A stretch of 64,000 nt of DNA. Source: Pelosinus propionicus DSM 13327 (GTDB lineage: Bacteria; Bacillota; Negativicutes; DSM-13327). Shown here one piece after another: positions 1 through 64,000 of the stretch. Both the position numbers and the translations under genes were made by a program. The stretch covers positions 62,001 to 126,000 of the forward strand of contig NZ_FOTS01000008.1 of NCBI RefSeq assembly GCF_900114615.1. The letters are read 5' to 3'. Numbering within the stretch: position 1 is the stretch's first letter; each line of letters starts with the position of its first letter. Under the pieces are notes generated by a model. That model had not been told where the DNA came from. It worked only from the letters and a program-made list of their open reading frames with translations, and did not search any database.

Positions 1-1
1 A

Positions 2-463
2 TTTTTGGGGGCCTTTGCGCAATTAATGGCAGCTTCTCTGGATTTTAAGCACAATAATATTTTTGGAGCAACTGCTTTTGCTGGGTATGCTTTCTTTTGG
101 TTTTCCGTTGCAGCGTGCTGGTTAATAAAGTTAGGTGTTTTTGGACAGGCACTTATGAATGGTATTGATATGGGACAGCTTGGTTTTGGTTTTATTGGTT
201 ATTTAATTTTTTCCCTATTTATGACGATAGGTTCAATGGAAACGAATAAAGTATTATTTATTATCTTTGTATTAATTGATGTTTTATTAGCAATGCTAGC
301 ATTAGATGCCTTTGGTGCTGCTCATTGGGCGCATACTGTGGCTGGTTATACGGAGCTTGCAATATCCTTAGTTTCTTTCTATGGTTCTGCTGCAGTCGTA
401 TTGAATCATCATTTTGGAAAAGCATTTTTACCTACAGGTAAACCTTTTGGAATTTTTAAATAA
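2..463 (+). CDS. satP: Acetate/succinate transporter of the AceTr (GPR1/FUN34/YaaH) family, 5' partial
   Basis: This is the C-terminal part of a small membrane protein whose start lies before the window; the reading frame is open from base 2. About 153 residues are visible, containing five hydrophobic helices separated by short loops, a GSMETNK segment after the third helix, and a short hydrophilic tail ending GIFK. This matches the AceTr family, whose members have six helices and about 190-220 residues, so only the first helix or so is missing. Family members move acetate or succinate with protons across the inner membrane, which suits a fermentative host. Substrate is inferred from the family only. 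A hairpin terminator follows directly. Confidence 0.8.
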   Translation, partial: FLGAFAQLMAASLDFKHNNIFGATAFAGYAFFWFSVAACWLIKLGVFGQALMNGIDMGQLGFGFIGYLIFSLFMTIGSMETNKVLFIIFVLIDVLLAMLALDAFGAAHWAHTVAGYTELAISLVSFYGSAAVVLNHHFGKAFLPTGKPFGIFK

Positions 464-481
464 GTACTCTATATAGTTGCT

Positions 482-533
482 AAGGATCATCTGTCACAGC
501 AAGTCATAATGCTGTAACAGGTGGTCCTTTTCT
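482..533 (+). terminator. Rho-independent terminator after the AceTr transporter gene
   Basis: A 19-nt arm at 482-500 pairs with 511-529 through a 10-nt loop, with a few G-U or mismatched positions, and runs into T-rich sequence. It lies 19 bases after the stop codon. Confidence 0.7.
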
Positions 534-687
534 GTTACATAGAATTTCAAGTTATAGCTTTAGAAGAAATGTTGACTATGAGAGCGCAGCATTTTTTATC
601 TGATTATATCAGCGGATACGGCAGGAATTCCTTGGAGTATCAAGAAGAAATACACTCATAAGCATAATCATAGGATGGAGCTGTAAG

Positions 688-1644
688 ATGTATATCTATA
701 TCGATATTATAAATGAGTTTACATGCGAAATGTGTGGAAGTTGCTGCCGAAACGATTGGCAGGTAACAATGGATGAGGAAAGTTATAGACGAAATTATCA
801 GCTATTTTTGAGAAATGGGAAGGAAGAGGAGTTCTTTAATATTTTTATTCCTATTATTGGTAAAGTGGAATTAGGTGAATATGCTTACATCCGTAAAAAG
901 ACTGAAGGTGGCTGTTGGTTTTTAGAAGAGAATCATCTTTGCCGATTACATCAGGAAGCTGGGCATAATCATTTAGATACAGTCTGCCAGATTTTTCCTC
1001 GCTATCCGATGAACACTTCGCGCGGTAAAGAGCTGACTTTAAGCTTTAGTTGTCCAGCGGTAGTAAAAATAGCAAGTCGAGTGAGACCTTTAGAAATCAT
1101 ACGCTCTAAGGTGGAACCAATGCTTTTACATGCTAACCAGGAAGTTGCTCATGTATATCCTGATCAGCAATCTTCATATCATCCTTTGCGTTATTATTTT
1201 GAAATAGAACATCACATTATTGATTTACTGCAATATAGAAAAATCACAATTGAAGAACGTATTCAACTCGTAAAAGAAACAATTAAAAAAATTCTCCATT
1301 TGCCGCAGAACGAGACTTTTAAGCAGAGTTTTAATACAATTATTTATGATAATTATCTTTATTTAGATGAAAAAGATGATGTTATAGCAGCAGTCAGTCA
1401 TTGTACACCTGATATTTTAATCGAAAATTTTCTTATAAATTTCGTCTTTAAAAAGCCATTATATCTATATGGTTTACAGTCAGGACTACATCTATTGGAT
1501 ACTATGTGGAGACAAATTAAAAGTGAAAGAATAAACGATACCAATGGATCAACAGAAATGGAACGTATTTCTACATTGATTATGAATCTGGAATTTCATT
1601 ATAGCCATAATCGTAGTACTTTACTAACCTCCATTCTTCTATAG
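688..1644 (+). CDS. FliB-like (flagellin lysine-N-methylase family) cysteine-cluster protein
   Basis: This 318-residue soluble protein begins with a CEMCGSCC cluster at about residues 13-20, followed by a TMDEESYRRNY segment, then CWFLEENHLC and a DTVCQIFPRYP segment and a later SFSCP. This arrangement of N-terminal cysteines is that of the FliB/YkgJ-type family, whose cysteines probably bind a metal or iron-sulfur cluster. FliB methylates lysines of flagellin, but no flagellar gene is near, and the protein is shorter than typical FliB proteins (about 380-400). The enzymatic role is therefore uncertain. Start chosen for the GGATGGAG ribosome site at about 673-680. It appears to be a single-gene unit. 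Confidence 0.55.
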   Translation: MYIYIDIINEFTCEMCGSCCRNDWQVTMDEESYRRNYQLFLRNGKEEEFFNIFIPIIGKVELGEYAYIRKKTEGGCWFLEENHLCRLHQEAGHNHLDTVCQIFPRYPMNTSRGKELTLSFSCPAVVKIASRVRPLEIIRSKVEPMLLHANQEVAHVYPDQQSSYHPLRYYFEIEHHIIDLLQYRKITIEERIQLVKETIKKILHLPQNETFKQSFNTIIYDNYLYLDEKDDVIAAVSHCTPDILIENFLINFVFKKPLYLYGLQSGLHLLDTMWRQIKSERINDTNGSTEMERISTLIMNLEFHYSHNRSTLLTSILL

Positions 1645-1668
1645 CTAGATGAATGGAGGTCTTAATTT
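1627..1668 (+). terminator. Terminator overlapping the end of the FliB-like gene
   Basis: A perfect 10-bp inverted repeat, ACCTCCATTC at 1627-1636 and its complement at 1651-1660, encloses the TAG stop codon in the loop. The following T-rich stretch is weak. Confidence 0.55.
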
Positions 1669-1957
1669 GTAGAATTTGTAAGTTCACGAAATAGTAACAT
1701 GAATCTTTCATTGTAGGTACAGCGGGATATAGAGGTTATTAATGAGGCGCTATACTCTGCAATAAATATAAATGTCCTGCTGATAAGGCTATTATTAATA
1801 AAATAGAGAATTTGTTTTTAAAAAAATAATAATATTAGTAGAATTCAGGAGAATAGTAAAAAGATAAGAAGAATAAATACGGATTTTAGTGTATACATAA
1901 TGTGTAAATCTGTGTTATAATGTCGCCTTACATAGATATAATTTAGAGGTGTTGCAA
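1645..1957. other. Intergenic region with the purine permease promoter
   Basis: Apart from the terminator arm at its left end I see no gene. An extended -10 element TGTTATAAT lies at 1913-1921, with no convincing -35. I looked for a purine riboswitch and did not find one. Confidence 0.45.
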
Positions 1958-3256
1958 ATGGAATTATTGTTTAAATTACGAGAACGAGGGACAAGTGTAT
2001 CCACTGAAGTTTTGGCAGGAATAACAACTTTTTTAACATTGGCATATTCAGTCATTGTTATTCCTTCCGTTTTAAGTTTGACTGGTATGGACTTTAATGG
2101 TGTTTTTATGGCAGTTATTTTAAGCAGTGTAATCGGTACCTTAATTATGGGATTATTTGCGAATTATCCGATTGTAATTGGACCTGGACTTGGGTTGAAC
2201 GCTTATTTTGCTTTTAGTGTAGTAAAAGGCGGTGGATATTCCTGGGAAGTAGCACTTGGGGCTGTTTTCATATCGGGAGTCATGTTTTTACTGGTATCTC
2301 TTACCAAATTTCGTTCCATTTTAATTGATGCGATTCCTGCGAGTTTAAAGCATGCTATTACTGCAGGTATTGGTTTTTTTGTCTGCTTTATAGGATTACA
2401 AAGTGCAAAAATTGTTGTTGATTCTCCTGCTACTTTAGTAACTCTTGGAAAGCTGTCTGAGCCCATTGCTTTGTTGACAATTATTGGTTTGGCGGTATCA
2501 TTAGTATTGCTTACCTATCGCGTAAAGGCAGCCTTATTTATTGGTATGTTAGTAACCGCATCTGCTGCTTATTTTATGGGTTTTATGTCGTTGCCGTCAC
2601 AATTTGTGGTGATGCCTAGTGGTCTAGAGAATACCATATTAAAATTGGATGTACAGGGTGTCTTAGATTCTGGTCTTTATTCTGTAATTTTTACTTTCTT
2701 TTTAATTACATTATTTGACACTACGGGTACACTACTGGGAATGGCAGAGCAAGCCGGCCTTCTTATAAATGGAAAGTTTCCAAATGCGAGAGGTGCCTTT
2801 TTAGCTGATGCTGCTGGCACGGTGGCTGGTGCTGTGCTAGGAACAAGTCCCACCGCTACCTGTATTGAGTCGAGTGCAGGTGTAGCAGTAGGAGGACGCA
2901 GTGGTTTAACTGCTGTTGTTGTTGCAGGATTGTTCTTAGTCACTTTATTTTTTTCGCCTGTTGCTAAAATGCTATCAAGTATACCAGCTGTGACAGCACC
3001 CGCACTTATTATTGTTGGTTTTTTTATGATGAATGGTTTGCGTGATATTGACTGGCAAAACATTGAAGAAGCTTTTCCGGCTTTTCTGGTTGTGGCGTCT
3101 ATGCCATTAACCTATAGTATCGCTACTGGTATAGGAATTGGCTTTATCGTATATCCTCTATTAAAATTAATGCGAGGCAAGGGAAGTGACGTTCATCCCA
3201 TCTTATATTTATTCATGATATTATTTTTTATACAAATTGGACTTTTAAGTCATTGA
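1958..3256 (+). CDS. NCS2-family purine permease, AzgA/PbuG-like (copy 1)
   Basis: A 432-residue polytopic membrane protein with about 12-14 hydrophobic segments. It carries AzgA-type features: the N-terminal [22 protein letters not shown], a GLGLNAYFAF segment in helix 3, LFDTTGTLLG in the middle and SPTATCIESSAGVAVGGRSGL in the re-entrant region. AzgA/PbuG proteins import hypoxanthine, guanine or adenine with protons. I set the start at ATG 1958 because AGAGG at about 1945-1949 is correctly spaced for it; an upstream in-frame GTG at 1949 overlaps that site. With this start it has the same length as the paralogue at 5375. A strong terminator follows. Confidence 0.85.
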   Translation: MELLFKLRERGTSVSTEVLAGITTFLTLAYSVIVIPSVLSLTGMDFNGVFMAVILSSVIGTLIMGLFANYPIVIGPGLGLNAYFAFSVVKGGGYSWEVALGAVFISGVMFLLVSLTKFRSILIDAIPASLKHAITAGIGFFVCFIGLQSAKIVVDSPATLVTLGKLSEPIALLTIIGLAVSLVLLTYRVKAALFIGMLVTASAAYFMGFMSLPSQFVVMPSGLENTILKLDVQGVLDSGLYSVIFTFFLITLFDTTGTLLGMAEQAGLLINGKFPNARGAFLADAAGTVAGAVLGTSPTATCIESSAGVAVGGRSGLTAVVVAGLFLVTLFFSPVAKMLSSIPAVTAPALIIVGFFMMNGLRDIDWQNIEEAFPAFLVVASMPLTYSIATGIGIGFIVYPLLKLMRGKGSDVHPILYLFMILFFIQIGLLSH

Positions 3257-3261
3257 GAATA

Positions 3262-3313
3262 AAAAAACAGCCAATCTATCTTCAAAAATATTGATAGGTT
3301 GGTTGTTTTTTAT
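3262..3313 (+). terminator. Bidirectional-looking terminator between permease and Crp/Fnr gene
   Basis: An A-rich left arm (3262-3280) pairs with 3293-3312 as a long stem (CAGCCAATCTATC against GATAGGTTGGTTG, with G-U pairs), bounded by A-tract and T-tract. It can serve the permease and the convergent regulator gene. Confidence 0.8.
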
Positions 3314-3366
3314 AAGTCACCTTTCTTCGTTTTATAGTAGTTAAAAGGTGTAGTAAATAGCAAGTG

Positions 3367-4077
3367 CTAATTTTCCAGTGTAGAATAATGCTTTAGTTTG
3401 TCAAGAAGTAGCAGTTGTTTGGGGCTGATGATTGTTATTAAGCGTTCTGCTTGTAGTTTCGAGAGCTTGCGGCTGAGTGTTTCTCTTGTAGTACCGAATA
3501 AATTAGCTAGCTCATGTCTAGGTAGATTAATAGTAAGTCGGATACCATCAGGTGTCACAACACCTTCTTTTTCACCCATAATGAGAAGCCAAGTAATCAG
3601 ACGCTGTTCAATGGTCTGTAAGGTAAGATTACTAATGAATCTTTCTGCATAAGCGAGTCTTTCTGTTAATGCCTGCATAATACGGGTTGAAATTTCAGGA
3701 TTTTGGTGCATCATCATTCTTAAGTCATCTCGAGACAGAAGGCAAATTCCAGTGTTATCTAATGTTTCTGCATTTAGGAAATAGTGCTGTTCATCCATGA
3801 ATAAAGCGAGTTCACCAAAGAAGTCACCAGGTTCTAATAGACGCACAATTTGTTGTCGCCCATCTTCTGACATTTCATAGACTTTTACCATACCAAAGCG
3901 CACGATATATAGATGATTAGCTACGTCTCCTTTTGCAAAAAGAATTTTACCCTTTTCATAGTTTTTCTTCTTGATCAAAGTGTTAATTTTCTGCAATTCT
4001 GGAAGATGCAGCATTTTGAAAATGGGAACAATGCTGGCACAGATATGTTCTCGTGAATTGGTGCATGTGTCGTCCAT
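3367..4077 (-). CDS. Crp/Fnr-family transcriptional regulator
   Basis: A 236-residue protein with an N-terminal cyclic-nucleotide-binding-like beta roll (roughly residues 20-130, with GKILFAKGD and GDFFGELALF) and a C-terminal winged helix (PRHELANLFGTTRETLSRKL is the recognition region). Two cysteines near the N-terminus (CTNSREHIC) are spaced unlike the four-cysteine FNR cluster, so oxygen sensing by an FNR-type cluster is not supported. The start at ATG 4077 is chosen because GAGGT lies just upstream; an in-frame TTG at 4089 would overlap it. It is transcribed away from the SDR gene, and may regulate itself or its neighbours; the effector is unknown. Confidence 0.85.
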   Translation of the reverse strand: MDDTCTNSREHICASIVPIFKMLHLPELQKINTLIKKKNYEKGKILFAKGDVANHLYIVRFGMVKVYEMSEDGRQQIVRLLEPGDFFGELALFMDEQHYFLNAETLDNTGICLLSRDDLRMMMHQNPEISTRIMQALTERLAYAERFISNLTLQTIEQRLITWLLIMGEKEGVVTPDGIRLTINLPRHELANLFGTTRETLSRKLSKLQAERLITIISPKQLLLLDKLKHYSTLEN

Positions 4078-4392
4078 AGCATACCTCAATTATTTAATAT
4101 ATTTATTTATATTATAGATTGAATGATTCTTAGTGAAACGTTTATTTTAAAATTTAATTGATATACTATGCAAAGAGTAGTAAATAAGGCAAAAAACGTA
4201 AGTCGTAAAGAATACATAAGAGTTAAAATTTGAAAGGAATTTAAGGTTAGCTGGGTCAATATACAGTAGGTTAACAAAACGAATACTTGATCTTTATTTC
4301 ACTTGTTGAGCATGGCAGGAAATTAAGTGATTGTGTAGAAAGATAATCAGCAAGGTAGATGTAATGATTATAAATAGAAGGAGATTTGTCGA
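4078..4392. other. Divergent intergenic region
   Basis: About 315 AT-rich bases between the Crp/Fnr gene and the SDR gene. It must hold both promoters, but I could not pick a convincing -35/-10 pair or Crp-type palindrome. No small gene with a good ribosome site is visible. Confidence 0.4.
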
Positions 4393-5172
4393 ATGAAAAT
4401 ATTAAAAGATAAAATTGTTTTTATTAGTGGCGCCAGCGGTGGTATAGGTAAAGCTTGCGCTGAATTATTTGCAAAATCAGGAGCAAAATTAATTATATCT
4501 GCAAGAACGGTAGAAAAGGTACAAGAAGTCGCCAATGAAATAAAAGAGAAGTATCAAACTGATGTATTGGCACTGCAATTGGATGTGCAGGATAAAAAGG
4601 CTGTCAATGAACTCATCGATACATTGCCTTTAGACTGGCAGAAAATTGATATACTTGTTAATAATGCTGGATTAGCACGCGGTATGGATAAACTTCATGA
4701 AGGAGAGCCAGAAGACTGGGAGGCTATGATTGATACAAATGTAAAAGGATTATTGTATCTTACCAGAAAAATTGTTCCTCGGATGTTAGAACATAATGTA
4801 AATGGTCATGTTATTAATATTGGTTCTACTGCAGGGATTATTGCTTATCCTGGAGGGACGGTATATTGTGCTACAAAAGCTGCGGTTAAGTTCATTAGTG
4901 ATGGACTTAGAATGGATGTCGTGGATACTCCAATACGAGTAACGAATATTCAGCCAGGCATGGTGGAAACTAATTTCAGCGTAGTTCGATTCCATGGCAA
5001 TCAGCAGAAAGCTGATAATGTGTATGAGGGTATAGAGCCTTTAGTAGCAGAGGACATTGCAGATATTGTTGTTTATGCAGCTAGTGCGCCAGCTCATGTT
5101 CAAATATGTGAGGTAACTGTTACTCCTACCCATCAGGCAACAGGCGGTATTGTACATAAAGAAAAAAAATAA
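4393..5172 (+). CDS. Short-chain dehydrogenase/reductase, YdfG-like
   Basis: A 259-residue classical SDR enzyme. The Rossmann motif SGASGGIG is at residues 12-19, NNAG at 90-93, the catalytic Ser at 145 and YCATK (Tyr158, Lys162) follow in correct order. SAR at residues 36-38 after beta-2 suggests NADP(H) preference. Proteins of this length with this C-terminus are usually called NADP-dependent 3-hydroxy acid or serine dehydrogenases (YdfG group); the substrate cannot be read from the sequence. Ribosome site AGAAGGAGA lies 8 bases before the ATG. It is a single-gene unit closed by a terminator. Confidence 0.85.
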   Translation: MKILKDKIVFISGASGGIGKACAELFAKSGAKLIISARTVEKVQEVANEIKEKYQTDVLALQLDVQDKKAVNELIDTLPLDWQKIDILVNNAGLARGMDKLHEGEPEDWEAMIDTNVKGLLYLTRKIVPRMLEHNVNGHVINIGSTAGIIAYPGGTVYCATKAAVKFISDGLRMDVVDTPIRVTNIQPGMVETNFSVVRFHGNQQKADNVYEGIEPLVAEDIADIVVYAASAPAHVQICEVTVTPTHQATGGIVHKEKK

Positions 5173-5184
5173 AAAATTGTTTAT

Positions 5185-5231
5185 AAGGTAACCACTTAGA
5201 TGTAACTATCTAAAATGGTTACCTTTTTTAT
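5185..5231 (+). terminator. Terminator after the SDR gene
   Basis: AAGGTAACCA with further pairing at 5185-5201 pairs with 5208-5226 (ATGGTTACCTT), followed by a T-run. Confidence 0.8.
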
Positions 5232-5374
5232 ATATTCAAGAAAGTATAATAGTTAGAGTTTCTGACTTCTACAAAAATTCTTTGTATACAAGGGTACTTC
5301 AATGTGATAAAATAAATCTCGGTCTTTTGGAGAAGATAATGAAAGCAAGAAGATAGAATAGAGGTGTTTCATAC

Positions 5375-6673
5375 GTGGAATCATGGTTCAAATTAGAAGA
5401 GCGAGGAACAAAGGTATCTACAGAGATAATGGCAGGTATTACTACTTTTCTGACAATGGTGTATATCGTTATTGTCAATCCTGCGGTTTTACATATTGCT
5501 GGCATGGATTTTGATGGTGTATTTATGGCTACTATTTTAGCAAGTGCATTAGCTACGTTGATTATGGGGATATTTGCCAATTATCCGATTGCTATAGCCC
5601 CAGGAATGGGGATGAATGCGTACTTTTCTTATAGTGTTGTATTAGCAGGGGGACATTCATGGCAAGTCGCATTAGGAGCAGTATTTCTGACAGGGATTAT
5701 TTTTCTGCTCCTTTCCTTAACCAAATTTCGTTATATTTTGATTGATTCAATTCCAACTAGTTTAAAACATGCGATTACCGCAGGAATTGGCTTGTTTATA
5801 TCTTTCATTGGATTACAGAATGCGAAGATTGTCATTGCATCGCCGGCGACATTGGTTACGTTAGGAAATTTGGCAGAACCGATTACCTTAATGACAATTA
5901 TTGGTCTTGTGATCTCCTTGGTATTAATGGTTTATCGTGTGCAGGGAGCCTTATTTGTCGGTATGCTGATTACTTCCGTTATAGCTTATTACAAAGGGAT
6001 GCTAGTATTGCCAGATAGTTTGTATATGCTGCCTCATGGTTTAGAGAACACCGCATGGCAAATGAATGTATCTGGTGTTTTTGAGCAAGGGCTCTATGCA
6101 GTGGTATTTACTTTTTTATTGATTACCTTGTTTGATACTACGGGTACAATGCTTGGTGTAGCAGAACAGGCCGGATTACTAAAGGATGGAAAGTTTCCTC
6201 GAGTGCGGGGAGCGTTGCTGGCAGATGCTGTTGGCACTACCGTTGGTGCTGCTCTTGGTACGAGTCCTACTTCCGCATATGTTGAGTCAAGTTCAGGAGT
6301 TGCTGTAGGCGGACGGACAGGTCTGACAGCTGTAGTAACAGCTATATTGTTATTAATTACTTTATTTTTTGCACCTATTGCCAAAATTCTGGCTAGCATT
6401 CCTGCAGTTACAGCACCTGCTTTGATTATAGTCGGCTTTTTTATGATGGGAGGGTTGCGCAGTATCGATTGGAATGATCTGGAGGAAGCTTTTCCTGCCT
6501 TTTTAATCGTAATTGCGATGCCGCTAACATATAGTATTGCTACAGGGATTGGTGTAGGTTTTATTGTATATCCTATTTTAAAAGTGTTAAGAGGTAAAAG
6601 CAGAACGGTTCACCCAATCTTATATATATTCGCCATATTGTTTTTTATACAGTTAGGCTTTTTTAGCCATTAA
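5375..6673 (+). CDS. NCS2-family purine permease, AzgA/PbuG-like (copy 2)
   Basis: A 432-residue permease that aligns end to end without gaps with the product of 1958-3256; most residues are identical in the stretches I compared, including LFDTTGT and [18 protein letters not shown]. The start codon is GTG, with GAGGTG at about 5361-5366 as ribosome site. The two paralogues flank the Crp/Fnr and SDR genes, so an old local duplication is likely. The differences (for example GLGLNAYFAF in copy 1 against [10 protein letters not shown] here) fall in the substrate-pore helices, which may mean different purine preference. Its own terminator follows. Confidence 0.85.
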
Positions 6674-6711
6674 GAAAAAGAGTGTTAGGCATGGGACTAA
6701 CACTCTTTTTC
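6674..6711 (+). terminator. Terminator after the second purine permease gene
   Basis: AAAAAGAGTGTTAG (from about 6675) pairs with CTAACACTCTTTTT (to 6710) around a short loop. The T-run is part of the right arm. Confidence 0.85.
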
Positions 6712-6874
6712 CTAACATGTATTTGTAATATTTCCAGGAAATATAGCGAAGATTTCTGTAGAACAATCCTAGTCATTGCTTTACATGCAGTATACATTAC
6801 ATCTGGAATCAGATTTGCCGTCAATAGTAAGATAAAATGAAGTATAGGTTTAATGAATAATAAGAGGTGTTTTT

Positions 6875-8218
6875 ATGCATAAAGATTTTACAAGCCTAGG
6901 TATGCGACGGAAAATAGTTGCGCTTTTAGCTGAGAATGGTATTATTAAGCCCACAGAAATACAAATACAGGCGATACCTGCGATCATGTCCGGCAAGGAT
7001 GTTGTTGGGCAGTCTCAGACAGGAACAGGCAAAACATTAGCCTTTGTATTGCCTATTTTAGAAAAAATTGAAATCAGTAAGCCAATTGTACAAGCATTAA
7101 TTATTACGCCAACTCGGGAATTAGCTCTCCAGATTACCCGAGAAGTGGCAAAGTTAGCAGACCAATTAGAAATACAGGTCTTATCTGTATATGGTGGACA
7201 AGATGTAGATCGACAAATTAAAAGGCTAAAAGGAGGAGCTCAAATCGTCATTGGTACTCCTGGACGATTAATGGATCATTTGCGGCGAGAAACGATACAG
7301 CTTGAGAATGTTACGAAACTTGTACTAGACGAAGCGGATCAAATGTTGCATATGGGTTTTTTAGAGGATGTGGAGGAATTAGTTCGTCAAACTTCGAATA
7401 AACGCCAAACGATGCTCTTTTCAGCAACCATGCCTTCTAAAATTCGCGGATTAGCCGACCGTTACATGCGAAAGCCGTTAGATATACGGATACAAACTAA
7501 AAATATTACTTTAGATGAAATCAAACAGATTATGGTAGAGGTACCTGAGGCAGAAAAAATTGCCAAGCTAAGTAGTATGATTGATGAATATCGACCCTAT
7601 TTAGCAATTGTTTTCTGTCATACCAAAAAACGAGCAATAGCTGTAAATATGGCTCTTAGTCAAAAGGGTTATGAAACAGACGAACTTCATGGTGAATTGT
7701 CTCAGGCAAAGCGGGAACAGGTCATGAAGCGTTTTCGTGAAGCTAAAATTCAGATCTTAGTCGCCACAGATATTGCCGCCAGAGGTCTGGATGTAGAAGG
7801 CGTTACTCACATATTTAATTATGATATTCCTCATGATGTAGACAGCTACATTCATCGTATCGGGCGTACGGGGCGTGCCGGGCAAGTGGGTATGGCCATT
7901 ACATTAATAGATCCTCATGAACAGCCTTATGTAAGATTGATTGAGCAAGGTATTCGGGCTGCAATTGAAAAACATAAAGTAAATGATCAAAAAGTAGTTA
8001 GCAGTGATAAAAGAAGAGTATTCAATGCAAAGAGTGAAGAGGAAAAAGCAGGAGTAGAAAAAAAAGAGAAAAAAAGAGCCTTTGTTTTTGGGAAAACCGA
8101 TAAGAAAAAAACGGGGAACCACAGCGGAGCAAACTCAAGAAGCCGCCGCAAGCCAAAAGAAAATGAAAAAGGTGAACAGCAGGCTCAGCCAGGAAGAGAA
8201 AAAAGAAAAAAAAGATAA
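6875..8218 (+). CDS. DEAD-box ATP-dependent RNA helicase
   Basis: A 447-residue cytoplasmic RNA helicase. The Q-motif (PTEIQIQAIP, residues 26-35), Walker A SQTGTGKT (47-54), PTREL, GTPGR (127-131), DEAD (152-155), SAT (183-185) and the C-terminal ARGLDVEG and HRIGRTGR motifs are all intact. After about residue 375 the protein becomes a low-complexity tail rich in Lys, Arg and Glu, as in CshA/DeaD relatives, which binds structured RNA. Such helicases assist ribosome assembly and mRNA turnover, often in the cold. Start ATG is supported by AGAGGTG 8 bases upstream. Confidence 0.9.
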   Translation: MHKDFTSLGMRRKIVALLAENGIIKPTEIQIQAIPAIMSGKDVVGQSQTGTGKTLAFVLPILEKIEISKPIVQALIITPTRELALQITREVAKLADQLEIQVLSVYGGQDVDRQIKRLKGGAQIVIGTPGRLMDHLRRETIQLENVTKLVLDEADQMLHMGFLEDVEELVRQTSNKRQTMLFSATMPSKIRGLADRYMRKPLDIRIQTKNITLDEIKQIMVEVPEAEKIAKLSSMIDEYRPYLAIVFCHTKKRAIAVNMALSQKGYETDELHGELSQAKREQVMKRFREAKIQILVATDIAARGLDVEGVTHIFNYDIPHDVDSYIHRIGRTGRAGQVGMAITLIDPHEQPYVRLIEQGIRAAIEKHKVNDQKVVSSDKRRVFNAKSEEEKAGVEKKEKKRAFVFGKTDKKKTGNHSGANSRSRRKPKENEKGEQQAQPGREKRKKR

Positions 8219-8251
8219 GGTAATCGATAAGAGTGGTAATTGTGTAATACC

Positions 8252-8282
8252 TTGACAATTATGCACTCTTTTCTTATATAAT
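8252..8282 (+). promoter_or_regulatory. Predicted sigma-A promoter of the VOC gene
   Basis: TTGACA at 8252-8257 is followed after 17 bases by TATATA (8275-8280), or after 19 by TATAAT (8277-8282). Confidence 0.6.
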
Positions 8283-8309
8283 GTAGATAACAACAAAGGA
8301 GGTAGAATT

Positions 8310-8672
8310 GTGAATTTTAAATTAGCACATAATAATATTAATGTCTTGGATCTAGAGCGGAGCATGAATTTTTACAGTAAGGCTCTTGGGTTGGTTGAGA
8401 CATCCAGGAAGGATATGGATGGATTTACCTTGGTTTACCTGGGAGATAGGCAGACTCCACATAAACTGGAATTAACATGGATGAAAGACCGAAAAACTGC
8501 TTATGATTTAGGTGAAAATGAGTTTCATCTGGCCTTTATTACAGATGATATGGAAAAGGCGCATGCTTTACATAAAGAAATGAATTGTATCTGCTATGAA
8601 AATAAGGCGATGAATCTTTATTTCATTCAAGATCCGGACGGCTACTGGTTGGAGATTATGCCAGAGCGATAA
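8310..8672 (+). CDS. VOC-family (glyoxalase I-like) protein
   Basis: A 120-residue vicinal-oxygen-chelate protein with the paired beta-alpha-beta-beta-beta modules of glyoxalase I: HNNINVLDLERSMNFYSKALGL at the start and FIQDPDGYWLEIMPE at the end. The candidate metal ligands (His7, Glu in KLELTW, His in EFHLAF, Glu in YWLEI) are present, so it could be a lactoylglutathione-lyase-like or other small-molecule VOC enzyme. Start is GTG with a perfect AAAGGAGGT site. It has its own promoter and terminator. Confidence 0.75.
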   Translation: MNFKLAHNNINVLDLERSMNFYSKALGLVETSRKDMDGFTLVYLGDRQTPHKLELTWMKDRKTAYDLGENEFHLAFITDDMEKAHALHKEMNCICYENKAMNLYFIQDPDGYWLEIMPER

Positions 8673-8683
8673 ACGCATAATTT

Positions 8684-8730
8684 AAAAAAGAGGACATTAT
8701 TGTTAGATAGTAACAATAATGTCCTTTTTA
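8684..8730 (+). terminator. Terminator after the VOC gene
   Basis: AGGACATTATTGTTA (8691-8705) and its exact complement (8711-8725) surround a 5-nt loop, flanked by A-run and T-run. It probably also serves the convergent HD-GYP gene. Confidence 0.9.
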
Positions 8731-8773
8731 TGTTTCAAATGGCGATGTTTTAAAAAGAGGGGAAGTGCCTTTC

Positions 8774-9910
8774 TTATACTACTAATTTTGCAATAAAGAG
8801 ATCTTTATTTTTGCTGAGGTCAATAAATTCACCATTTACAGTCCTCACAACTAGAGACATATAAAAAGGATGATTATAAACGACTTCTGCTGTTCGACCG
8901 TCATTGAGTTCAACATTTACATTGAATACAAAGCTTTCTAAATAATGGTCAAATGTATCAATGATAGTAGTATCAAACTTAGTAGCACCTTCTTGGGTCA
9001 GTCTTTTGCGAATCGCAAAGAAATTGGGGGGGGTATTCTTTTCATGAAGCAGAGAATCAAAAAAGTTGGCAAATGCAACAATTTGGGCGTAGGGATGAAT
9101 CTTAGCAGCAGGCAAATGCAGCGGAAATCCGCTGCCATCTTGATATTCATGGTGTTGCAGTAAAATCAGATTGGCCTCTCGAGGCAATCCTAAACTTTTA
9201 ATGATTTCGTAGCCGGCTTGTACATGACTTTGATATTGCAATTCCTCTTCTGCTGACTGGCAGTCACTTTTATGAAGGAGGTTTTCTGGCAACTTTATTT
9301 TGCCGATATCATGAAGTAATGCTCCTAAGGCAATGGTATGTATTACTGCATCAGGATGTCCTAATAGTTTAGCGATCTTTGCAGAAATAATAGCTACCGA
9401 TATACTGTGATTGGTGAGATTTTCCTGCATCGAAGGGGTGATTTCTCTTTTGAGTGTATAAGCAAGCACTCCTACTGTCGTTGCTGCATAGTGGCAGATA
9501 ATATTTGCCATGACGGTAAGGGGCATAATGTCTTTTGTTTGTGGCAGATCAAAGAGTATTTTTGAGAATTTATCAGAAATATCGTGGTATTGTTGAGTGG
9601 ACTTTTTGTTAAAAATGGTGGGCAGCTCTTCGACGGGAGGAGAATCACTGTCAGCTATTTTTTTTATTTTATCAAAAAGCTGAGAATTTTTAGAGATAAT
9701 TTCATCAAATTGTAAGGATAGGCGAATATCATCATCTGTATCTTTTTCTTCTCTCACCCGGATTTCTTGTATCTCCCATAGTTTTAATAAACTGATGGTT
9801 TTATCAGTCAGACTGGTGCCAGCTGCTAGTAAGACTTGTCCTTCGGGATTTAAGATATGCTCGGCGATGACATCACCTTTTTTAAGTTCATTTATTTTGA
9901 TTTTTAACAT
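8774..9910 (-). CDS. HD-GYP domain protein (putative c-di-GMP phosphodiesterase), GFP variant
   Basis: A 378-residue protein with an N-terminal GDVIAEHILNPEGQVLLAAGTSL module typical of HD-GYP proteins and a C-terminal HD-GYP domain. The metal ligands are in place: His168, HD at 200-201 (LLHDIGK), His229, and HH at 253-254. The signature loop reads DGSGFP (258-263) rather than DGTGYP, so the GYP motif is GFP. HD-GYP enzymes cleave c-di-GMP or c-di-GMP-type dinucleotides to nucleotides and control motility and adhesion. No receiver or membrane segment is present. AGGAGG lies 8 bases before the ATG. No riboswitch is visible upstream, unlike the second HD-GYP gene. Confidence 0.8.
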   Translation of the reverse strand: MLKIKINELKKGDVIAEHILNPEGQVLLAAGTSLTDKTISLLKLWEIQEIRVREEKDTDDDIRLSLQFDEIISKNSQLFDKIKKIADSDSPPVEELPTIFNKKSTQQYHDISDKFSKILFDLPQTKDIMPLTVMANIICHYAATTVGVLAYTLKREITPSMQENLTNHSISVAIISAKIAKLLGHPDAVIHTIALGALLHDIGKIKLPENLLHKSDCQSAEEELQYQSHVQAGYEIIKSLGLPREANLILLQHHEYQDGSGFPLHLPAAKIHPYAQIVAFANFFDSLLHEKNTPPNFFAIRKRLTQEGATKFDTTIIDTFDHYLESFVFNVNVELNDGRTAEVVYNHPFYMSLVVRTVNGEFIDLSKNKDLFIAKLVV

Positions 9911-10143
9911 ATTTATATCCTCCTAAGTTAAAAAATCAGTAAGAGTGCTACTTTAAAGCTCCTTATTCTAGAGAATCTAATTCTATCTAAAATCATATAA
10001 CAAAATATAAGAATTGGCGAGAAGAAATTCTTAATACAGGCAAAACTTTAAGTCTGAGATGCCCGATAAAGGATGAAAAAGTAGAAAAATGCAGGATAAT
10101 GGTGAAAAAAATAGAAATAAAGAAGAAGTATGCATAAGAGGAG

Positions 10144-12135
10144 ATGTTTTTCTGCGTGTCAAGGTGGGAAGAATTATTTAACAACATTCAACAAGATATA
10201 AAACTATTTATATTTGTACTGGGAGTATTTTGCTTATTTCGGATTGGTTTTATTATTATATTAAATTCTTATATTAGTGAGGCTGCAACTTTTCAAGATA
10301 TTGCTATGACACTTTATTATGGGATACGGATTAGTTTGAAAAGTACAGGTATAGTGGTTGCAGTTTCTTTTATACTTTGTATTATATTCAATATAATGAA
10401 TAAAAAGACAATAGCAATCAATTTGCGTTATATTCTGGGGTGTACGTATATCACCCTTCTAAGTTTATTGTTTTATGCTCGAATTCCTTACTATGAACAA
10501 TTTCATATGGGGTTTAATCAATTGCTATTTAATACTTTTAATGATGATGTTCATGCCTTATTCTATACTTTGGTAGAACAATATAATTTGCCTATTCGTT
10601 TACTATTGACTGGAGTAACAGCACTGGCATTGTGCCGTTTATTAAAAGTCTGGCTGAAAACGAAGACATATCATTTACCTCGCTTTGCCAAGTGGTACAG
10701 TACTATTGCCTTTCGTACTTCACTGTTAATTGTCGTATATTATCTCGTTATCTTTATTCGCTTTGGCGGCAGTATGAGCTATGCCTATAACATCGACTGG
10801 GAAAATTCAGGGGTAACTAAGGATGAATTTTTAAATGAGGCCATTTTAGATGACGTTCAAGCTTTGTATCGGGCATATACACTCCATGAGCGGGTAATGG
10901 CATCAACGGGGTTAGATATGGATCCACAGAGGATGGTGGAGTATGGAACGTATGTGGCTGGTCATCCGGTGGACTCACAAAATATTGATGATTTTTTAAG
11001 AAAAGAAGCCCAAGGCGGAAAAATTGAAAAGCCACAACATGTATTTCTAATCATTGGGGAAAGCTATGCTAATTGGCCGCTGCTGCCCCAATATAAAGAT
11101 CTGAACATTGCCAATGGTATGCGGAATATTATTGCCCAGGAAGATGCGGCCTATGTACCTGCTTTTCTGCCTAATGGTATGAGCACCATTTCAGGAATTA
11201 TGGGAATTGTTACAGGCCTGGCAGAAGCAAACCTGTATCTTACTTATTTGCCTGAGTCTTACAAGGAACCTTATTCTACATCTCTTGCTCCTCAAATAAA
11301 AAAACTAGGTTATAAACCTCGATTTTGGTATGCTGGTCCTACTTCTTGGGAGCGAGTAAAAGATTTTACATTGGCTCAAGGGTTTGAGGAATTTTATGGA
11401 ATGGGAGATATAGCGAGCCAGTCGGGAAATGTTTGGGGTTGTGATGATAAATATTTATTTCAAGCTGTTGCCTCAGGGGCAGATCGTCCCACGCCGACGT
11501 TTGATGTGATTATGAATATTTCAAATCATGCTCCTTATACAGTCGATTTAGAGAAAGAAGGCTTTGATAGGGACACTGTAATCAGCGGATTGCCTGATAA
11601 TCTAAAAGAAGATCAGGAGCTTATAAAAAAGCTGGGACATTTTTGGTATGCGGATAAGGTTATGGCTGAATTTATTAAGGATATGCGCCAGAAGTATCCT
11701 GATAGTCTATTCATTATTGTTGGTGATCATGCCGATCGGCTCAATATCCAATTGAATCCTGATCTATACGAACGCTATGGTATTCCTTTTATTGTCTATG
11801 GAAAAGGAATTGATAAAAAGGTGTTTCCTAAAGAAGTGGCAGGCAGTCATATTAATGTGGCACCTACGGTCCTAGAATTACTGTCGCCTCCTGGTTTTGT
11901 TTATTATTCATTAGGAGAAAGTATGACAAGGGGGAATGGAGTAGGTTTTAATTACGGATTTTGGGTAACTCATGATTCTATCGGGAAAATTGGCGGTGAG
12001 AACAAAGAAAATATGGAGGGAATGAAAATGACCTCTGCTGTCGACGGGAATTTCATACAAAAAGATATTGATGCAAGACGAGCCATTTCTTGGTGGCGTA
12101 TTAAAAATGGAAAAAATATGAAATTTGAAGAGTGA
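10144..12135 (+). CDS. LTA synthase-family membrane sulfatase/phosphoglycerol transferase
   Basis: A 663-residue membrane-anchored protein: about five N-terminal helices (residues 15-230) and an extracytoplasmic sulfatase-fold domain from about residue 290. Visible motifs are VFLIIGESYANWPL (nucleophile region), the NGMSTISG catalytic Thr/Ser loop, SNHAPYTV and the metal-binding IIVGDHADR. LtaS-family enzymes transfer glycerol-phosphate from phosphatidylglycerol to a polymer or glycan. If the host is a diderm Negativicute, the acceptor may be an envelope glycan rather than classical LTA. Start is ambiguous: ATG 10144 is very close to AAGAGGAG; GTG 10156, in frame, has a looser spacing. Confidence 0.75.
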   Translation: MFFCVSRWEELFNNIQQDIKLFIFVLGVFCLFRIGFIIILNSYISEAATFQDIAMTLYYGIRISLKSTGIVVAVSFILCIIFNIMNKKTIAINLRYILGCTYITLLSLLFYARIPYYEQFHMGFNQLLFNTFNDDVHALFYTLVEQYNLPIRLLLTGVTALALCRLLKVWLKTKTYHLPRFAKWYSTIAFRTSLLIVVYYLVIFIRFGGSMSYAYNIDWENSGVTKDEFLNEAILDDVQALYRAYTLHERVMASTGLDMDPQRMVEYGTYVAGHPVDSQNIDDFLRKEAQGGKIEKPQHVFLIIGESYANWPLLPQYKDLNIANGMRNIIAQEDAAYVPAFLPNGMSTISGIMGIVTGLAEANLYLTYLPESYKEPYSTSLAPQIKKLGYKPRFWYAGPTSWERVKDFTLAQGFEEFYGMGDIASQSGNVWGCDDKYLFQAVASGADRPTPTFDVIMNISNHAPYTVDLEKEGFDRDTVISGLPDNLKEDQELIKKLGHFWYADKVMAEFIKDMRQKYPDSLFIIVGDHADRLNIQLNPDLYERYGIPFIVYGKGIDKKVFPKEVAGSHINVAPTVLELLSPPGFVYYSLGESMTRGNGVGFNYGFWVTHDSIGKIGGENKENMEGMKMTSAVDGNFIQKDIDARRAISWWRIKNGKNMKFEE

Positions 12136-12206
12136 TTAACAGGATTTAGCAAGAGTAATATGGAATATATAAGTAAGTCATGAATAATAGAAAGGAAGAA
12201 TTTAAA

Positions 12207-12404
12207 ATGACAAGATCCTTTACCTTATATCGTGATCAATTAAAGAAGCTTTTGGCACAAGTGGAAAAAAATGTAGAAAAAAATCCATTGGCGACGGATG
12301 GGATCACGATTATGATTTCAGATAATGATCGTTGTTTGAAAGTGTTTCAAAAAGTTGGTCATGATTGGATTTATCTGGATCAAGAAGAATTCTGTGAGTG
12401 GTAA
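12207..12404 (+). CDS. Small conserved-looking hypothetical protein
   Basis: A 65-residue acidic/basic soluble protein that I do not recognise. It has an N-terminal helix (TLYRDQLKKLLAQVEKNVEKNP) and a beta-rich C-terminal half (GITIMISDNDRCLKVFQKVGHDWIYLDQEEF). An upstream in-frame ATG at 12180 exists, but AGAAAGGAAG at about 12190-12199 is ideally placed for ATG 12207. The ywbE gene starts 22 bases after its stop, so the two are probably cotranscribed. Confidence 0.55.
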   Translation: MTRSFTLYRDQLKKLLAQVEKNVEKNPLATDGITIMISDNDRCLKVFQKVGHDWIYLDQEEFCEW

Positions 12405-12426
12405 TAAGCAAAGAGTGGAGGAAGCC

Positions 12427-12624
12427 ATGCTGAATGGGACAGAACGCAAAAACATTAAAGCGGGCAGCAAAGTAAAAGTTGTACAGAAGCAGCATCAAGG
12501 CACTGGACAATTAACAGAAGGGGTGGTCAAAGACCTGCTTACTAATAGTGCAATTCATCACAGGGGAATAAAAGTCCGTTTAGTAAATGGTATAATAGGC
12601 AGAGTTCAAGAAGTGATTCAATAG
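12427..12624 (+). CDS. ywbE: YwbE-family protein
   Basis: A 65-residue basic protein matching the YwbE family (DUF2196): RKNIKAGSKVKVVQKQHQGTGQLTEG, then VKDLLTNSAIHHRGIKVRLVNGIIGRVQEV. The family has a compact KOW/SH3-like beta fold; its function is not established, although nucleic-acid binding is a reasonable guess from the fold and charge. Start ATG 12427 is set by GGAGGAAG directly upstream. Confidence 0.75.
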   Translation: MLNGTERKNIKAGSKVKVVQKQHQGTGQLTEGVVKDLLTNSAIHHRGIKVRLVNGIIGRVQEVIQ

Positions 12625-12636
12625 TTTGCTATAGAT

Positions 12637-12708
12637 TAGTACATTACGTCATTTAAAATTGGATAATGACTGCATAATTATCATGCTTTTAGGTGACCTA
12701 ATGTACTA
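12637..12708. repeat. Structured inverted repeat between ywbE and the two-helix membrane protein gene
   Basis: Arm TAGTACATTACGTCA (12637-12651) pairs with 12694-12708 at 14 of 15 positions. The 42-base interval holds an inner stem (GATAAT at 12662-12667 with ATTATC). No T-run follows, so it is not an ordinary terminator. Confidence 0.6.
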
Positions 12709-12729
12709 AGTAACAAGGAAGGGAAAAGC

Positions 12730-13083
12730 ATGACAGAGACAATGGTTACTCAGTCAAGGAAAGACCGTAAAAATAAACAATTGTCAATTTACAGGAAAGC
12801 ACTGTTTGGCAGAGTGAAAACGGTATTGTATATTGCAGCCTGGGCCTTTATATTCTATTCATTGCAGCCTTTTATTACAGCGGCAGCATGGTGGAAGGCG
12901 CATCAAATCATGATGGAGAATGCCTTTTCTTTATCTGCTGTCAATACAATTTTTACTGTGATAGAGTATATCGTATGTTTTGGAATGGCTGTCCTTTTTG
13001 CAATGCTTTCCTGGTCAGAGTGGAATTATTGGCGTATATCTCGTCCTGTGGAAAGTCGTTTATTTATGAAACTATTAAAATAA
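12730..13083 (+). CDS. Small two-helix membrane protein, possibly PgaD-like
   Basis: A 117-residue protein with a basic N-terminus, a membrane helix at about residues 36-58 (VLYIAAWAFIFYSLQPFI), a second at about 75-97 (IFTVIEYIVCFGMAVLFAMLSW) and a WSEWNYWRI segment after it. The two helices followed by W-x-x-WN-x-x-R resemble PgaD, the small partner of the poly-GlcNAc synthase PgaC, but no PgaC-type glycosyltransferase is nearby, so this remains a weak suggestion. AAGGAAGG precedes the ATG. A strong terminator follows. Confidence 0.5.
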   Translation: MTETMVTQSRKDRKNKQLSIYRKALFGRVKTVLYIAAWAFIFYSLQPFITAAAWWKAHQIMMENAFSLSAVNTIFTVIEYIVCFGMAVLFAMLSWSEWNYWRISRPVESRLFMKLLK

Positions 13084-13125
13084 GTGAGGCAGGGAAACTA
13101 ATAGTTGTTCCTGCCTCACTTATTC
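13081..13125 (+). terminator. Terminator after the two-helix membrane protein gene
   Basis: TAAGTGAGGCAGGGA (13081-13095) pairs with TCCTGCCTCACTTA (13109-13122). The stop codon forms the first base pairs of the stem. Confidence 0.8.
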
Positions 13126-13213
13126 ATCTTTCGATAGTTAACATGTAGTTTTTAATAAGGAGAATAGAATCCGGACATAGGTTATGAGATTCTAGAATAG
13201 ATAGGTGTAAGAG

Positions 13214-14572
13214 ATGGAACAAACATATTCTTTAAGAGGAAAAGTAAATCAATTTTTAATCATTTTATTGCCCATTTTAGTAACACAAGTATGTATGTGT
13301 GCGATGACGTTTTTTGATACCATGATGTCGGGGCGTGTCAGTCCCAATGATTTAGTTGGTGTTGCTATTGGATCTAGCATCTGGATGCCTGTTTTTACAG
13401 GATTAAATGGGATTCTCTTTGCAATAGTGCCTATTGTTGCCCACTTTTTGGGTGCTGAGCAAAAAGAAAAAGTACCTTTCGCGGTCATTCAAGCCGTATA
13501 TCTAGCCATAGTAATATCCATTGTGGTTATGATTAGCGGCTTTTATTTGATACATCCGATATTGAGTAAAATGGAACTCAATGCTTTATCCTATCAAATT
13601 GCTTATGATTTTCTAGCAGCAATTTCATTTGGGATTATTCCGTTGTTTATTTCCACAGTTCTGCGCTGTTTTATTGACACATTAGGTTATACACGAGTAA
13701 CGATGGTAATTTCTATGGCTGCGTTACCGATTAACGTATTGCTCAATTACATACTGGTTTTTGGCAATTTTGGTTTTCCGCAGCTAGGTGGAGTTGGAGC
13801 CGGATGGGCTTCCGCTATTACTTACTGGTGCATTGCCATTATTAGCGTGTGTGTAATTCGAAGCAAAGAACCTTTTAAATCTTATAAGGTATTTAGCTCT
13901 TGGCATCGTTTTTCGTTAGGGGCGTGGAAGGAGCAGTTAAAGATTGGTATACCAATTGGTATAGCGATTTTTTGTGAAACGAGTATATTTGCAGTGGTCA
14001 CTTTGCTGATGAGTGAATTCAGTGAAGTGACAATTGCAGCCTATCAAGTTGCTATTAATGTGGCAGCTCTAATTTATATGATGCCACTGAGTATTTCGAT
14101 GGCTTTAACAATTGTAGTAGGTTTTGAAGTGGGAGCTAAGCGGTATCAAGATGCTAAGCAATATGGCTATCTGGGTATTGGAATTGCATTGCTTATGGCT
14201 GTAATGGCTGCCGTCATATTATATTTTGGCAACGAGCAGATATCCAGTTTATATACCGCGGATATCAATATTAGGCGTCTTGCAGAGCAATTTTTGCTAT
14301 ATGCGATTTTCTTCCAATTATCGGATGCTATTGCAACGCCCGTCCAAGGCTGCCTGCGAGGTTATAAAGATGTTCGGGTTACATTTATTTTGGCCATGAT
14401 CTCTTATTGGATTCTTGGATTGCCCCTAGGATATGTGTTATCTCATCCTTCCGGGTTAGGAGCCTTTGGTTATTGGATCGGTTTGATTGCAGGTCTAGCC
14501 TTTGGCGCAACTTGTTTATCGGTAAGATTAATGAGAGTACAGCATAAATATGCGGAGATACAAAATGTGTAG
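13214..14572 (+). CDS. MATE-family multidrug/cation exporter (copy 1)
   Basis: A 452-residue protein with twelve predicted membrane helices in two homologous halves, with the first half opening LIILLPILVTQVCMCAMTFFDTMMSGRVSPNDLVGVAIGSS and containing the conserved PINVLLNYILVFG and GGVGAGWASAITYW segments. MATE proteins of this NorM type export drugs or organic cations in exchange for sodium or protons. It looks monocistronic, and a convergent terminator separates it from metQ. It is not a close copy of the second MATE gene at 51499. Confidence 0.85.
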   Translation: MEQTYSLRGKVNQFLIILLPILVTQVCMCAMTFFDTMMSGRVSPNDLVGVAIGSSIWMPVFTGLNGILFAIVPIVAHFLGAEQKEKVPFAVIQAVYLAIVISIVVMISGFYLIHPILSKMELNALSYQIAYDFLAAISFGIIPLFISTVLRCFIDTLGYTRVTMVISMAALPINVLLNYILVFGNFGFPQLGGVGAGWASAITYWCIAIISVCVIRSKEPFKSYKVFSSWHRFSLGAWKEQLKIGIPIGIAIFCETSIFAVVTLLMSEFSEVTIAAYQVAINVAALIYMMPLSISMALTIVVGFEVGAKRYQDAKQYGYLGIGIALLMAVMAAVILYFGNEQISSLYTADINIRRLAEQFLLYAIFFQLSDAIATPVQGCLRGYKDVRVTFILAMISYWILGLPLGYVLSHPSGLGAFGYWIGLIAGLAFGATCLSVRLMRVQHKYAEIQNV

Positions 14573-14587
14573 TATTCTGTTTCGATC

Positions 14588-14643
14588 GAAAAAAGAAGCA
14601 CATGAAGGAGATTGTAAGTCTCTTCGTGCGCTTCTTTTTTTTG
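14588..14643. terminator. Bidirectional terminator between MATE gene and metQ
   Basis: An A-tract plus GAAGC arm (14588-14611) pairs with 14618-14641 (G-U pairs tolerated) and is bounded by A-run and T-run, so it works for both converging genes. Confidence 0.85.
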
Positions 14644-14651
14644 CGTCAGTT

Positions 14652-15470
14652 TTACCAGGCTGCTGCTACAGAACCTTTAAAGTGTTCATTAATGAAGGCT
14701 TTTACTTCATCAGAGTGGTAGGCTTTAATGAATTTTTGTACAGCTGGATTTTCTTTATCTTTCGTGCGTACAACAATAATATTTGCATAAGGAGAATTTA
14801 TATCTTCAATTGCAATGGCATCTTTTGTAGGTACTAAGCCGGCAGTAATTGCGTAATTTGTATTAATGGCAGCAACGTCCATATCGGCTAGGGAACGAGG
14901 GATTTGTGCAGCATCTAATTCTTTGATAACAATTTTTTTAGGATTCTCAATAATATCGGTGACAGCAGCTTTTAGTCCAATTCCAGGTTTTAATTTAATA
15001 AGACCAATTTTCTCTAGCAATAACAAAGCTCGTCCTCCATTGGTTGGATCATTAGGAATGGCAACAACAGCTCCTGCCTGTAAATCAGCTATATTTTTCA
15101 GCTTGCTTGAATAAATACCCATTGGAAAAATGACTGTATTACCTACTGACACAAGATCATAATTGCGGTCCTTAATAATATTGTCAAGGTAAGGTTTGTG
15201 TTGAAAACTATTGACATCAATATCACCTTGGTTTAATGCTACATTTGGTTGAATATAGTCATTAAATTCAACGACTTCAATTTTTAAGCCGTCCTTTTCG
15301 GCAATTTTCTTTACTACATCCATTACTTCAGCATGAGGACCTGCTGTAACACCAACTTTTAGTGTTTTCTGTTCTACTTTTGCGGGGCTTTGCTGACCGC
15401 AGCCAGTTGCTAAACCTAGAATAAAAACAAGAGATAAGAGAAGAGAAATCGATTTTAGTGATTTTTTCAT
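14652..15470 (-). CDS. metQ: Methionine ABC transporter substrate-binding lipoprotein
   Basis: A 272-residue NlpA/MetQ lipoprotein. The signal peptide is basic then hydrophobic and ends in the lipobox LATGC, with Cys24 as the acylated residue. The mature part begins with KTLKVGVTAGPHAEVMDVVKK and includes FNDYIQPNVALNQGDIDVNSFQHKPYL, both hallmarks of MetQ. It binds methionine at the cell surface for the MetNI permease, but metN and metI are not adjacent. It lies 27 bases after the aminotransferase gene and shares its SAM riboswitch. AGGAGG precedes the ATG. Confidence 0.9.
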   Translation of the reverse strand: MKKSLKSISLLLSLVFILGLATGCGQQSPAKVEQKTLKVGVTAGPHAEVMDVVKKIAEKDGLKIEVVEFNDYIQPNVALNQGDIDVNSFQHKPYLDNIIKDRNYDLVSVGNTVIFPMGIYSSKLKNIADLQAGAVVAIPNDPTNGGRALLLLEKIGLIKLKPGIGLKAAVTDIIENPKKIVIKELDAAQIPRSLADMDVAAINTNYAITAGLVPTKDAIAIEDINSPYANIIVVRTKDKENPAVQKFIKAYHSDEVKAFINEHFKGSVAAAW

Positions 15471-15497
15471 TTAATTTTGCCTCCTAAATGTAATATT

Positions 15498-16688
15498 TTA
15501 TTTTAATTTTTGCAGTCTTTCAATTGCGGATTCTAATGTAGCAAATTGCTTGCAGAAACAAAAACGAATAAAGCGATGCTTATCATTGGCATCGTCCTGA
15601 TAAAAACTAGATCCTGGTACGACAGCAACCCCTACTTTTTCAGCTAAATGGCGGGCAAAGTCTACATCATTCTTCCAGCCAAAGGGCGCTATATCTGCCA
15701 TAATATAGTAGGCTCCGGATGGGCGAATGCAATTAAAGCCGATAGCAGTTAATTCTTTTAACATAAAGTCGCGGCGCTTGCTATAAAAATCTCCTAACTT
15801 TTCGTAATAAGCGGCAGGAAAATTTAGGGCCTGAGCGGCAGCTACTTGCAGAGGGGCAGCGGCTCCCACTGTCAAGAAGTCGTGCATTTTACGTATGGAT
15901 CGGCTGATTTCGGCGGGAGCAATCACATATCCAATGCGCCAGCCTGTTACGCTATAGGTTTTTGAAATGCTATTGATGGTTATCGTTCGTTCTGCCATAC
16001 CGGGCAAGGTAGCCAGAGGAATGTGTTTTATTTCATCATAAATGATGTGCTCATAGATTTCATCAGTAATCGCCAAGACATCATGTTTGATACAAAGTTT
16101 GGCAATGAGATCCAGCTCTTCACGGTTAAAAACCTTACCTGTAGGGTTATTTGGAGTATTAATAATAATAGCTCTGGTGCGGTCTGAAAATGCCGCCGTT
16201 AATTCTTCCTTATTAAAGCTGAATTCTGGTGGATGCAGTTGGACATATTTGGGGGTAGCGCCACATAATACAGCATCAGGTCCATAGTTTTCGTAAAAAG
16301 GCTGGAATATAATGACTTCATCTCCAGGATTAATAGTGGCCAAGAGGGTTGCTACCATGCCTTCTGTTGAACCGCAGCACACGGTAATTTGAGTTTCGGG
16401 GTCAATATCAATGTTATAGTCTCTTTTATTTTTTAAAGTAATAGCATCTCTAAGAGACTTGGTTCCCCAGGTAATAGCATATTGATTGTGATCTTCTAAA
16501 ATAGCCTTAACTGCGGCCTCTTTTATTTCATCTGATGCCGGAAAATCCGGAAAGCCTTGTGCAAGATTGATGGCTTTATGAGCAGCAGCAATACGAGACA
16601 TTTCTCTAATCACTGATTCTGTAAAACGCCCAGCTTTTTCCGAGGCATAATTACGCAGAGTTTGAGCTTGTTGTGAAGTTTGATTCAT
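15498..16688 (-). CDS. Class I/II PLP aminotransferase, probably methionine/keto-methylthiobutyrate type
   Basis: A 396-residue fold-type I aminotransferase. NLAQGFPDFP at residues 41-50, YAITWGTKSLRDAI (70-83), NTPNNPTG (178-185) and the PLP lysine at 243 in SISKTYSVTGWRIGY are intact. The ITWGTKSLR form is typical of the YbdL/kynurenine-aminotransferase branch, several of which use methionine or glutamine. Being first gene after a SAM riboswitch and followed by metQ supports a role in methionine transamination or methylthioadenosine salvage. Exact substrate is inferred from context only. Start supported by an AGGAG site 7 bases upstream. Confidence 0.8.
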   Translation of the reverse strand: MNQTSQQAQTLRNYASEKAGRFTESVIREMSRIAAAHKAINLAQGFPDFPASDEIKEAAVKAILEDHNQYAITWGTKSLRDAITLKNKRDYNIDIDPETQITVCCGSTEGMVATLLATINPGDEVIIFQPFYENYGPDAVLCGATPKYVQLHPPEFSFNKEELTAAFSDRTRAIIINTPNNPTGKVFNREELDLIAKLCIKHDVLAITDEIYEHIIYDEIKHIPLATLPGMAERTITINSISKTYSVTGWRIGYVIAPAEISRSIRKMHDFLTVGAAAPLQVAAAQALNFPAAYYEKLGDFYSKRRDFMLKELTAIGFNCIRPSGAYYIMADIAPFGWKNDVDFARHLAEKVGVAVVPGSSFYQDDANDKHRFIRFCFCKQFATLESAIERLQKLK

Positions 16689-16713
16689 TGTATTAACTCC
16701 TTTATATTTATAA

Positions 16714-16743
16714 TAAAAAAACCTTCTTCATAAGATGAAGAAG
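16714..16743 (-). terminator. Terminator of the SAM riboswitch
   Basis: On the minus strand CTTCTTCATC pairs with GATGAAGAAG equivalents around TTAT and is followed by seven T residues. Its left arm can alternatively pair with the 3' strand of riboswitch helix P1, giving the usual S-box switch. Confidence 0.85.
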
Positions 16744-16758
16744 ATTCTATTTAAAAAT

Positions 16759-16866
16759 GATCTTCATCTCCCAGGAAAATCCTGTTGGAATTGGCACCGT
16801 TCGCCTTGTGCGGTGGTTGCCGTAGCTTCATCGGGCCAATCCCCTCAGCTAACTCTTGATGAATCT
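16759..16866 (-). ncRNA. SAM-I (S-box) riboswitch
   Basis: Read on the minus strand the leader shows the S-box core in order: ATCAAGAG, a short helix with CTGAGGG, CTGGCCCGATGAA-type (here ATTGGCCCGATGAAG), CGGCAACC, AAGGCG and GGTGCCAATTCC, then GGGAGATGAAG closing P1. The distances match the family. It should stop transcription of the aminotransferase-metQ unit when SAM is abundant. Confidence 0.93.
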
Positions 16867-16944
16867 ATGTAGTTGATGAAAACAATAGTAGCATGAGTTT
16901 CTGCCTGATGTCAAGGAAAAATAAGAAATATTAAATTTCGTCAA

Positions 16945-16973
16945 TTGACATGTAAACTTAACAAAAGTATAAT
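16945..16973 (+). promoter_or_regulatory. Consensus sigma-A promoter for the MFS-larA operon
   Basis: TTGACA at 16945-16950 and TATAAT at 16968-16973 are both perfect, separated by 17 bases. Confidence 0.85.
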
Positions 16974-17038
16974 GTGGTAATATGAGTAGAAGTCCATTGT
17001 AAAAATACTTATATTCATGATTTAAGGGGGATTATCGT

Positions 17039-18325
17039 ATGGGACAGACAAAAACAAGTTTTCGATGGAAATTAGCAGGACTTATGTTTTTCATTAGTTT
17101 TATTTCTTACATGGATCGAGTTAATTTATCAGTAGCCACTCCCACTATTATGCAAGAATTAGGCTTTAGCAAAATGGATATGGGATTTATACAAACGGCC
17201 TTTTTTGTTGGTTATGCTTTTATGCAGATACCGGGTGGAATCATGTCTGAATTTTGGGGACATCGGAGAGTTCTTGCACTAGCAGCTACTTGGTGGTCAG
17301 CCTTTACAGTATTAACAGGGGCATGCAGTAACTTTACCTCATTTGTTCTGGCGAGAAGTCTGTTTGGCATAGGTGAAGGTCCTATGGCACCTGCTTTTGG
17401 AAGATTTATTTATCGCTGGTTTAATAATAATGAAAAAGGGCGTGCTTCTTCATTCATGTTAAGCGGTGTATTTTTTGGGCCAGTTGTTGGTCCAACGCTT
17501 ACGATCGTATTAATGATGAATTTTGGCTGGCGTTCTGTATTTATCATTTTTGGTGGAGTGGGTTTGCTATTGGCAGCACTTTGGTATTATTTAGCTAAGG
17601 ACACTCCACAGGATAGTAAATTTACTAATGCAGCAGAGGCAGATTACATAGAAGAAGGCTTGGTGGCAGATAGTGATAAAAAAGAGCTGGCGCCTTGGCG
17701 CGCGTTTTTAGGATCTTCCCAGTTTTGGGCCATTGGTATTCAATATTTTATAACTGATTATATTATGTATGTATTTTTAGCTTGGTTGCCATTATACTTA
17801 ATAGAGGCTCAAAATTTTTCTTTGCAGAAAATGGGGATTGCTGCTTCTTTTCCTTGGGCGGCATTATGTATAGTAACGGCTACATGCGGCTATATCAGTG
17901 ATAAACTAGTCGCTTCTGGTGTATCAAGGCATAAAGCTCGAACTTTATTTGGAATTCTAGGATTAATTATCTGTTGTATAACTCTTTACCTGGGGGCAGT
18001 GGCAACTGTACCTTGGCTGAATGTATTATGGTTGACGATATCTTTAGGATCTCTAGGATTTACTTTTAATGCTTCATGGGCAGCTTGTCTTGATATTGGT
18101 GGTAAATTTGCAGGATCGATAACTGGCTGGATGAATTTCTGGGGGAATATGGGAGGTATCGCTGCTCCCGTTGCTACAGCATGGGTTGCAACGAATTATG
18201 GCTGGCAGGCAGCTATTCTCACGACTGCAGCTTCAGCTGTGATTGGTATTGTTGCATGGTTAGCTGTTAAGCCTGACACGCCTTTAGTACTAAAGGAAAA
18301 TAATAGTCTTGAAAAGATTGCATAG
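17039..18325 (+). CDS. MFS transporter, anion:cation symporter (ACS) family
   Basis: A 428-residue major-facilitator protein with twelve predicted helices. The N-terminus (FISFISYMDRVNLSVATPTIMQELGFSKMDMGFIQTAFFVGYAFMQIPGG when read in parts) is that of ACS-family carriers, which import hexonates, hexuronates and other small carboxylates. Only 12 bases separate it from the larA-like gene, so it probably imports a 2-hydroxy acid or sugar acid that LarA acts on. Ribosome site AAGGGGGA lies 8 bases before ATG. The promoter upstream matches consensus perfectly, which suggests strong or operator-controlled expression. Confidence 0.85.
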   Translation: MGQTKTSFRWKLAGLMFFISFISYMDRVNLSVATPTIMQELGFSKMDMGFIQTAFFVGYAFMQIPGGIMSEFWGHRRVLALAATWWSAFTVLTGACSNFTSFVLARSLFGIGEGPMAPAFGRFIYRWFNNNEKGRASSFMLSGVFFGPVVGPTLTIVLMMNFGWRSVFIIFGGVGLLLAALWYYLAKDTPQDSKFTNAAEADYIEEGLVADSDKKELAPWRAFLGSSQFWAIGIQYFITDYIMYVFLAWLPLYLIEAQNFSLQKMGIAASFPWAALCIVTATCGYISDKLVASGVSRHKARTLFGILGLIICCITLYLGAVATVPWLNVLWLTISLGSLGFTFNASWAACLDIGGKFAGSITGWMNFWGNMGGIAAPVATAWVATNYGWQAAILTTAASAVIGIVAWLAVKPDTPLVLKENNSLEKIA

Positions 18326-18337
18326 GAGAGATGCTAG

Positions 18338-19633
18338 ATGTTAAAAGATTTTTCATTTGGTTTTGGTGATAGTGAACTTAAAGTAGCTTTGCCGGAAGAA
18401 CGCGTGGTAAATGTTGTGGAAGGTAAACCAGCGAAAGCAGTTTTAGATGTAGAAGCTGCTGTTCGTGAGGTATTAAACAATCCAATTGGTACACCTCCTC
18501 TAAAAAATGTAATACAGCAAGGTGATAAAGTAATCATCATTGCTAGTGATATAACTCGCCAATGGGTGCGTCATGACTTATTTTTACCTACTTTGCTGAA
18601 TGAATTGAATGAAGCTGGTATACCCGATGATGATATTTCCCTTATTGTTGCACTTGGCGCTCATCGTCATCATACTCACGAGGAAAATGTACTGACTTTT
18701 GGTCAGGAAGTTGTGAAACGTATAACGATTCTGCAGAGTCATGCGCCAGAAACGGATGAATTTGTTTATGTGGGGCAAACTTCACGGGGAAAAGATGTTC
18801 ATTTGAATAAGCATGTAGTAAATGCTGATAAAGTTATTTTAACAGGTGGTATTGTTCATCATCTAATGGCTGGCTTTGGTGGTGGACGTAAGGCCATCAT
18901 GCCAGGAATTTCCTCTTATAACACGATTCAGGAAAATCATAGTTTATGCCTTCATGCAGTAGTTGGAAAGGGACTAAGTCCAGAATGTACTGTTGGCAAA
19001 TTAGAAAATAATCCTATGCATGCAGATATGCTGGAGATGGCAGAATTACTGAAACCAGCGTTCTTATTAAATGCCGTGTTTACACCAGAAGGTCAGTTTG
19101 CCTCTTTTGTTGCCGGTCACTGGCATGAAGCCTGGCTTCAAGGATGCAAAACGGCGAATGAGATATTTGGCGTTTCGATAAGCGGAAAAACTGATTTGGT
19201 CATTGCTTCTGCGGGAGGGTTCCCCAAAGATATCAATTTGTATCAAGGATCGAAAACCATTGGTAACTCATTCATGGCAGTGAAATCTACAGGTGTAGTG
19301 ATTTTAGTGCTGGAATGTCGTGATATCATGGAGCCGCCCGATTTTAGCGGTTGGTTTAATTATGATTCTCTGTATGAGCGAGAAGTGGCCCTGCGAAAAG
19401 GTTTTACCGTTCCTGGTTTCATTGCATTAAAACTGGGATATATCGCAAAAGAAGTTCCTCATATTGTTGTTTCATTGCCTCAAAATAAGGAGTTTTTTGA
19501 GAAGGCGGGAATGCTGACTGCTAGCAGCTTGGATGAGGCGATTACCATGGCTGAGAAAATAATAAATAAGACAGAATACACGATCACCGTGATGGCTCAT
19601 GGAGCCAACACAGTACCAATCGTAAGTGTTTGA
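18338..19633 (+). CDS. larA: Nickel-dependent lactate racemase family (LarA-like) protein
   Basis: A 431-residue LarA-family protein. Relative to Lactiplantibacillus LarA (His108, His174, Lys184, His200) the sequence has His109 in GAHRHHTHEE, His175 in GGIVHH, Lys185 in GGGRKAIMPG and His201 in ENHSLC, a constant offset of one, so the nickel-pincer cofactor site seems complete. The family racemises or epimerises 2-hydroxy acids. The cofactor genes larB, larC and larE are not in the window. Cotranscription with an ACS-type transporter suggests use of an imported hydroxy acid; lactate is not certain. Confidence 0.85.
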   Translation: MLKDFSFGFGDSELKVALPEERVVNVVEGKPAKAVLDVEAAVREVLNNPIGTPPLKNVIQQGDKVIIIASDITRQWVRHDLFLPTLLNELNEAGIPDDDISLIVALGAHRHHTHEENVLTFGQEVVKRITILQSHAPETDEFVYVGQTSRGKDVHLNKHVVNADKVILTGGIVHHLMAGFGGGRKAIMPGISSYNTIQENHSLCLHAVVGKGLSPECTVGKLENNPMHADMLEMAELLKPAFLLNAVFTPEGQFASFVAGHWHEAWLQGCKTANEIFGVSISGKTDLVIASAGGFPKDINLYQGSKTIGNSFMAVKSTGVVILVLECRDIMEPPDFSGWFNYDSLYEREVALRKGFTVPGFIALKLGYIAKEVPHIVVSLPQNKEFFEKAGMLTASSLDEAITMAEKIINKTEYTITVMAHGANTVPIVSV

Positions 19634-19646
19634 ACAAAAAAAATAA

Positions 19647-19718
19647 GTTAACCACAGAGGCACAGAGAACACGGAGAAAAATTTATTTCTTTGTGCTCTC
19701 TGTGCCTCTGTGGCTAAG
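19647..19718. repeat. Dispersed palindromic repeat, copy 1
   Basis: GTTAACCACAGAGGCACAGAG at 19647-19667 (one base beyond the core) faces its near-complement ending TGTGCCTCTGTGGCTAA at 19718, forming a long imperfect hairpin 14 bases after larA. Related copies lie at 30596-30680, 41672-41765 and, shortened, 51082-51122. It may also end larA transcription. Confidence 0.8.
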
Positions 19719-19863
19719 AAAAATGTTTTCTTTTTAAAAGTTAGTATAGCAGCAGGATTGTTGCTGCTAATGGGGAAGAGATATAGTAATGTTTGTTATT
19801 TCCTACATATTAGTCTGGACTACAGCAAAGCCAGATTCAATTGAAAATGAGGAGGTTTTTTGT

Positions 19864-21249
19864 ATGGAATATCGTATAGAGAAGGATTCAATGGGGGAAA
19901 TACGTGTACCAAAGGATAAGTTGTGGGGAGCACAAACGCAACGTAGTTTTGAAAATTTTCGTATCGGTATAGAAAAAATTCCTTATGAATTAGTTGGTGT
20001 ATTTGCTACTTTGAAGAAAGCAGCTGCTATCGTAAATCATAGACTGAATATATTAGATGAGGAGCGAACTCATGCTATTGTAGTAGCGTGCGATGAGGTG
20101 CTGGCAGGAAAATTAGATGGAAATTTCCCTTTGTCTGTGTGGCAGACAGGTAGTGGCACACAGTTTAACATGAATGTGAATGAAGTAATTGCTCATCGGG
20201 CAAATCAAGTGTTACAAGAAAAAGGGAAGACAGTAGTTGTTCATCCCAATGATCACGTAAATAAATCACAAAGTTCTAACGATATCTTTCCTACTGCTAT
20301 ACATGTTGCTGGTGTTAGTTTGGTAATTGATAAATTGCTGCCGGCAATTGCAGGATTGAAGCAATCCTTACAGCAAAAGTCAGAGGAATATAATCATATC
20401 ATTAAAATTGGCCGAACCCATCTGATGGATGCGACTCCTCTTACTTTTGGGCAAGAGATAAGCGGATGGGTACGAATGCTGGAAAGAAATGAAGAAATGT
20501 TAACTATTGGTATTAATTTTATGCGAGATTTGGCAATGGGAGGGACTGCTGTTGGTACGGGTATTAATTCTCCAGCCGGATTTGGCGAATTAGTTGCAAC
20601 AGAAATTACTAGGCTTACTGGAAAACAGTTTCAGACGGCACCAAATAAATTTCACGCGTTGACTAGTAAAGATGAAGTCGTGGCAGTTCATGGAATCATT
20701 AAAGCCTTAGCTGCTGATTTAATGAAAATTGCTAATGATGTTCGATGGCTGGCAAGTGGTCCACGTTGCGGCATTGGTGAGATTAAAATACCTGAGAATG
20801 AACCGGGCAGCTCTATTATGCCAGCAAAAGTAAACCCTACTCAATCAGAAGCCTTGACCATGGTTGTTGCGCAAGTATTTGGCAATGATACAACGATTTC
20901 GTTTGCTGCTAGTCAAGGAAATTTTCAGCTGAACGTATTTATGCCTGTACTTGTGTATAATTTACTGCAATCCATTAACTTATTAGCTGATGGCATACAT
21001 TCCTTTAACGAAAATTGTGCGATTGGAATACAGCCGAAGGAGGACGTGATTGATTTTTACTTACATCAGTCATTAATTCTCATTACGGGACTAGTACCTC
21101 TAATTGGCTATGATAAAGCAGCCCAAATTGCAAAGCGAGCTGCCAAAGAAGGTATTACATTAAAAGAAGCTGCTTTGGCTACTGGAGAGGTCAGCGCAGA
21201 ACAATATGACATATATATGAATCCAGCTATTTTAGTCAAACCAAGGTAG
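19864..21249 (+). CDS. fumC: Class II fumarate hydratase
   Basis: A 461-residue class II fumarase that interconverts fumarate and malate without an iron-sulfur cluster. The N-terminus YRIEKDSMGEIRVPKDKLWGAQTQ is split characteristic of FumC, TGSGTQFNMNVNEV is the substrate site, KFHALTSKDE follows, and the signature loop reads GSSIMPAKVNPT with Ala for the usual Gly. Length matches E. coli FumC (467). An in-frame start 25 codons upstream exists, but GAGGAGG at about 19850-19856 points to ATG 19864. In this host it would feed fumarate reduction to succinate. Confidence 0.9.
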   Translation: MEYRIEKDSMGEIRVPKDKLWGAQTQRSFENFRIGIEKIPYELVGVFATLKKAAAIVNHRLNILDEERTHAIVVACDEVLAGKLDGNFPLSVWQTGSGTQFNMNVNEVIAHRANQVLQEKGKTVVVHPNDHVNKSQSSNDIFPTAIHVAGVSLVIDKLLPAIAGLKQSLQQKSEEYNHIIKIGRTHLMDATPLTFGQEISGWVRMLERNEEMLTIGINFMRDLAMGGTAVGTGINSPAGFGELVATEITRLTGKQFQTAPNKFHALTSKDEVVAVHGIIKALAADLMKIANDVRWLASGPRCGIGEIKIPENEPGSSIMPAKVNPTQSEALTMVVAQVFGNDTTISFAASQGNFQLNVFMPVLVYNLLQSINLLADGIHSFNENCAIGIQPKEDVIDFYLHQSLILITGLVPLIGYDKAAQIAKRAAKEGITLKEAALATGEVSAEQYDIYMNPAILVKPR

Positions 21250-21277
21250 AAAAATGCAAAAAAGAATAGAATAAGAG

Positions 21278-21307
21278 TTGACATGACAAACTAGATTAGT
21301 CTATACT
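21278..21307 (+). promoter_or_regulatory. Predicted sigma-A promoter of the lysA leader
   Basis: TTGACA (21278-21283) and TATACT (21302-21307) are 18 bases apart, about 30 bases before the lysine aptamer. Confidence 0.8.
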
Positions 21308-21335
21308 TATGAAAATGACAAAAGAAATAGGGATA

Positions 21336-21498
21336 AGATAGAGGCGCGGTATATTAAGAATATGTATCTAGAGTTGCCAGCGATGAAAGATACAAAAAGG
21401 AATATCCGCCGAAGTAGAAGGGTTTGGCAAGACCCATTTATTGGTTTTGTATTGAATAAGTGCAAGACTGTCATCCAAGTTTGGATGGAGTGCTATCT
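21336..21498 (+). ncRNA. Lysine riboswitch (L box)
   Basis: The P1 strands AGATAG (21336-21341) and CTATCT (21493-21498) enclose the lysine aptamer core: AGAGGCGCGG, the loop-E-like AGAG turn, GATGAAAG, AAAAAGGAATATCCGCCGAAG and later GACTGTCATCC and GGATGGAGTGCTATCT. The order and conserved junction bases match the L box, and lysA follows. Confidence 0.93.
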
Positions 21499-21532
21499 GC
21501 ATTGCTGGTTGTGAGATCATTTGAATTCTTAT

Positions 21533-21577
21533 GGCGGTTTGCGGAATAGTTTTCCGCAGATCGCTTTTGTTTTTTAG
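21533..21577 (+). terminator. Terminator of the lysine riboswitch
   Basis: GGCGGTTTGCGGAA pairs imperfectly with TTCCGCAGATCGC around a 4-5 nt loop and is followed by TTTTGTTTTTT. It lies 35 bases after the aptamer. Confidence 0.85.
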
Positions 21578-21613
21578 AATCTATAATCAATATTTCAGGA
21601 GGTACACATTACT

Positions 21614-22897
21614 ATGGCAGAAAAAATATTACCATTCACTAAAACTGAGCTTGAGGAAATTATTACGCATTATCCCACTCCTTTTCATATTTATGATGAA
21701 CAGGCGATTCGCAATAATGTACGTAAATTACTGACGGCTTTTTCCTGGGCACCAGGATTTAAAGAGTATTTTGCTGTAAAAGCTACTCCTAATCCGCATA
21801 TTTTAAAAATACTGCAGGAAGAAGGCGTTGGTGCTGATTGTAGTTCTTTACCCGAACTCATTTTATCCAAGCAATCTGGAATTACGGGTGAAAATATTAT
21901 TTTTTCGTCTAATGATACACCTGCCGCCGAGTATCAGGCAGCTAAGGACTTAGGTGCGATTATTAATCTTGACGATATTAGCCATATTGAATATTTGGAA
22001 AAACATGTAGGTTTACCTGAATTGATTTCTTTCCGCTATAATCCAGGTCCCTTGCTGGAAGGCGGCAACGATATTATTGGTTATCCTGAAGAAGCAAAAT
22101 ATGGATTAACTAGAAAACAAATATTTGAGGCATACAAAATGATTCAAAGTAAAGGGGTAAAACGCTTTGCTTTGCATACCATGGTAATTTCCAATGAATT
22201 AAATCCTGATAGTTTTGTGGCTACAGCAGCGATGATGTTCGATTTAGTCGTTGAAGTATATCAAAAATTAGGGATTCGCATTGAAATGATTGATTTGGGT
22301 GGCGGAATTGGTATTCCGTATCGTCCCGAGCAGCAAGCAGTAGATTTAGATGCTGTCAGCCAAGGTGTACGTAAAGTCTACGAAGATAAAATTGTGGCTA
22401 ATGGACTGCATCCTTTAAAAATTACTATGGAATGCGGTAGAATGATTACAGGTCCTTATGGATATTTGGTTTCTACTGTGCTTCATAAAAAAGAGATCTA
22501 CAAGAATTATGTAGGGCTTGATGCATGTATGGCAAATTTAATGCGCCCTGCTCTGTATGGCTCCTACCATCATATTACGGTTGCAGGAAAAGAAAACTTG
22601 TCCCTTGATCATGTGTATGATGTAACGGGTTCTTTGTGTGAGAATAATGATAAATTTGCCATAGACCGCAACTTGCCGCGTACTGACATTGGTGATATTG
22701 TTGTATTGCATGATGCAGGTGCTCATGGGCATGCAATGGGTTTTAATTATAATGGCAAGCTGCGTTCAGCTGAATTGTTGTTGACAGCTGAAGGAGCTGT
22801 GAAAATGATTCGTCGTGCAGAAACAATTGAAGATTACTTTACAACATTGGATTTTGAAAAATGTGAAATGAATTTGGCTGCGGCAACTAAAAAATAA
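21614..22897 (+). CDS. lysA: Diaminopimelate decarboxylase-family enzyme
   Basis: A 427-residue fold-type III PLP enzyme. Lys56 in EYFAVKATPNP binds the cofactor; HTMVIS, DLGGGIGIPYRP and ECGRMITGPYGYLV are the phosphate- and substrate-binding strands, and GSLCENNDKF supplies the active-site Cys from the partner subunit. It converts meso-diaminopimelate to lysine. The lysine riboswitch upstream strongly supports this substrate over other family members such as carboxynorspermidine decarboxylase. Start ATG follows AGGAGGT by 11 bases, slightly long. Confidence 0.9.
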   Translation: MAEKILPFTKTELEEIITHYPTPFHIYDEQAIRNNVRKLLTAFSWAPGFKEYFAVKATPNPHILKILQEEGVGADCSSLPELILSKQSGITGENIIFSSNDTPAAEYQAAKDLGAIINLDDISHIEYLEKHVGLPELISFRYNPGPLLEGGNDIIGYPEEAKYGLTRKQIFEAYKMIQSKGVKRFALHTMVISNELNPDSFVATAAMMFDLVVEVYQKLGIRIEMIDLGGGIGIPYRPEQQAVDLDAVSQGVRKVYEDKIVANGLHPLKITMECGRMITGPYGYLVSTVLHKKEIYKNYVGLDACMANLMRPALYGSYHHITVAGKENLSLDHVYDVTGSLCENNDKFAIDRNLPRTDIGDIVVLHDAGAHGHAMGFNYNGKLRSAELLLTAEGAVKMIRRAETIEDYFTTLDFEKCEMNLAAATKK

Positions 22898-22906
22898 AGA
22901 ATGATG

Positions 22907-22946
22907 TAAAGAGCAGACAGGTATACCTGTCTGCTCTTTAGTTTTT
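22907..22946 (+). terminator. Terminator after lysA
   Basis: Bases 22907-22940 are a perfect 34-bp palindrome (TAAAGAGCAGACAGGTA and its complement with no extra loop), followed by GTTTTTAG. Confidence 0.85.
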
Positions 22947-23172
22947 AGTTAAAAATATTAGGGAATGAAACGTAAAGGGTACATAGAGGTACAAATGAAC
23001 AGAGACGTGGGTTTAAAGTCGAGCGGTATTTCAGTTAATTTCTAAAAAGTATGTAGAGAGAATATAGTTAGTAAGCAGGAGATTTTGAAACAATAAGGAA
23101 ATAAATAGTAAAAAAGAAGTCTGAATGTTAAGATATTTATAATAAAGATTGAATAGCATCTGGAGGGGGATT

Positions 23173-24261
23173 ATGATTGATAATTGCCTGCTAAAAGAGA
23201 GAATCTTAGTGATTAACCCAGGAGCAACTTCTACAAAATTTGCTGTGTATGATGGGGAAACTCTGATTATCAAAAGAACTGTAGAACATTTGTCAGCCGA
23301 AATCAATGCGTTTGTGAAATTATTAGATCAATATGAGTATCGCTTACGAATTATTTTGAAGCAATTAGCTGCAGAAGAGATAGAACTTTCTACATTAACT
23401 GCGATTGCAGCGCGTGGAGGGATATTGAAGCCTCTCAAAGGGGGAACCTATGAAATTACCCAAGAGATGGTGGATGATTTAAGAGAAGCGAAAAGGGGTG
23501 AACATGCATCGAATTTAGGTGCTGTGATGGCTTTTGGATTAGCCAGCCTTTTAAAAATTCCATCTTATATCGTAGATCCTGTTTCTGTAGATGAAATGGA
23601 ACCTGTGGCAAGAATATCTGGTTTACCTGATTTACCAAGAATAAGCCTATCTCATGCCTTAAATACGAAGGCTGTCGCTCGTAAAGTAGCAAAGCAGCTT
23701 GGAAAGAAGTATGAAGAGATGAATCTGATTGTGGCGCATCTGGGAACAGGAATTTCTGTAACTCCTCACAGGCTGGGGAGAATGATTGATGTCAATAATC
23801 CAAAAGAGGAAGGACCTCTTTCTCCCGATCGTTGTGGAGGGCTGCCAGTAGGACAATTTTTAAAGCTTGCTGCTTCTGGTATCTATACCTTTGATGAACT
23901 AAAAGAGATACTCAACTATAAAGGTGGGATGTATGCTTATCTTGGCACTGCCGACATTCGAGAAGATTTTTCTATGGCAAGTAGTGGCAATCAACAGGCT
24001 AACTTAATACTGGAGGCTCTTTCCTATCAAGTAGCAAAAGAAATTGGGGGGATGGCTACGGTATTATCAGGTCAAGTAGAGTGTATTATTCTAACGGGGG
24101 GAATTGCCCATTCAGAACCTATTGTTAATGCTATTATTAGTCGAGTGCAGTTTATTGCTCCTGTAATTGTAATTCCAGGGGAAGAAGAATTAGAAGCATT
24201 GGCATTTGGAACGTTGAGAGTGCTGCAAGGCGAGGAACAAGCACAGATGTATTCCATGTAA
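23173..24261 (+). CDS. buk: Butyrate kinase
   Basis: A 362-residue acetokinase-family enzyme that makes butyrate and ATP from butyryl-phosphate. ILVINPGATSTKFAVYDGE is the N-terminal phosphate loop, RGGILKPLKGGTYEI and HLGTGISVTPHRLGRMIDVNN are characteristic of Buk rather than AckA, and ILTGGIAHSEPI closes the site. GGAGGGGG at 23162-23169 sets the start at ATG 23173. The ptb gene begins 44 bases downstream; this buk-ptb order is the reverse of the usual clostridial ptb-buk. Confidence 0.9.
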   Translation: MIDNCLLKERILVINPGATSTKFAVYDGETLIIKRTVEHLSAEINAFVKLLDQYEYRLRIILKQLAAEEIELSTLTAIAARGGILKPLKGGTYEITQEMVDDLREAKRGEHASNLGAVMAFGLASLLKIPSYIVDPVSVDEMEPVARISGLPDLPRISLSHALNTKAVARKVAKQLGKKYEEMNLIVAHLGTGISVTPHRLGRMIDVNNPKEEGPLSPDRCGGLPVGQFLKLAASGIYTFDELKEILNYKGGMYAYLGTADIREDFSMASSGNQQANLILEALSYQVAKEIGGMATVLSGQVECIILTGGIAHSEPIVNAIISRVQFIAPVIVIPGEEELEALAFGTLRVLQGEEQAQMYSM

Positions 24262-24305
24262 AAGAATATATCGTTTTGATAGTGATATTTTTAGGAGGTA
24301 GTTTT

Positions 24306-25196
24306 TTGTATTCTAATTATTATGAAATGATAGCGGAGCTAAAAGCTCATCCTTTAGTACGAATTAGTGTTGCTGTAGCCCAGGATAAAGGTGTCTTAGA
24401 GGCAGTCAAACTAGCCCAAGAGGCGGGAATTGCTGAGGCTGTTTTAGTGGGAGATGCTGCTCTCATTGCACCTTTAATGGAAGAGGTAGGCTTATCTGCC
24501 GATACACCGATTCTGCATGAAGCAGATAGCAGCAAGGCAGCAATGCAAGCTGTTTCCTTAGTAAAGAAAGGCGAAGCACAAGTATTGATGAAGGGATTAG
24601 TAAATAGTAGTGAATTCTTACGAGCAGTATTGCATAAAGGGGAAGGACTGCGCACTGGGAGGTTATTAAGTCATTTAGGAGCTTTTGAGGTTCCCGGTCA
24701 GAAAAAGCTCTTATTTATTACTGATGGAGGTATGAATATTGCTCCTACGTTGTATGAAAAAAAACAAATCCTGATAAATGCAATATTGGCACTTCATGGT
24801 ATGGGAATCATTGAGCCTAATGTAGCATTACTGACTGCTAATGAAGTAGTCAATGAAAAAATGCCTGCCACTTTAGATGCTAAAATTCTAGTAGAGATGA
24901 GAAACAATGGTGATTTACCTGCCAGTCTGATAGAAGGACCCATTGCTCTTGATGTGGCAATAAGCCAAAATGCAGCACAGCACAAAGGGATTGACAGCAA
25001 AATAGCAGGTAATGTTGATTTAATTATGGTGCCAAATATTGAAACAGGCAATGCTCTAGGAAAGTCTTTGATTTACTTTGCTAAAAGTAAAATGGCGGGT
25101 ATTGTCTTAGGGGCAACACATCCCATTGTCATGACATCACGATCTGAGACACCAGAAGGGAAGATGAACTCGATTGCTTTGGCTTGTATGGTCTAG
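24306..25196 (+). CDS. ptb: Phosphate butyryltransferase
   Basis: A 296-residue phosphotransacylase converting butyryl-CoA and phosphate to butyryl-phosphate. The sequence VAVAQDKGVLEAVKLAQEAGIAEAVLVGD, MKGLVNSSEFLRAVLHKGEGLRTGR and SHLGAFEVP are diagnostic for Ptb. I place the start at TTG 24306 since AGGAGGT at 24293-24299 is 6 bases upstream; an earlier in-frame TTG (24276) lacks a ribosome site. With buk it gives substrate-level ATP from butyryl-CoA made by the acyl-CoA dehydrogenase/4-hydroxybutyrate branch at 32-41 kb. Branched-chain acyl-CoAs are possible alternative substrates. Confidence 0.88.
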   Translation: MYSNYYEMIAELKAHPLVRISVAVAQDKGVLEAVKLAQEAGIAEAVLVGDAALIAPLMEEVGLSADTPILHEADSSKAAMQAVSLVKKGEAQVLMKGLVNSSEFLRAVLHKGEGLRTGRLLSHLGAFEVPGQKKLLFITDGGMNIAPTLYEKKQILINAILALHGMGIIEPNVALLTANEVVNEKMPATLDAKILVEMRNNGDLPASLIEGPIALDVAISQNAAQHKGIDSKIAGNVDLIMVPNIETGNALGKSLIYFAKSKMAGIVLGATHPIVMTSRSETPEGKMNSIALACMV

Positions 25197-25211
25197 CAAG
25201 AATATAAAAAA

Positions 25212-25270
25212 ACGATAAATAATAGAGGGAATCCTTAATGGAGATAAGGATTCCCTCTATTATTTATCGT
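25212..25270 (-). terminator. Terminator with 26-bp perfect arms after the HD-GYP gene
   Basis: Arms 25212-25237 and 25245-25270 are exact complements around 7 bases. On the minus strand the stem begins at the stop codon of the HD-GYP gene and is followed by seven T residues; on the plus strand it lies just after ptb without a T-run. Confidence 0.9.
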
Positions 25271-26337
25271 TAGATATGGGAGGTACTCACAATGGAAAGA
25301 TGAGGATTTTCTGCTAGGTTAATTTCTATAGGAGGAGAATAGGAGGTGCCATCGGGGTGAGTCATCATTCGAATTCGCGGCTGTCGAGGAGTATTTTCAC
25401 ATAATGAGACTACAATAGCCTTTTCCCCTGTATTTAGCGAAACTTCCATTCCTGGAAAATATAAGGCCATTCTGGATAAGAATATGTTGCCGAAATGTTC
25501 GTCAAAAGCAGTTCCTAAACCAGAATGAATAATAGTATATGCCTCTTCTAATTTCATCGCTTTTCGGTATGGCCGGCACCCTGTAATCGCCTCATATACA
25601 TCGGTAATTGCCAACAAGCGAGCATAATTTAGTATTTCTTCGCCCTGAAGCCCTCGAGGATATCCTGTACCATCTACTTTCTCATGATGCTGCCATGCCA
25701 TATGAGCGACAAGGCTTGACAGCTCCCAGCGCTTTTTCACCAATAAATTAAATCCGGACTGAGGGTGCTGTTTAATGATTCCAAATTCTTTTTCTGTCAA
25801 TCGGTCTGGTTTATTAATAATTCTTTTGTCTACTTTCATTTTACCAACATCATGGAGCAGAGCTCCACAGGTGATTTCTTTAATTTGAGGAATAGTAAAA
25901 TCACAAGAACGAGCTAACAAAGCTGTATAAACAGCACAATTCAAGGAGTGATCTAGGGTGTAGTCATCATGAGTTGCAATCCCAGTAAGCTGGATGCTTA
26001 TGGAGGGTTGAATAATTAATTCTTCAACAATAGCAGAGGCAATATTGCTAATGGAATCGATAGAAAATGTTTCTTTATTATGAATTTTTTCCATGGTAGA
26101 GCTTAGTATAGATAATGCTCTTTGTTGAGTTTCTATGGAAAGGTATTCTGGAATTGCAATATCTGCATAGCTTTCGTCGTGAATAAAGAGAGTTTTTACT
26201 TTCAACCTTCGTAATTTGTGAAGGTACACTTCCGTCAGCCTAACTCCTGATGCCAGCAAGATGTGTCCTTTTCTGCTGTAAAGATTTCGTGCTAATATCA
26301 TACCTGGGTGTACTTCTGTTAACCTAATCTGTCGCAA
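25270..26337 (-). CDS. HD-GYP domain c-di-GMP phosphodiesterase
   Basis: A 355-residue protein with an N-terminal PGMILARNLYSRKGHILLASGVRLTE module and a complete HD-GYP domain: HD at 162-163 (LLHDVGK), His191, HH at 217-218 and DGTGYP at 222-227. All metal ligands and the GYP motif are canonical, so an active phosphodiesterase is likely. There is no sensor or receiver domain, suggesting control at expression level, and indeed a c-di-GMP-I riboswitch with terminator lies in its leader. The start is TTG 26337 with AGGAG 8 bases upstream. Confidence 0.88.
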   Translation of the reverse strand: MRQIRLTEVHPGMILARNLYSRKGHILLASGVRLTEVYLHKLRRLKVKTLFIHDESYADIAIPEYLSIETQQRALSILSSTMEKIHNKETFSIDSISNIASAIVEELIIQPSISIQLTGIATHDDYTLDHSLNCAVYTALLARSCDFTIPQIKEITCGALLHDVGKMKVDKRIINKPDRLTEKEFGIIKQHPQSGFNLLVKKRWELSSLVAHMAWQHHEKVDGTGYPRGLQGEEILNYARLLAITDVYEAITGCRPYRKAMKLEEAYTIIHSGLGTAFDEHFGNIFLSRMALYFPGMEVSLNTGEKAIVVSLCENTPRQPRIRMMTHPDGTSYSPPIEINLAENPHLSIVSTSHI

Positions 26338-26409
26338 AATGAAAGCTCCTTTATTTTCAAAAAAATCAGCATACGTAATTGTTTACCTAGTATAACGATA
26401 GAGAATCAC

Positions 26410-26443
26410 AAAAAAACTTAACTGCAGATATGAGGCAGTTAAG
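26410..26443 (-). terminator. Terminator of the c-di-GMP riboswitch
   Basis: CTTAACTGC (26417-26425) and GCAGTTAAG (26435-26443) pair; on the minus strand the stem is followed by a run of seven or more T residues. It lies between the aptamer and the HD-GYP start. Confidence 0.88.
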
Positions 26444-26461
26444 CTTTTCATCATATGCAGC

Positions 26462-26532
26462 GTGGCGATCATAGATTATAAATCCGTAGACCCTATAGCT
26501 TTGCGTCCTTACCTTTCGGTAAGTTTGCCAAT
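26462..26532 (-). ncRNA. c-di-GMP-I (GEMM-I) riboswitch
   Basis: On the minus strand the core reads GGCAAAC, a stem capped by the GAAA tetraloop (TTACC-GAAA-GGTAA), then GGACGCAAAGC, a second stem and GATCGCCA closing P1. The GGCAAAC and GACGCAAAGC segments and the GNRA tetraloop are the defining GEMM-I features. Confidence 0.93.
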
Positions 26533-26726
26533 ATAAAATTTAAGAAAACAGGAAAATTGTAGTATTAAAATAGAATGATACCACAGAAAAAGAGCGAATT
26601 ATGTCATAATTTGAAGAAAAATAAAAAATAATTTTATTAAAAGTTTTATGTAGAGATTTAGCATATCTTTTAAAGTATCATCATAGAAGTAAATAGTGGG
26701 TTTCTAACGTACGGGAGGCGGCTGTT

Positions 26727-27167
26727 ATGCTATCACCCAGCTTGGAAGATTATTTAGAAGAATTATATCGCTTTTCTTTATATAATGATATTGTGCGGGT
26801 TACCGATATTAGCAGAAAACTGAATGTATCGCTGCCTTCTGTAAGTAAAGCGTTACGTAAATTAAAAGCAGGGCAATATATCAATTATCAACGCTACGGC
26901 ATTATTGATCTTACAGATAAAGGGAAAAAAACAGGAAATTTCTTAGTTGAGAGAAATAAAATATTACAGGAGTTTCTCACTTTGCTGTGTGCGGAGTGTG
27001 ATATAGCAGCAGAGGCAGAGGCTATGGAGCATTATCTTTCTAAAGAGACAATTAAATCGATTCAGTTGCTTGTAAAATTTATGCAAGATCATACGGAATA
27101 TTATAATGTCTTTTTAGATTATATAATGACCAAAGATGAAAGAAAAAAGAATGACCCACTGTTCTAG
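26727..27167 (+). CDS. DtxR/MntR-family metal-dependent regulator
   Basis: A 146-residue protein starting SPSLEDYLEELYRF, followed by a winged helix (VRVTDISRKLNVSLPSVSKALRKL) and a dimerisation helix region with EAEAMEHYLSKETI, the layout of MntR/IdeR-type regulators without the C-terminal SH3 domain. The family senses Mn(II) or Fe(II). Metal ligands are not certain: the MEHYLS segment supplies Glu and His. A good GGGAGG site precedes the ATG. It stands alone, between a riboswitch leader and a terminator. It is a candidate to bind the palindromes upstream of feoA, but that link is inference. Confidence 0.75.
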   Translation: MLSPSLEDYLEELYRFSLYNDIVRVTDISRKLNVSLPSVSKALRKLKAGQYINYQRYGIIDLTDKGKKTGNFLVERNKILQEFLTLLCAECDIAAEAEAMEHYLSKETIKSIQLLVKFMQDHTEYYNVFLDYIMTKDERKKNDPLF

Positions 27168-27186
27168 CATATTTTAATGATGAGCA

Positions 27187-27230
27187 ATATCCGAATTCTT
27201 ATTTAATTTAAGAATTCGGATATTTTTTTG
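27187..27230 (+). terminator. Terminator after the MntR-like gene
   Basis: ATATCCGAATTCTTA and its exact complement surround a 7-base loop and run into seven T residues. Confidence 0.9.
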
Positions 27231-27275
27231 CTAAAGTAAAGAATATGTCATAAGGATTACAGCATGACATATATC

Positions 27276-28181
27276 TTATTTCAAGTTAGCATAGATCAGT
27301 TTTTTTTCCTTACGGACAAGAGCCATAAATGCTTTTATGGAATCATTAAGCCACTTATTTTTATGATATACCAAAAAAGCATTCATCTGAACTTCTGTTC
27401 CTTTCCAAGGAAGAACAGCAAGCTCTCCTGCTTGTATTTCTTTTTGCACAGATACTAAGGGGAGAAGGGTTATACCTGAATTATGTATTACCAACTGTTT
27501 AATTACTTCTATTTGACCTATTTCCAAGATTGTTTTTAAGCGTATCCCTGCATGTTCTAAATCCTTTTCAAGTGCAAGACGATAGTTACTGCCTGATTCG
27601 ACAAGGACGAGACTCTGATCTCTAAGGTGCTTAGGTTCTACTTTTTCTAGCTTGCTAAGTACATGTGTAGGGGAAGAAAGAAGAACAATTGGTTCAGGCC
27701 ATAATAAGGCGTATGTTAAATCAGGATCTGAAAAAGAGGGTTCAAGAAAAAAGGCTAGATCAAGTATATTTTTTCGCAGCATAGCCCGAAAATCACTACT
27801 GATACCTACTTTAATATTCAATTCCACAGTAGGATAAAGTAAATTAAAGTCTTTGATTAATTCTGTCATTCGAAAGGCACATAGAGATTCTGACATTCCT
27901 ATGGTTAAAGGACCAGATGGAATATGGGATTTATGCAGAGCACTCTTAGATTCACATTCCAACCTTACAATTTTATCAGCATAATCATAGAATTCCTCCC
28001 CGTGTTTTGTTAATGTGATTTGTTGGCCTAGCCTTTCAAGCAATATTACATTCAATTCTTTTTCAAGTAATTGAATATGAGTCGTTACGGTAGAGGGAGT
28101 ATATCCTAAAAAATGAGCAGCTTTAGTGAACGTACCTAATTTGGCTATTGTTAGGAAGGTCTTAAGTTGACGAATTTCCAT
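27276..28181 (-). CDS. LysR-family transcriptional regulator
   Basis: A 301-residue LysR protein with the N-terminal helix-turn-helix (FLTIAKLGTFTKAAHFLGYTPSTVTTHIQLLEKEL, residues 9-43) and a periplasmic-binding-protein-like effector domain from about residue 90 (GPLTIGMSESLCAFRM). It is divergent from the glutamate dehydrogenase gene, the classic arrangement for a regulator of its neighbour, and an inverted repeat of the right size sits between them. The effector cannot be told. The ATG is preceded by AAGGTGG. Confidence 0.85.
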   Translation of the reverse strand: MEIRQLKTFLTIAKLGTFTKAAHFLGYTPSTVTTHIQLLEKELNVILLERLGQQITLTKHGEEFYDYADKIVRLECESKSALHKSHIPSGPLTIGMSESLCAFRMTELIKDFNLLYPTVELNIKVGISSDFRAMLRKNILDLAFFLEPSFSDPDLTYALLWPEPIVLLSSPTHVLSKLEKVEPKHLRDQSLVLVESGSNYRLALEKDLEHAGIRLKTILEIGQIEVIKQLVIHNSGITLLPLVSVQKEIQAGELAVLPWKGTEVQMNAFLVYHKNKWLNDSIKAFMALVRKEKKLIYANLK

Positions 28182-28269
28182 ATCGTTACCACCTTCAATA
28201 AAATCGAATGACCCTGTTCAATCTTTCAAATTTACCCTTGGTTATTTCAATGATAGTATAAGAAACAGG

Positions 28270-28295
28270 AATATTCAACAAGCAAACTGAATATT
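28270..28295. promoter_or_regulatory. Candidate LysR operator between regulator and gdh
   Basis: AATATTCA (28270-28277) and TGAATATT (28288-28295) are perfect inverted repeats 10 bases apart, of the size bound by LysR dimers, lying 88 bases from the LysR start and 122 from gdh. Confidence 0.55.
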
Positions 28296-28416
28296 ACCTC
28301 AATTTATTGACCTTGAAGGGAGGGAGAGGATGAGTTAGTAATAAATACAAGATAGTGTCAAGAGCATGGAATCTGCATAGAATTTTGCTCCCAAATCATA
28401 ATAGGAGGCACAAAGA

Positions 28417-29676
28417 ATGTTAAAAAAATATAATCCTTTTCAAAATATGCTTGATGTTCTAGATGATGCTGCAAAAAGACTTGATTTATCTGAAAATGAA
28501 TACATTACGCTGCGGCATTCTGAAAGAGAATTAGTAGTATCGGTTCCAGTGGTTATGGATGATGGACGTACAGAAGTATTTACTGGATATCGGGTCCAGC
28601 ATAACAGTACCAGGGGACCTTGCAAAGGAGGAATTCGATTTCATCCAGAAGCCGATCTAGATGAAGTAAAAGCGTTGGCTGCTTGGATGACGTGGAAATG
28701 TGCAGTAGTAAATATTCCTTATGGCGGGGCAAAAGGCGGCATAAAATGCAATCCTGCTAAAATGAGTGAGGCAGAGCTGAAGCGAATGGCAAGACGTTAT
28801 ACAGCAATGATCTTACCTATTATTGGACCGGAGCGGGATATACCTGCGCCTGATGTCAATACAGACGGAAAAGTGATGGCCTGGATTATGGATACCTTTA
28901 GTATGTTAAAAGGATATGCAGTACCAGGAATTGTTACTGGAAAGCCAGTTGAAATTGGTGGTTCATTAGGACGGAAAGAAGCGACAGGGCGAGGCGTCAT
29001 GTTGACATTATTAAATTTTTTAGGGAAGATAGGCTTTAAAAAGGAAAGTATGACAGTTGCAGTGCAGGGGTTTGGAAATGTGGGAAGTATCGCTGCCAAA
29101 CTTTTACATGACGAGGGATTAAAAATAGTGGCGATTAGTGATTCTTCCTGTGCCTTATATAAAAAAGAGGGAATTAATATTGAAGCTGCCATTGCATATT
29201 CCGAACGAAACAATCGGCTGATGGCAGGATATAAAGAAGCTGGCATAGAGGTGATTTCTAATGAAAAATTATTGGCTTTAGACGTGGATGTGCTGGTACC
29301 AGCAGCATTGGAAAATCAGATAAAAGAAGAAAATGTTGCAACTATTCAGGCTCGGATCATTATTGAAGCCGCGAATGGTCCGATTACAACCTACGCGGAT
29401 GAATTTCTTCACAAAAAGGGAATTGTTGTGATTCCAGACATTTTAGCAAATGCGGGAGGCGTCGTAGTTTCTTATTTTGAATGGGTACAAAATGCACAGT
29501 CTTTTATGTGGGATGAAAATTATATTAATAATAACTTAGAGAAGGTTATGAAAAAAGCTTTTGAGGAAGTTTGGCAAGTTCACATTGAGCAAGGAGTATC
29601 AATGCGAATTGCAGCCTATATGGTGGCACTTAGTCGAGTTGTTAGCGCGAAAAAACTTCGAGGAATATTTCCATAA
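28417..29676 (+). CDS. gdhA: Glu/Leu/Phe/Val dehydrogenase, probably NAD-linked glutamate dehydrogenase
   Basis: A 419-residue dehydrogenase of the hexameric Glu/Leu family. GPCKGGIRFHP, the catalytic PYGGAKGGI (Lys106) and the nucleotide-binding GFGNVGS are conserved; NGPTT-like NGPITTYADEFL follows. It deaminates glutamate to 2-oxoglutarate and ammonia, or the reverse. The length is typical of GudB/RocG enzymes. AGGAGG lies 9 bases upstream of the ATG. The divergent LysR gene is the obvious candidate regulator. Confidence 0.9.
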   Translation: MLKKYNPFQNMLDVLDDAAKRLDLSENEYITLRHSERELVVSVPVVMDDGRTEVFTGYRVQHNSTRGPCKGGIRFHPEADLDEVKALAAWMTWKCAVVNIPYGGAKGGIKCNPAKMSEAELKRMARRYTAMILPIIGPERDIPAPDVNTDGKVMAWIMDTFSMLKGYAVPGIVTGKPVEIGGSLGRKEATGRGVMLTLLNFLGKIGFKKESMTVAVQGFGNVGSIAAKLLHDEGLKIVAISDSSCALYKKEGINIEAAIAYSERNNRLMAGYKEAGIEVISNEKLLALDVDVLVPAALENQIKEENVATIQARIIIEAANGPITTYADEFLHKKGIVVIPDILANAGGVVVSYFEWVQNAQSFMWDENYINNNLEKVMKKAFEEVWQVHIEQGVSMRIAAYMVALSRVVSAKKLRGIFP

Positions 29677-29723
29677 ACACCGCAAGAAAGAAAAACGTAT
29701 ACTGTATATTCATAGAAATTTGT

Positions 29724-29752
29724 TTGACAGAATTGATTTTATATGATAGTTT
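29724..29752 (+). promoter_or_regulatory. Predicted promoter of the tandem cobalamin leaders
   Basis: TTGACA at 29724-29729, then after 17 bases a weak TAGTTT (29747-29752); TATGAT occurs closer. The -35 position relative to the aptamer matches that of the other cobalamin leaders. Confidence 0.45.
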
Positions 29753-29790
29753 AAGTAGTAAGTTACAAAAAGCACAATCTAATAAAAAGA

Positions 29791-29985
29791 AGTAGGTGCC
29801 CGCGAGGGCTTAATAGGGAAGTCCGGTTAAAGGCCGGCGCGGTCCCGCCACTGTATTGGTGAGCAACCTCAAGATATGCCACTGGGATGAATATCCTGGG
29901 AAGGTTTGAGCGCGCGATGATCCAGAGCCAGGAGAACTGCCTATTTGACAATCACCGTTTGACCTGCGAGCGATGGGGAGGGGAT
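29791..29985 (+). ncRNA. Cobalamin riboswitch 1 (first of a tandem pair)
   Basis: The B12-element core is complete: GGTGCC, GGGCTTAATAGGGAA, paired CCGG arms, GCGGTCCCGCCACTGT, GCCACTGGG, CTGGGAAGG and the B12 box GAGCCAGGAGAACTGCC. It is followed by a conserved CAATCACCG and TTGACCTGCGAG block and GATGGGGAGGGG. It is near-identical to the next aptamer. Confidence 0.95.
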
Positions 29986-30047
29986 TATTTGAGCCGTCTA
30001 TGTTATAGGCTATTTTTAGGGTTGCCTTTTTCCCGAAAATAGTTTGC

Positions 30048-30117
30048 AAAATGGATTTCTCATATAGTCAAATCTTCGGCGCTGCGCTAGGTTGACTACA
30101 TGAGAAATCCATTTTTA
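30048..30117 (+). terminator. Terminator behind cobalamin riboswitch 1
   Basis: A 24-nt arm starting at 30048 (AAAATGGATTTCTCAT onward) pairs with 30092-30115 through a long loop, ending in a T-run. Confidence 0.8.
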
Positions 30118-30233
30118 ATTTATTTAAGATTGGATAAAATTATATTTTTGTAAGGTGGTGAAATATGCAGTTCGTTCTATTTCGGCTTACATTGAATTTT
30201 ACGTAGCATACTGTTAATAAAAATTATATAGGA
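30118..30233 (+). other. Spacer between the two cobalamin riboswitches with a 13-codon ORF
   Basis: The only reading frame with a ribosome site (AAGGTGG at about 30152) is ATG 30165 to TAG 30206, encoding 13 residues (MQFVLFRLTLNFT). It may be a leader peptide or the stub of a lost gene. Nothing else is visible. Confidence 0.35.
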
Positions 30234-30422
30234 ATAGGTGCCCGAAAGGGCTTAATAGGGAAGTTCGGTTAAAAGCCGACGCGGTCCCGCCACTGTATTG
30301 GTGAGCAATCTCAAGATATGCCACTGGGGATGAATTTTCCTGGGAAGGTTTGAGTGCGCGATGATCCAGAGCCAGGAGAACTGCCTATTTGACAATCACC
30401 GTTTGACCTGCGAGCGATGGGG
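30234..30422 (+). ncRNA. Cobalamin riboswitch 2 (second of a tandem pair)
   Basis: The same B12-element core as in riboswitch 1 with a handful of changes, several compensatory (for example TTCGG with CCGAC-type pairing replacing TCCGG/GGCCGG). The B12 box GAGCCAGGAGAACTGCC and the downstream TTGACCTGCGAG block are identical. Confidence 0.95.
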
Positions 30423-30492
30423 AGGAGATTATTTGAGCCGTCTATGTTATAGGCTTTTTCAGCTTGCCTTTCTGCTGAAAATAGTTATGGAT

Positions 30493-30560
30493 AATGGATT
30501 TCTCTTATAATCATCTCTCTGCCACGTGGCTGAGGTGATAATAAGAGAAATCTATTTTTT
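30493..30560 (+). terminator. Terminator behind cobalamin riboswitch 2
   Basis: Arm 30493-30518 (AATGGATTTCTCTTATA onward) pairs with 30533-30555 (ATAAGAGAAATCTATT), tip GCCACGTGGC, followed by six T residues. Confidence 0.85.
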
Positions 30561-30595
30561 ATTTTAGAATCAGAATTAATTAAGTTTAGGGAACA

Positions 30596-30680
30596 TTGAA
30601 CACAGAGTTGCACCAGAGCACAGAAGTTTTTAGCCCTAATTAGATTTCTTCTCAGTGTTCTCCGTGCCTCTGTGGTTCGG
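30596..30680. repeat. Dispersed palindromic repeat, copy 2
   Basis: TTGAACACAGAGTTGCACCAGAGCA (in two parts) on the left faces CAGTGTTCTCCGTGCC and TCTGTGGTTCGG on the right. The right arm is close to that of copy 1. It lies between the second cobalamin terminator and the sigma-54 activator gene. Confidence 0.7.
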
Positions 30681-30767
30681 TTAAGGTTTTTCGGCGGCAT
30701 AAGTAGTCATTGATGCTAACAAGCAGGACCTTGAATTGTCGGTGAAGGTAGAAGGGAGGATGGATCT

Positions 30768-32189
30768 ATGACCTCAAATATATGTCAAATCGGTAGTGAA
30801 AAGATGGCTGCTGATCTAAGTTCTGTACAGGAACTGTCGAAAGAATTGGAAGCCATTATCAGCTCTTCTTATGATGGAATGTTTATTACCGATGGCAAGG
30901 GGATTGTTTTGCGGGTAAATGAAGCTTATGAGCGCATTACAGGCATTCAGGCTCGTGAAATACTAGGCAGAAATATGAGACATTTAATTTCAGAAGGGTA
31001 TTATGATGAATCAGTGACCTTGCTAGTCATAGAAAAGCGTACAACAATTACGATTAATCAAATCGTAAAGGGTGGCCATAAAATATTAGTTACTGGAAAT
31101 CCCATATTTGATGAACAAGGTGAGCTGTTTCGTGTCGTAACCAATGTACGTGATATTACTGAATTGTCCGATTTGCAAAATGAACTTATCCAAACGCAAG
31201 AACAGACTTTAAAGTATAAAGCAGAGTTATTTCATCTGCGGGCATTGCAAATTCAAGATAAAGATCTTATTTATCGCAGCAGTAAGATGATGCAGATTAT
31301 TGAACTAGCAATAAAAGTGTCTGGAGTGGATTCCACGGTTTTAATTCATGGTGAATCAGGGACTGGTAAAGAAGTGATTGCAAAGTGTATTCACAAATAT
31401 GGCAAAGGAGCCGATCGGCCTTTCATTCAAATTAATTGTGCAGCCATTCCGGAACAACTTTTAGAATCAGAGCTGTTTGGTTATGAGGAGGGGGCTTTTA
31501 CCGGAGCCAAAAAAGAAGGAAAAGTGGGACTCTTTGAGTTGGCACAAAACGGTACCTTATTTTTAGATGAAATTGGAGATCTGCCATTATTACTGCAGAT
31601 TAAACTGCTTAGAGCGATACAAGAAAAAAGTTTTATGCGGGTGGGGGGAACGAAAATCATTTCCATAAATGCGAGAATCATTGCTGCCACCCATAGAAAC
31701 CTTATTCAGATGATCAAAGATATGACTTTTCGTGAAGATTTGTATTATCGATTGGCAGTAGTACCCATTTATTTGCCACCGCTCCGGGAGCGTAAAGAAG
31801 ATATCCCATTATTAATTATGCACTTTATGAAGAAGTTTAATCAACGTTTTCAATATAACAAAAAAATAGCATCACCAGTGATCTGTAAACTAGCTGATTA
31901 TTGGTGGCCGGGTAATGTACGTGAATTGGAAAATGTCATTGAACGCATGATTGTGATGGCACCTCATGAGGAAATTACAATGGATTTATTGCCGGAATCT
32001 ATTTTGCATAGAACTTTTTTACCTAAGCAAGGAACCAAGCTAAAGGACGCAGTAGCGCAAACGGAAGTCTATGTATTAAATCAAGCCTACAAGGAATATG
32101 GCTGCTGGCAGAAAGTATCTGATGTATTGGGCATGAATCGAGCAACCATATTTCGTAAAGTTGCGAAATATGGTATAGGCAAAAAATAA
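30768..32189 (+). CDS. PAS-domain sigma-54-dependent transcriptional activator
   Basis: A 473-residue enhancer-binding protein: PAS sensor domain (about residues 25-135), a coiled linker, an AAA+ domain with Walker A GESGTGKE (195-202), the sigma-54 contact motif GAFTGA (242-247) and Walker B LFLDE (264-268), and a C-terminal Fis-type helix-turn-helix (WQKVSDVLGMNRATIFRKV). It activates sigma-54 promoters in response to a small-molecule signal sensed by PAS. A -24/-12 promoter lies 164 bases past its stop in front of the acyl-CoA dehydrogenase operon, which is the obvious target. AAGGGAGG precedes the ATG. Two cobalamin riboswitches sit upstream. Confidence 0.9.
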   Translation: MTSNICQIGSEKMAADLSSVQELSKELEAIISSSYDGMFITDGKGIVLRVNEAYERITGIQAREILGRNMRHLISEGYYDESVTLLVIEKRTTITINQIVKGGHKILVTGNPIFDEQGELFRVVTNVRDITELSDLQNELIQTQEQTLKYKAELFHLRALQIQDKDLIYRSSKMMQIIELAIKVSGVDSTVLIHGESGTGKEVIAKCIHKYGKGADRPFIQINCAAIPEQLLESELFGYEEGAFTGAKKEGKVGLFELAQNGTLFLDEIGDLPLLLQIKLLRAIQEKSFMRVGGTKIISINARIIAATHRNLIQMIKDMTFREDLYYRLAVVPIYLPPLRERKEDIPLLIMHFMKKFNQRFQYNKKIASPVICKLADYWWPGNVRELENVIERMIVMAPHEEITMDLLPESILHRTFLPKQGTKLKDAVAQTEVYVLNQAYKEYGCWQKVSDVLGMNRATIFRKVAKYGIGKK

Positions 32190-32352
32190 GTCGCAATTTA
32201 AAGAATGGTGCAAAATTGTATAAACCCCATTCATACCACAAGTCAAGCTGCTCATGATACGAAGAACTGTTGCAGGATTGAGAGTTTGATCAAAACTTTA
32301 AAGCAAGCATCAGAGTAAGAGGAACGCGGAATTTAACAAAAAAAGTATTCTT

Positions 32353-32368
32353 TGGCATAAAAATTGCA
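32353..32368 (+). promoter_or_regulatory. Sigma-54 (-24/-12) promoter
   Basis: TGGCATAAAAATTGCA matches the TGGCAYR-N4-TTGCW consensus with exact GG-to-GC spacing. It lies 44 bases before the NifU-like gene and just downstream of the sigma-54 activator gene. A TTTGATCAAA palindrome at 32286-32295 might be part of an enhancer site. Confidence 0.88.
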
Positions 32369-32412
32369 TTGTTTAAAGTAGAAGGAGAAAAATCAGAAAA
32401 AGAGGTGTTTAT

Positions 32413-32721
32413 ATGAAAAGAACTACAGTAGAAGAAAAGATTCGACCAATATTAGATGCGTATCGTGCCAATGTAGAATTAGTGGAAGTGACTCGAGATA
32501 AATTTCTCAAAGTAAGAGTCACAGGAACCTGCGTTGCATGTCATGGTGCCCAGGAAAGAATTGTGGAAATGATGGAAGAAGCTTATAAAGAAGTCGTATG
32601 TCCGGATATAAAAGGAGTCATATTGGTGCAGCCCACCAATAATCATTCGATGGGACAATTGGTGAACTTTACTCGCAAAGATGCGACGAAACGTTGCCGA
32701 TATGCAGTGTCAATCAGATGA
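32413..32721 (+). CDS. NifU C-terminal-like (Nfu) domain protein 1
   Basis: A 102-residue protein made of one Nfu domain: EEKIRPILDAYRANVELVEV, then VRVTGTCVACHGAQERIVEMMEEAYKEV with the CxxC pair (CVAC) that holds a transient iron-sulfur cluster, and a 25-residue extension rich in Lys/Arg. In the usual domain the segment reads GGDVEL; here RANVEL. It is first gene of the sigma-54 operon and may deliver clusters to a neighbouring iron-sulfur enzyme such as the 4-hydroxybutyryl-CoA dehydratase. A second such protein is encoded at 40001. Confidence 0.75.
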   Translation: MKRTTVEEKIRPILDAYRANVELVEVTRDKFLKVRVTGTCVACHGAQERIVEMMEEAYKEVVCPDIKGVILVQPTNNHSMGQLVNFTRKDATKRCRYAVSIR

Positions 32722-32800
32722 AATAATGAGTAGTACTATTTATTTCTCTGAAAAAAATAAAATATTTTGTGCTTAGCACAAGGAAGGACTGAAAAGTATT

Positions 32801-33943
32801 ATGTTTACTTTTACTGAAGAACAAGAAATGCTGCGAAAAGTAATTCGGGAGTTTGTTGAGGCGGAGGTAGCACCAAAGGCTCAGGAATGGGATGAAGCAA
32901 ATCATTGTCCTGTTGAACTTTTTCCAATGCTAGGTGAGATGGGGATTGTAGGAACATTTGTACCGGAAGAATACGGTGGAGCAGGATTGGGGTTTGTGGA
33001 AAGAAGTATCTGTCTGGAAGAGCTGGCCAGGCATTCCGCAGGCCTGGCAATTACAGTCATGGCACATCAGCTATGTATGGGCGGAATATTGAATTTTGGT
33101 TCAGAGGAGCAAAAGAAAAAGTACTTGCCTGACTTAGCCACTGGGAAGAAAATAGGCTCTTTATCGTTAACAGAGGCTACTGGAGGCTCTAACTTCATGG
33201 GGCAAAAATCAACTGGTGAATATAAAGACTGGCAATGGGTAATCAATGGCAGAAAATGTTTTATCACGAATTCTCATTTGGCAGATGTTGATCTTTGGAC
33301 TGTCATTACCGGTCAAAATGAAAAGGGCAAGCCCATCATGACTGCATTTATTATTGACAAAGATACTCCAGGTCACACTGCTGGCCGTACAGAGCATAAG
33401 TTAGGGTTATGTTCTTCCAACACCGGCGATGTCAGTTGTGTGAATGTGAAACTTTCACCGCAGCAGATGCTCAGTCAGGAAGGCGATGGTCCGAAAATTG
33501 CATTATCAACGATACAGGAAGTAGGGCGTGCTGGCATGAGTGCTATATGCCTTGGAATACTGCGGGGCTGCCTGGAAGAGTCCGTCAAATTCTCCAATGA
33601 ACGTATCATTTATGGCAAGCCATTAAATAAACTCATGAACATTCAGTTTACAATTGCAGAAAATAAATTGGATTATGAATCAGCAAAATTGCTGACGTAT
33701 CGGGCGGCGTCCATGAAAGATAAGGGATTGCTCTGCGCATGTGAATTTGCTCTTGCAAAATATGCTGGTAACGAAGGGGCAATTCGGGCGGCTAAACGAA
33801 CCATTGACATGATGGGCGGCTATGGTGTAATCAATGAATACCCAATCGGCAGATTTTTACGTGATACCTTAGCTGGCTCTACTGCTGGCGGTACTTCTGA
33901 TATTTTGAAGGTGGTTATTGCTGCAGAAACACTTAAGAGATAA
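32801..33943 (+). CDS. Acyl-CoA dehydrogenase (possible crotonyl-CoA reductase/butyryl-CoA dehydrogenase)
   Basis: A 380-residue flavoenzyme with FTEEQEMLRKVIREFVEAEVAP, the FAD-binding SLTEATGGSNFM and FITNS segments, and GGYGVINEYPIGRFLRD. The usual catalytic-base motif YEGTSE of short-chain enzymes reads AGGTSD here, so the Glu is missing; long-chain and isovaleryl-CoA dehydrogenases also lack it there and use another Glu. With etfB and etfA directly downstream it probably reduces crotonyl-CoA made by the 4-hydroxybutyrate genes, or oxidises a related acyl-CoA. The ribosome site (AAGGACTG) is weak and the spacing long. Confidence 0.8.
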   Translation: MFTFTEEQEMLRKVIREFVEAEVAPKAQEWDEANHCPVELFPMLGEMGIVGTFVPEEYGGAGLGFVERSICLEELARHSAGLAITVMAHQLCMGGILNFGSEEQKKKYLPDLATGKKIGSLSLTEATGGSNFMGQKSTGEYKDWQWVINGRKCFITNSHLADVDLWTVITGQNEKGKPIMTAFIIDKDTPGHTAGRTEHKLGLCSSNTGDVSCVNVKLSPQQMLSQEGDGPKIALSTIQEVGRAGMSAICLGILRGCLEESVKFSNERIIYGKPLNKLMNIQFTIAENKLDYESAKLLTYRAASMKDKGLLCACEFALAKYAGNEGAIRAAKRTIDMMGGYGVINEYPIGRFLRDTLAGSTAGGTSDILKVVIAAETLKR

Positions 33944-33971
33944 AATCCGTTAACTGACAGGAGGAACATTT

Positions 33972-34802
33972 GTGAAGTTAAATATTGCAGTATGCATCAA
34001 ATCGGTGCCGGACCCTGAATGGTATGAAAAAATTACGATTGATATAAAAACTAAAACAATTACAAGAAAGGGTATTCCTAGCATTATTAATCCTGTAGAT
34101 AAGAATGCTTTGGAAGCGGCGCTGCAGTTAAAAGAACAATTTGGCGGAAAAGTCACTGTAGTATGCATGGCACCTCCAGGGGCCACAAATGAGCTTTATG
34201 AAGCAATGGCTATGGGGGCTGATGAAGCGGCATTATTATCTGACTTGGCTTTTGCGGGCGCTGATACTCTTGCTACCTCCTATACCCTTGCCCAAGGATT
34301 AAACAAATTAGGAAAATTTGATTTGGTTCTTACTGGTACCGAAAGTGCAGATGGAGCTACTGCTCAGGTACCAGCTCAGCTTGCCGAATGGCTGAAAATA
34401 CCTCATCTGTGGAATGTAAAAGAGTTTACATTCGCTACGGAGCAAGAACTTCATGCCAAAGTAAAAATGGATGACGCAGTAGGAGAATATGTGATCCAAC
34501 TGCCGGCTTTATTAGCGGTTTCAAGAGAAATAAATAAACCGCGCTACACCACTGCTATGGGCGTAATGAAAGCGAGAAAAAAGACGCTGACAATCTTGAA
34601 TAAAAATGATATAGATGTCAATAAAAGCCTGATTGGTCAGGTAGGTTCTCCTACTTGGTCTGGAGATATTTCTATTCCTTCCCTAGCCCGCAAGGGGCAA
34701 GAGCTAATAGGGACACCAGAAGAAATAGCAACACAGCTAATTGCCAAATTGCGAGCTGCTGGTATTAACCCAGCTAAGAGAAGGGAGGGGGATGGTAAAT
34801 GA
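33972..34802 (+). CDS. etfB: Electron transfer flavoprotein subunit beta
   Basis: A 276-residue EtfB with the N-terminal NIAVCIKSVPDPEW, VDKNALEAALQLKE, and the nucleotide-binding LVLTGTESADGATAQVPAQLAEWL; it pairs with EtfA to accept electrons from the acyl-CoA dehydrogenase. Bifurcating ETFs carry a second FAD in EtfB where other ETFs bind AMP; I cannot settle which applies. Start is GTG with AGGAGG 7 bases before it. The stop overlaps the etfA start (ATGA). Confidence 0.9.
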   Translation: MKLNIAVCIKSVPDPEWYEKITIDIKTKTITRKGIPSIINPVDKNALEAALQLKEQFGGKVTVVCMAPPGATNELYEAMAMGADEAALLSDLAFAGADTLATSYTLAQGLNKLGKFDLVLTGTESADGATAQVPAQLAEWLKIPHLWNVKEFTFATEQELHAKVKMDDAVGEYVIQLPALLAVSREINKPRYTTAMGVMKARKKTLTILNKNDIDVNKSLIGQVGSPTWSGDISIPSLARKGQELIGTPEEIATQLIAKLRAAGINPAKRREGDGK

Positions 34803-35818
34803 CGCATCAGGGAATTTGGGTAGTAGCAGAACAGACAGTTAGCGGTATCAGCAGAGTTAGTTTTGAACTATTAGCCAAAGCTAGAGAATTAAAAGAGCAA
34901 GGGGGATTACAAGCCCCTGTAACTGCTGTTCTTCTTGGTGAAAACCTAGATGATTATTATAGTGCCAAGCTGATGGAAGCAGGTGCTGAAGCAATCATTT
35001 TGGTAGATCATCCGGTTTTGCGATATTTCCAAAATGAGACTTACGCTGCGGTGCTAAAAAGCTTAGTGGAAGAAAGACAGCCTAGTATTATTTTAATGGG
35101 GGCAACGGCTGCAGGTTCTGATTTGGCGCCTACTCTTGGAGCAAAGTTACACACAGGAGTATCGGCTCATTGTGTTGATATGCGGCTAAATGAAGAAGGA
35201 CACCTTGTCGCTGTTGTTCCAGCCTTTGGCGGAAAGGTACTAGGAGATATTCTTTGCACCAATTTTCGACCGCAGATTGCGACGGTCAGACCTGGCATTT
35301 TAGGCAAGGTCATCTGTTTTATGCATAAGCAATGCCCTGTGGAAAGATTTGATATAGCAGATATCCTTGCTCAAGATCAAAGTCGTGTCAAAGCTCTTGG
35401 CATTACCTATGAGGAAATGAAAGGGGTACCATTGGAAGAGGCTGAGATTGTGGTGGCAGGTGGGTTTGGCATAGAAAGTAAGGAAATCTGGCAGCAGCTT
35501 GAAACTCTTGCAGCAGTGCTGGGGGGAGCTGTGGGTTGTACCCGGCCGCCACTTGATGAAGGGTGGGCCAAGGAGAGCCAAATGATTGGTACTAGTGGAA
35601 AATCAATACGTCCAAAAGTATATATTGGCATGGGGATTTCTGGGGCTACCCATCATATATGTGGTATGAAGGATGCAGGACTTGTAATCAGTATTAATAA
35701 GGATGAAAAGTCACCAATATTCGATGTTTCCGATATTCGCATAACCGCTGATGCGGCAACTATTCTTCCACTGTTAATTGAAGGATTACAAAAGAATGAA
35801 GATGATGTAATCTGCTGA
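34799..35818 (+). CDS. etfA: Electron transfer flavoprotein subunit alpha
   Basis: A 339-residue EtfA. The N-terminal half (IWVVAEQTVSGISRVSFELLAKARELKEQ) is the partner-binding domain, and the C-terminal FAD domain shows VVAGGFGIESKE, GCTRPPLDEGW, GTSGKSIRPKVYIGMGISGATHH and SINKDEKSPIFDVSDI in order. No ferredoxin-like extension is present. Overlaps etfB by four bases, so the two are translationally coupled and co-regulated by the sigma-54 promoter. Confidence 0.92.
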   Translation: MTHQGIWVVAEQTVSGISRVSFELLAKARELKEQGGLQAPVTAVLLGENLDDYYSAKLMEAGAEAIILVDHPVLRYFQNETYAAVLKSLVEERQPSIILMGATAAGSDLAPTLGAKLHTGVSAHCVDMRLNEEGHLVAVVPAFGGKVLGDILCTNFRPQIATVRPGILGKVICFMHKQCPVERFDIADILAQDQSRVKALGITYEEMKGVPLEEAEIVVAGGFGIESKEIWQQLETLAAVLGGAVGCTRPPLDEGWAKESQMIGTSGKSIRPKVYIGMGISGATHHICGMKDAGLVISINKDEKSPIFDVSDIRITADAATILPLLIEGLQKNEDDVIC

Positions 35819-35828
35819 TAAATCGTGT

Positions 35829-35863
35829 GTCACCTATATTTTTAAATACGAAATATAGGTGAC
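35829..35863 (+). promoter_or_regulatory. Hairpin after etfA without T-run
   Basis: GTCACCTATATTT (35829-35841) and its exact complement (35851-35863) form a 13-bp stem with a 9-base loop. It could be a weak terminator, mRNA-stabilising hairpin or operator between etfA and sucD. Confidence 0.5.
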
Positions 35864-36016
35864 ATATGAAACTTGTAACTATGCAAATTTATAATAGGCT
35901 GTTCAAGCATGCCGATAAATTTTAGAAAATTGTTGGCTGCTTCTGATAGAAAAGTTGGTGAAATAATCGAAAGCTTTAAATTAATAGATATTATTTAATG
36001 TAAAGGAGGAATTTAT

Positions 36017-37381
36017 ATGACAGAACAAACATTGCTGCAAAAAATTGTTAGTCAAGCACAGCAATCCCAAAAAGAAATGGAGAAGTGTAGTCAGGTAGAA
36101 GTTGACCAGTTTGTCAAGGCAATTGGCAAGGTCGTTTTTGATAATGCAGAGCTATTAGCTCAAGAAGCAGTAGAAGAAACGGGTATGGGTGTATATGAAG
36201 ACAAAGTGGCCAAAAATAAAGGGAAATCCAAAATGATTTGGCTGAGTCTTAAAAATAAAAAATCAGTAGGTATTATAAAGGAAGAAAAGGCAAAAGGACT
36301 GCTTTACGTAGCAAAGCCCAAAGGTGTTATTGCTGCCATTACTCCAACCACCAATCCGGTGGTCACGCCTATGTGCAATGCTATGTTTGCAATAAAAGGA
36401 CGAAACTCTATCATTGTAGCACCTCATCCGCGAGCCAAGAAATGCTCTGCCCACACAGTAAAACTAATGAATGAAGCGTTGCGTAAGTTAGGGGCACCGG
36501 AACATCTAATTCAAGTCATCGAAGAACCAACAATGGAGCTGACCCAAGAATTGATGCGTGCGGCAGATGTTGTTGTTGCGACTGGTGGTATGGGATTGGT
36601 AAAGGCAGCTTATGCCAGCGGTAAACCAGCCTACGGAGTTGGGGCAGGAAATGTGCAAGTTATCGTAGATCGAGAGTATGATTATGATCAAGCAGCCCAG
36701 GATATTATCGCAGGACGAAAATTTGATAATGGTATTATTTGTTCTGGCGAGCAGTGTGTGATTACACCAATTGAAGAGCATGCAGCCATTATGGAAGCAT
36801 TCTCCAAGCACGGAGGCCATTATATTAATAATCCAGAAGAGATTGAGCGCTTCCGGCAAGTCATGTTTCCAGAAGGAAAGATAAATACTCAGTTGGTTGG
36901 GCAATCCGTACAGTATATTGCCAATATGGCTGGGGTCAAAGTACCGGATACAGCAAAAATTGTTATTTTACAAGCTATAGGTAAGGGAAAACAAGATGTA
37001 CTTTGCAAAGAAAAGATGTTTCCCTATATGGTTACCCTTAGCTATAACACGTTTGAAGAAGCGCTTGAAATTGCTAAGACCAATCTATATTACGAAGGGG
37101 CGGGGCATACCGCAGCTGTTCATTCACAAAATACAGAGCATATCAAACAAGCGGGAAAGTCATTGCCCATCAGTCGTTTGGTCGTAAATCAACCTTCATC
37201 TACCGGAGCTGGCGGCAGCATTTATAATGGTTTTAACCCGACTACAACCTTGGGATGCGGTTCTTGGGGCAATAATAGCATATCGGAAAATTTGAGTTAT
37301 AAACACCTCATCAATGTATCGCGAATCGGTTTTTTTAATCGTGAAGCTGTGCTTCCCAGTGAAGTAGCAATTTGGAATTAA
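36017..37381 (+). CDS. sucD: CoA-acylating aldehyde dehydrogenase, probably succinate-semialdehyde dehydrogenase
   Basis: A 454-residue acylating aldehyde dehydrogenase. VIAAITPTTNPVVTP binds NAD and CoA, GGMGLVKAAYASGKPAYGVGAGN is the Rossmann part, and the catalytic Cys242 lies in FDNGIICSGEQ. It belongs to the AdhE-N/SucD/EutE family. The three genes that follow (4-hydroxybutyrate dehydrogenase, 4-hydroxybutyryl-CoA dehydratase, CoA transferase) make succinyl-CoA reduction to succinate semialdehyde the best assignment, as in Clostridium kluyveri. AAAGGAGG precedes the ATG. Only the context, not the sequence, excludes acetaldehyde or butyraldehyde as substrate. Confidence 0.82.
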   Translation: MTEQTLLQKIVSQAQQSQKEMEKCSQVEVDQFVKAIGKVVFDNAELLAQEAVEETGMGVYEDKVAKNKGKSKMIWLSLKNKKSVGIIKEEKAKGLLYVAKPKGVIAAITPTTNPVVTPMCNAMFAIKGRNSIIVAPHPRAKKCSAHTVKLMNEALRKLGAPEHLIQVIEEPTMELTQELMRAADVVVATGGMGLVKAAYASGKPAYGVGAGNVQVIVDREYDYDQAAQDIIAGRKFDNGIICSGEQCVITPIEEHAAIMEAFSKHGGHYINNPEEIERFRQVMFPEGKINTQLVGQSVQYIANMAGVKVPDTAKIVILQAIGKGKQDVLCKEKMFPYMVTLSYNTFEEALEIAKTNLYYEGAGHTAAVHSQNTEHIKQAGKSLPISRLVVNQPSSTGAGGSIYNGFNPTTTLGCGSWGNNSISENLSYKHLINVSRIGFFNREAVLPSEVAIWN

Positions 37382-37398
37382 GAAAAGGAGAGGATGAT

Positions 37399-38514
37399 AT
37401 GGTTCCCTTTCGGGTTGTCCCGCAAATAGCAATTTATCAAAAATTTGAGCATTTTGCCGATGCTTTTCATATCGGTGAAGGTGATCTTCTGATTACCAAT
37501 GAGTATATCTACAACGCGGGCATGAAAAACGTGAATTATACAGGAAAAATTTTATTTCAGGAACGGTTTGGTACTGGTGAGCCATCCAATGTCATGATGG
37601 ATATGCTGTTTGGTGAGGCACGTAAGTATCAATATAACCGTGTCATTGCAGTGGGTGGAGGAACCGTCATTGACATGGCTAAGCTGTTAGCCTTAGGTGG
37701 CAATGGAACGGCATCAGATTATTTTAACGGTCTCGTACCTCTGGTAAAAGAAAAAGAACTGGTATTGATTCCAACGACTTGCGGTACTGGCAGTGAAATG
37801 ACTAATATTTCTATTCTGGAAATCAAAGAACAACATACGAAAAAAGGATTGGCAGTAGATGCTTTGTATGCGGATTATTCTGTGCTGATTCCAGACTTGT
37901 TGAAGAGTCTTCCATTTCAATTTTTTGCTACTAGCTCGATGGATGCGCTGATTCACGCTGTAGAATCTTTTGTAGCCCCTAATTCTAATCAACTGACTGA
38001 AGTATTCAGCAGTAAGGCTATGGAAATGATCATTGATGGTTATCAGCAAATGATTCAAAAGGGATCTGAGCAGCGTCATGAAATGATTGAAACATTTTTG
38101 CTGGCAAGTACCTATGCTGGTATTGCCTTTGGCAACACTGGCGTGGGAGCGGTTCATGCGATGTCCTACCCCTTAGGCGGTGTTTATCACGTTCCTCACG
38201 GTGAAGCAAATCAGCAGCTTTTCACAGAAGTATTTCGAACTTATAAAAAAGTAAAGCCAATGGGTAAGATTGAAAGTCTGGAAATTCATTTGGCCGAAAT
38301 CTTGGGAACATCCTTAGTTCGGGTTTGGGATGAACTAGAATGTGTATTGGAAAAGATTTTACCTCGCAAACCTTTGAAGGAATATGGCATGAAACGCGAT
38401 GAAATTGAAAGCTTTGCTGATAGTGTATTAGAGAATCAGCAGCGGTTATTAAAAAATAATTATGTGGCATTATCAAAGCAGCAAATGGTTGCTATCTATA
38501 CTCGGTTATATTAA
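37399..38514 (+). CDS. 4hbD: 4-hydroxybutyrate dehydrogenase (iron-containing alcohol dehydrogenase family)
   Basis: A 371-residue group III alcohol dehydrogenase. VIAVGGGTVIDMAKLLAL is the nucleotide motif, PTTCGTGSEMTN the second, and the metal site is formed by Asp/His residues of SSMDALIHAVESFVAPNSN, AVHAMSYPLGGVYHVPHGEAN. This proteins' family reduces succinate semialdehyde to 4-hydroxybutyrate with NADH. Start is ATG 37399, preceded by AAAAGGAGAGG; an in-frame upstream start overlapping sucD lacks a site. It follows sucD by 17 bases. Confidence 0.88.
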   Translation: MVPFRVVPQIAIYQKFEHFADAFHIGEGDLLITNEYIYNAGMKNVNYTGKILFQERFGTGEPSNVMMDMLFGEARKYQYNRVIAVGGGTVIDMAKLLALGGNGTASDYFNGLVPLVKEKELVLIPTTCGTGSEMTNISILEIKEQHTKKGLAVDALYADYSVLIPDLLKSLPFQFFATSSMDALIHAVESFVAPNSNQLTEVFSSKAMEMIIDGYQQMIQKGSEQRHEMIETFLLASTYAGIAFGNTGVGAVHAMSYPLGGVYHVPHGEANQQLFTEVFRTYKKVKPMGKIESLEIHLAEILGTSLVRVWDELECVLEKILPRKPLKEYGMKRDEIESFADSVLENQQRLLKNNYVALSKQQMVAIYTRLY

Positions 38515-38550
38515 TTGACGATTTTTAAAATAAATAGGAGGTTTTAGAAA

Positions 38551-40011
38551 ATGGCAATGAAAACACCAGAGCAATATGAGGAAAGTTTGCGCAATTTGAA
38601 TTTGAAAGTGTATCTACAGGGGGAATTAGTAGAAAATCCTGTGGATCATCCTGTAATTCGACCATCCTTAAATTCTGTAAAGAAAACCTATGAACTGGCA
38701 CAAATGCCAGAATACCAAGAGTTGATGACGGCAACATCTCACTTAACAGGTGAGAAGGTTAATCGCTTTTGTCACTTGCATCAAAGTACTGAGGATTTAG
38801 TGAAAAAAGTGAAAATGCAGAGGCTTTTAGGACAAAAAACAGCTGCATGCTTTCAACGCTGTGTGGGCATGGATGCAATTAATGCGGTCGATAGCGTAAC
38901 CTTTGAAATGGATCAAAAACTAGGAACAAACTATCACGATCGCTTTAATTCATTTCTGCAGAGAATGCAGGAGGAGGATTGGACGGTTGATGGTGCCATG
39001 ACCGACCCCAAAGGAGATCGAAGCCTTTCCCCCAGCAAACAGGCTGATCCGGACTTGTTCCTCCATGTGGTACAAAAAAGAGCCGATGGCATTATCGTCA
39101 GCGGTGCGAAAGCCCATCAAACAGGAGCAATTAATTCTCATTGGATCTTAGTCATGCCAACCATTGCTATGGGGAAAGAGGATGCTGATTATGCTGTATC
39201 CTTTGCTGCACCTGCAGATGCAAAAGGTGTGTTCTATATTTATGGACGGCAATCCTGTGATACCCGCAAATTGGAGGGCGGAGATATTGATGTTGGTAAT
39301 AAAGAATTTGGCGGACATGAAGCATTGATGGTTTTTGATAGGGTTTTCATTCCATGGGATGACGTATTCATGTGCGGTGAATATGAATTTAGCGGCAGTT
39401 TAGTCGAACGCTTTGCAGGCTATCATCGGCAAAGCTATGGTGGCTGCAAAGTTGGCGTTGGGGATGTACTGATTGGTGCAGCTGCCTTGGCGGTAGAATA
39501 CAATGGTGTTGAAAAAGCTTCCCATATTAAAGATAAATTAATCGAAATGATTCATTTAAATGAAACATTATATTCCTGCGGCATCGCCTGCTCTGCTGAA
39601 GGTAAAAAGACAGCATCTGGCAACTATATTATTGATTTGCTCTTAGCCAACGTATGCAAACAGAATATTACTCGACTTCCTTATGAAATTGCCCGTCTGG
39701 CAGAAGACATTGCCGGTGGACTTATGGTTACTATGCCATCAGAACAAGATCTGCGTCATCCGGAGATTGGCAAAGTAGTAGAAAAATATTTTAAAGGCGT
39801 GGCCAATATTCCTATGGAAAGCCGAATGCGGATCTTACGTCTAATTGAAAACTTAACACTGGGAACGGCGGCGGTTGGATATCGAACAGAATCCATGCAT
39901 GGCGCAGGGTCACCTCAAGCTCAAAGAGTAATGATTGCCCGACAGGGGAACTTAGCTGCCAAGAAGGAATTAGCAAAAGTCATTGCCGGTATCCCCCAAA
40001 ATGCAAAATAA
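38551..40011 (+). CDS. abfD: 4-hydroxybutyryl-CoA dehydratase / vinylacetyl-CoA isomerase
   Basis: A 486-residue member of the 4-hydroxyphenylacetate-3-hydroxylase family. Cys100 and Cys104 (ACFQRC) together with His292 and Cys299 (HRQSYGGC) correspond to the four ligands of the [4Fe-4S] cluster in the clostridial dehydratase (Cys99, Cys103, His292, Cys299), and this ligand set separates it from the flavin hydroxylases. It dehydrates 4-hydroxybutyryl-CoA to crotonyl-CoA by a radical mechanism and is oxygen sensitive. AGGAGG precedes the ATG. The next gene, an Nfu-type protein, overlaps its end. Confidence 0.95.
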   Translation: MAMKTPEQYEESLRNLNLKVYLQGELVENPVDHPVIRPSLNSVKKTYELAQMPEYQELMTATSHLTGEKVNRFCHLHQSTEDLVKKVKMQRLLGQKTAACFQRCVGMDAINAVDSVTFEMDQKLGTNYHDRFNSFLQRMQEEDWTVDGAMTDPKGDRSLSPSKQADPDLFLHVVQKRADGIIVSGAKAHQTGAINSHWILVMPTIAMGKEDADYAVSFAAPADAKGVFYIYGRQSCDTRKLEGGDIDVGNKEFGGHEALMVFDRVFIPWDDVFMCGEYEFSGSLVERFAGYHRQSYGGCKVGVGDVLIGAAALAVEYNGVEKASHIKDKLIEMIHLNETLYSCGIACSAEGKKTASGNYIIDLLLANVCKQNITRLPYEIARLAEDIAGGLMVTMPSEQDLRHPEIGKVVEKYFKGVANIPMESRMRILRLIENLTLGTAAVGYRTESMHGAGSPQAQRVMIARQGNLAAKKELAKVIAGIPQNAK

Positions 40012-40312
40012 TAAAGAACGATTTGCTGAGTTAGAGATAATGATTCAAAATGAAATTCGACCATTTTTAAAGAGTCATGATGGTGATATTCAATTGGTAA
40101 ACTGGGAAGATAATGGAACGGTCACGTTACGATTACTAGGAGCTTGTGCAAATTGTCCGAGCTCTGAGCAAACCTTATCTTCCCTAGTTGAGAAGAAGTT
40201 AAAGAACTGTTGTCCAGATGTAAAACAAGTTAACTTGGTACAACAAGTCAGCGAGACATTAATTAAACAGGCATTGCAGATTTTACGCAGAGAAAAAACT
40301 AGCGACGAATAA
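40001..40312 (+). CDS. NifU C-terminal-like (Nfu) domain protein 2
   Basis: A 103-residue Nfu-type protein: NEIRPFLKSHDGDIQLVNWEDNGTVTLRLLGACANCPSSEQTLSSLVEKKLK, with the cluster-binding pair CANC. It overlaps the abfD stop by 11 bases and lacks a clear ribosome site, so translation is probably coupled to abfD; ATG 40040 is a less likely alternative start. Position inside the operon suggests it loads or repairs the AbfD [4Fe-4S] cluster, an inference from context. Confidence 0.78.
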   Translation: MQNNKERFAELEIMIQNEIRPFLKSHDGDIQLVNWEDNGTVTLRLLGACANCPSSEQTLSSLVEKKLKNCCPDVKQVNLVQQVSETLIKQALQILRREKTSDE

Positions 40313-40328
40313 ACGAGCGGAATGAGTG

Positions 40329-41630
40329 ATGAGTATGAAAGAGTGGCAAACAACGTATAGACATAAATTGGTCTCGGCATTTGAGGCTGTTCAAAAAATT
40401 AAATCTGGTGACCGAGTGGTGGTAGGGCATGCCTGCGGTGAACCCCAGGCACTGGTATATGCCTTAACTGAGCGTTATCATGAACTTTGTGATGTGGAAA
40501 TCACTCATATGGTAGCAATGGGAAACTCTCCTTATGCTCAGCCGGGTATGGAGAACAGTTTTCGCCACAATGCCTTATTTGTGGGGCGTTCTACACGCCA
40601 GGCGATTGCAGAAGGCCGGGCTGATTATACACCTTGTTTTTTTTCGGAAATTCCGCGATTGTTTAAGGAAAAAATACTGCCGGTGCAGGTTGTATTACTG
40701 CAGATTACACCACCGGATGAACAGGGCTTTTGTAGTTATGGTATATCAGCAGATTATACCGTAGCTGCCGCCCAAAGTGCTGATATCGTTATTGCTCAGG
40801 TCAATCGGCGACTGCCCCGTACTCAAGGAGCAAAAATTCATCTAAACCATGTTGATTATTTAGTCGAGCAGGACGAAGAAATTGTAGAATTACTGCCGGG
40901 CAAGATTGGTGAAGTGGAACGAAGGATTGGCCGGCAAATTGCAGAAATGGTGCCAGATGGAGCTACATTGCAACTTGGAATTGGTGCGATTCCTGATGCA
41001 GTACTTCTCTTTTTGCAGGGCAAAAAAGATTTGGGAATTCATTCTGAAATGTTCTCCGATGGGGTAGTTGACTTAGTAAATGCTGGTGTGATCACCAATT
41101 GTAGAAAAAGCCAGAATCCCAATGTTTTCGTAGCTACTTTTTTAATGGGGACCAGGAAACTGTATGATTTTATAGATCAAAACCCGCAGGTGCAGTTGCA
41201 TCCAGCTGATTATGTAAATGATCCATATATCATTGGCAAGCATGAATTGATGATCTCCATTAATTCGGCTTTGCAAGTAGATTTAATGGGGCAAGTTAAT
41301 GCAGAGATGATCGGTTCTAACCAATTTAGCGGTATCGGAGGGCAGGTTGATTTTATTCGTGGTGCCAGTAGGTCGTTGGGAGGCAAATCCATTATTGCAC
41401 TACCGACGACTGCTGCTAAGGGAACTGTTTCTCGAATTGTAGCTGAACTGGATCAAGGATCTGCCGTCTCAACTAGTCGTAATGATGTGCAATACGTAGT
41501 TACAGAATATGGGGCAGTGGATTTGCGCGGCAAGACATTACGGCAAAGAGCAGCAGCCATGATCGAAATTGCCCATCCTGATTTTAGACCCAATTTGCGT
41601 GAGCAGGCAAAAATGAAAGGATTGCTATAA
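40329..41630 (+). CDS. cat2: 4-hydroxybutyrate CoA-transferase (acetyl-CoA dependent)
   Basis: A 433-residue family I CoA transferase. LQLGIGAIPDAVL, GIHSEMFSDGVVDLVNAG (its Glu is the CoA-ester nucleophile) and IGGQVDFIRGASRSLGGKSIIALPTTA are the family motifs. It activates 4-hydroxybutyrate to its CoA ester using acetyl-CoA or butyryl-CoA. It completes the succinyl-CoA to crotonyl-CoA set. Start is uncertain among GTG 40326, ATG 40329 and ATG 40335; the weak GAGCGGA site favours the later two. Confidence 0.9.
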   Translation: MSMKEWQTTYRHKLVSAFEAVQKIKSGDRVVVGHACGEPQALVYALTERYHELCDVEITHMVAMGNSPYAQPGMENSFRHNALFVGRSTRQAIAEGRADYTPCFFSEIPRLFKEKILPVQVVLLQITPPDEQGFCSYGISADYTVAAAQSADIVIAQVNRRLPRTQGAKIHLNHVDYLVEQDEEIVELLPGKIGEVERRIGRQIAEMVPDGATLQLGIGAIPDAVLLFLQGKKDLGIHSEMFSDGVVDLVNAGVITNCRKSQNPNVFVATFLMGTRKLYDFIDQNPQVQLHPADYVNDPYIIGKHELMISINSALQVDLMGQVNAEMIGSNQFSGIGGQVDFIRGASRSLGGKSIIALPTTAAKGTVSRIVAELDQGSAVSTSRNDVQYVVTEYGAVDLRGKTLRQRAAAMIEIAHPDFRPNLREQAKMKGLL

Positions 41631-41671
41631 TAGTACATGGATTCTGCTTACTTTATGATTCATGAAATACG

Positions 41672-41765
41672 TTAAGGCACAAAAGGCACAAAAATCCACG
41701 GGGAACACAGAAAAAAATTCTTCCTTTGTGTTCTTCGTGAATCTTTGTGCCTTTGTGTTTTAAAA
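41672..41765. repeat. Dispersed palindromic repeat, copy 3
   Basis: TTAAGGCACAAAAGGCACAAA with GGGAACACAG on the left faces CTTTGTGTTCTTCGTGAA and TTTGTGCCTTTGTGTTTTAA on the right, forming a long imperfect hairpin between the convergent cat2 and feoB genes. It may act as a shared terminator. Confidence 0.75.
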
Positions 41766-41822
41766 TGTGTCTATGTTTCAAGGTACGCACAGTGTTTTTC
41801 TTATTAATAAATCATTTATTGT

Positions 41823-43226
41823 TTATACTAAGTTGAGTAATCGTGCTGACTGGGCTACTATAAAGCAAACGATGAACGCAATGACAGTGGGAATCAGAAA
41901 TGTTAAAAAGGTCCATTTCTTGCTGCCTGTTTCTTTATAAGCAGATAGCAAGGCTGTGGTGCATGGCCAGTGAAGCAGGCAAAAGAGCATTGTGCAGACA
42001 GCTGTTAACCAAGTCCAGTTATTATTGATAAGTATATCGCGTAATTCCTCTAAGGTACCATATTCCATCATTTGACCAGTTGATAAATAACACATAAGAA
42101 GGATAGGCATAACGATTTCATTAGCAGGCAGACCTAAGATAAAGGTTAAAAGAATAAAACCGTCTAGGCCAATGGCGTAAGCAAAAGGCTGCAGCCAAGC
42201 TGCTAAATGACCAATGATGCTTATTTCGCCTATGTAAATATTGGCAAGCAGCCAGGTAATGGCACCTGCTGGTGCTGCCATGATAATGGCTCGTTTTAGG
42301 ACGAAAATTGTGCGATCAATAAGAGAACGATAAAAAATAGCACCTAACTGGGGTTTGCGGTAAGGAGGCAGCTCTAATACCATCGAAGAAGCTTCTCCCT
42401 TTAGGAGCGTGTGTGATAAAGCCCAAGACACAGCAAATGTTACAAAGATTCCTAATACAACCAAGCTCGTTACTACTACTGAGGCTACTGCAGTTTGTAA
42501 TTCGGATACCACCATACCGCCCATAAAAATAGTGGCGATTGCAATCAAGGTAGGAAATCGTCCATTGCATGGTACAAAGTTGTTTGTCAGCACAGCTATT
42601 AATCGTTCGCGAGGAGAATCAATGATACGGCAGGAAACCACACCCGCAGCATTGCAGCCAAAGCCCATGCACATGGTAAGAATTTGTTTGCCGCAAGCAC
42701 GGCATCTCCTAAACATATTATCAAGATTAAAGGCGACCCTTGGCAAATAGCCTAAATCTTCTAGCAGTGTGAACAAGGGAAAGAAGATTGCCATAGGCGG
42801 CAGCATAACTGCGATAACCCAGGCGAGACCTCGAAACATTCCTAAAACTAATATACCAGTTAGCCAAGAGGGGGCTCCTGCTAATTCAAACCAGATTAAA
42901 AGCTGATCCTGAAATGCAAAAAGTGTGTCAGCAATCATTTGTGAAGGAACATTTGCTCCTGCAATTGTTATCCAGAAGATGATGCTAAGTAAAGCAAACA
43001 TGATAGGATAACCCAATCGTCGGGAAGTTAAAATATCGTCCAGTTTATGATCCCAGCTGCGAGAGTCAGTAGAATTTTTAATTACGGCTGGGCCTGCGAT
43101 CATTTCAGCATTTTGATAAATATCAGATACAATTTTATCACCTAAGTCGGGATTACTAAGGCGGATCTTTTCCGCCTCAGTGCATATTTCCTCCAGAGTA
43201 GTCATAGGCTTTATTACAGCGCTCAT
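41823..43226 (-). CDS. feoB: FeoB membrane (permease) part, separate protein
   Basis: A 467-residue membrane protein that corresponds to the C-terminal two thirds of FeoB. Residues 1-75 look like the end of the guanine-nucleotide dissociation inhibitor region (SWDHKLDDILTSRRLGYPIMF), then come about ten helices with two gate domains: FPLFTLLEDLGYLPRVAFNLDNMFRRC, CMGFGCNAAGV and NNFVPCNGRFPTL with the conserved cysteines of the iron path. It imports Fe(II). The start ATGA overlaps the stop of the GTPase gene, and the two proteins together add up to 726 residues, the size of one FeoB. Confidence 0.88.
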   Translation of the reverse strand: MSAVIKPMTTLEEICTEAEKIRLSNPDLGDKIVSDIYQNAEMIAGPAVIKNSTDSRSWDHKLDDILTSRRLGYPIMFALLSIIFWITIAGANVPSQMIADTLFAFQDQLLIWFELAGAPSWLTGILVLGMFRGLAWVIAVMLPPMAIFFPLFTLLEDLGYLPRVAFNLDNMFRRCRACGKQILTMCMGFGCNAAGVVSCRIIDSPRERLIAVLTNNFVPCNGRFPTLIAIATIFMGGMVVSELQTAVASVVVTSLVVLGIFVTFAVSWALSHTLLKGEASSMVLELPPYRKPQLGAIFYRSLIDRTIFVLKRAIIMAAPAGAITWLLANIYIGEISIIGHLAAWLQPFAYAIGLDGFILLTFILGLPANEIVMPILLMCYLSTGQMMEYGTLEELRDILINNNWTWLTAVCTMLFCLLHWPCTTALLSAYKETGSKKWTFLTFLIPTVIAFIVCFIVAQSARLLNLV

Positions 43227-44002
43227 ACAGCAACCTCCTGTAAGCGTGTTGAATGCAGATCCAAATTAAGATATTGACTGATGCTTTTGATAAACGCTTG
43301 ATCTCCATCTAACAATCGCAGCGTTACCCAACGGGGGTTGAGATTCGATCCGATTAATCTGGATACGTTTGGGAGAAGTTGCTGAATTGCATTTTCTACT
43401 TCAGAAGAATAACTAATTTGTCTGGGAGTTGGGGTACAAAGCCCTATAGACATTTCATGTAATTTTTGTCGCAAGGTGTCGAGACCCATTCCGCTTCGGG
43501 CAGCAGTAGCAACAACTGGTACACCTAAATCTTTTTGCAAAGCAGAAAGATCGATCTTAATATTTTTCTTTTCTGCTTCGTCCATCAGATTGACGCAAAC
43601 AATAATCTTCGGCGTAATTTCCATGACTTGCAATGCTAAATTAAGATTGCGTTCAAGGCAAGTAGCATCTAATACTACTAACGTCACATCCGGTTTGCCA
43701 AAACAAATAAAGTCTCTGGCAACTTGTTCTTCTATTGTATGGGCTAAGATCGAATAAGTACCAGGCAAGTCGACCATTAAAAAAGAGCGATCTAAATACG
43801 TAAAACTTCCTTGGGCATTATCAACGGTTTTTCCAGGCCAATTTCCTGTATGCTGATGTAATCCGGTTAGTGCATTAAAAACTGTACTCTTTCCCACGTT
43901 AGGATTACCAGCTAAGGCTACTGTAAACTGTCCAGGAATTGCTGTAATTCCAAAATGTTCACTTAGAAGTTTATGATGTTCTTTGGTCGCAGAATGGTTC
44001 AT
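43223..44002 (-). CDS. feoB: FeoB GTPase part, separate protein
   Basis: A 259-residue soluble protein with the FeoB G domain: G1 GNPNVGKSTVFN, G2 region HTGNWPGKT, G3 DLPGTYS, and G4 NLMD. After about residue 195 comes part of the helical GDI domain, and the protein ends without membrane segments. It should bind GTP and gate the permease encoded by the next, overlapping gene. Start at ATG 44002 with AGGAGGAG upstream; an earlier in-frame ATG lies before that site. The split may be real or due to a frameshift, but the clean ATGA overlap favours a real split. Confidence 0.88.
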   Translation of the reverse strand: MNHSATKEHHKLLSEHFGITAIPGQFTVALAGNPNVGKSTVFNALTGLHQHTGNWPGKTVDNAQGSFTYLDRSFLMVDLPGTYSILAHTIEEQVARDFICFGKPDVTLVVLDATCLERNLNLALQVMEITPKIIVCVNLMDEAEKKNIKIDLSALQKDLGVPVVATAARSGMGLDTLRQKLHEMSIGLCTPTPRQISYSSEVENAIQQLLPNVSRLIGSNLNPRWVTLRLLDGDQAFIKSISQYLNLDLHSTRLQEVAV

Positions 44003-44045
44003 TGTCAATCTCCTCCTAAATTTCATGGTTAACTTTATTATGAAA

Positions 44046-44291
44046 TTACATTGGATTCACATAGATTTGACTAGCATCTTCACTGCGCAAAGCAATGAGT
44101 GTATCCCGTACCATGTAGGCTACAGGATCACCTGCTGGGCTCTTGCGAATACATTGAACTGGAGTTCCTGGCACCATACCTAAGTCTAGAATACGGCGAC
44201 GCAGTAAGCCTTGTAAATTAAGGGATACAATCTGGCAAGCAGATCCTATTCCCAGTGTTGACAATGGAATTGTTGTTATTGCAGTATTCAT
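44046..44291 (-). CDS. feoA: FeoA-type SH3 domain protein
   Basis: An 81-residue FeoA protein (PLSTLGIGSACQIVSLNLQGLLRRRILDLGMVPGTPVQCIRKSPAGDPVAYMVRDTLIALR when read in pieces), a cytoplasmic SH3-like partner of FeoB. ATG 44291 is preceded by AAAGGAGG. It is the first gene of the feoA-feoB-feoB operon on the minus strand, and two palindromic operators lie upstream. Confidence 0.9.
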   Translation of the reverse strand: MNTAITTIPLSTLGIGSACQIVSLNLQGLLRRRILDLGMVPGTPVQCIRKSPAGDPVAYMVRDTLIALRSEDASQIYVNPM

Positions 44292-44322
44292 TATAAATCC
44301 TCCTTTGATCAAATCGTTAGTA

Positions 44323-44336
44323 TTAGCCATGGCTAA
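44323..44336. promoter_or_regulatory. feoA operator palindrome, proximal
   Basis: TTAGCCATGGCTAA is a perfect 14-bp palindrome 32 bases upstream of the feoA start. A -35-like TTTACT and -10-like TAATAC on the minus strand would bracket it. Confidence 0.65.
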
Positions 44337-44356
44337 CATTTGTAGTAAAAAAGATG

Positions 44357-44372
44357 GTTAGCCGCGGCTAAC
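44357..44372. promoter_or_regulatory. feoA operator palindrome, distal
   Basis: GTTAGCCGCGGCTAAC is a perfect 16-bp palindrome sharing the TTAGCC half-site with the proximal copy; centres are 35 bases apart. The form resembles DtxR/IdeR/MntR-type operators more than a Fur box. Confidence 0.65.
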
Positions 44373-44456
44373 ATGTAAGTAAGGGAATCTAATTTAGTAT
44401 ATGAAGACCGAAAGATTTGGTTACTTATATATAGAACTTATTTACAAGTAAAATAT

Positions 44457-44485
44457 TTGACAGATGTTTCTAATATTGATAAAAT
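44457..44485 (+). promoter_or_regulatory. Sigma-A promoter of the STAS-like gene
   Basis: TTGACA (44457-44462), 17 bases, TAAAAT (44480-44485). Confidence 0.75.
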
Positions 44486-44499
44486 GATAATGATTATCA
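44485..44499. promoter_or_regulatory. Fur box over the -10 region
   Basis: TGATAATGATTATCA is a perfect 7-1-7 Fur inverted repeat that touches the -10 element, so binding of Fur would block the STAS-like gene. Confidence 0.85.
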
Positions 44500-44583
44500 A
44501 TATTAGAATGGAAACAAAACATTCGATCAGGAAAGGATATGATAATCAATTTGTTAAGTTAAGGTTCTAAAGGAGGAAGATGG

Positions 44584-44844
44584 ATGTCTGTATGGGTAAC
44601 AACTGATAGCCGACAAGTATATATGAATGTAAGCGGTGATGTATTTGTAGAGCATCTCAATTTTCTGGAACAAAATATGCTAAAGCACTTGCAGTACGGG
44701 TATAGGCGTATTGTTGTTAATATTAATAATATAGGGCATTTGGATCATGATGGAGTCCATGTTTTTCAATATGTACGTGAGAAAATGTTAAAGCATGGCG
44801 GAGAATTGATTATTGAAGACGAAAAAGGAAAATTAGCTATTTAA
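44584..44844 (+). CDS. STAS-domain protein with Asp at the phospho-serine position
   Basis: An 86-residue protein that fits a single STAS domain (anti-sigma-factor antagonist fold): beta strands VWVTTDSRQVYMNVSGDV, helix LNFLEQNMLKHLQYG, RRIVVNINNIGHLDHDGVHVFQYVREKMLKHGGELIIED. In SpoIIAA-like proteins the helix cap reads DSSG with the last Ser phosphorylated; here it reads DHDG, so a fixed negative charge replaces it. No kinase/anti-sigma partner is adjacent. AAAGGAGG precedes the ATG. The Fur box suggests expression under iron limitation. Confidence 0.65.
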   Translation: MSVWVTTDSRQVYMNVSGDVFVEHLNFLEQNMLKHLQYGYRRIVVNINNIGHLDHDGVHVFQYVREKMLKHGGELIIEDEKGKLAI

Positions 44845-44933
44845 TTCATATCATTAGAATTATATCTTTCTTAATAATATAAGATTTTAAAGGATTTTTC
44901 AGTTTATCTATATATTGCAAAAAAATCCAACAG

Positions 44934-44962
44934 TTGACAAAAATCGGATTCTATTGTAAAGT
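44934..44962 (+). promoter_or_regulatory. Promoter of cobalamin leader 3
   Basis: TTGACA (44934-44939), 17 bases, TAAAGT (44957-44962). Same elements and spacing as the promoter of cobalamin leader 4. Confidence 0.75.
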
Positions 44963-45000
44963 ATCAAAGAGATTGGCTGTCACAATTATATATTGCTGGT

Positions 45001-45186
45001 ATAGGTGCCCTTCGGGGCTTAATAGGGAAGTTCGGTTCAATGCCGACACGGTCCCGCCACTGTAATGAGGAGCAAGCCCATGTTATGCCACTGAGATGAT
45101 GTCTTGGGAAGGTTTGGGGGAGCAATGATCCAGAGTCAGGAGAACTGCCTATATAACAATCACCGATATGACCTGCGAGAGATAGG
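45001..45186 (+). ncRNA. Cobalamin riboswitch 3
   Basis: Complete B12 element: ATAGGTGCCC, GGGGCTTAATAGGGAA, GCCGACACGGTCCCGCCACTGT (in two parts), GCCACTGAG, TTGGGAAGG and B12 box AGTCAGGAGAACTGCC, followed by CAATCACCG and TGACCTGCGAGAGAT. It precedes an ABC transporter operon. Confidence 0.95.
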
Positions 45187-45231
45187 GATGGGATTTATGC
45201 GAATTTTCGTATTGTTTTCTGCTTGCGTTTT

Positions 45232-45260
45232 ACTCTCGGTTTATACCGAGAGTTTTTTTA
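45232..45260 (+). terminator. Terminator of cobalamin riboswitch 3
   Basis: ACTCTCGGT and ACCGAGAGT pair around TTAT, followed by seven T residues, 24 bases before the first transporter gene. Confidence 0.9.
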
Positions 45261-45283
45261 TTTTATAGAGAGGAGAGGGTGAT

Positions 45284-46225
45284 TTGAAAAAAAAAGAGCT
45301 CTTACATCGCTTAGTGCAGATGCTTATTACTCTTTTCGGTGTGAGTTTGCTGACATTTTCACTGATGTATCTGTCACCGGGGGATCCGGTAGAGATGCTG
45401 CTAGAGGTAGCTGATACCATTGTTTCAGAAGAAACAATTGCCGAGACACGGGCACAGCTTGGGTTGGACAAACCGTTTCATGTACAGTATTTCCGTTGGC
45501 TTGCAGGTGTCTTACAGGGAGACATGGGCATGTCGTATTCGGCAAAAATGCCGGTAGCTGACCGTCTCTGGCAAAGCCTGCCGGGGACGATGGTACTTGC
45601 TGCATCAGCGACGGTAACGATGCTTCTGATCTCGGTTCCATGCGGGATATTGTCGGCGGTATATCGAAACCGCCCGCTGGATTACCTTATTCGCGGCATT
45701 TCATTTTTGGGCGTATCTATGCCAAGTTTTTGGGTAGGACTCATTTTGTTGTATGTTTTAGGGCTGAAGCTGAGATTGTTCCCGATAGCGGGTGGAGAGG
45801 TATCATTTGATCGGATGGTGCTTCCTACGCTGACGCTGGCCATTGCGATGGCGGCCAAGTACACAAGGCAGGTGCGTACAGCGGTTTTAGAGGAACTGGG
45901 ACAAGAATATATCACAGGGGCACGAATACGGGGATTTCCCATGCACAAAATCCTCTGGCGCCATGTCCTGCCAAACGCATGCCTGCCGCTTATTACGCTT
46001 TTAGGCCTGCAAATTGGCTGGCTCCTGGGCGGCGTAGCTGTCATTGAGATGGTTTTTTCCTGGCCCGGACTTGGGAAAATGGCCGTACATGCCATTGAGA
46101 TGCGTGATTATCCTTTGGTACAGGGCTTTGTCCTTTGGATTGCTGTGTTGTATATGGGAATCAATCTGCTGGTCGATATTTCCTATACGTATCTTGACCC
46201 GCGGCTGAAAAAAGGGGGATGCTGA
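45284..46225 (+). CDS. Nik/Opp-type ABC transporter permease (NikB/DppB-like)
   Basis: A 313-residue permease with six membrane helices and the DppB-family N-terminus (FGVSLLTFSLMYLSPGDPVEMLL), a GMSYSAKMPVADRLWQSLPGT segment and the EAA loop (ELGQEYITGARIRGFPMHKILWRHVLPNA, read in parts). It starts at TTG with GGAGAGGG upstream. First gene of a five-gene transporter operon led by a cobalamin riboswitch, so the cargo is probably cobalt, a cobalt chelate or a corrinoid precursor; the family also handles nickel and peptides. Codons are more GC-rich than in neighbouring genes. Confidence 0.88.
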   Translation: MKKKELLHRLVQMLITLFGVSLLTFSLMYLSPGDPVEMLLEVADTIVSEETIAETRAQLGLDKPFHVQYFRWLAGVLQGDMGMSYSAKMPVADRLWQSLPGTMVLAASATVTMLLISVPCGILSAVYRNRPLDYLIRGISFLGVSMPSFWVGLILLYVLGLKLRLFPIAGGEVSFDRMVLPTLTLAIAMAAKYTRQVRTAVLEELGQEYITGARIRGFPMHKILWRHVLPNACLPLITLLGLQIGWLLGGVAVIEMVFSWPGLGKMAVHAIEMRDYPLVQGFVLWIAVLYMGINLLVDISYTYLDPRLKKGGC

Positions 46226-47047
46226 GTGGGAAGTTTGACAAAGGATAAGTTCTTGTTCTGGCTTTATACATGTTTTGTTCTTTTGATTCTCGGTTTTGCA
46301 ATTTTTGCACCATGGCTAGCTCCTTACGATCCGTATGATGCGGTAATGCGGCAGTCCCTGCAGGCGCCATCTGATGAGCACCTGTTCGGCACGGATAAGC
46401 TAGGGCGGGATTGTCTGTCTCGTATTATTTATGGAGCGCGCACTTCGCTGATGATGACACTGTCGCTGGTTGCCGTTATAACGATAGTGGGGACTTTTAT
46501 CGGTGTGTTGGCAGGTTACATGGGTGGAAAGGTAGATACCGTACTTATGCGCATTGTCGATATGATGCTGGCTTTTCCAGGAATTGTGCTGGCGATTGCC
46601 ATTGCCGGCATGCTAGGCGGCAATATCGTCAATGCAATTTTAGCACTGGCGGCGGTCAGCTGGACTAAGTATGCCCGTTTGGGGCGCAGCCTCACGTTAA
46701 AGCTGCGTCAGCGTGATTTTATTGCCGCGGCTGTAACAAGCGGATCAAGACCGCTCCATATCCTATGGCGCCATATTTTGCCCAATATCCTGCCGACAAT
46801 TGTTGTGACGGCGGCGATGGATATCGGTACAATGATCATGGAATTAGCTGGGTTGTCCTTTTTGGGTTTTGGTGCGCAGCCTCCGACGCCGGAATGGGGT
46901 CTTATGCTTAATGAAGGAAGACAGCATATCCAGACAGCTCCTTGGCTGATGCTTTATCCGGGAGCTGCCATCCTGATTGTGGTAACCATTTTTAATCTAT
47001 GGGGAGACAGCCTGCGCGATATCATGGATCCGCAGCGGGCAAATTAA
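46226..47047 (+). CDS. Nik/Opp-type ABC transporter permease (NikC/DppC-like)
   Basis: A 273-residue permease, second membrane subunit. It shows the DppC-family start (FAIFAPWLAPYDPYDAVMRQSLQAPS), HLFGTDKLGRDCLSRIIYGARTSL, and the EAA loop (RDFIAAAVTSGSRPLHILWRHILPN). The GTG start follows the previous stop codon with no gap, so translation is coupled. It forms the channel with the preceding permease. Confidence 0.88.
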   Translation: MGSLTKDKFLFWLYTCFVLLILGFAIFAPWLAPYDPYDAVMRQSLQAPSDEHLFGTDKLGRDCLSRIIYGARTSLMMTLSLVAVITIVGTFIGVLAGYMGGKVDTVLMRIVDMMLAFPGIVLAIAIAGMLGGNIVNAILALAAVSWTKYARLGRSLTLKLRQRDFIAAAVTSGSRPLHILWRHILPNILPTIVVTAAMDIGTMIMELAGLSFLGFGAQPPTPEWGLMLNEGRQHIQTAPWLMLYPGAAILIVVTIFNLWGDSLRDIMDPQRAN

Positions 47048-47078
47048 ATAAAAGACAGATGAGAAAGGATGAGATTTC

Positions 47079-48650
47079 TTGAAAAGAGTAGGAAAGTTAA
47101 CCTTGGTACTTATGATAGTATGCTTAGCCGCGGTTTTGATCGCAGGGTGCGGCGGCAGCGGCAAAAAGGAAGCCGACACAAAGACTCTGAAAGTTGGTGT
47201 AACTAATTTTGCCGATTCACTGGAGCCAACGGAAAATTATTTTGGCTGGGTTGTCATGCGTTATGGCATTGGAGAAAGTCTGGCGAAATTTGATGAAAAA
47301 ATGAATGTACAGCCGTGGTTGGCTGAAAGCTGGCAGATCAGTGCTGATCACATGACCTGGACATTTAAAATCAGAGACGGTGTGAAATTCTCGAACGGTA
47401 AACCGCTGGATGCGGCTGCTGTTAAGGCGTCGCTAGAAAGAGCTTTTGCCAAAAATAAACGGGCAGTAACGTTTTTTAAGTATAAAGAGATGAAGGCTGA
47501 GGGCCAAACTCTTACCATCCTTACGGAAAAACCAGAACCGAATATGCCGGGCTTTTTAGCTGATCCGCTTTTTTTAATTGTTGATGTATCGGCTGAACCG
47601 GCACGTAATTTTGCCAAAGAAGGACCTATTGGCACCGGTCCGTATATGTGCAAGACTTTTGTGAAAGATAAAGCAGTGATGGTGAAAAACCCCTATTATT
47701 GGGATGGTGTAGTGCCTTATGAGACTGTTGAGATTCCGTCTATAGATGATCCGAATACACGGGCAATGGCTTTGCAGTCCGGTGAGGTAGACATGGCGGT
47801 CAATATTGCGGCAGGTGACATTGGTCTTTTTAACGATAAGTCAAAATTCCATGTTGACAGAATTGCCTCGCTTCGCACCGTATTAGCCCGGATTAATCAA
47901 CAAGGAGTTTTGGGCGATCCGAAGGTTCGTGCTGCATTTATCAGTGCCTGTGATAGAAAAGTGTACAATGAGGTTATACTGAAGGGTACCTTTATTGAAG
48001 GTAAGGCACCAGTACCTCCATCAATGGATTACGGTTTCGATCAGCTCAAGGATCCGAACAGCTATAATATCGAACGAGCCAAACAGCTGTTGGCCGAAGC
48101 GGGCTGGAAGGATGCTGATGGCGATGGTATTCTAGAAAAAGACGGAAAGAAGCTTACTGTGGATTTTGTGGTATACAACAGTCGTGCGGAACTGCCCATT
48201 TATGCTGAGGCTGTGCAGTCTGATGCGAAGAAGGTTGGTTTTGATGTGAAAATCAAGACGGTAGACTATAACTTAATCGATAAAATGGGGATCAACGGTG
48301 AATATGGACTTTTGATTTCAAACATTACAACTGCAAATACCGGTGACCCGGAGATATTCTTAAATTGGTACTGGAAAACGAATAAAAATGGTGATAATCC
48401 GCAAAATGGTTCGGGTTACAGCAATCCTGCATTGGATGCGAAGTTTGCTGAACTGTCCACAACCTTTGACCGTCAACAGCGTCGTCAGCTGATCATTGAT
48501 TGTCAGCAGCTCATTATGAATGACGGGGCAGCTCTGTTCCTAGGATATCCGGAGACAAACATCATCAGTTCGACATCAATTGAAGGCGCACAGATGTATC
48601 CGTCCGATTATTATTGGCTGACCAATAAGATTAAACCCGCTAAAAAATAA
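47079..48650 (+). CDS. Family 5 extracellular substrate-binding lipoprotein (NikA/DppA/OppA-like)
   Basis: A 523-residue lipoprotein. The signal peptide ends in VLIAGC (lipobox, acylated Cys at about 24), followed by a Gly/Lys/Glu-rich linker and KTLKVGVTNFADSLEPTENYFGW. WLAESWQISADHMTWTFKIRDGVKFSNGKPLDAAAVKASLERA is the family signature of SBP family 5. It captures cargo for the NikBC-like permeases. Start at TTG 47079 with AGAAAGGATGAG. Cobalt is a reasonable cargo because of the cobalamin riboswitch, but a peptide or metallophore cannot be excluded. Confidence 0.88.
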   Translation: MKRVGKLTLVLMIVCLAAVLIAGCGGSGKKEADTKTLKVGVTNFADSLEPTENYFGWVVMRYGIGESLAKFDEKMNVQPWLAESWQISADHMTWTFKIRDGVKFSNGKPLDAAAVKASLERAFAKNKRAVTFFKYKEMKAEGQTLTILTEKPEPNMPGFLADPLFLIVDVSAEPARNFAKEGPIGTGPYMCKTFVKDKAVMVKNPYYWDGVVPYETVEIPSIDDPNTRAMALQSGEVDMAVNIAAGDIGLFNDKSKFHVDRIASLRTVLARINQQGVLGDPKVRAAFISACDRKVYNEVILKGTFIEGKAPVPPSMDYGFDQLKDPNSYNIERAKQLLAEAGWKDADGDGILEKDGKKLTVDFVVYNSRAELPIYAEAVQSDAKKVGFDVKIKTVDYNLIDKMGINGEYGLLISNITTANTGDPEIFLNWYWKTNKNGDNPQNGSGYSNPALDAKFAELSTTFDRQQRRQLIIDCQQLIMNDGAALFLGYPETNIISSTSIEGAQMYPSDYYWLTNKIKPAKK

Positions 48651-48670
48651 TTTTACAAAGGAGAACTGAA

Positions 48671-49459
48671 ATGTTGCTAGAAGTATCGGAGCTTTCAGTA
48701 TCCTATGGGGAACGTGAAATCGTCCGAAATGTGAATTTGTCCCTTAATGAAGGCGAGGTTCTTGCAATTGTAGGCGAAAGCGGCAGCGGTAAGACAACGG
48801 TTATCCGCGCGATTCTTGGCTGCCTGCCCCATGAGGGCCGTGTAAGCGGCGGGAAAATTCTCTTTGAAGAAAAAAATCTATTAGAGAATACCACTGTTGA
48901 ATGGTGCCGGCTCTGTGGAACAAAAGCAACTATGGTTTTTCAGGATAGTGGAAGCATACTGGATCCCATTCGTCGTATCGGCAGCCAATTCATCGAGTAT
49001 ATCCGTGAACACTCTCCTATGACTCAAAAAGAAGCTGCTAAGGCAGCAGAAGATATGCTCAGAAAAATGCACTTACCTAATACAGAAAACATTATGAAAA
49101 GCTATCCGTTTGAACTGAGCGGCGGCATGCGGCAGCGTGTCGGCGTAGCAATGGCTATGGTTTTCAAACCACGGCTCTTGCTGGCGGATGAGCCGACCTC
49201 GGCTCTGGATGTGACAACCCAGGCACAGGTAGTAAAAGAAATGATGGAAATTTGCCAACAAGATAAAACGGCAATCATTATTGTTACACATAATATTGGT
49301 GTAGCAGCGTATATGTCAGATAAGCTGATCGTCATGCAAGCGGGAGAGATCGTAGAATGTGGTAGAACGGATGACATCATCGCCTGGCCACAGTCGGTGT
49401 ATACAAAAGAACTGTTAGATGCGGTACCGCAGGTTGGAGGGAAAAGCTATGTCAGCTGA
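48671..49459 (+). CDS. ABC transporter ATP-binding protein (NikD/DppD-like)
   Basis: A 262-residue ATPase with Walker A GESGSGKT, Q-loop FQDSG, signature LSGGMRQRVG, Walker B LLADEPTSALD and switch His (IIVTHN). Shorter than DppD because it lacks the C-terminal oligopeptide-type extension, resembling NikD. It energises the transporter with the following ATPase gene, which overlaps it by 11 bases. GGAGAAC precedes the ATG. Confidence 0.9.
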   Translation: MLLEVSELSVSYGEREIVRNVNLSLNEGEVLAIVGESGSGKTTVIRAILGCLPHEGRVSGGKILFEEKNLLENTTVEWCRLCGTKATMVFQDSGSILDPIRRIGSQFIEYIREHSPMTQKEAAKAAEDMLRKMHLPNTENIMKSYPFELSGGMRQRVGVAMAMVFKPRLLLADEPTSALDVTTQAQVVKEMMEICQQDKTAIIIVTHNIGVAAYMSDKLIVMQAGEIVECGRTDDIIAWPQSVYTKELLDAVPQVGGKSYVS

Positions 49460-50429
49460 CAAGGAGACGATCTTAACAATCGAGAAGGTCATAAAACGTT
49501 TTCCGGTAGCTGAAGGGCGCATGCTGACAGCATGTGATAATGTTTCGTTATCGCTTTATCAGGGGGAAACACTCGGCGTTGTTGGTGAAAGCGGCTGCGG
49601 TAAAAGTACACTTGTAAAATTGATCATGCAGCTTCATGCGCCGACAAGTGGAGCTATCTGCTACCGGGGAAAGGATCTGACCCGGCTTACGGGAGAGCGT
49701 ATGCGGCAAAGCCGGCGGCATATTCAGATGGTGTTTCAAGATCCCTCACAAGCCTTTAATCCAAAGATGAAGATAAAAGATATCCTTTGTGAGCCGCTGC
49801 GCAATTTTAAGCTGATAAAAGATCGCGAGGCGGGAAAAAAGGCTGAGGAACTTTTGCGTATGGTTGAACTGCCGGAAGAGTTTGCTGACCGCTATCCCGG
49901 CAATATGAGTGGGGGGCAGCGTCAGCGCATCGGGATTGCTCGGGCGCTGGCACTTGAGCCGGAGATTCTCGTTTGTGATGAGGCGACCAGTGCACTGGAT
50001 GTATCAGTGCAGAAAAAGATTATAGAGCTTCTGGTCAGAATACAGCGTGAAAAGAATCTGTCCATGATTTTTATCTGTCATGATTTGGCACTTGTATCCC
50101 AGATAAGCCATCGTATTGCTGTAATGTATCTCGGTAATATCGTAGAGGTGCTTGCAGGTGACGTGCTGAGTAAAGCGAAGCATCCTTATACGAAGGCGTT
50201 GCTGCAGGCAGTTTTTCCGGTAAAGAAAAAAGAAGGCACAGTGGTTCGCCCGCTGGAGGGCGAGATACCAAGCCCTCTTGAATTACTCCCAGGGTGCCCG
50301 TTTCAGAGCAGGTGCTCGGAAAGTATGGAATTATGCAGGCGAGAAAAGCCGATGCTCGAGGAGCTGTTGCCGGGGCACAGTGCTGCCTGTCATTTATTAA
50401 AGCTGCAATCAGGAAAAAAAGATATTTAG
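49449..50429 (+). CDS. ABC transporter ATP-binding protein (NikE/DppF-like)
   Basis: A 326-residue ATPase with Walker A GESGCGKS, signature MSGGQRQRIG, Walker B LVCDEATSALD, and the C-terminal oligopeptide/dipeptide extension with the cysteine pattern GCPFQSRC and C-x5-C (MELCRREKP...AACH), which in this family binds an iron-sulfur cluster. Start at ATG 49449 after GGAGGG. An in-frame upstream start lies within the preceding gene without a ribosome site. Confidence 0.9.
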   Translation: MSADKETILTIEKVIKRFPVAEGRMLTACDNVSLSLYQGETLGVVGESGCGKSTLVKLIMQLHAPTSGAICYRGKDLTRLTGERMRQSRRHIQMVFQDPSQAFNPKMKIKDILCEPLRNFKLIKDREAGKKAEELLRMVELPEEFADRYPGNMSGGQRQRIGIARALALEPEILVCDEATSALDVSVQKKIIELLVRIQREKNLSMIFICHDLALVSQISHRIAVMYLGNIVEVLAGDVLSKAKHPYTKALLQAVFPVKKKEGTVVRPLEGEIPSPLELLPGCPFQSRCSESMELCRREKPMLEELLPGHSAACHLLKLQSGKKDI

Positions 50430-50452
50430 CAGCGCATGAAAGGAAGGTTACG

Positions 50453-50971
50453 ATGGAGTGCGGGAACATAGTAATTCGCAAGATTGTTAATAGTGATATT
50501 GCCAGTGTGCAACATTTCTTATTAGGACAGCTGCAGGACCTCTTTTCTCAGGATGGACAAAATGCTATTACCGATGATGTCTGGGGACTGGCGAAGTTAT
50601 ATATTGAACCTGTCCGCAATCAGATGTGGGCTGCATTCTCTCCAGAGGGGACTGTTATCGGTACGATTGCAATCTGTGAGTATAATGACCGGATCGCCGT
50701 TCTGAAAGGACGCTATCCCGGGAAGACTACAGCGGAAATCGGACGATGTTATATTGAAAAAGCGCTGAGAAGACAAGGGATTGGATCGAGGCTGCTAAAA
50801 GAAGTTGAAGCTTTTGGATATGAAAAAGAATATGAAATTATCTACCTGCACACACACCGATTCTTGCCGGGCGGCTTTCATTTTTGGGAGAAGCAGGGGT
50901 TTGGCATCGTTGTTGAAGAACAGGGAGATGCTCAAATTGTGCATATGGAAAAATCAGTTGCATCTAAGTAA
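50453..50971 (+). CDS. GNAT-family N-acetyltransferase
   Basis: A 172-residue GNAT enzyme. The acetyl-CoA-binding motif A is ALRRQGIGSRLLKEVE (R/Q-x-x-G-x-G); FHFWEKQGFGIV is the family's C-terminal motif. It lies 23 bases after the transporter ATPase gene with its own AAGGAAGG site, in the same GC-rich block, so it is likely part of the riboswitch-controlled operon. Its acceptor might be the imported cargo or its ligand; nothing in the sequence fixes it. Confidence 0.78.
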   Translation: MECGNIVIRKIVNSDIASVQHFLLGQLQDLFSQDGQNAITDDVWGLAKLYIEPVRNQMWAAFSPEGTVIGTIAICEYNDRIAVLKGRYPGKTTAEIGRCYIEKALRRQGIGSRLLKEVEAFGYEKEYEIIYLHTHRFLPGGFHFWEKQGFGIVVEEQGDAQIVHMEKSVASK

Positions 50972-50976
50972 AGAGT

Positions 50977-51033
50977 ATAAACGTAAAAAAGGTCTGCAAA
51001 ACAAAAAGTTTTGCAGACCTTTTTTACGTTTAT
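50977..51033 (+). terminator. Terminator of the ABC transporter-GNAT operon
   Basis: 26-nt arms (50977-51002 and 51008-51033) pair perfectly around AAAAA; an internal A-run/T-run lets the inner stem work as terminator. Confidence 0.92.
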
Positions 51034-51081
51034 GCGCTAGAATTTATAAATTTTAGTAAATGAAAAAATATAAGAAATTAT

Positions 51082-51122
51082 GAACCACAAAGGCACAATG
51101 CCGCTGTCACGGCACACAAAGG
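51082..51122. repeat. Dispersed palindromic repeat, copy 4 (short)
   Basis: GAACCACAAAGGCACA and GGCACACAAAGGA flank a small TGCCG/CGGCA hairpin. It shares the CCACA-AAGGCAC core of the other copies but lacks the long right arm. Confidence 0.45.
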
Positions 51123-51145
51123 AGTGTACAAAAAAAATCTTGCAA

Positions 51146-51164
51146 TATCCCCCCTGGGGGGATA
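51146..51164. promoter_or_regulatory. CsoR/RcnR-type operator palindrome
   Basis: TATCCCCCCTGGGGGGATA is a perfect 19-bp palindrome with a C6-T-G6 core. G/C-tract operators of this kind are bound by CsoR-family repressors (Cu, Ni/Co, persulfide or aldehyde sensing). It lies 114 bases before the next gene. Confidence 0.6.
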
Positions 51165-51278
51165 AAATGAATAAAAGAGATCCTACCAGAATTAACTATT
51201 TTTTGAAAGATATGTTTTGAGAAAAGGTACATTAGGCAGTTTTTATATTGATTTTCATAGCGAGAAGGAGGTAGGAAG

Positions 51279-51467
51279 ATGAGAGTAATTCGACTGATGA
51301 CAGTAATGCTTGTTATACCGACAATTGCATATGCTCACTCGGGAACCTTGGTTAGATCATTAGCTAACTATGTTCCGATTGCATTAGCCTTTATACCGCT
51401 TCTAATTAATCCAGTTCTTAAGCTGTTAAAGAAAATGTATTCTTTCTTTAATGGCAGGCAGGATTAA
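51279..51467 (+). CDS. Small membrane/exported protein of unknown function
   Basis: A 62-residue protein with a cleavable-looking signal sequence (MRVIRLMTVMLVIPTIAYAHS; AYA-HS would be a signal-peptidase site), a second hydrophobic segment (YVPIALAFIPLLINPVLKLL) and a basic tail. I do not recognise a family. AAGGAGGTAGG gives a strong ribosome site. It ends 31 bases before the MATE start and may be cotranscribed with it, downstream of the C6-T-G6 palindrome. Confidence 0.6.
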   Translation: MRVIRLMTVMLVIPTIAYAHSGTLVRSLANYVPIALAFIPLLINPVLKLLKKMYSFFNGRQD

Positions 51468-51498
51468 TCTCAATGTCGTTTCATGCAGGGGTCTAAAT

Positions 51499-52830
51499 AT
51501 GCTAAATAATGTCCTTAATCCAAATGAAAAGAAAAAAGCAAAAGTAGTATTGAGACTTGCGGTACCAACTGTAATTGAGAATCTTTTAATTACAATTGTA
51601 GGGTTCGTTGACACTCTTTTTGTTTCTAAAATCGGTTTGCATGAAGTGTCTGCTGTTGGTATTACAAATGCTATTATCGCAATTTACATAGCTGTGTTTT
51701 TGGCGATGGGGATTGGGACATCTTCACTCATAGCGCGTTCCATAGGGGCTGGAGAATTTGATAAGGCAAAAAAAATAGCACGGCAGTCAACAGTTATTTC
51801 TGGAACCATTGGGCTTATCTTTGGCATGATTACCTTGTGCTTAGCAGAACCATTGCTGCGTAACATGGGAATTGAAGACGATGTTTTAGCCATGGGAATG
51901 GTGTATTTTGAAATTGTAGGAATTCCTGCAATCTTTACCGCTCTTATGACCAATTTCGGCAGTATATTGCGAAGTGCTGGGGATAGTAAAAATCCTATGA
52001 AGGTGAGTATATGGATTAATCTCATTCATATTGTTTTGGACTACATTCTGATTTTTGGTTTCGGGAGTTGGAGCGGCTGGGGAATTGCAGGAGCTGCTTG
52101 GGCAACAACCATTGCTCGATTGATTGGAATGACTGCATTATATTTTTATATTCAACGATCAGCCATCTCTTTTTCATTGCTTAAAGGAACATCGAAAGAA
52201 TATACAATTCCTTTACTAGCGATTTCTGGTCCCGCAGTTATTGAACGATTCATTATGCGTTTGGGGCAGTTATTTTATGCAGGATTAATTGTACGGATTG
52301 GGACAGATGTATATAGTGCTTTTCTATTAGCAGGAAATATTTCTTATTTTTCTTATATGCCTGGTTATGGCATGGGGGTTGCAGCTGCGACTCTTGTGGG
52401 TACTTACATAGGGGCGAAGCGTAGAAATGATGCTTATCATTATGGAATAGTAACCATGTGGATTGCTGTTATGCTTATGAGCTTTGTCGGAGTATTGTAT
52501 TTCACTTTTTCCACGGTTGTCGGACCTTGGTTTACAGACAATCAGGATGTAATTGAAATGGTGACTCTGGGGCTTCGCATTGATGCCTTCGCACAGCCAT
52601 TTATTGCAATGAGTTTGGTTCTTACTGGAGCACTGCAAGGCGCAGGTGATACGAAAGGTCCTATGTACAGCACAATCTTTGGAATTTGGGTCATCCGTGT
52701 AGTCGGGATTTATATCCTTTGTTTTTATTTTACGTTAGGGATTGCAGGAGTTTGGCTGGTAAATGCCATTGACTATATACTTCGATCGATCTTTTTATTT
52801 AAACGTTTTAAAAATCATATTACGATTTAA
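51499..52830 (+). CDS. MATE-family exporter (copy 2)
   Basis: A 443-residue twelve-helix MATE transporter (LRLAVPTVIENLLITIVGFVDTLFVSKIG; GIPAIFTALMTNFGSILRSAGDSKNPMK; GAGDTKGPMYSTIFGIWVIR), of the DinF/YpnP-like branch rather than the NorM-like branch of copy 1. It exports organic cations or drugs. Start ATG 51499 is favoured by AGGGGT just upstream; an in-frame ATG at 51451 overlaps the previous gene and has no ribosome site. Confidence 0.85.
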   Translation: MLNNVLNPNEKKKAKVVLRLAVPTVIENLLITIVGFVDTLFVSKIGLHEVSAVGITNAIIAIYIAVFLAMGIGTSSLIARSIGAGEFDKAKKIARQSTVISGTIGLIFGMITLCLAEPLLRNMGIEDDVLAMGMVYFEIVGIPAIFTALMTNFGSILRSAGDSKNPMKVSIWINLIHIVLDYILIFGFGSWSGWGIAGAAWATTIARLIGMTALYFYIQRSAISFSLLKGTSKEYTIPLLAISGPAVIERFIMRLGQLFYAGLIVRIGTDVYSAFLLAGNISYFSYMPGYGMGVAAATLVGTYIGAKRRNDAYHYGIVTMWIAVMLMSFVGVLYFTFSTVVGPWFTDNQDVIEMVTLGLRIDAFAQPFIAMSLVLTGALQGAGDTKGPMYSTIFGIWVIRVVGIYILCFYFTLGIAGVWLVNAIDYILRSIFLFKRFKNHITI

Positions 52831-52848
52831 TTAGCTTTGTACAAAAAC

Positions 52849-52877
52849 TTGACAATTCATGAAAGATATTATAAAGT
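52849..52877 (+). promoter_or_regulatory. Promoter of cobalamin leader 4
   Basis: TTGACA (52849-52854), 17 bases, TAAAGT (52872-52877), same as the promoter of leader 3. Confidence 0.75.
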
Positions 52878-52913
52878 GAATCTTATAACATATAAAAAAT
52901 TCATATGAATGGT

Positions 52914-53105
52914 ATAGGTGCCCTTTTGGGCTTAATAGGGAAGTCCGGTTAAATTCCGGCGCGGTCCCGCCACTGTAATGAGGAGCAAACCCATTTTTAT
53001 GCCACTGGAATCATTAGGTTCTGGGAAGGTATGGGAAAGCAATGATTCAGAGTCAGGAGAACTGCCTATATAGCAATCACCGATTGACCTGCGAGAGATG
53101 GGGAG
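52914..53105 (+). ncRNA. Cobalamin riboswitch 4
   Basis: Complete B12 element: ATAGGTGCCC, GGGCTTAATAGGGAA, TCCGG/CCGGC arms, GCGGTCCCGCCACTGT, GCCACTGGA, CTGGGAAGG and B12 box AGTCAGGAGAACTGCC, then CAATCACCG and TTGACCTGCGAGAGATGGGGAGG (in two parts). It precedes the DnaA-N-like gene and the methylmalonyl-CoA mutase genes. Confidence 0.95.
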
Positions 53106-53112
53106 GGGATTT

Positions 53113-53223
53113 ACGCGCAAGATTCGCGTTTTTTTCGTCCTGGCTATTTATACATAGCCAGGCTTTATTAATACTATTCCTATACTTGCGTTTAAGCTCT
53201 CGGCCTATGCTGAGAGCTTTTTA
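53113..53223 (+). terminator. Hairpin series after cobalamin riboswitch 4
   Basis: Three stems occur in a row: ACGCG/CGCGT followed by seven T (53113-53136); CCTGGCTAT/ATAGCCAGG (53139-53162); and AAGCTCTC/GAGAGCTT followed by T-run (53194-53223). The last is the most likely regulated terminator. Confidence 0.75.
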
Positions 53224-53304
53224 TTTCGAAAAGGGGGGTGAGGAAATACGTTATAATCCGTGAGCTTTTCCCACGAATATAAAAAAGAAAGTAGAGGTAT
53301 ATAG

Positions 53305-53583
53305 GTGGATATGCTGAAATGGGAACCATTTACACCTTTGGTAGAACGAATGGCACAAGAGTCTCCGGAGCTATTAGCAGGATTGCATAATTTAAAAGAA
53401 CAGATGTTGCCTGCGGAATTTGAAAAATATATAAACTCTTTAATTAGCCTAAAAAAAGGCAATGGTATGTTACTGCTCATTACAAAGAAAGAAATGTACC
53501 GATCGATAATTGAAAGTAAATTCCTACCGGTGATTCGCTCTAGTTTTAGTGTGGATCGGGTGCGGATTATTAGCCAGCCTTAA
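53305..53583 (+). CDS. Small DnaA N-terminal-domain-like protein
   Basis: A 92-residue soluble protein: WEPFTPLVERMAQESPELLAGLHNLKEQMLPAEFEKYINSL, GNGMLLLITKKEMYRSIIESKFLPVIRSSF, VDRVRIIS (read in parts). The order (helix, P-x-x-F-x-x-[YW]-[IL], hydrophobic strand, helix ending in [IL]-x-[SE]-x-[YF]-L-P-x-I, strand) is that of DnaA domain I, which binds partner proteins and not DNA. AAA+ and DNA-binding domains are absent. Start GTG 53305 (AGAGG upstream) or ATG 53311. It is the first gene after cobalamin riboswitch 4, 49 bases before mutA. Confidence 0.5.
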   Translation: MDMLKWEPFTPLVERMAQESPELLAGLHNLKEQMLPAEFEKYINSLISLKKGNGMLLLITKKEMYRSIIESKFLPVIRSSFSVDRVRIISQP

Positions 53584-53632
53584 TAATATTTTAATAATAC
53601 TAGAGAATGACAATGAAATGGATGGTGAAAGT

Positions 53633-55810
53633 ATGTCAAATCAGGATGCAGAGAATAAAAAAACAGTTCATGAAGAGCCGCCAGCACGGTTCTTTGCCGA
53701 GTTTCCCTATCCCACGTATGAAGAATGGCGTGCAGAATCAGAAAAAGCGCTAAAAGGAGCAAATTGGGAGAAAAAGTTAATCACTAAAACCTATGAAGGA
53801 ATTAATTTGCAGCCAATGTATCGAATGGAAGATTTAGAAGGACTGGCTCATTGCGATTCTTTACCTGGCAGCTTTCCTTTTGTGCGAGGGTCTAATGCTA
53901 TGGGGTATTTAGATAAAGCATGGGAGATCAGTCAAGAATGTGCAGAACCTTTTGCTGTAAAAATGCATGAAGTTCTGCAGAATGAGTTAAATAAAGGTGG
54001 AACGACGATTCATGTAGTAGTCGACAAAGCAACCTTGAATGGAATTGATGGTGACAAAGCTGATGGTTCTCATTTAGGCAAAGGTATCTCTTTATCGACC
54101 TTAGATGATGTACAGCAGGCTTTTCATGGCTTTGATTTAGAGAAAACTCCATTGTTGATCTTTGCTGGTACTTCTGGCATGCAGCTGCTCAGTTTATTTG
54201 TAGCTTTAATGAAAGCCAACGGCAGAGATTATCATCAGTTAAAAGGATGCATTGGTGTAGACCCCGTCGGGTATTTAGCTACAGTAGGTGAATTATCTCA
54301 TTCGTTAGATACATACTATGATGAAATGGCAGCGACAGCTAATTGGGCCCATGACAATACAAAGCAATTAAGAACGATACTGGTGCAAGGGCATCCTTAT
54401 CATAATAGTGGTGCAAATGCAGTACAGGAATTAGCGTTTGTATTGGCCACTGGCGTGGAATATTTGCAGAATATGCAGCAGCGGGGCGTTTCTATTGATG
54501 TGGCTGCTAAACAGATTGTTTTTTCGTTTTCCGTAGGTACTAATTTCTTCATGGAAATTGCCAAACTAAGAGCGGGACGTATGTTGTGGGCTCAAATTGT
54601 TGAAGCTTTTGGTGGAAGCCAAGAAGCACAAAAAATGTATATTCATGCAAGAACCTCTGCCTTCACGAAGAGTGTCTATGATCCTTATGTAAATATGCTT
54701 AGGACAACCACAGAAGCCTTTTCTGCTATTGTAGGCGGCGTAGACAGTCTGCATGTAGGTTATTTTGATGAAGCCGTAAGACCAGCAGATGATTTTTCTC
54801 ATCGTATTGCACGCAACACACAAATCATGCTGCAGCAGGAATGTAATCTGACGCAGCCAGTTGACCCGGCAGGGGGATCTTGGTATATAGAAAAGTTAAC
54901 CAGTGAGCTAGCCGAAAAGACTTGGGTCTTGTTCCAAGAAGTGGAAGCAGCAGGGGGAATTTTGAGGTCCTTGCAAAAGAACTTACCTCAGGAACAGGTA
55001 GGGGCTACCGCTAAAAGTAGGGCGGATGGTCTGGCCAAGCGAAAAGATGTCATTTTAGGAACAAATATGTATCCCAATCTGCTGGAAAAACCGCTAGAGG
55101 TTCCTGTTTTTGATGCTCGCATTTTTAAAGAGCAGCGTAAAAATCAGATTCATGACTATCGTTTGGATATTGATGATATAGAATGTAAAAGTAGACTACA
55201 AGAAGTCAATCAACCATCTCTAAAAGGGAGTGGAGATAAAGATCTTGTAGAGGCAGTTGTTGCAGCGATCCTTAGTGGAGCTACACTGGGTGATATTACG
55301 AATGTGATTCGCAAAAATCAGAATGTAACAGTAATTAACCCTATGAATATTCATTCAGCTGACGAAGATTATAAGCAGCTGCGCCAGCGTACTGAAGCGT
55401 ATATCGAAAGAACAGGCAAGAATGTAGAGGTGTTCCTTGTTAATATGGGAGAAATCCCTCAACATAAAGCTCGAGCTGATTTTGTCAGTGGCTTCCTAGA
55501 AGTCGGTGCTTTGACCATGTTGAAAAACAATGGCTTTGCGACGGTTGAAGAAGCAGCTAAAGCTACTTTGGAATCAGAGGCAACGATTGCTGTGATTTGC
55601 TCAACAGACGCTACATATCCAGAATTAGTACCGCCTTTGGCTAAGCTCATAAAAGAAGGAAATCCTCAGATTACTTTATTTTTAGCAGGCTTACCTCCGG
55701 AAGATTTACAACCGGTGTATAAAGAAGCTGGGGTTGATGATTTTATTCATGTTAGAGCTAATTGTTATAAAATGCTTGCCAAACTTCAGAAAGATAGAGG
55801 TATTGTGTAA
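53633..55810 (+). CDS. mutA: Methylmalonyl-CoA mutase small subunit
   Basis: A 725-residue small (beta) subunit. It has the mutase TIM-barrel region ([54 protein letters not shown]) and a C-terminal flavodoxin-like region in which the cobalamin-binding D-x-H-x-x-G motif is missing, as is normal for this subunit. With MutB it interconverts succinyl-CoA and methylmalonyl-CoA. Start at ATG 53633 with GGATGGTGA upstream; ATG 53618 is an alternative. Its stop codon overlaps the mutB start by one base. Confidence 0.92.
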
Positions 55811-57996
55811 TGTTAATAAAACCAGATTTTACTAAAATCTCTTGCCGAAAAGACTTTGAATCTTCCGATATATCTGCCTGGCAGAAAGAAGTGGAACGTA
55901 ATAGCGGTAAATTGCTTGATGAATTAGAATTTAAGACAATGGAGCAAATTAATCTAAAACCTTTATATACTAAAGCAGATCTTGAAGGAATCGATCATTT
56001 GCCTTATGTAGCAGGAATTGCACCTTTTTTGCGGGGGCCTTATGCAAATATGTATGTGCTGAGACCGTGGACAGTACGTCAATATGCAGGTTTTTCTACA
56101 GCTGAAGAAAGTAATGCGTTTTATCGTAGAAACTTGGCTGCCGGACAAAAGGGATTATCCATTGCTTTTGATTTGGCTACACATAGAGGCTATGATTCGG
56201 ATCATCCCCGGGTTGTGGGAGATGTGGGAAAAGCCGGTGTTGCTGTTGACTCTATCTTAGATATGGAAATTCTATTTTCAGGAATTCCCTTGGATAAAAT
56301 GTCAGTATCTATGACAATGAATGGCGCTGTACTGCCTATATTAGCTTTTTATATTGTGGCAGCAGAAGAGCAAGGCGTAAAGCAGGAGTTATTAACAGGT
56401 ACCATTCAAAATGATATTTTAAAAGAATTTATGGTGCGCAATACCTATATCTATCCGCCAGAACCATCGATGCGCATCATTGCAGATATTTTTTCATATA
56501 CGTCACAGTTTATGCCGAAATTCAATAGCATTAGTATTTCTGGCTACCATATGCAAGAAGCAGGAGCTACTGCCGATATTGAATTAGGTTATACGCTAGC
56601 TGATGGTCTGGAATACATTAAGACAGGGATTAAAGCAGGAATGGATGTAGATGCTTTCGCTCCCCGCCTATCTTTTTTCTGGGCAATTGGTAAAAATTAT
56701 TTTATGGAAGTTGCCAAAATGAGAGCAGGACGCTTGCTGTGGGCTAAAATCATTAAACAATTTAATCCTAAGAATCCAAAATCTATGGCTCTTAGAACTC
56801 ACTCTCAAACTTCAGGCTGGAGCTTAACAGAACAAGATCCTTTTAATAATGTAGGAAGAACTTGCATGGAAGCTATGGGGGCTGCTCTTGGTCATACCCA
56901 GTCACTGCATACCAATGCACTGGATGAGGCCATTGCCTTGCCTACTGACTTCTCTGCACGAATAGCCCGTAATACGCAGCTTTATATTCAGGATGAAACC
57001 ATGGTTTGTAAAGTTCTGGATCCATGGGGCGGTTCTTATTATGTAGAAGCCTTGACAAATGAATTGGTGAAAAGAGCATGGGGACACATTCAGGAAGTTG
57101 AAAAATTAGGTGGTATGTCCAAAGCGATTGACACAGGACTTCCCAAAATGAGAATTGAAGAAGCTGCAGCTAGACGCCAGGCACATATTGACTCAGGTAA
57201 GGAAACCATTGTCGGTGTAAATCGGTATCGACTGGATAAAGAAGATCCGCTAGATATCTTATCTGTAGATAATACTGCCGTTCGTTTGTCACAGATTCAA
57301 CGTCTGGAAAAACTTCGCAGCAATCGAGATAATGATCGGGTACGGCGTTCGCTAGATGCCATTACAAAATCAATGGAAACAGGAGAAGGAAATGTATTGG
57401 CACTGGCCATTGAAGCAACAAGAGCCAGAGCGAGTTTAGGTGAAATCTCCGACGCGATTGAACATGTTGCCGGACGCCATAAAGCAATTATCCGCTCTAT
57501 ATCAGGAGTATATAGCAGCGAATTTGCCGAAGAAGAAACAATCAATAAAGTAAGGGCCATGGCCGACGAGTTTGAGAAAACAGAAGGTCGCCGTCCAAGA
57601 ATTATGATTGCCAAAATGGGACAGGATGGTCATGACCGAGGAGCAAAGGTAATATCAACCGCCTTTGCCGATATGGGGTTTGACGTAGATATCGGACCTT
57701 TGTTCCAAACCGCAGAAGAAACCGCACAGCAAGCGGTCGATAATGATGTTCACGTAGTAGGCATGAGTTCATTGGCTGCTGGACATAAAACTTTGCTGCC
57801 GCAGCTTATTGAAGAATTAAAGAAACTTGGTCGGGAAGATATTATGGTTGTTATTGGCGGGGTTATTCCAGCTCAAGATTACGAGTTTTTGCGAGAAAAT
57901 GGAGCAGCGGCCATTTTTGGACCTGGAACCATTATCCCGGTAGCAGCAGAAAAAATATTAAAAGAGTTAGGACGTTATTCACAGGAAGTGAAATGA
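55810..57996 (+). CDS. mutB: Methylmalonyl-CoA mutase large subunit
   Basis: A 728-residue catalytic subunit with the TIM barrel ([29 protein letters not shown]-type [36 protein letters not shown]) and the C-terminal B12 domain: [11 protein letters not shown] with the lower-ligand His, [14 protein letters not shown] and VIGGVIP. It uses adenosylcobalamin to rearrange succinyl-CoA to (R)-methylmalonyl-CoA, the entry to propionate. Overlap with mutA and a 1-base gap to meaB show a tight operon. Its requirement for B12 fits the presence of cobalamin-responsive RNA nearby. Confidence 0.95.
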
Positions 57997-57997
57997 T

Positions 57998-59140
57998 ATG
58001 AACCATGAAGAGAAGAAGGATCGGTGGAAGCCGGAATGGATTCCAGCCAATGCAGGAGAGGCGTTTACTACAGAAGTTATGGGCGGAATTCGGAGTCGGC
58101 ATGATGGCATGCAGAACCAGGAAAAAACAGATAAATCTGTTCAACCTCGTGCCGTTCGCCGCCAGCCTTCCATAGATGAATATGTCCAAGGTGTATTGAG
58201 TGGCAATCGGGTTATGCTGTCCAGAGCGATCACACTCATTGAAAGTAATTTGCCAGCTCACATGGAGCTAGCCCAGGAAATATTAAAACAATTGCTGCCT
58301 CATACAGGTAAATCCATCCGCGTAGGAATTACTGGTGTCCCGGGAGCTGGAAAAAGTACTTTTATAGAGGCTTTGGGATGTCAATTGTGTAATAAAGGGC
58401 ATAAAGTAGCAGTGCTGGCAGTTGATCCTAGCAGTACGGTAACGAAGGGCAGTATTTTGGGAGATAAAACTCGCATGGAGCAACTGTCACGCGATCCAAG
58501 AGCTTTTATCAGGCCCTCTCCTTCCAGCGGAACACTGGGAGGGGTAACTCGTAAAAGCCGGGAAACGATTCTGCTATGCGAAGCTGGCGGCTATGATGTG
58601 TTGTTGATTGAAACTGTAGGTGTAGGTCAAAGTGAAGTAACAGTACGCTCTATGGTAGATTTTTTTCTCTTGCTAATGATCACTGGAGCAGGGGATGAAC
58701 TGCAAGGTATGAAAAAAGGGGTCATTGAATTAGCGGATGCTATTGTAATCAATAAGGCGGACGGTGATAACAAGCAGAAGGCTTTGATGGCGAAAGTTGA
58801 TTATGACCGGATATTGCATTTCTTGCGTCCCGCTACAGAAGGATGGGTTACCAAAGGACATACCTGCTCGGCATATACCGGTGAAGGAGTCGAAGATGTT
58901 TGGCGAATGATTGAAAAGTTCCAGGATGTAACTGCAGCATCTGGAATCTTCGAAAGGCGACGTCGGACGCAAATGTTAAGCTGGGTACAATCCATGGTAC
59001 ATGAATATTTACAAACTTTATTTATGAATCATCCTGAAGTAATTCAGAAAAAGCCGATAATCGAACAAGATGTGATAGAAGGGCGCATTTCTGCAACCAT
59101 GGCAGTGAAAAACTTAATTGAAATCTTTGAAGGACATTGA
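57998..59140 (+). CDS. meaB: MeaB/ArgK-type GTPase chaperone of methylmalonyl-CoA mutase
   Basis: A 380-residue G3E-family GTPase: Walker A GVPGAGKST, LAVDPSSTVTKGSILGDKTRM, DVLLIETVGVGQSE (switch regions), NKAD (guanine specificity). The N-terminal 60 residues are a charged extension not seen in short MeaB proteins. MeaB protects the mutase and gates insertion of adenosylcobalamin. Position right after mutB confirms the assignment. A terminator follows. Confidence 0.92.
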   Translation: MNHEEKKDRWKPEWIPANAGEAFTTEVMGGIRSRHDGMQNQEKTDKSVQPRAVRRQPSIDEYVQGVLSGNRVMLSRAITLIESNLPAHMELAQEILKQLLPHTGKSIRVGITGVPGAGKSTFIEALGCQLCNKGHKVAVLAVDPSSTVTKGSILGDKTRMEQLSRDPRAFIRPSPSSGTLGGVTRKSRETILLCEAGGYDVLLIETVGVGQSEVTVRSMVDFFLLLMITGAGDELQGMKKGVIELADAIVINKADGDNKQKALMAKVDYDRILHFLRPATEGWVTKGHTCSAYTGEGVEDVWRMIEKFQDVTAASGIFERRRRTQMLSWVQSMVHEYLQTLFMNHPEVIQKKPIIEQDVIEGRISATMAVKNLIEIFEGH

Positions 59141-59156
59141 TTCTTAAAAAACTCAG

Positions 59157-59195
59157 AAATCCCATGACTAGGTAAAAAGTCATGGGATTTTTGGG
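59157..59195 (+). terminator. Terminator of the mutAB-meaB operon
   Basis: AAATCCCATGACT and AGTCATGGGATTT pair around 8 bases and lead into a T-run. Confidence 0.88.
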
Positions 59196-59530
59196 TTTTG
59201 CGACAAACTTCTACGAAAACCTTTGCAATGCAACATTCGTGTATAAAAAAACTTTGAAAATTCTTTGAAATCTATACCTGTTGATGTAGGCGGCAAAAGT
59301 CGAAATGATCTATAATAAGACCTAATTCTAGGACAATAATTACATAAAATGAACAAATATGATAAAATGTAGATATAATTCTGATTGGGAAGAGTTGGAT
59401 TTATGGCTATATAAAATGCGAAGGAAGAAGGCAATTATCAAAACGTAACAACAAGAAGTAATATCCATAAGGCAATATTGGGAGATGGCTTAGGGGTATG
59501 TTTAGTTAATAGGTAACGGTTTCAAGTGAG
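59196..59530. other. Intergenic region before the ECF sigma factor gene
   Basis: About 335 AT-rich bases. CTATAATAAG at about 59310 could be a -10 element. I see no riboswitch, repeat or small gene. Confidence 0.4.
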
Positions 59531-60094
59531 GTGGCATTAATTATTTCTGATGAAGAACTTGCAAGGCAATTGCAGCAGGGAAACGAGACTGCTTTGGAGA
59601 CTATTGTTTCTCGCTACCATTCTAAGATATTTTCATATATCTATCGGATGAGTAAAAATTATCATAGTGCTAACGATATTACCCAAGAGGTATTTATCAA
59701 AATATGCCGGAATATTAAAAAGTACAATCCAGAACTTCTTTTCAAGACGTGGATTTATACAATTGCGTCAAACACATGTAAGGACTATTTGAAAAGCGCA
59801 TATGTGCAAAAAACGATTCATGGTCTTGAGATGCCTGATACTATTAGGGATTATGAGGATACACCGGAAGAATTTTTACAGAAACAGGATGAACGCGAAG
59901 CGATTATCGAAGTTCTCAATCAATTGGGAGACATTCACCGTGAAGTAGTTGTCCTTCGTTTTTATGAAGACTTGAAACTGGAAGAAATAGCATTGGTATT
60001 GAATATTCCTGTAGGAACAGTTAAATCAAGGTTATCTAATGGCTTACATAATCTTAAAAAACTGCTTAAAGAGGGGGGCGAGGAATTTGGATAA
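59531..60094 (+). CDS. ECF-type sigma factor
   Basis: A 187-residue sigma-70-family protein with region 2 (IFSYIYRMSKNYHSANDITQEVFIKICRNIKKY, then LFKTWIYTIASNTCKDYLK) and region 4 (LGDIHREVVVLRFYEDLKLEEIALVLNIPVGTVKSRL); no region 3, hence ECF type. It directs RNA polymerase to a small regulon, commonly including its own operon. GTG start at 59531; the ribosome site is poor. The next gene overlaps its end and may encode its membrane partner. Confidence 0.85.
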   Translation: MALIISDEELARQLQQGNETALETIVSRYHSKIFSYIYRMSKNYHSANDITQEVFIKICRNIKKYNPELLFKTWIYTIASNTCKDYLKSAYVQKTIHGLEMPDTIRDYEDTPEEFLQKQDEREAIIEVLNQLGDIHREVVVLRFYEDLKLEEIALVLNIPVGTVKSRLSNGLHNLKKLLKEGGEEFG

Positions 60095-60974
60095 ATATCA
60101 AGAAATTCTTAGCGAAATTGATAAGGATGGGAATGATGAAGAGATGGTTGCTGTTTTAAATAAACTATCCAAATACAACGTCCCTAAGCCTACTGCTGTC
60201 ATGACCAGCAGCTTGCTCCATAACCTCAAAGCAGTCTTGCAGGAAAATGATAGTCATGATGATGTTCCAATTCTTAAATCTGTTAATAGAGTAGCGATAG
60301 AAAGGTCTGCCAATGATGGCAGTCTACTCTCTGTCTTACGTCTGGTAAAGCCCCAGTTGGCTATTTTGAGTTGGCGGTTTATGGCGATGACTAGTTTGAT
60401 CATTTTTGCAGGCATTTTTTTAACGAACGGTGATAGAGATTCGTTGATTTTTTTAACAAATGGAGCGCCAATTTTAGGCTTGCTGACGCTTTTTTATGAA
60501 CATAGGGCAGAGCTTTATGGTACAAATGAGCTGGAAGCGTCTTGTCCTTATACACCAGCCCAATTGGCTGGTGCAAGAATTATCGTAACCTTGGGATATA
60601 CGATTATCGTTTGTCTGACTGCTACGGGGATGATCGCCCTTTCTTTTTCTGATATGCTGACAAATGAAAAAGTGCTATTATGGAAGACTATTCTTGCATG
60701 GTTAGCACCCATGGTGTTTTTCTTAGGTGTCGCGTTGGCTGTTTCTTTGCGCTTAGGCGCTATGTATGGTTGTGGAACGGCATTTATAATGTGGGTAGCG
60801 AAAGTTATTTTTGAACAAAGTGATATTGGAAAAAGCTTGATACAAATCAGTCTAGTTGGAAATGGTTTGATACAGCGAATGCCAATGATACTTTTAGTGA
60901 TAGGTCTCATACTGATTGCAATATATCTACGTTGCTTACGTGTCGAAAATATGGATTACTCCCAAGAGGGATAA
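60087..60974 (+). CDS. Membrane protein, putative anti-sigma partner
   Basis: A 295-residue protein: about 95 soluble residues (DKYQEILSEIDKDGNDEEMVAVLNKLSKYNVPKPTAVMTSSLLHNLK), then six hydrophobic helices. I do not recognise a named family. Overlap with the sigma-factor gene and a soluble N-terminus followed by membrane helices fit an anti-sigma factor, yet no zinc-binding HxxxCxxC is present. The membrane part resembles an ABC-2 permease half. TTG 60087 preceded by GCGAGG is the likely start, overlapping the sigma gene by 8 bases. Confidence 0.55.
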   Translation: MDKYQEILSEIDKDGNDEEMVAVLNKLSKYNVPKPTAVMTSSLLHNLKAVLQENDSHDDVPILKSVNRVAIERSANDGSLLSVLRLVKPQLAILSWRFMAMTSLIIFAGIFLTNGDRDSLIFLTNGAPILGLLTLFYEHRAELYGTNELEASCPYTPAQLAGARIIVTLGYTIIVCLTATGMIALSFSDMLTNEKVLLWKTILAWLAPMVFFLGVALAVSLRLGAMYGCGTAFIMWVAKVIFEQSDIGKSLIQISLVGNGLIQRMPMILLVIGLILIAIYLRCLRVENMDYSQEG

Positions 60975-60989
60975 AAGAGGGAGAAGAAT

Positions 60990-61862
60990 ATGTTAGAGCT
61001 ATCTTCCATTACAAAATGTTTTAAGAAGAATTGTGTAATACATGATATTTCCCTTTCTTTACCTAAGGGATTACATTTGTTGACTGGACCTAATGGGGCG
61101 GGCAAAACGACTTTATTACGCATCCTTGCAGGGGTTATTGCGCCAACAACTGGTCAAGTATCTCTTAATGGAATGTTTCTCCCTAAGGACAGTGTCAGGT
61201 TTAAAGCCCATATGGGATACCTGCCTCAGAACTTTGGGATTTATCCTGAAATGACCGCGCAAAAATTTTTGAGATATTTTGCAGAATTAAAGGGGATTCC
61301 TGCTGCAGTTGCTAGTGCAAAGGTTGAAGAGGTAATGGATATTGCCCAAATCTCTTCCTTCCATAATAAAACCTTGCGGGACTGGACAAAGGGGATGCGT
61401 CAAAAGGTCGGGATCGCCCAAGGGTTATTGAACGACCCTGATCTTTTCCTTATGGATGAGCCATTATCTGGGCTTGATCCGGAAGAACGTTTTTATTTTT
61501 GTAATTTGTTTTCCCGGTTATCCTCTGAACGTATTATCCTATTGAGTACCCATATCATTTCAGAATTAACTGCTTTGGCAGATAGTATCATGCTGCTAGA
61601 TAAGAAAAAACTACGATTTAAAGGTCCAATCTCTGTAATGATAGACACTGCCAGGAGTTTTGTTTGGCGAGCTGTTTTGACTGAGGGTGAGTGGAATGAT
61701 AAAAAAAATGAATTAATCGTCAGTAGCTTACGGGCTGATAAAGGGTTGTATGAAATAAGGATCATTAGCGATGTTAGGCCGGAGCTTACGGGAGTGTGTT
61801 CTGTGGAGCCCACCTTGGAGGATGCGTATATCTATCTAGTATCCCAGGGGGATTCAAAATGA
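60990..61862 (+). CDS. ABC transporter ATP-binding protein 1 (ABC-2 type)
   Basis: A 290-residue ATPase: Walker A GPNGAGKT, Q-loop LPQNFG, degenerate signature WTKGMRQKVG (LSGGQ region), Walker B LFLMDEPLSGLDPEE and switch STH. The YLPQNFGIYPEMTAQKFLRYFAELKGI segment resembles ATPases of lantibiotic-immunity/drug ABC-2 exporters. Cotranscribed with the sigma factor and a second ATPase; 15 bases after the membrane protein gene. Confidence 0.88.
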   Translation: MLELSSITKCFKKNCVIHDISLSLPKGLHLLTGPNGAGKTTLLRILAGVIAPTTGQVSLNGMFLPKDSVRFKAHMGYLPQNFGIYPEMTAQKFLRYFAELKGIPAAVASAKVEEVMDIAQISSFHNKTLRDWTKGMRQKVGIAQGLLNDPDLFLMDEPLSGLDPEERFYFCNLFSRLSSERIILLSTHIISELTALADSIMLLDKKKLRFKGPISVMIDTARSFVWRAVLTEGEWNDKKNELIVSSLRADKGLYEIRIISDVRPELTGVCSVEPTLEDAYIYLVSQGDSK

Positions 61863-61869
61863 GAAAGAA

Positions 61870-62643
61870 ATGGTATTGATAATGATAGAGATTAATAACC
61901 TTAGTAAACGATATAACAACAATTGTATGGCGCTGGATAATATTACTTGCCGCATAGGCACAGGTGTATTCGGTCTCTTAGGGGAAAATGGTGCGGGGAA
62001 AAGTACCTTGTTAAAGATTCTGGCGACGATGATTGAGCCTACGGGTGGTAAGGTAACGGTTAATGGTTTAGATCTATGTGCAGAGAAAACCGTAATTCGT
62101 AAGCAACTGGGGTACTTACCCCAAGAATTTGGTTTTTACGCTAGGTTGACCGGTTTTGAGATGCTCGAGTATTTTGCAGTACTAAAAGGGATAACAAGTA
62201 AACAGGCAAGAAAAACACAGGTGAATGAGGCTATGGAGCTAGTAAATCTTGCAGAGGTTAGGAATAAAAGGATTTCCACATATTCCTTTGGCATGAAACA
62301 GAGGCTGGGATTTGCACAAGCTTTATTGGGCAAACCCCAGCTTTTGATCATGGATGAACCTACAGTTGGACTTGACCCTGTCGAACGCAATAATATCCGC
62401 AATGTAATCAGTGAACTGGGACGGAAAATAACGATTGTCTATTCTACCCATATCCTTGCTGATATTAAAGCTTGTTGTTCGGAGCTTGCTATATTACGTC
62501 AAGGAAGTTTGGTGTTCAAAGGTAAGCCGGATGAACTTGCTAAGCTGGTCACAGAAATGAGTTGGCAGATAAAAGATACTGCTCGTGCCAAAGACGGTTA
62601 TATGTCATTGATGGGATCGGCGAGGCAAGAGGAAGATGAATAA
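61870..62643 (+). CDS. ABC transporter ATP-binding protein 2 (ABC-2 type)
   Basis: A 257-residue ATPase related to the preceding one: Walker A GENGAGKS, LPQEFGFYARLTGFEMLEYFAVLKGI, signature YSFGMKQRLG, Walker B LLIMDEPTVGLDPVE, STH. ATG 61870 after GAGAAAGA is used; ATG 61882 is possible. It overlaps the start of the permease gene by 8 bases, so it is probably the dedicated partner of that permease. Confidence 0.88.
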   Translation: MVLIMIEINNLSKRYNNNCMALDNITCRIGTGVFGLLGENGAGKSTLLKILATMIEPTGGKVTVNGLDLCAEKTVIRKQLGYLPQEFGFYARLTGFEMLEYFAVLKGITSKQARKTQVNEAMELVNLAEVRNKRISTYSFGMKQRLGFAQALLGKPQLLIMDEPTVGLDPVERNNIRNVISELGRKITIVYSTHILADIKACCSELAILRQGSLVFKGKPDELAKLVTEMSWQIKDTARAKDGYMSLMGSARQEEDE

Positions 62644-64000
62644 TATAATGGCGATTGCCTTGCAAGAAATGAGAGTAGGCATAAAGGGTGTTGGTTATTG
62701 GGTACTTGTAGTTTTAGTCAATTGTCTTTCATTGTATACTTTATATGAGGAGCAATTCTTTGCGCTTAGAACCATAGCGGTTTTCTATATGTTTTTTGTC
62801 TTTTGGAATATCGGTATGATTGCCAGGGATTGGCGCAGTGGCACGGCAGAGATTGTTAATACACTTCCTTGTAAGGATTGGGAGTTGCTGCTAGGGAGAG
62901 CAGTGAGCAATTTTTTGCTTTTAGGTCTGCTGGGTATGCAGATGTTTTTAGTCATGGCGACTATGGCACTGTTCGTTTTTCCTACGTCGACGCCTTTTTT
63001 TGACCTGTTATGGAACTATTGGTTGAATTATTTTTTGATCAGTATCAATTCAATATGTGTCACTTTGTTTATAGAGACGATCTGTCGTTCGAGTATTTTT
63101 TTAACCACCTTGATAACCGCTTTTTATCTCATATTGATTAGTATTCTTGATGGTGATCATAATACTTTACTGCCGTATTGGTTACCACCGATAAATTTGG
63201 CTTATAATGTGGCAGCTACAGAAGTTCCTTCACAGCTTACAGAACGCTTTCCTAAGAATGGGTTTATACCAATGGTTTTGTGCCAGCAGCTGGGGCTTTC
63301 AGCAATGTTGTTTTTAGTCAGCTATTATTTTTACAGTAAGCAGCGCTCTTTGGGAAAATTGGCATTATCAACCATACTGCTAGTGACAGCTGCCTTGGCT
63401 GTATTTTTATCTGGTTCTATTCCACTCGTCCTGGAGTATAAAGCGCGTGAGCAAAGCTATCAAGAGTCTTTTAGCAATGCGGTGGCTGATGCCGGACAAG
63501 TAGCAGATCAGTCAAATAGGCTGCAGCCTGTTAGCTATGTAATGGATATTAAATTGAAAACAGTCCCGAACACTGCGGACTGTGATGTAAAGCTGGTTTT
63601 TAAAAATACAAGTGACAGCCAAGTACAAGAGATCCCTTTGACCTTGAAACATTATTATACGGTTCAGCATGTAACCGATGGTAGTGGCAAAGAACTTGTT
63701 TGGGAAAGAAAAGGTGACTTTATTGCGGTGAAACTAAATGCACCTCTTGTTGCCGGAGCTAGTATGGAAATTGCTTTGGATTATTCGGGAAAAGTAGGGG
63801 AGTGGTTTACGGACTATGATGCCCAGCCGAGGGGATTGATTAATTTTGTTACACCGGTGATGACCTTGCTACGGTCTGGTCATGCATGGTATCCTGTTTT
63901 AGGTAAAAAGCCGGTATACAACATTGTTGAGTATCAGAGCAGATGGAGTAATGAGCCCACCCGGATATTGTCGGCGCGCAATGTCTCCCACCCTCCTGCC
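62636..64000 (+). CDS. ABC-2 permease fused to an M1-aminopeptidase-like extracytoplasmic region, 3' partial
   Basis: The frame opens at ATG 62636 and stays open for 455 codons to the window end. Residues 1 to about 270 hold six or more hydrophobic helices with the ABC-2 loop MIARDWRSGTAEIVNTLP. After residue 300 the chain is extracytoplasmic and beta-rich: YVMDIKLKTVPNTADCDVKLVFKNTSD, IPLTLKHYYTVQHVTDGSGKELVW, LNAPLVAGASMEIALDYSGKVGEW, SGHAWYPVLG, which follows the N-terminal domain of M1 aminopeptidases. Fusions of this type are known as ABC permease/M1 aminopeptidase proteins. The catalytic HExxH would lie beyond the window. Confidence 0.75.
   Translation, partial: MNNIMAIALQEMRVGIKGVGYWVLVVLVNCLSLYTLYEEQFFALRTIAVFYMFFVFWNIGMIARDWRSGTAEIVNTLPCKDWELLLGRAVSNFLLLGLLGMQMFLVMATMALFVFPTSTPFFDLLWNYWLNYFLISINSICVTLFIETICRSSIFLTTLITAFYLILISILDGDHNTLLPYWLPPINLAYNVAATEVPSQLTERFPKNGFIPMVLCQQLGLSAMLFLVSYYFYSKQRSLGKLALSTILLVTAALAVFLSGSIPLVLEYKAREQSYQESFSNAVADAGQVADQSNRLQPVSYVMDIKLKTVPNTADCDVKLVFKNTSDSQVQEIPLTLKHYYTVQHVTDGSGKELVWERKGDFIAVKLNAPLVAGASMEIALDYSGKVGEWFTDYDAQPRGLINFVTPVMTLLRSGHAWYPVLGKKPVYNIVEYQSRWSNEPTRILSARNVSHPPA

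Follow-up and report, generated by a model that had tools for sequence, protein, structure and literature searches.

A tandem cobalamin riboswitch leader related to that of a transporter gene precedes a sigma-54 activator and a predicted B12-independent butyrate operon in Pelosinus propionicus

The 64,000-nucleotide stretch of Pelosinus propionicus DSM 13327 analyzed here (the window; contig NZ_FOTS01000008.1, positions 62,001 to 126,000) carries two cobalamin riboswitch aptamers of Rfam family RF00174 in one leader on the + strand: unit 1 at 29777-29958 (105.3 bits, E 2.6e-25) and unit 2 at 30219-30402 (103.7 bits, E 7.2e-25). Both exceed the family gathering score of 31.5 bits and cover the model in full (positions 1-189). 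Two tandem cobalamin aptamers, each followed by a long terminator, had been predicted at this site from the DNA letters, and the predicted coordinates and main statements proved right; the description of the aptamers as near-identical captures their high likeness but is slightly generous, as the units are 90.7% identical across the aptamer columns and 78.8% across the expression platform. Each unit has its own expression platform, with a predicted terminator consisting of a hairpin and T run at 30050-30116 (terminator 1, −29.6 kcal/mol) and 30493-30559 (terminator 2, −31.9 kcal/mol), both on the + strand and supported by covariation as well as folding. A generic terminator scan listed neither of the two, probably because their loops and stems lie beyond the limits of the scan, and the stems were therefore folded directly.

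The leader opens with a putative promoter identified by consensus on the + strand (TTGACA at 29724-29729, a 17-nt spacer, an extended −10 TGA and TAGTTT at 29747-29752). This is the one conserved promoter of the tandem; minimal promoter-like matches at 9 of 12 positions begin at 29959 and 30403, inside the units, in a consensus scan. From the second riboswitch (30432) to the activator start, the consensus scan found no sigma-70-like site with at least 9 of 12 matches and hence no second promoter for the activator; a weak promoter may lie within the ∼208 nt between terminator 2 and the activator. That interval also holds one copy (30598-30690) of an intergenic repeat with CTCCGTGCCTCTGTGGTT, which has three matches in the window versus 0.01 expected (another is at 19650-19715); the copy is shortened or absent in a near relative, G003. 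Between the units there is only a 13-codon ORF on the + strand (MQFVLFRLTLNFT, 30165-30206, with AAGGTGGTG upstream), in agreement with the original prediction of such an ORF with a ribosome site. A similar 13-codon ORF (MRFAVFKVKLNFT) is found in the cognate leader of one genus-mate, and four of the six cognate BtuF-type leaders known from the genus (see below) have lost the start codon, so the ORF is probably dispensable and was set aside as a conserved leader peptide.

No B12 gene follows the leader, as had been noted. The next gene (30768-32189, + strand) encodes a 473-residue sigma-54-dependent activator with PAS, AAA+ (PF00158, E 7e-69) and HTH_50 domains, orthologs of which adjoin abfD and abfT in relatives; its nearest match in a named record, 99% identical, is from Pelosinus fermentans UBA6563. 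The AAA+ sigma-54 domain and HTH of the protein are accompanied by a candidate −24/−12 promoter at its target (TGGCATAAAAATTGCA, 32353-32368, + strand). The motif, for which 0.25 chance matches are expected in the whole window, follows the activator at an almost constant offset in each of the eight loci compared. The genes that follow, all on the + strand, encode a NifU-like protein (32413-32721, PF01106), an acyl-CoA dehydrogenase that may act as butyryl-CoA dehydrogenase (32801-33943, PF02771/PF00441), EtfB (33972-34802) and EtfA (34799-35818), both ORFs named from sequence and gene order, SucD, the CoA-acylating succinate-semialdehyde dehydrogenase (36017-37381, best PDB match 8CEI over the full length, E 2e-195), a presumptive 4-hydroxybutyrate dehydrogenase of the Fe-ADH family (37372-38514, best PDB match 30SM Cvir-Hbd2, E 4e-117), the 4-hydroxybutyryl-CoA dehydratase AbfD (38551-40011, best PDB match 1U8V, E 7e-232), a second NifU-like protein (39983-40312, PF01106) whose longest-ORF start overlaps abfD, and the 4-hydroxybutyrate CoA-transferase AbfT (40326-41630, best PDB match 3EH7, E 3e-150). 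These assignments support a complete B12-independent route from succinyl-CoA to butyryl-CoA, and no B12-dependent enzyme was found among the operon proteins identified. The 4-hydroxybutyrate/butyrate route anticipated behind the activator thus has a full predicted enzyme set and a conserved candidate sigma-54 promoter. We propose that the activator, once its PAS domain is also signalled, would switch on the promoter at 32353, which would drive expression of SucD, 4-hydroxybutyrate dehydrogenase, AbfD, AbfT, the acyl-CoA dehydrogenase and EtfBA.

Both expression platforms contain a predicted switching strand, GATTATTTGAGCCGTCTAT, at 29983-30001 in unit 1 and 30427-30445 in unit 2 (+ strand), which would form the 3′ side of P13 and the 5′ side of an antiterminator. 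In unit 1 this strand pairs with 30051-30069 (−13.4 kcal/mol, with 4 of 1000 dinucleotide shuffles as good) and in unit 2 with 30494-30512 (−12.5 kcal/mol, 1 of 1000 shuffles as good). The helices P13, terminator and antiterminator, the last of which sets the 3′ strand of P13 and the GTCTAT after it opposite the terminator's 5′ arm, were tested in one alignment of 15 homologous units. P13, which with L13 forms the regulatory hairpin after the riboswitch core, is paired in 100% of cells and has one pair with a compensatory change. The terminator helix is paired in 98.4% of cells, and six of its pairs are changed on both sides (27 cells), a number of double changes reached in 0 of 500 shuffles. 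The antiterminator is paired in 88.5% of cells versus 35-48% in slid versions; single-side changes keep the pairing, two positions are often mismatched, and compensatory double changes are absent from the 15 units, so its support comes from kept pairing and the shuffles. RNA folded up to the terminator loop adopts the long antiterminator in nearly all units.

Terminator and antiterminator appear to be mutually exclusive across the 15 units, and the two platforms read as serial OFF switches. As P13 and the antiterminator have a strand in common, a ligand-stabilized P13 should favor termination, and both the structure and the behavior of known cobalamin riboswitches point to the OFF direction. 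When corrinoid is bound, an L5-L13 kissing loop would keep P13 closed and GATTATTTGAGCCGTCTAT locked up, and the terminator would form; when corrinoid is absent, GATTATTTGAGCCGTCTAT would instead pair with the terminator's 5′ arm, and transcription would continue. Because RNA polymerase would have to pass both units, the leader would act as a two-step ('pseudo-cooperative') attenuator, possibly with a steeper response, and the activator would be made only at low corrinoid. The suggestion of serial B12 sensing ahead of the activator is well matched by these predicted platforms.

The block as a whole is matched best by the leader of a gene for a BtuF-like substrate-binding protein elsewhere in the same genome (C69:2296-2930). 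Window positions 29742-30558 align with this leader over 836 columns at 81.3% identity; the alignment extends from the promoter region through terminator 2 and keeps the linker and the two units in register. In full, the homologous block starts with the promoter (TTGACA, 29724) and ends with the second terminator, at about 30558. Leaders of this type open with TTGACA-N17-TATTTT, with TGG ahead of the second hexamer. The protein is called BtuF-like from its location in a cobalamin cluster and from weak matches to periplasmic binding protein models, none of them over the cut-off. The BtuF-type tandem leader is present in six of eight genus genomes (81-93% identity), where it lies ahead of the BtuF-like gene of the cobalamin cluster. 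Beyond these leaders, the matches listed from 200 Negativicutes genomes include no full-length match other than the copy at the activator locus. A tree of the platforms groups activator unit 2 with unit 2 of the BtuF leaders and places unit 1 in an intermediate position, and sequence exchange between units 1 and 2 of the activator leader is probable. Beyond terminator 2 there is neither homology to the BtuF-type leader nor a transporter remnant, which argues that the block was copied as a unit onto the activator and is not local transporter debris. A local tandem duplication was rejected, as the C69 leader contains counterparts of the linker and of each terminator. Because the BtuF-type leader is the more widely distributed of the two, we infer that copying ran from the BtuF locus to the activator, a step in which the promoter and two-riboswitch leader of a cobalamin-cluster transporter gene would have moved as a block.

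The 5.4-Mb draft genome contains 21 cobalamin riboswitches, several of them tandem and including one set of three, and the other seven genus genomes contain 6 to 21 each; tandems are therefore a habit of the genus and not peculiar to the activator locus. Several further riboswitches were seen in passing. Within the window, a cobalamin riboswitch at 44986-45166 precedes a peptide/nickel-type ABC transporter operon (45284-50429) that may serve to take up cobalt or corrinoids, and a c-di-GMP-I riboswitch at 26453-26539 (− strand) lies ahead of a gene for an HD-GYP-like protein (25270-26337, − strand). A run of three cobalamin riboswitches lies upstream of an OmpH-like gene and a gene for a 1456-residue protein, possibly CobN (L060:2370-3435, reverse complement coordinates); another, at L063:1792-1973, has no same-strand ORF of more than 67 residues for more than 2 kb and may be an orphan or a regulatory RNA. 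The genome G007 carries a tandem of two M-box magnesium riboswitches (L029:1515-1993).

A cross-genome comparison gave a negative answer to whether the activator always lies downstream of cobalamin riboswitches. None was found at the more distant activator orthologs checked, in G002, G005, G007, Anaerospora and further loci (41-74% identity), and the near relative G003 has one riboswitch unit at the activator. The G003 unit comes close to a chimera of the two window units with a single crossover, having unit-1 alleles to alignment column 121 and mostly unit-2 alleles after it. It arose either by deletion through recombination between the units or by assembly collapse; G003 is a metagenome assembly, and the two units have a 70-nt exact stretch in common. 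Among the loci checked, only the two genomes in which the activator stands ahead of SucD and acyl-CoA genes have the riboswitch. The riboswitch-free loci examined have a short operon consisting of a transporter or hydrolase-like gene, abfD, nifU and abfT, and the two riboswitch-bearing loci add acyl-CoA dehydrogenase, EtfBA and SucD. The longer operon is found in G007 as well; the short contig that carries it begins inside the acyl-CoA dehydrogenase gene, so that the part upstream is missing. The SucD copy of G007, in this fragmented assembly (G007:C228:2891-4252, L099) is 96% identical to that of the window and has one internal TAA.

The same window encodes a B12-dependent counterpart acting on the same intermediate. 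The small and large subunits of methylmalonyl-CoA mutase (mutAB, 53549-57996, + strand) were assigned by profiles, the small subunit matching TIGR00641 over the cut-off with TIGR00642 as best model and the large subunit matching NF006944 at 1308 bits, and they are preceded by a cobalamin riboswitch of their own (52899-53083, + strand, 110.1 bits). By known chemistry, succinyl-CoA is the common substrate of the mutase and the operon route. In Xylanibacter, a propionate former, lack of B12 leads to accumulation of succinate (PMC11575231), which makes an alternative sink plausible. In a reporter, the mutA riboswitch of Veillonella parvula responds to corrinoids (PMC9600662); given this case and the riboswitch ahead of mutAB, low B12 may raise both branches, and whether the mutAB riboswitch is an ON or an OFF switch bears on the entire interpretation.

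A cobalamin leader also precedes a second sigma-54 activator (C84), next to an ornithine operon that encodes B12-dependent OraE. The riboswitch-led activator (L090:442-2173) is divergent from the OraE ornithine-degradation operon (L090:2574-12469), and this arrangement is also seen in G001 (L091). The leader of this second activator, together with its promoter, is an 81% copy of the one that a TonB receptor has at C97. Leaders of the type found at uptake genes thus stand before activators at least twice, once by a B12-dependent pathway. The second case, next to an ornithine aminomutase operon, misfits the notion that B12 shortage turns on B12-independent routes.

The explanation that we favor, and consider fairly probable, is that a copied tandem OFF leader governs the activator and, at low corrinoid, diverts succinyl-CoA to B12-independent butyrate. 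Succinyl-CoA would be drawn away from the B12-dependent methylmalonyl-CoA mutase route to propionate and into the butyrate route. The sequence itself shows the anatomy of the leader, the copied block, the conserved alternative pairings, the gene content of the operon and the sigma-54 promoter; the response to ligand, the switching direction, the steeper response, the PAS signal and the physiological purpose are inferred from it. That B12 shortage opens such a bypass is plausible, if unproven; the arrangement is known from two genomes, one with a single unit, and the bypass is an attractive reading that is consistent with them, not a demonstrated one. We put forward more tentatively, and at somewhat below an even chance, a wider proposal: that this is a corrinoid-controlled fermentation switch whose serial attenuator came, with its promoter, from a transporter gene, that the same genome did so twice (the second time at the activator of the ornithine operon), and that promoter-riboswitch leaders move as modules onto activator genes. 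If this is true, B12 status would act through an activator on whether propionate or butyrate is the fermentation product, in organisms that synthesize corrinoids themselves, and the growth of a riboswitch regulon could be studied directly through a traceable leader copied, promoter included, between regulons.

A functional leader could instead serve a general low-corrinoid response, such as feedback that raises catabolic capacity, with no propionate-to-butyrate bypass; the presence of cobalamin riboswitches before mutAB and before the activator beside oraSE, among the 21 in the genome, speaks for such a response, but the operon lacks a B12-dependent enzyme and, among the loci checked, the riboswitch occurs solely in lineages with the SucD branch behind the activator, and we regard this as rather unlikely. 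The leader might also be a pasted, nearly neutral copy, with the riboswitches yielding short terminated RNAs and the activator expressed from its own downstream promoter or by read-through. That only two genomes carry the leader, one of them keeping a single unit, and that a repeat element separates terminator 2 from the activator in the window would suit a neutral copy; however, at ∼81% identity to the source, the copy still has intact aptamers, P13 helices, terminators and antiterminator strands, no good downstream promoter was found, and two terminators would block read-through from upstream, which makes neutrality improbable. Least credible, to the point of being very nearly discounted, is the other original suggestion that the units are remnants of a transporter gene lost after local tandem duplication: the source leader does serve a BtuF-type transporter gene, but no transporter fragment follows the end of homology, and the tandem is older than the locus, being ancestral to the copy, with unit 2 grouping with unit 2 of the source.

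The favored reading, a copied tandem attenuator acting on the activator, has partial precedents. Most of the known targets of B12 riboswitches belong to B12 synthesis, uptake or cobalt transport or are single isozymes, and B12-independent alternatives form a recognized class among them (PMC3766115). Our literature search returned no paper on a sense-strand cobalamin leader of a sigma-54 activator, a result that speaks only weakly for its absence. For tandem AdoCbl riboswitches with separate terminators there are descriptions by Sherlock et al. 2022 (PMC9481103) and Barrick and Breaker 2007 (PMC2258182), which already count 26 AdoCbl doublets, less than 1% of AdoCbl leaders. The tandem AdoCbl architecture itself is thus known and rare; what is new is the target, an enhancer-binding activator, together with evidence that such leaders have been captured twice. 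The pseudo-cooperative tandem AdoCbl riboswitches resemble the present leader in having two same-class aptamers with their own terminators as OFF switches in series. That set is an architecture class, in whose descriptions we found neither a sigma-54 activator as the controlled gene nor the copying of a whole leader from a transporter locus. Control of metE and other isozymes by SAM-I/AdoCbl riboswitches, in which B12 represses a B12-independent alternative (PMC3766115, PMC9600662), may be a further parallel; metE-type control acts on the enzyme gene itself, whereas here an activator is controlled and the alternative is a whole pathway from a common intermediate. In V. parvula, also a member of the Negativicutes, a riboswitch stands at the methylmalonyl-CoA mutase gene (PMC9600662), as at 52899 in the window, but unlike the tandem leader it is a single unit directly before a B12-dependent enzyme. 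A likeness in the kind of target is seen in the PocR riboswitch of Listeria monocytogenes, a cobalamin riboswitch that acts on a transcription factor (PMC9943018, PMC11575231); there the riboswitch drives an antisense RNA and the target pathway is expressed with B12, whereas here the riboswitches lie in the sense leader of the activator.
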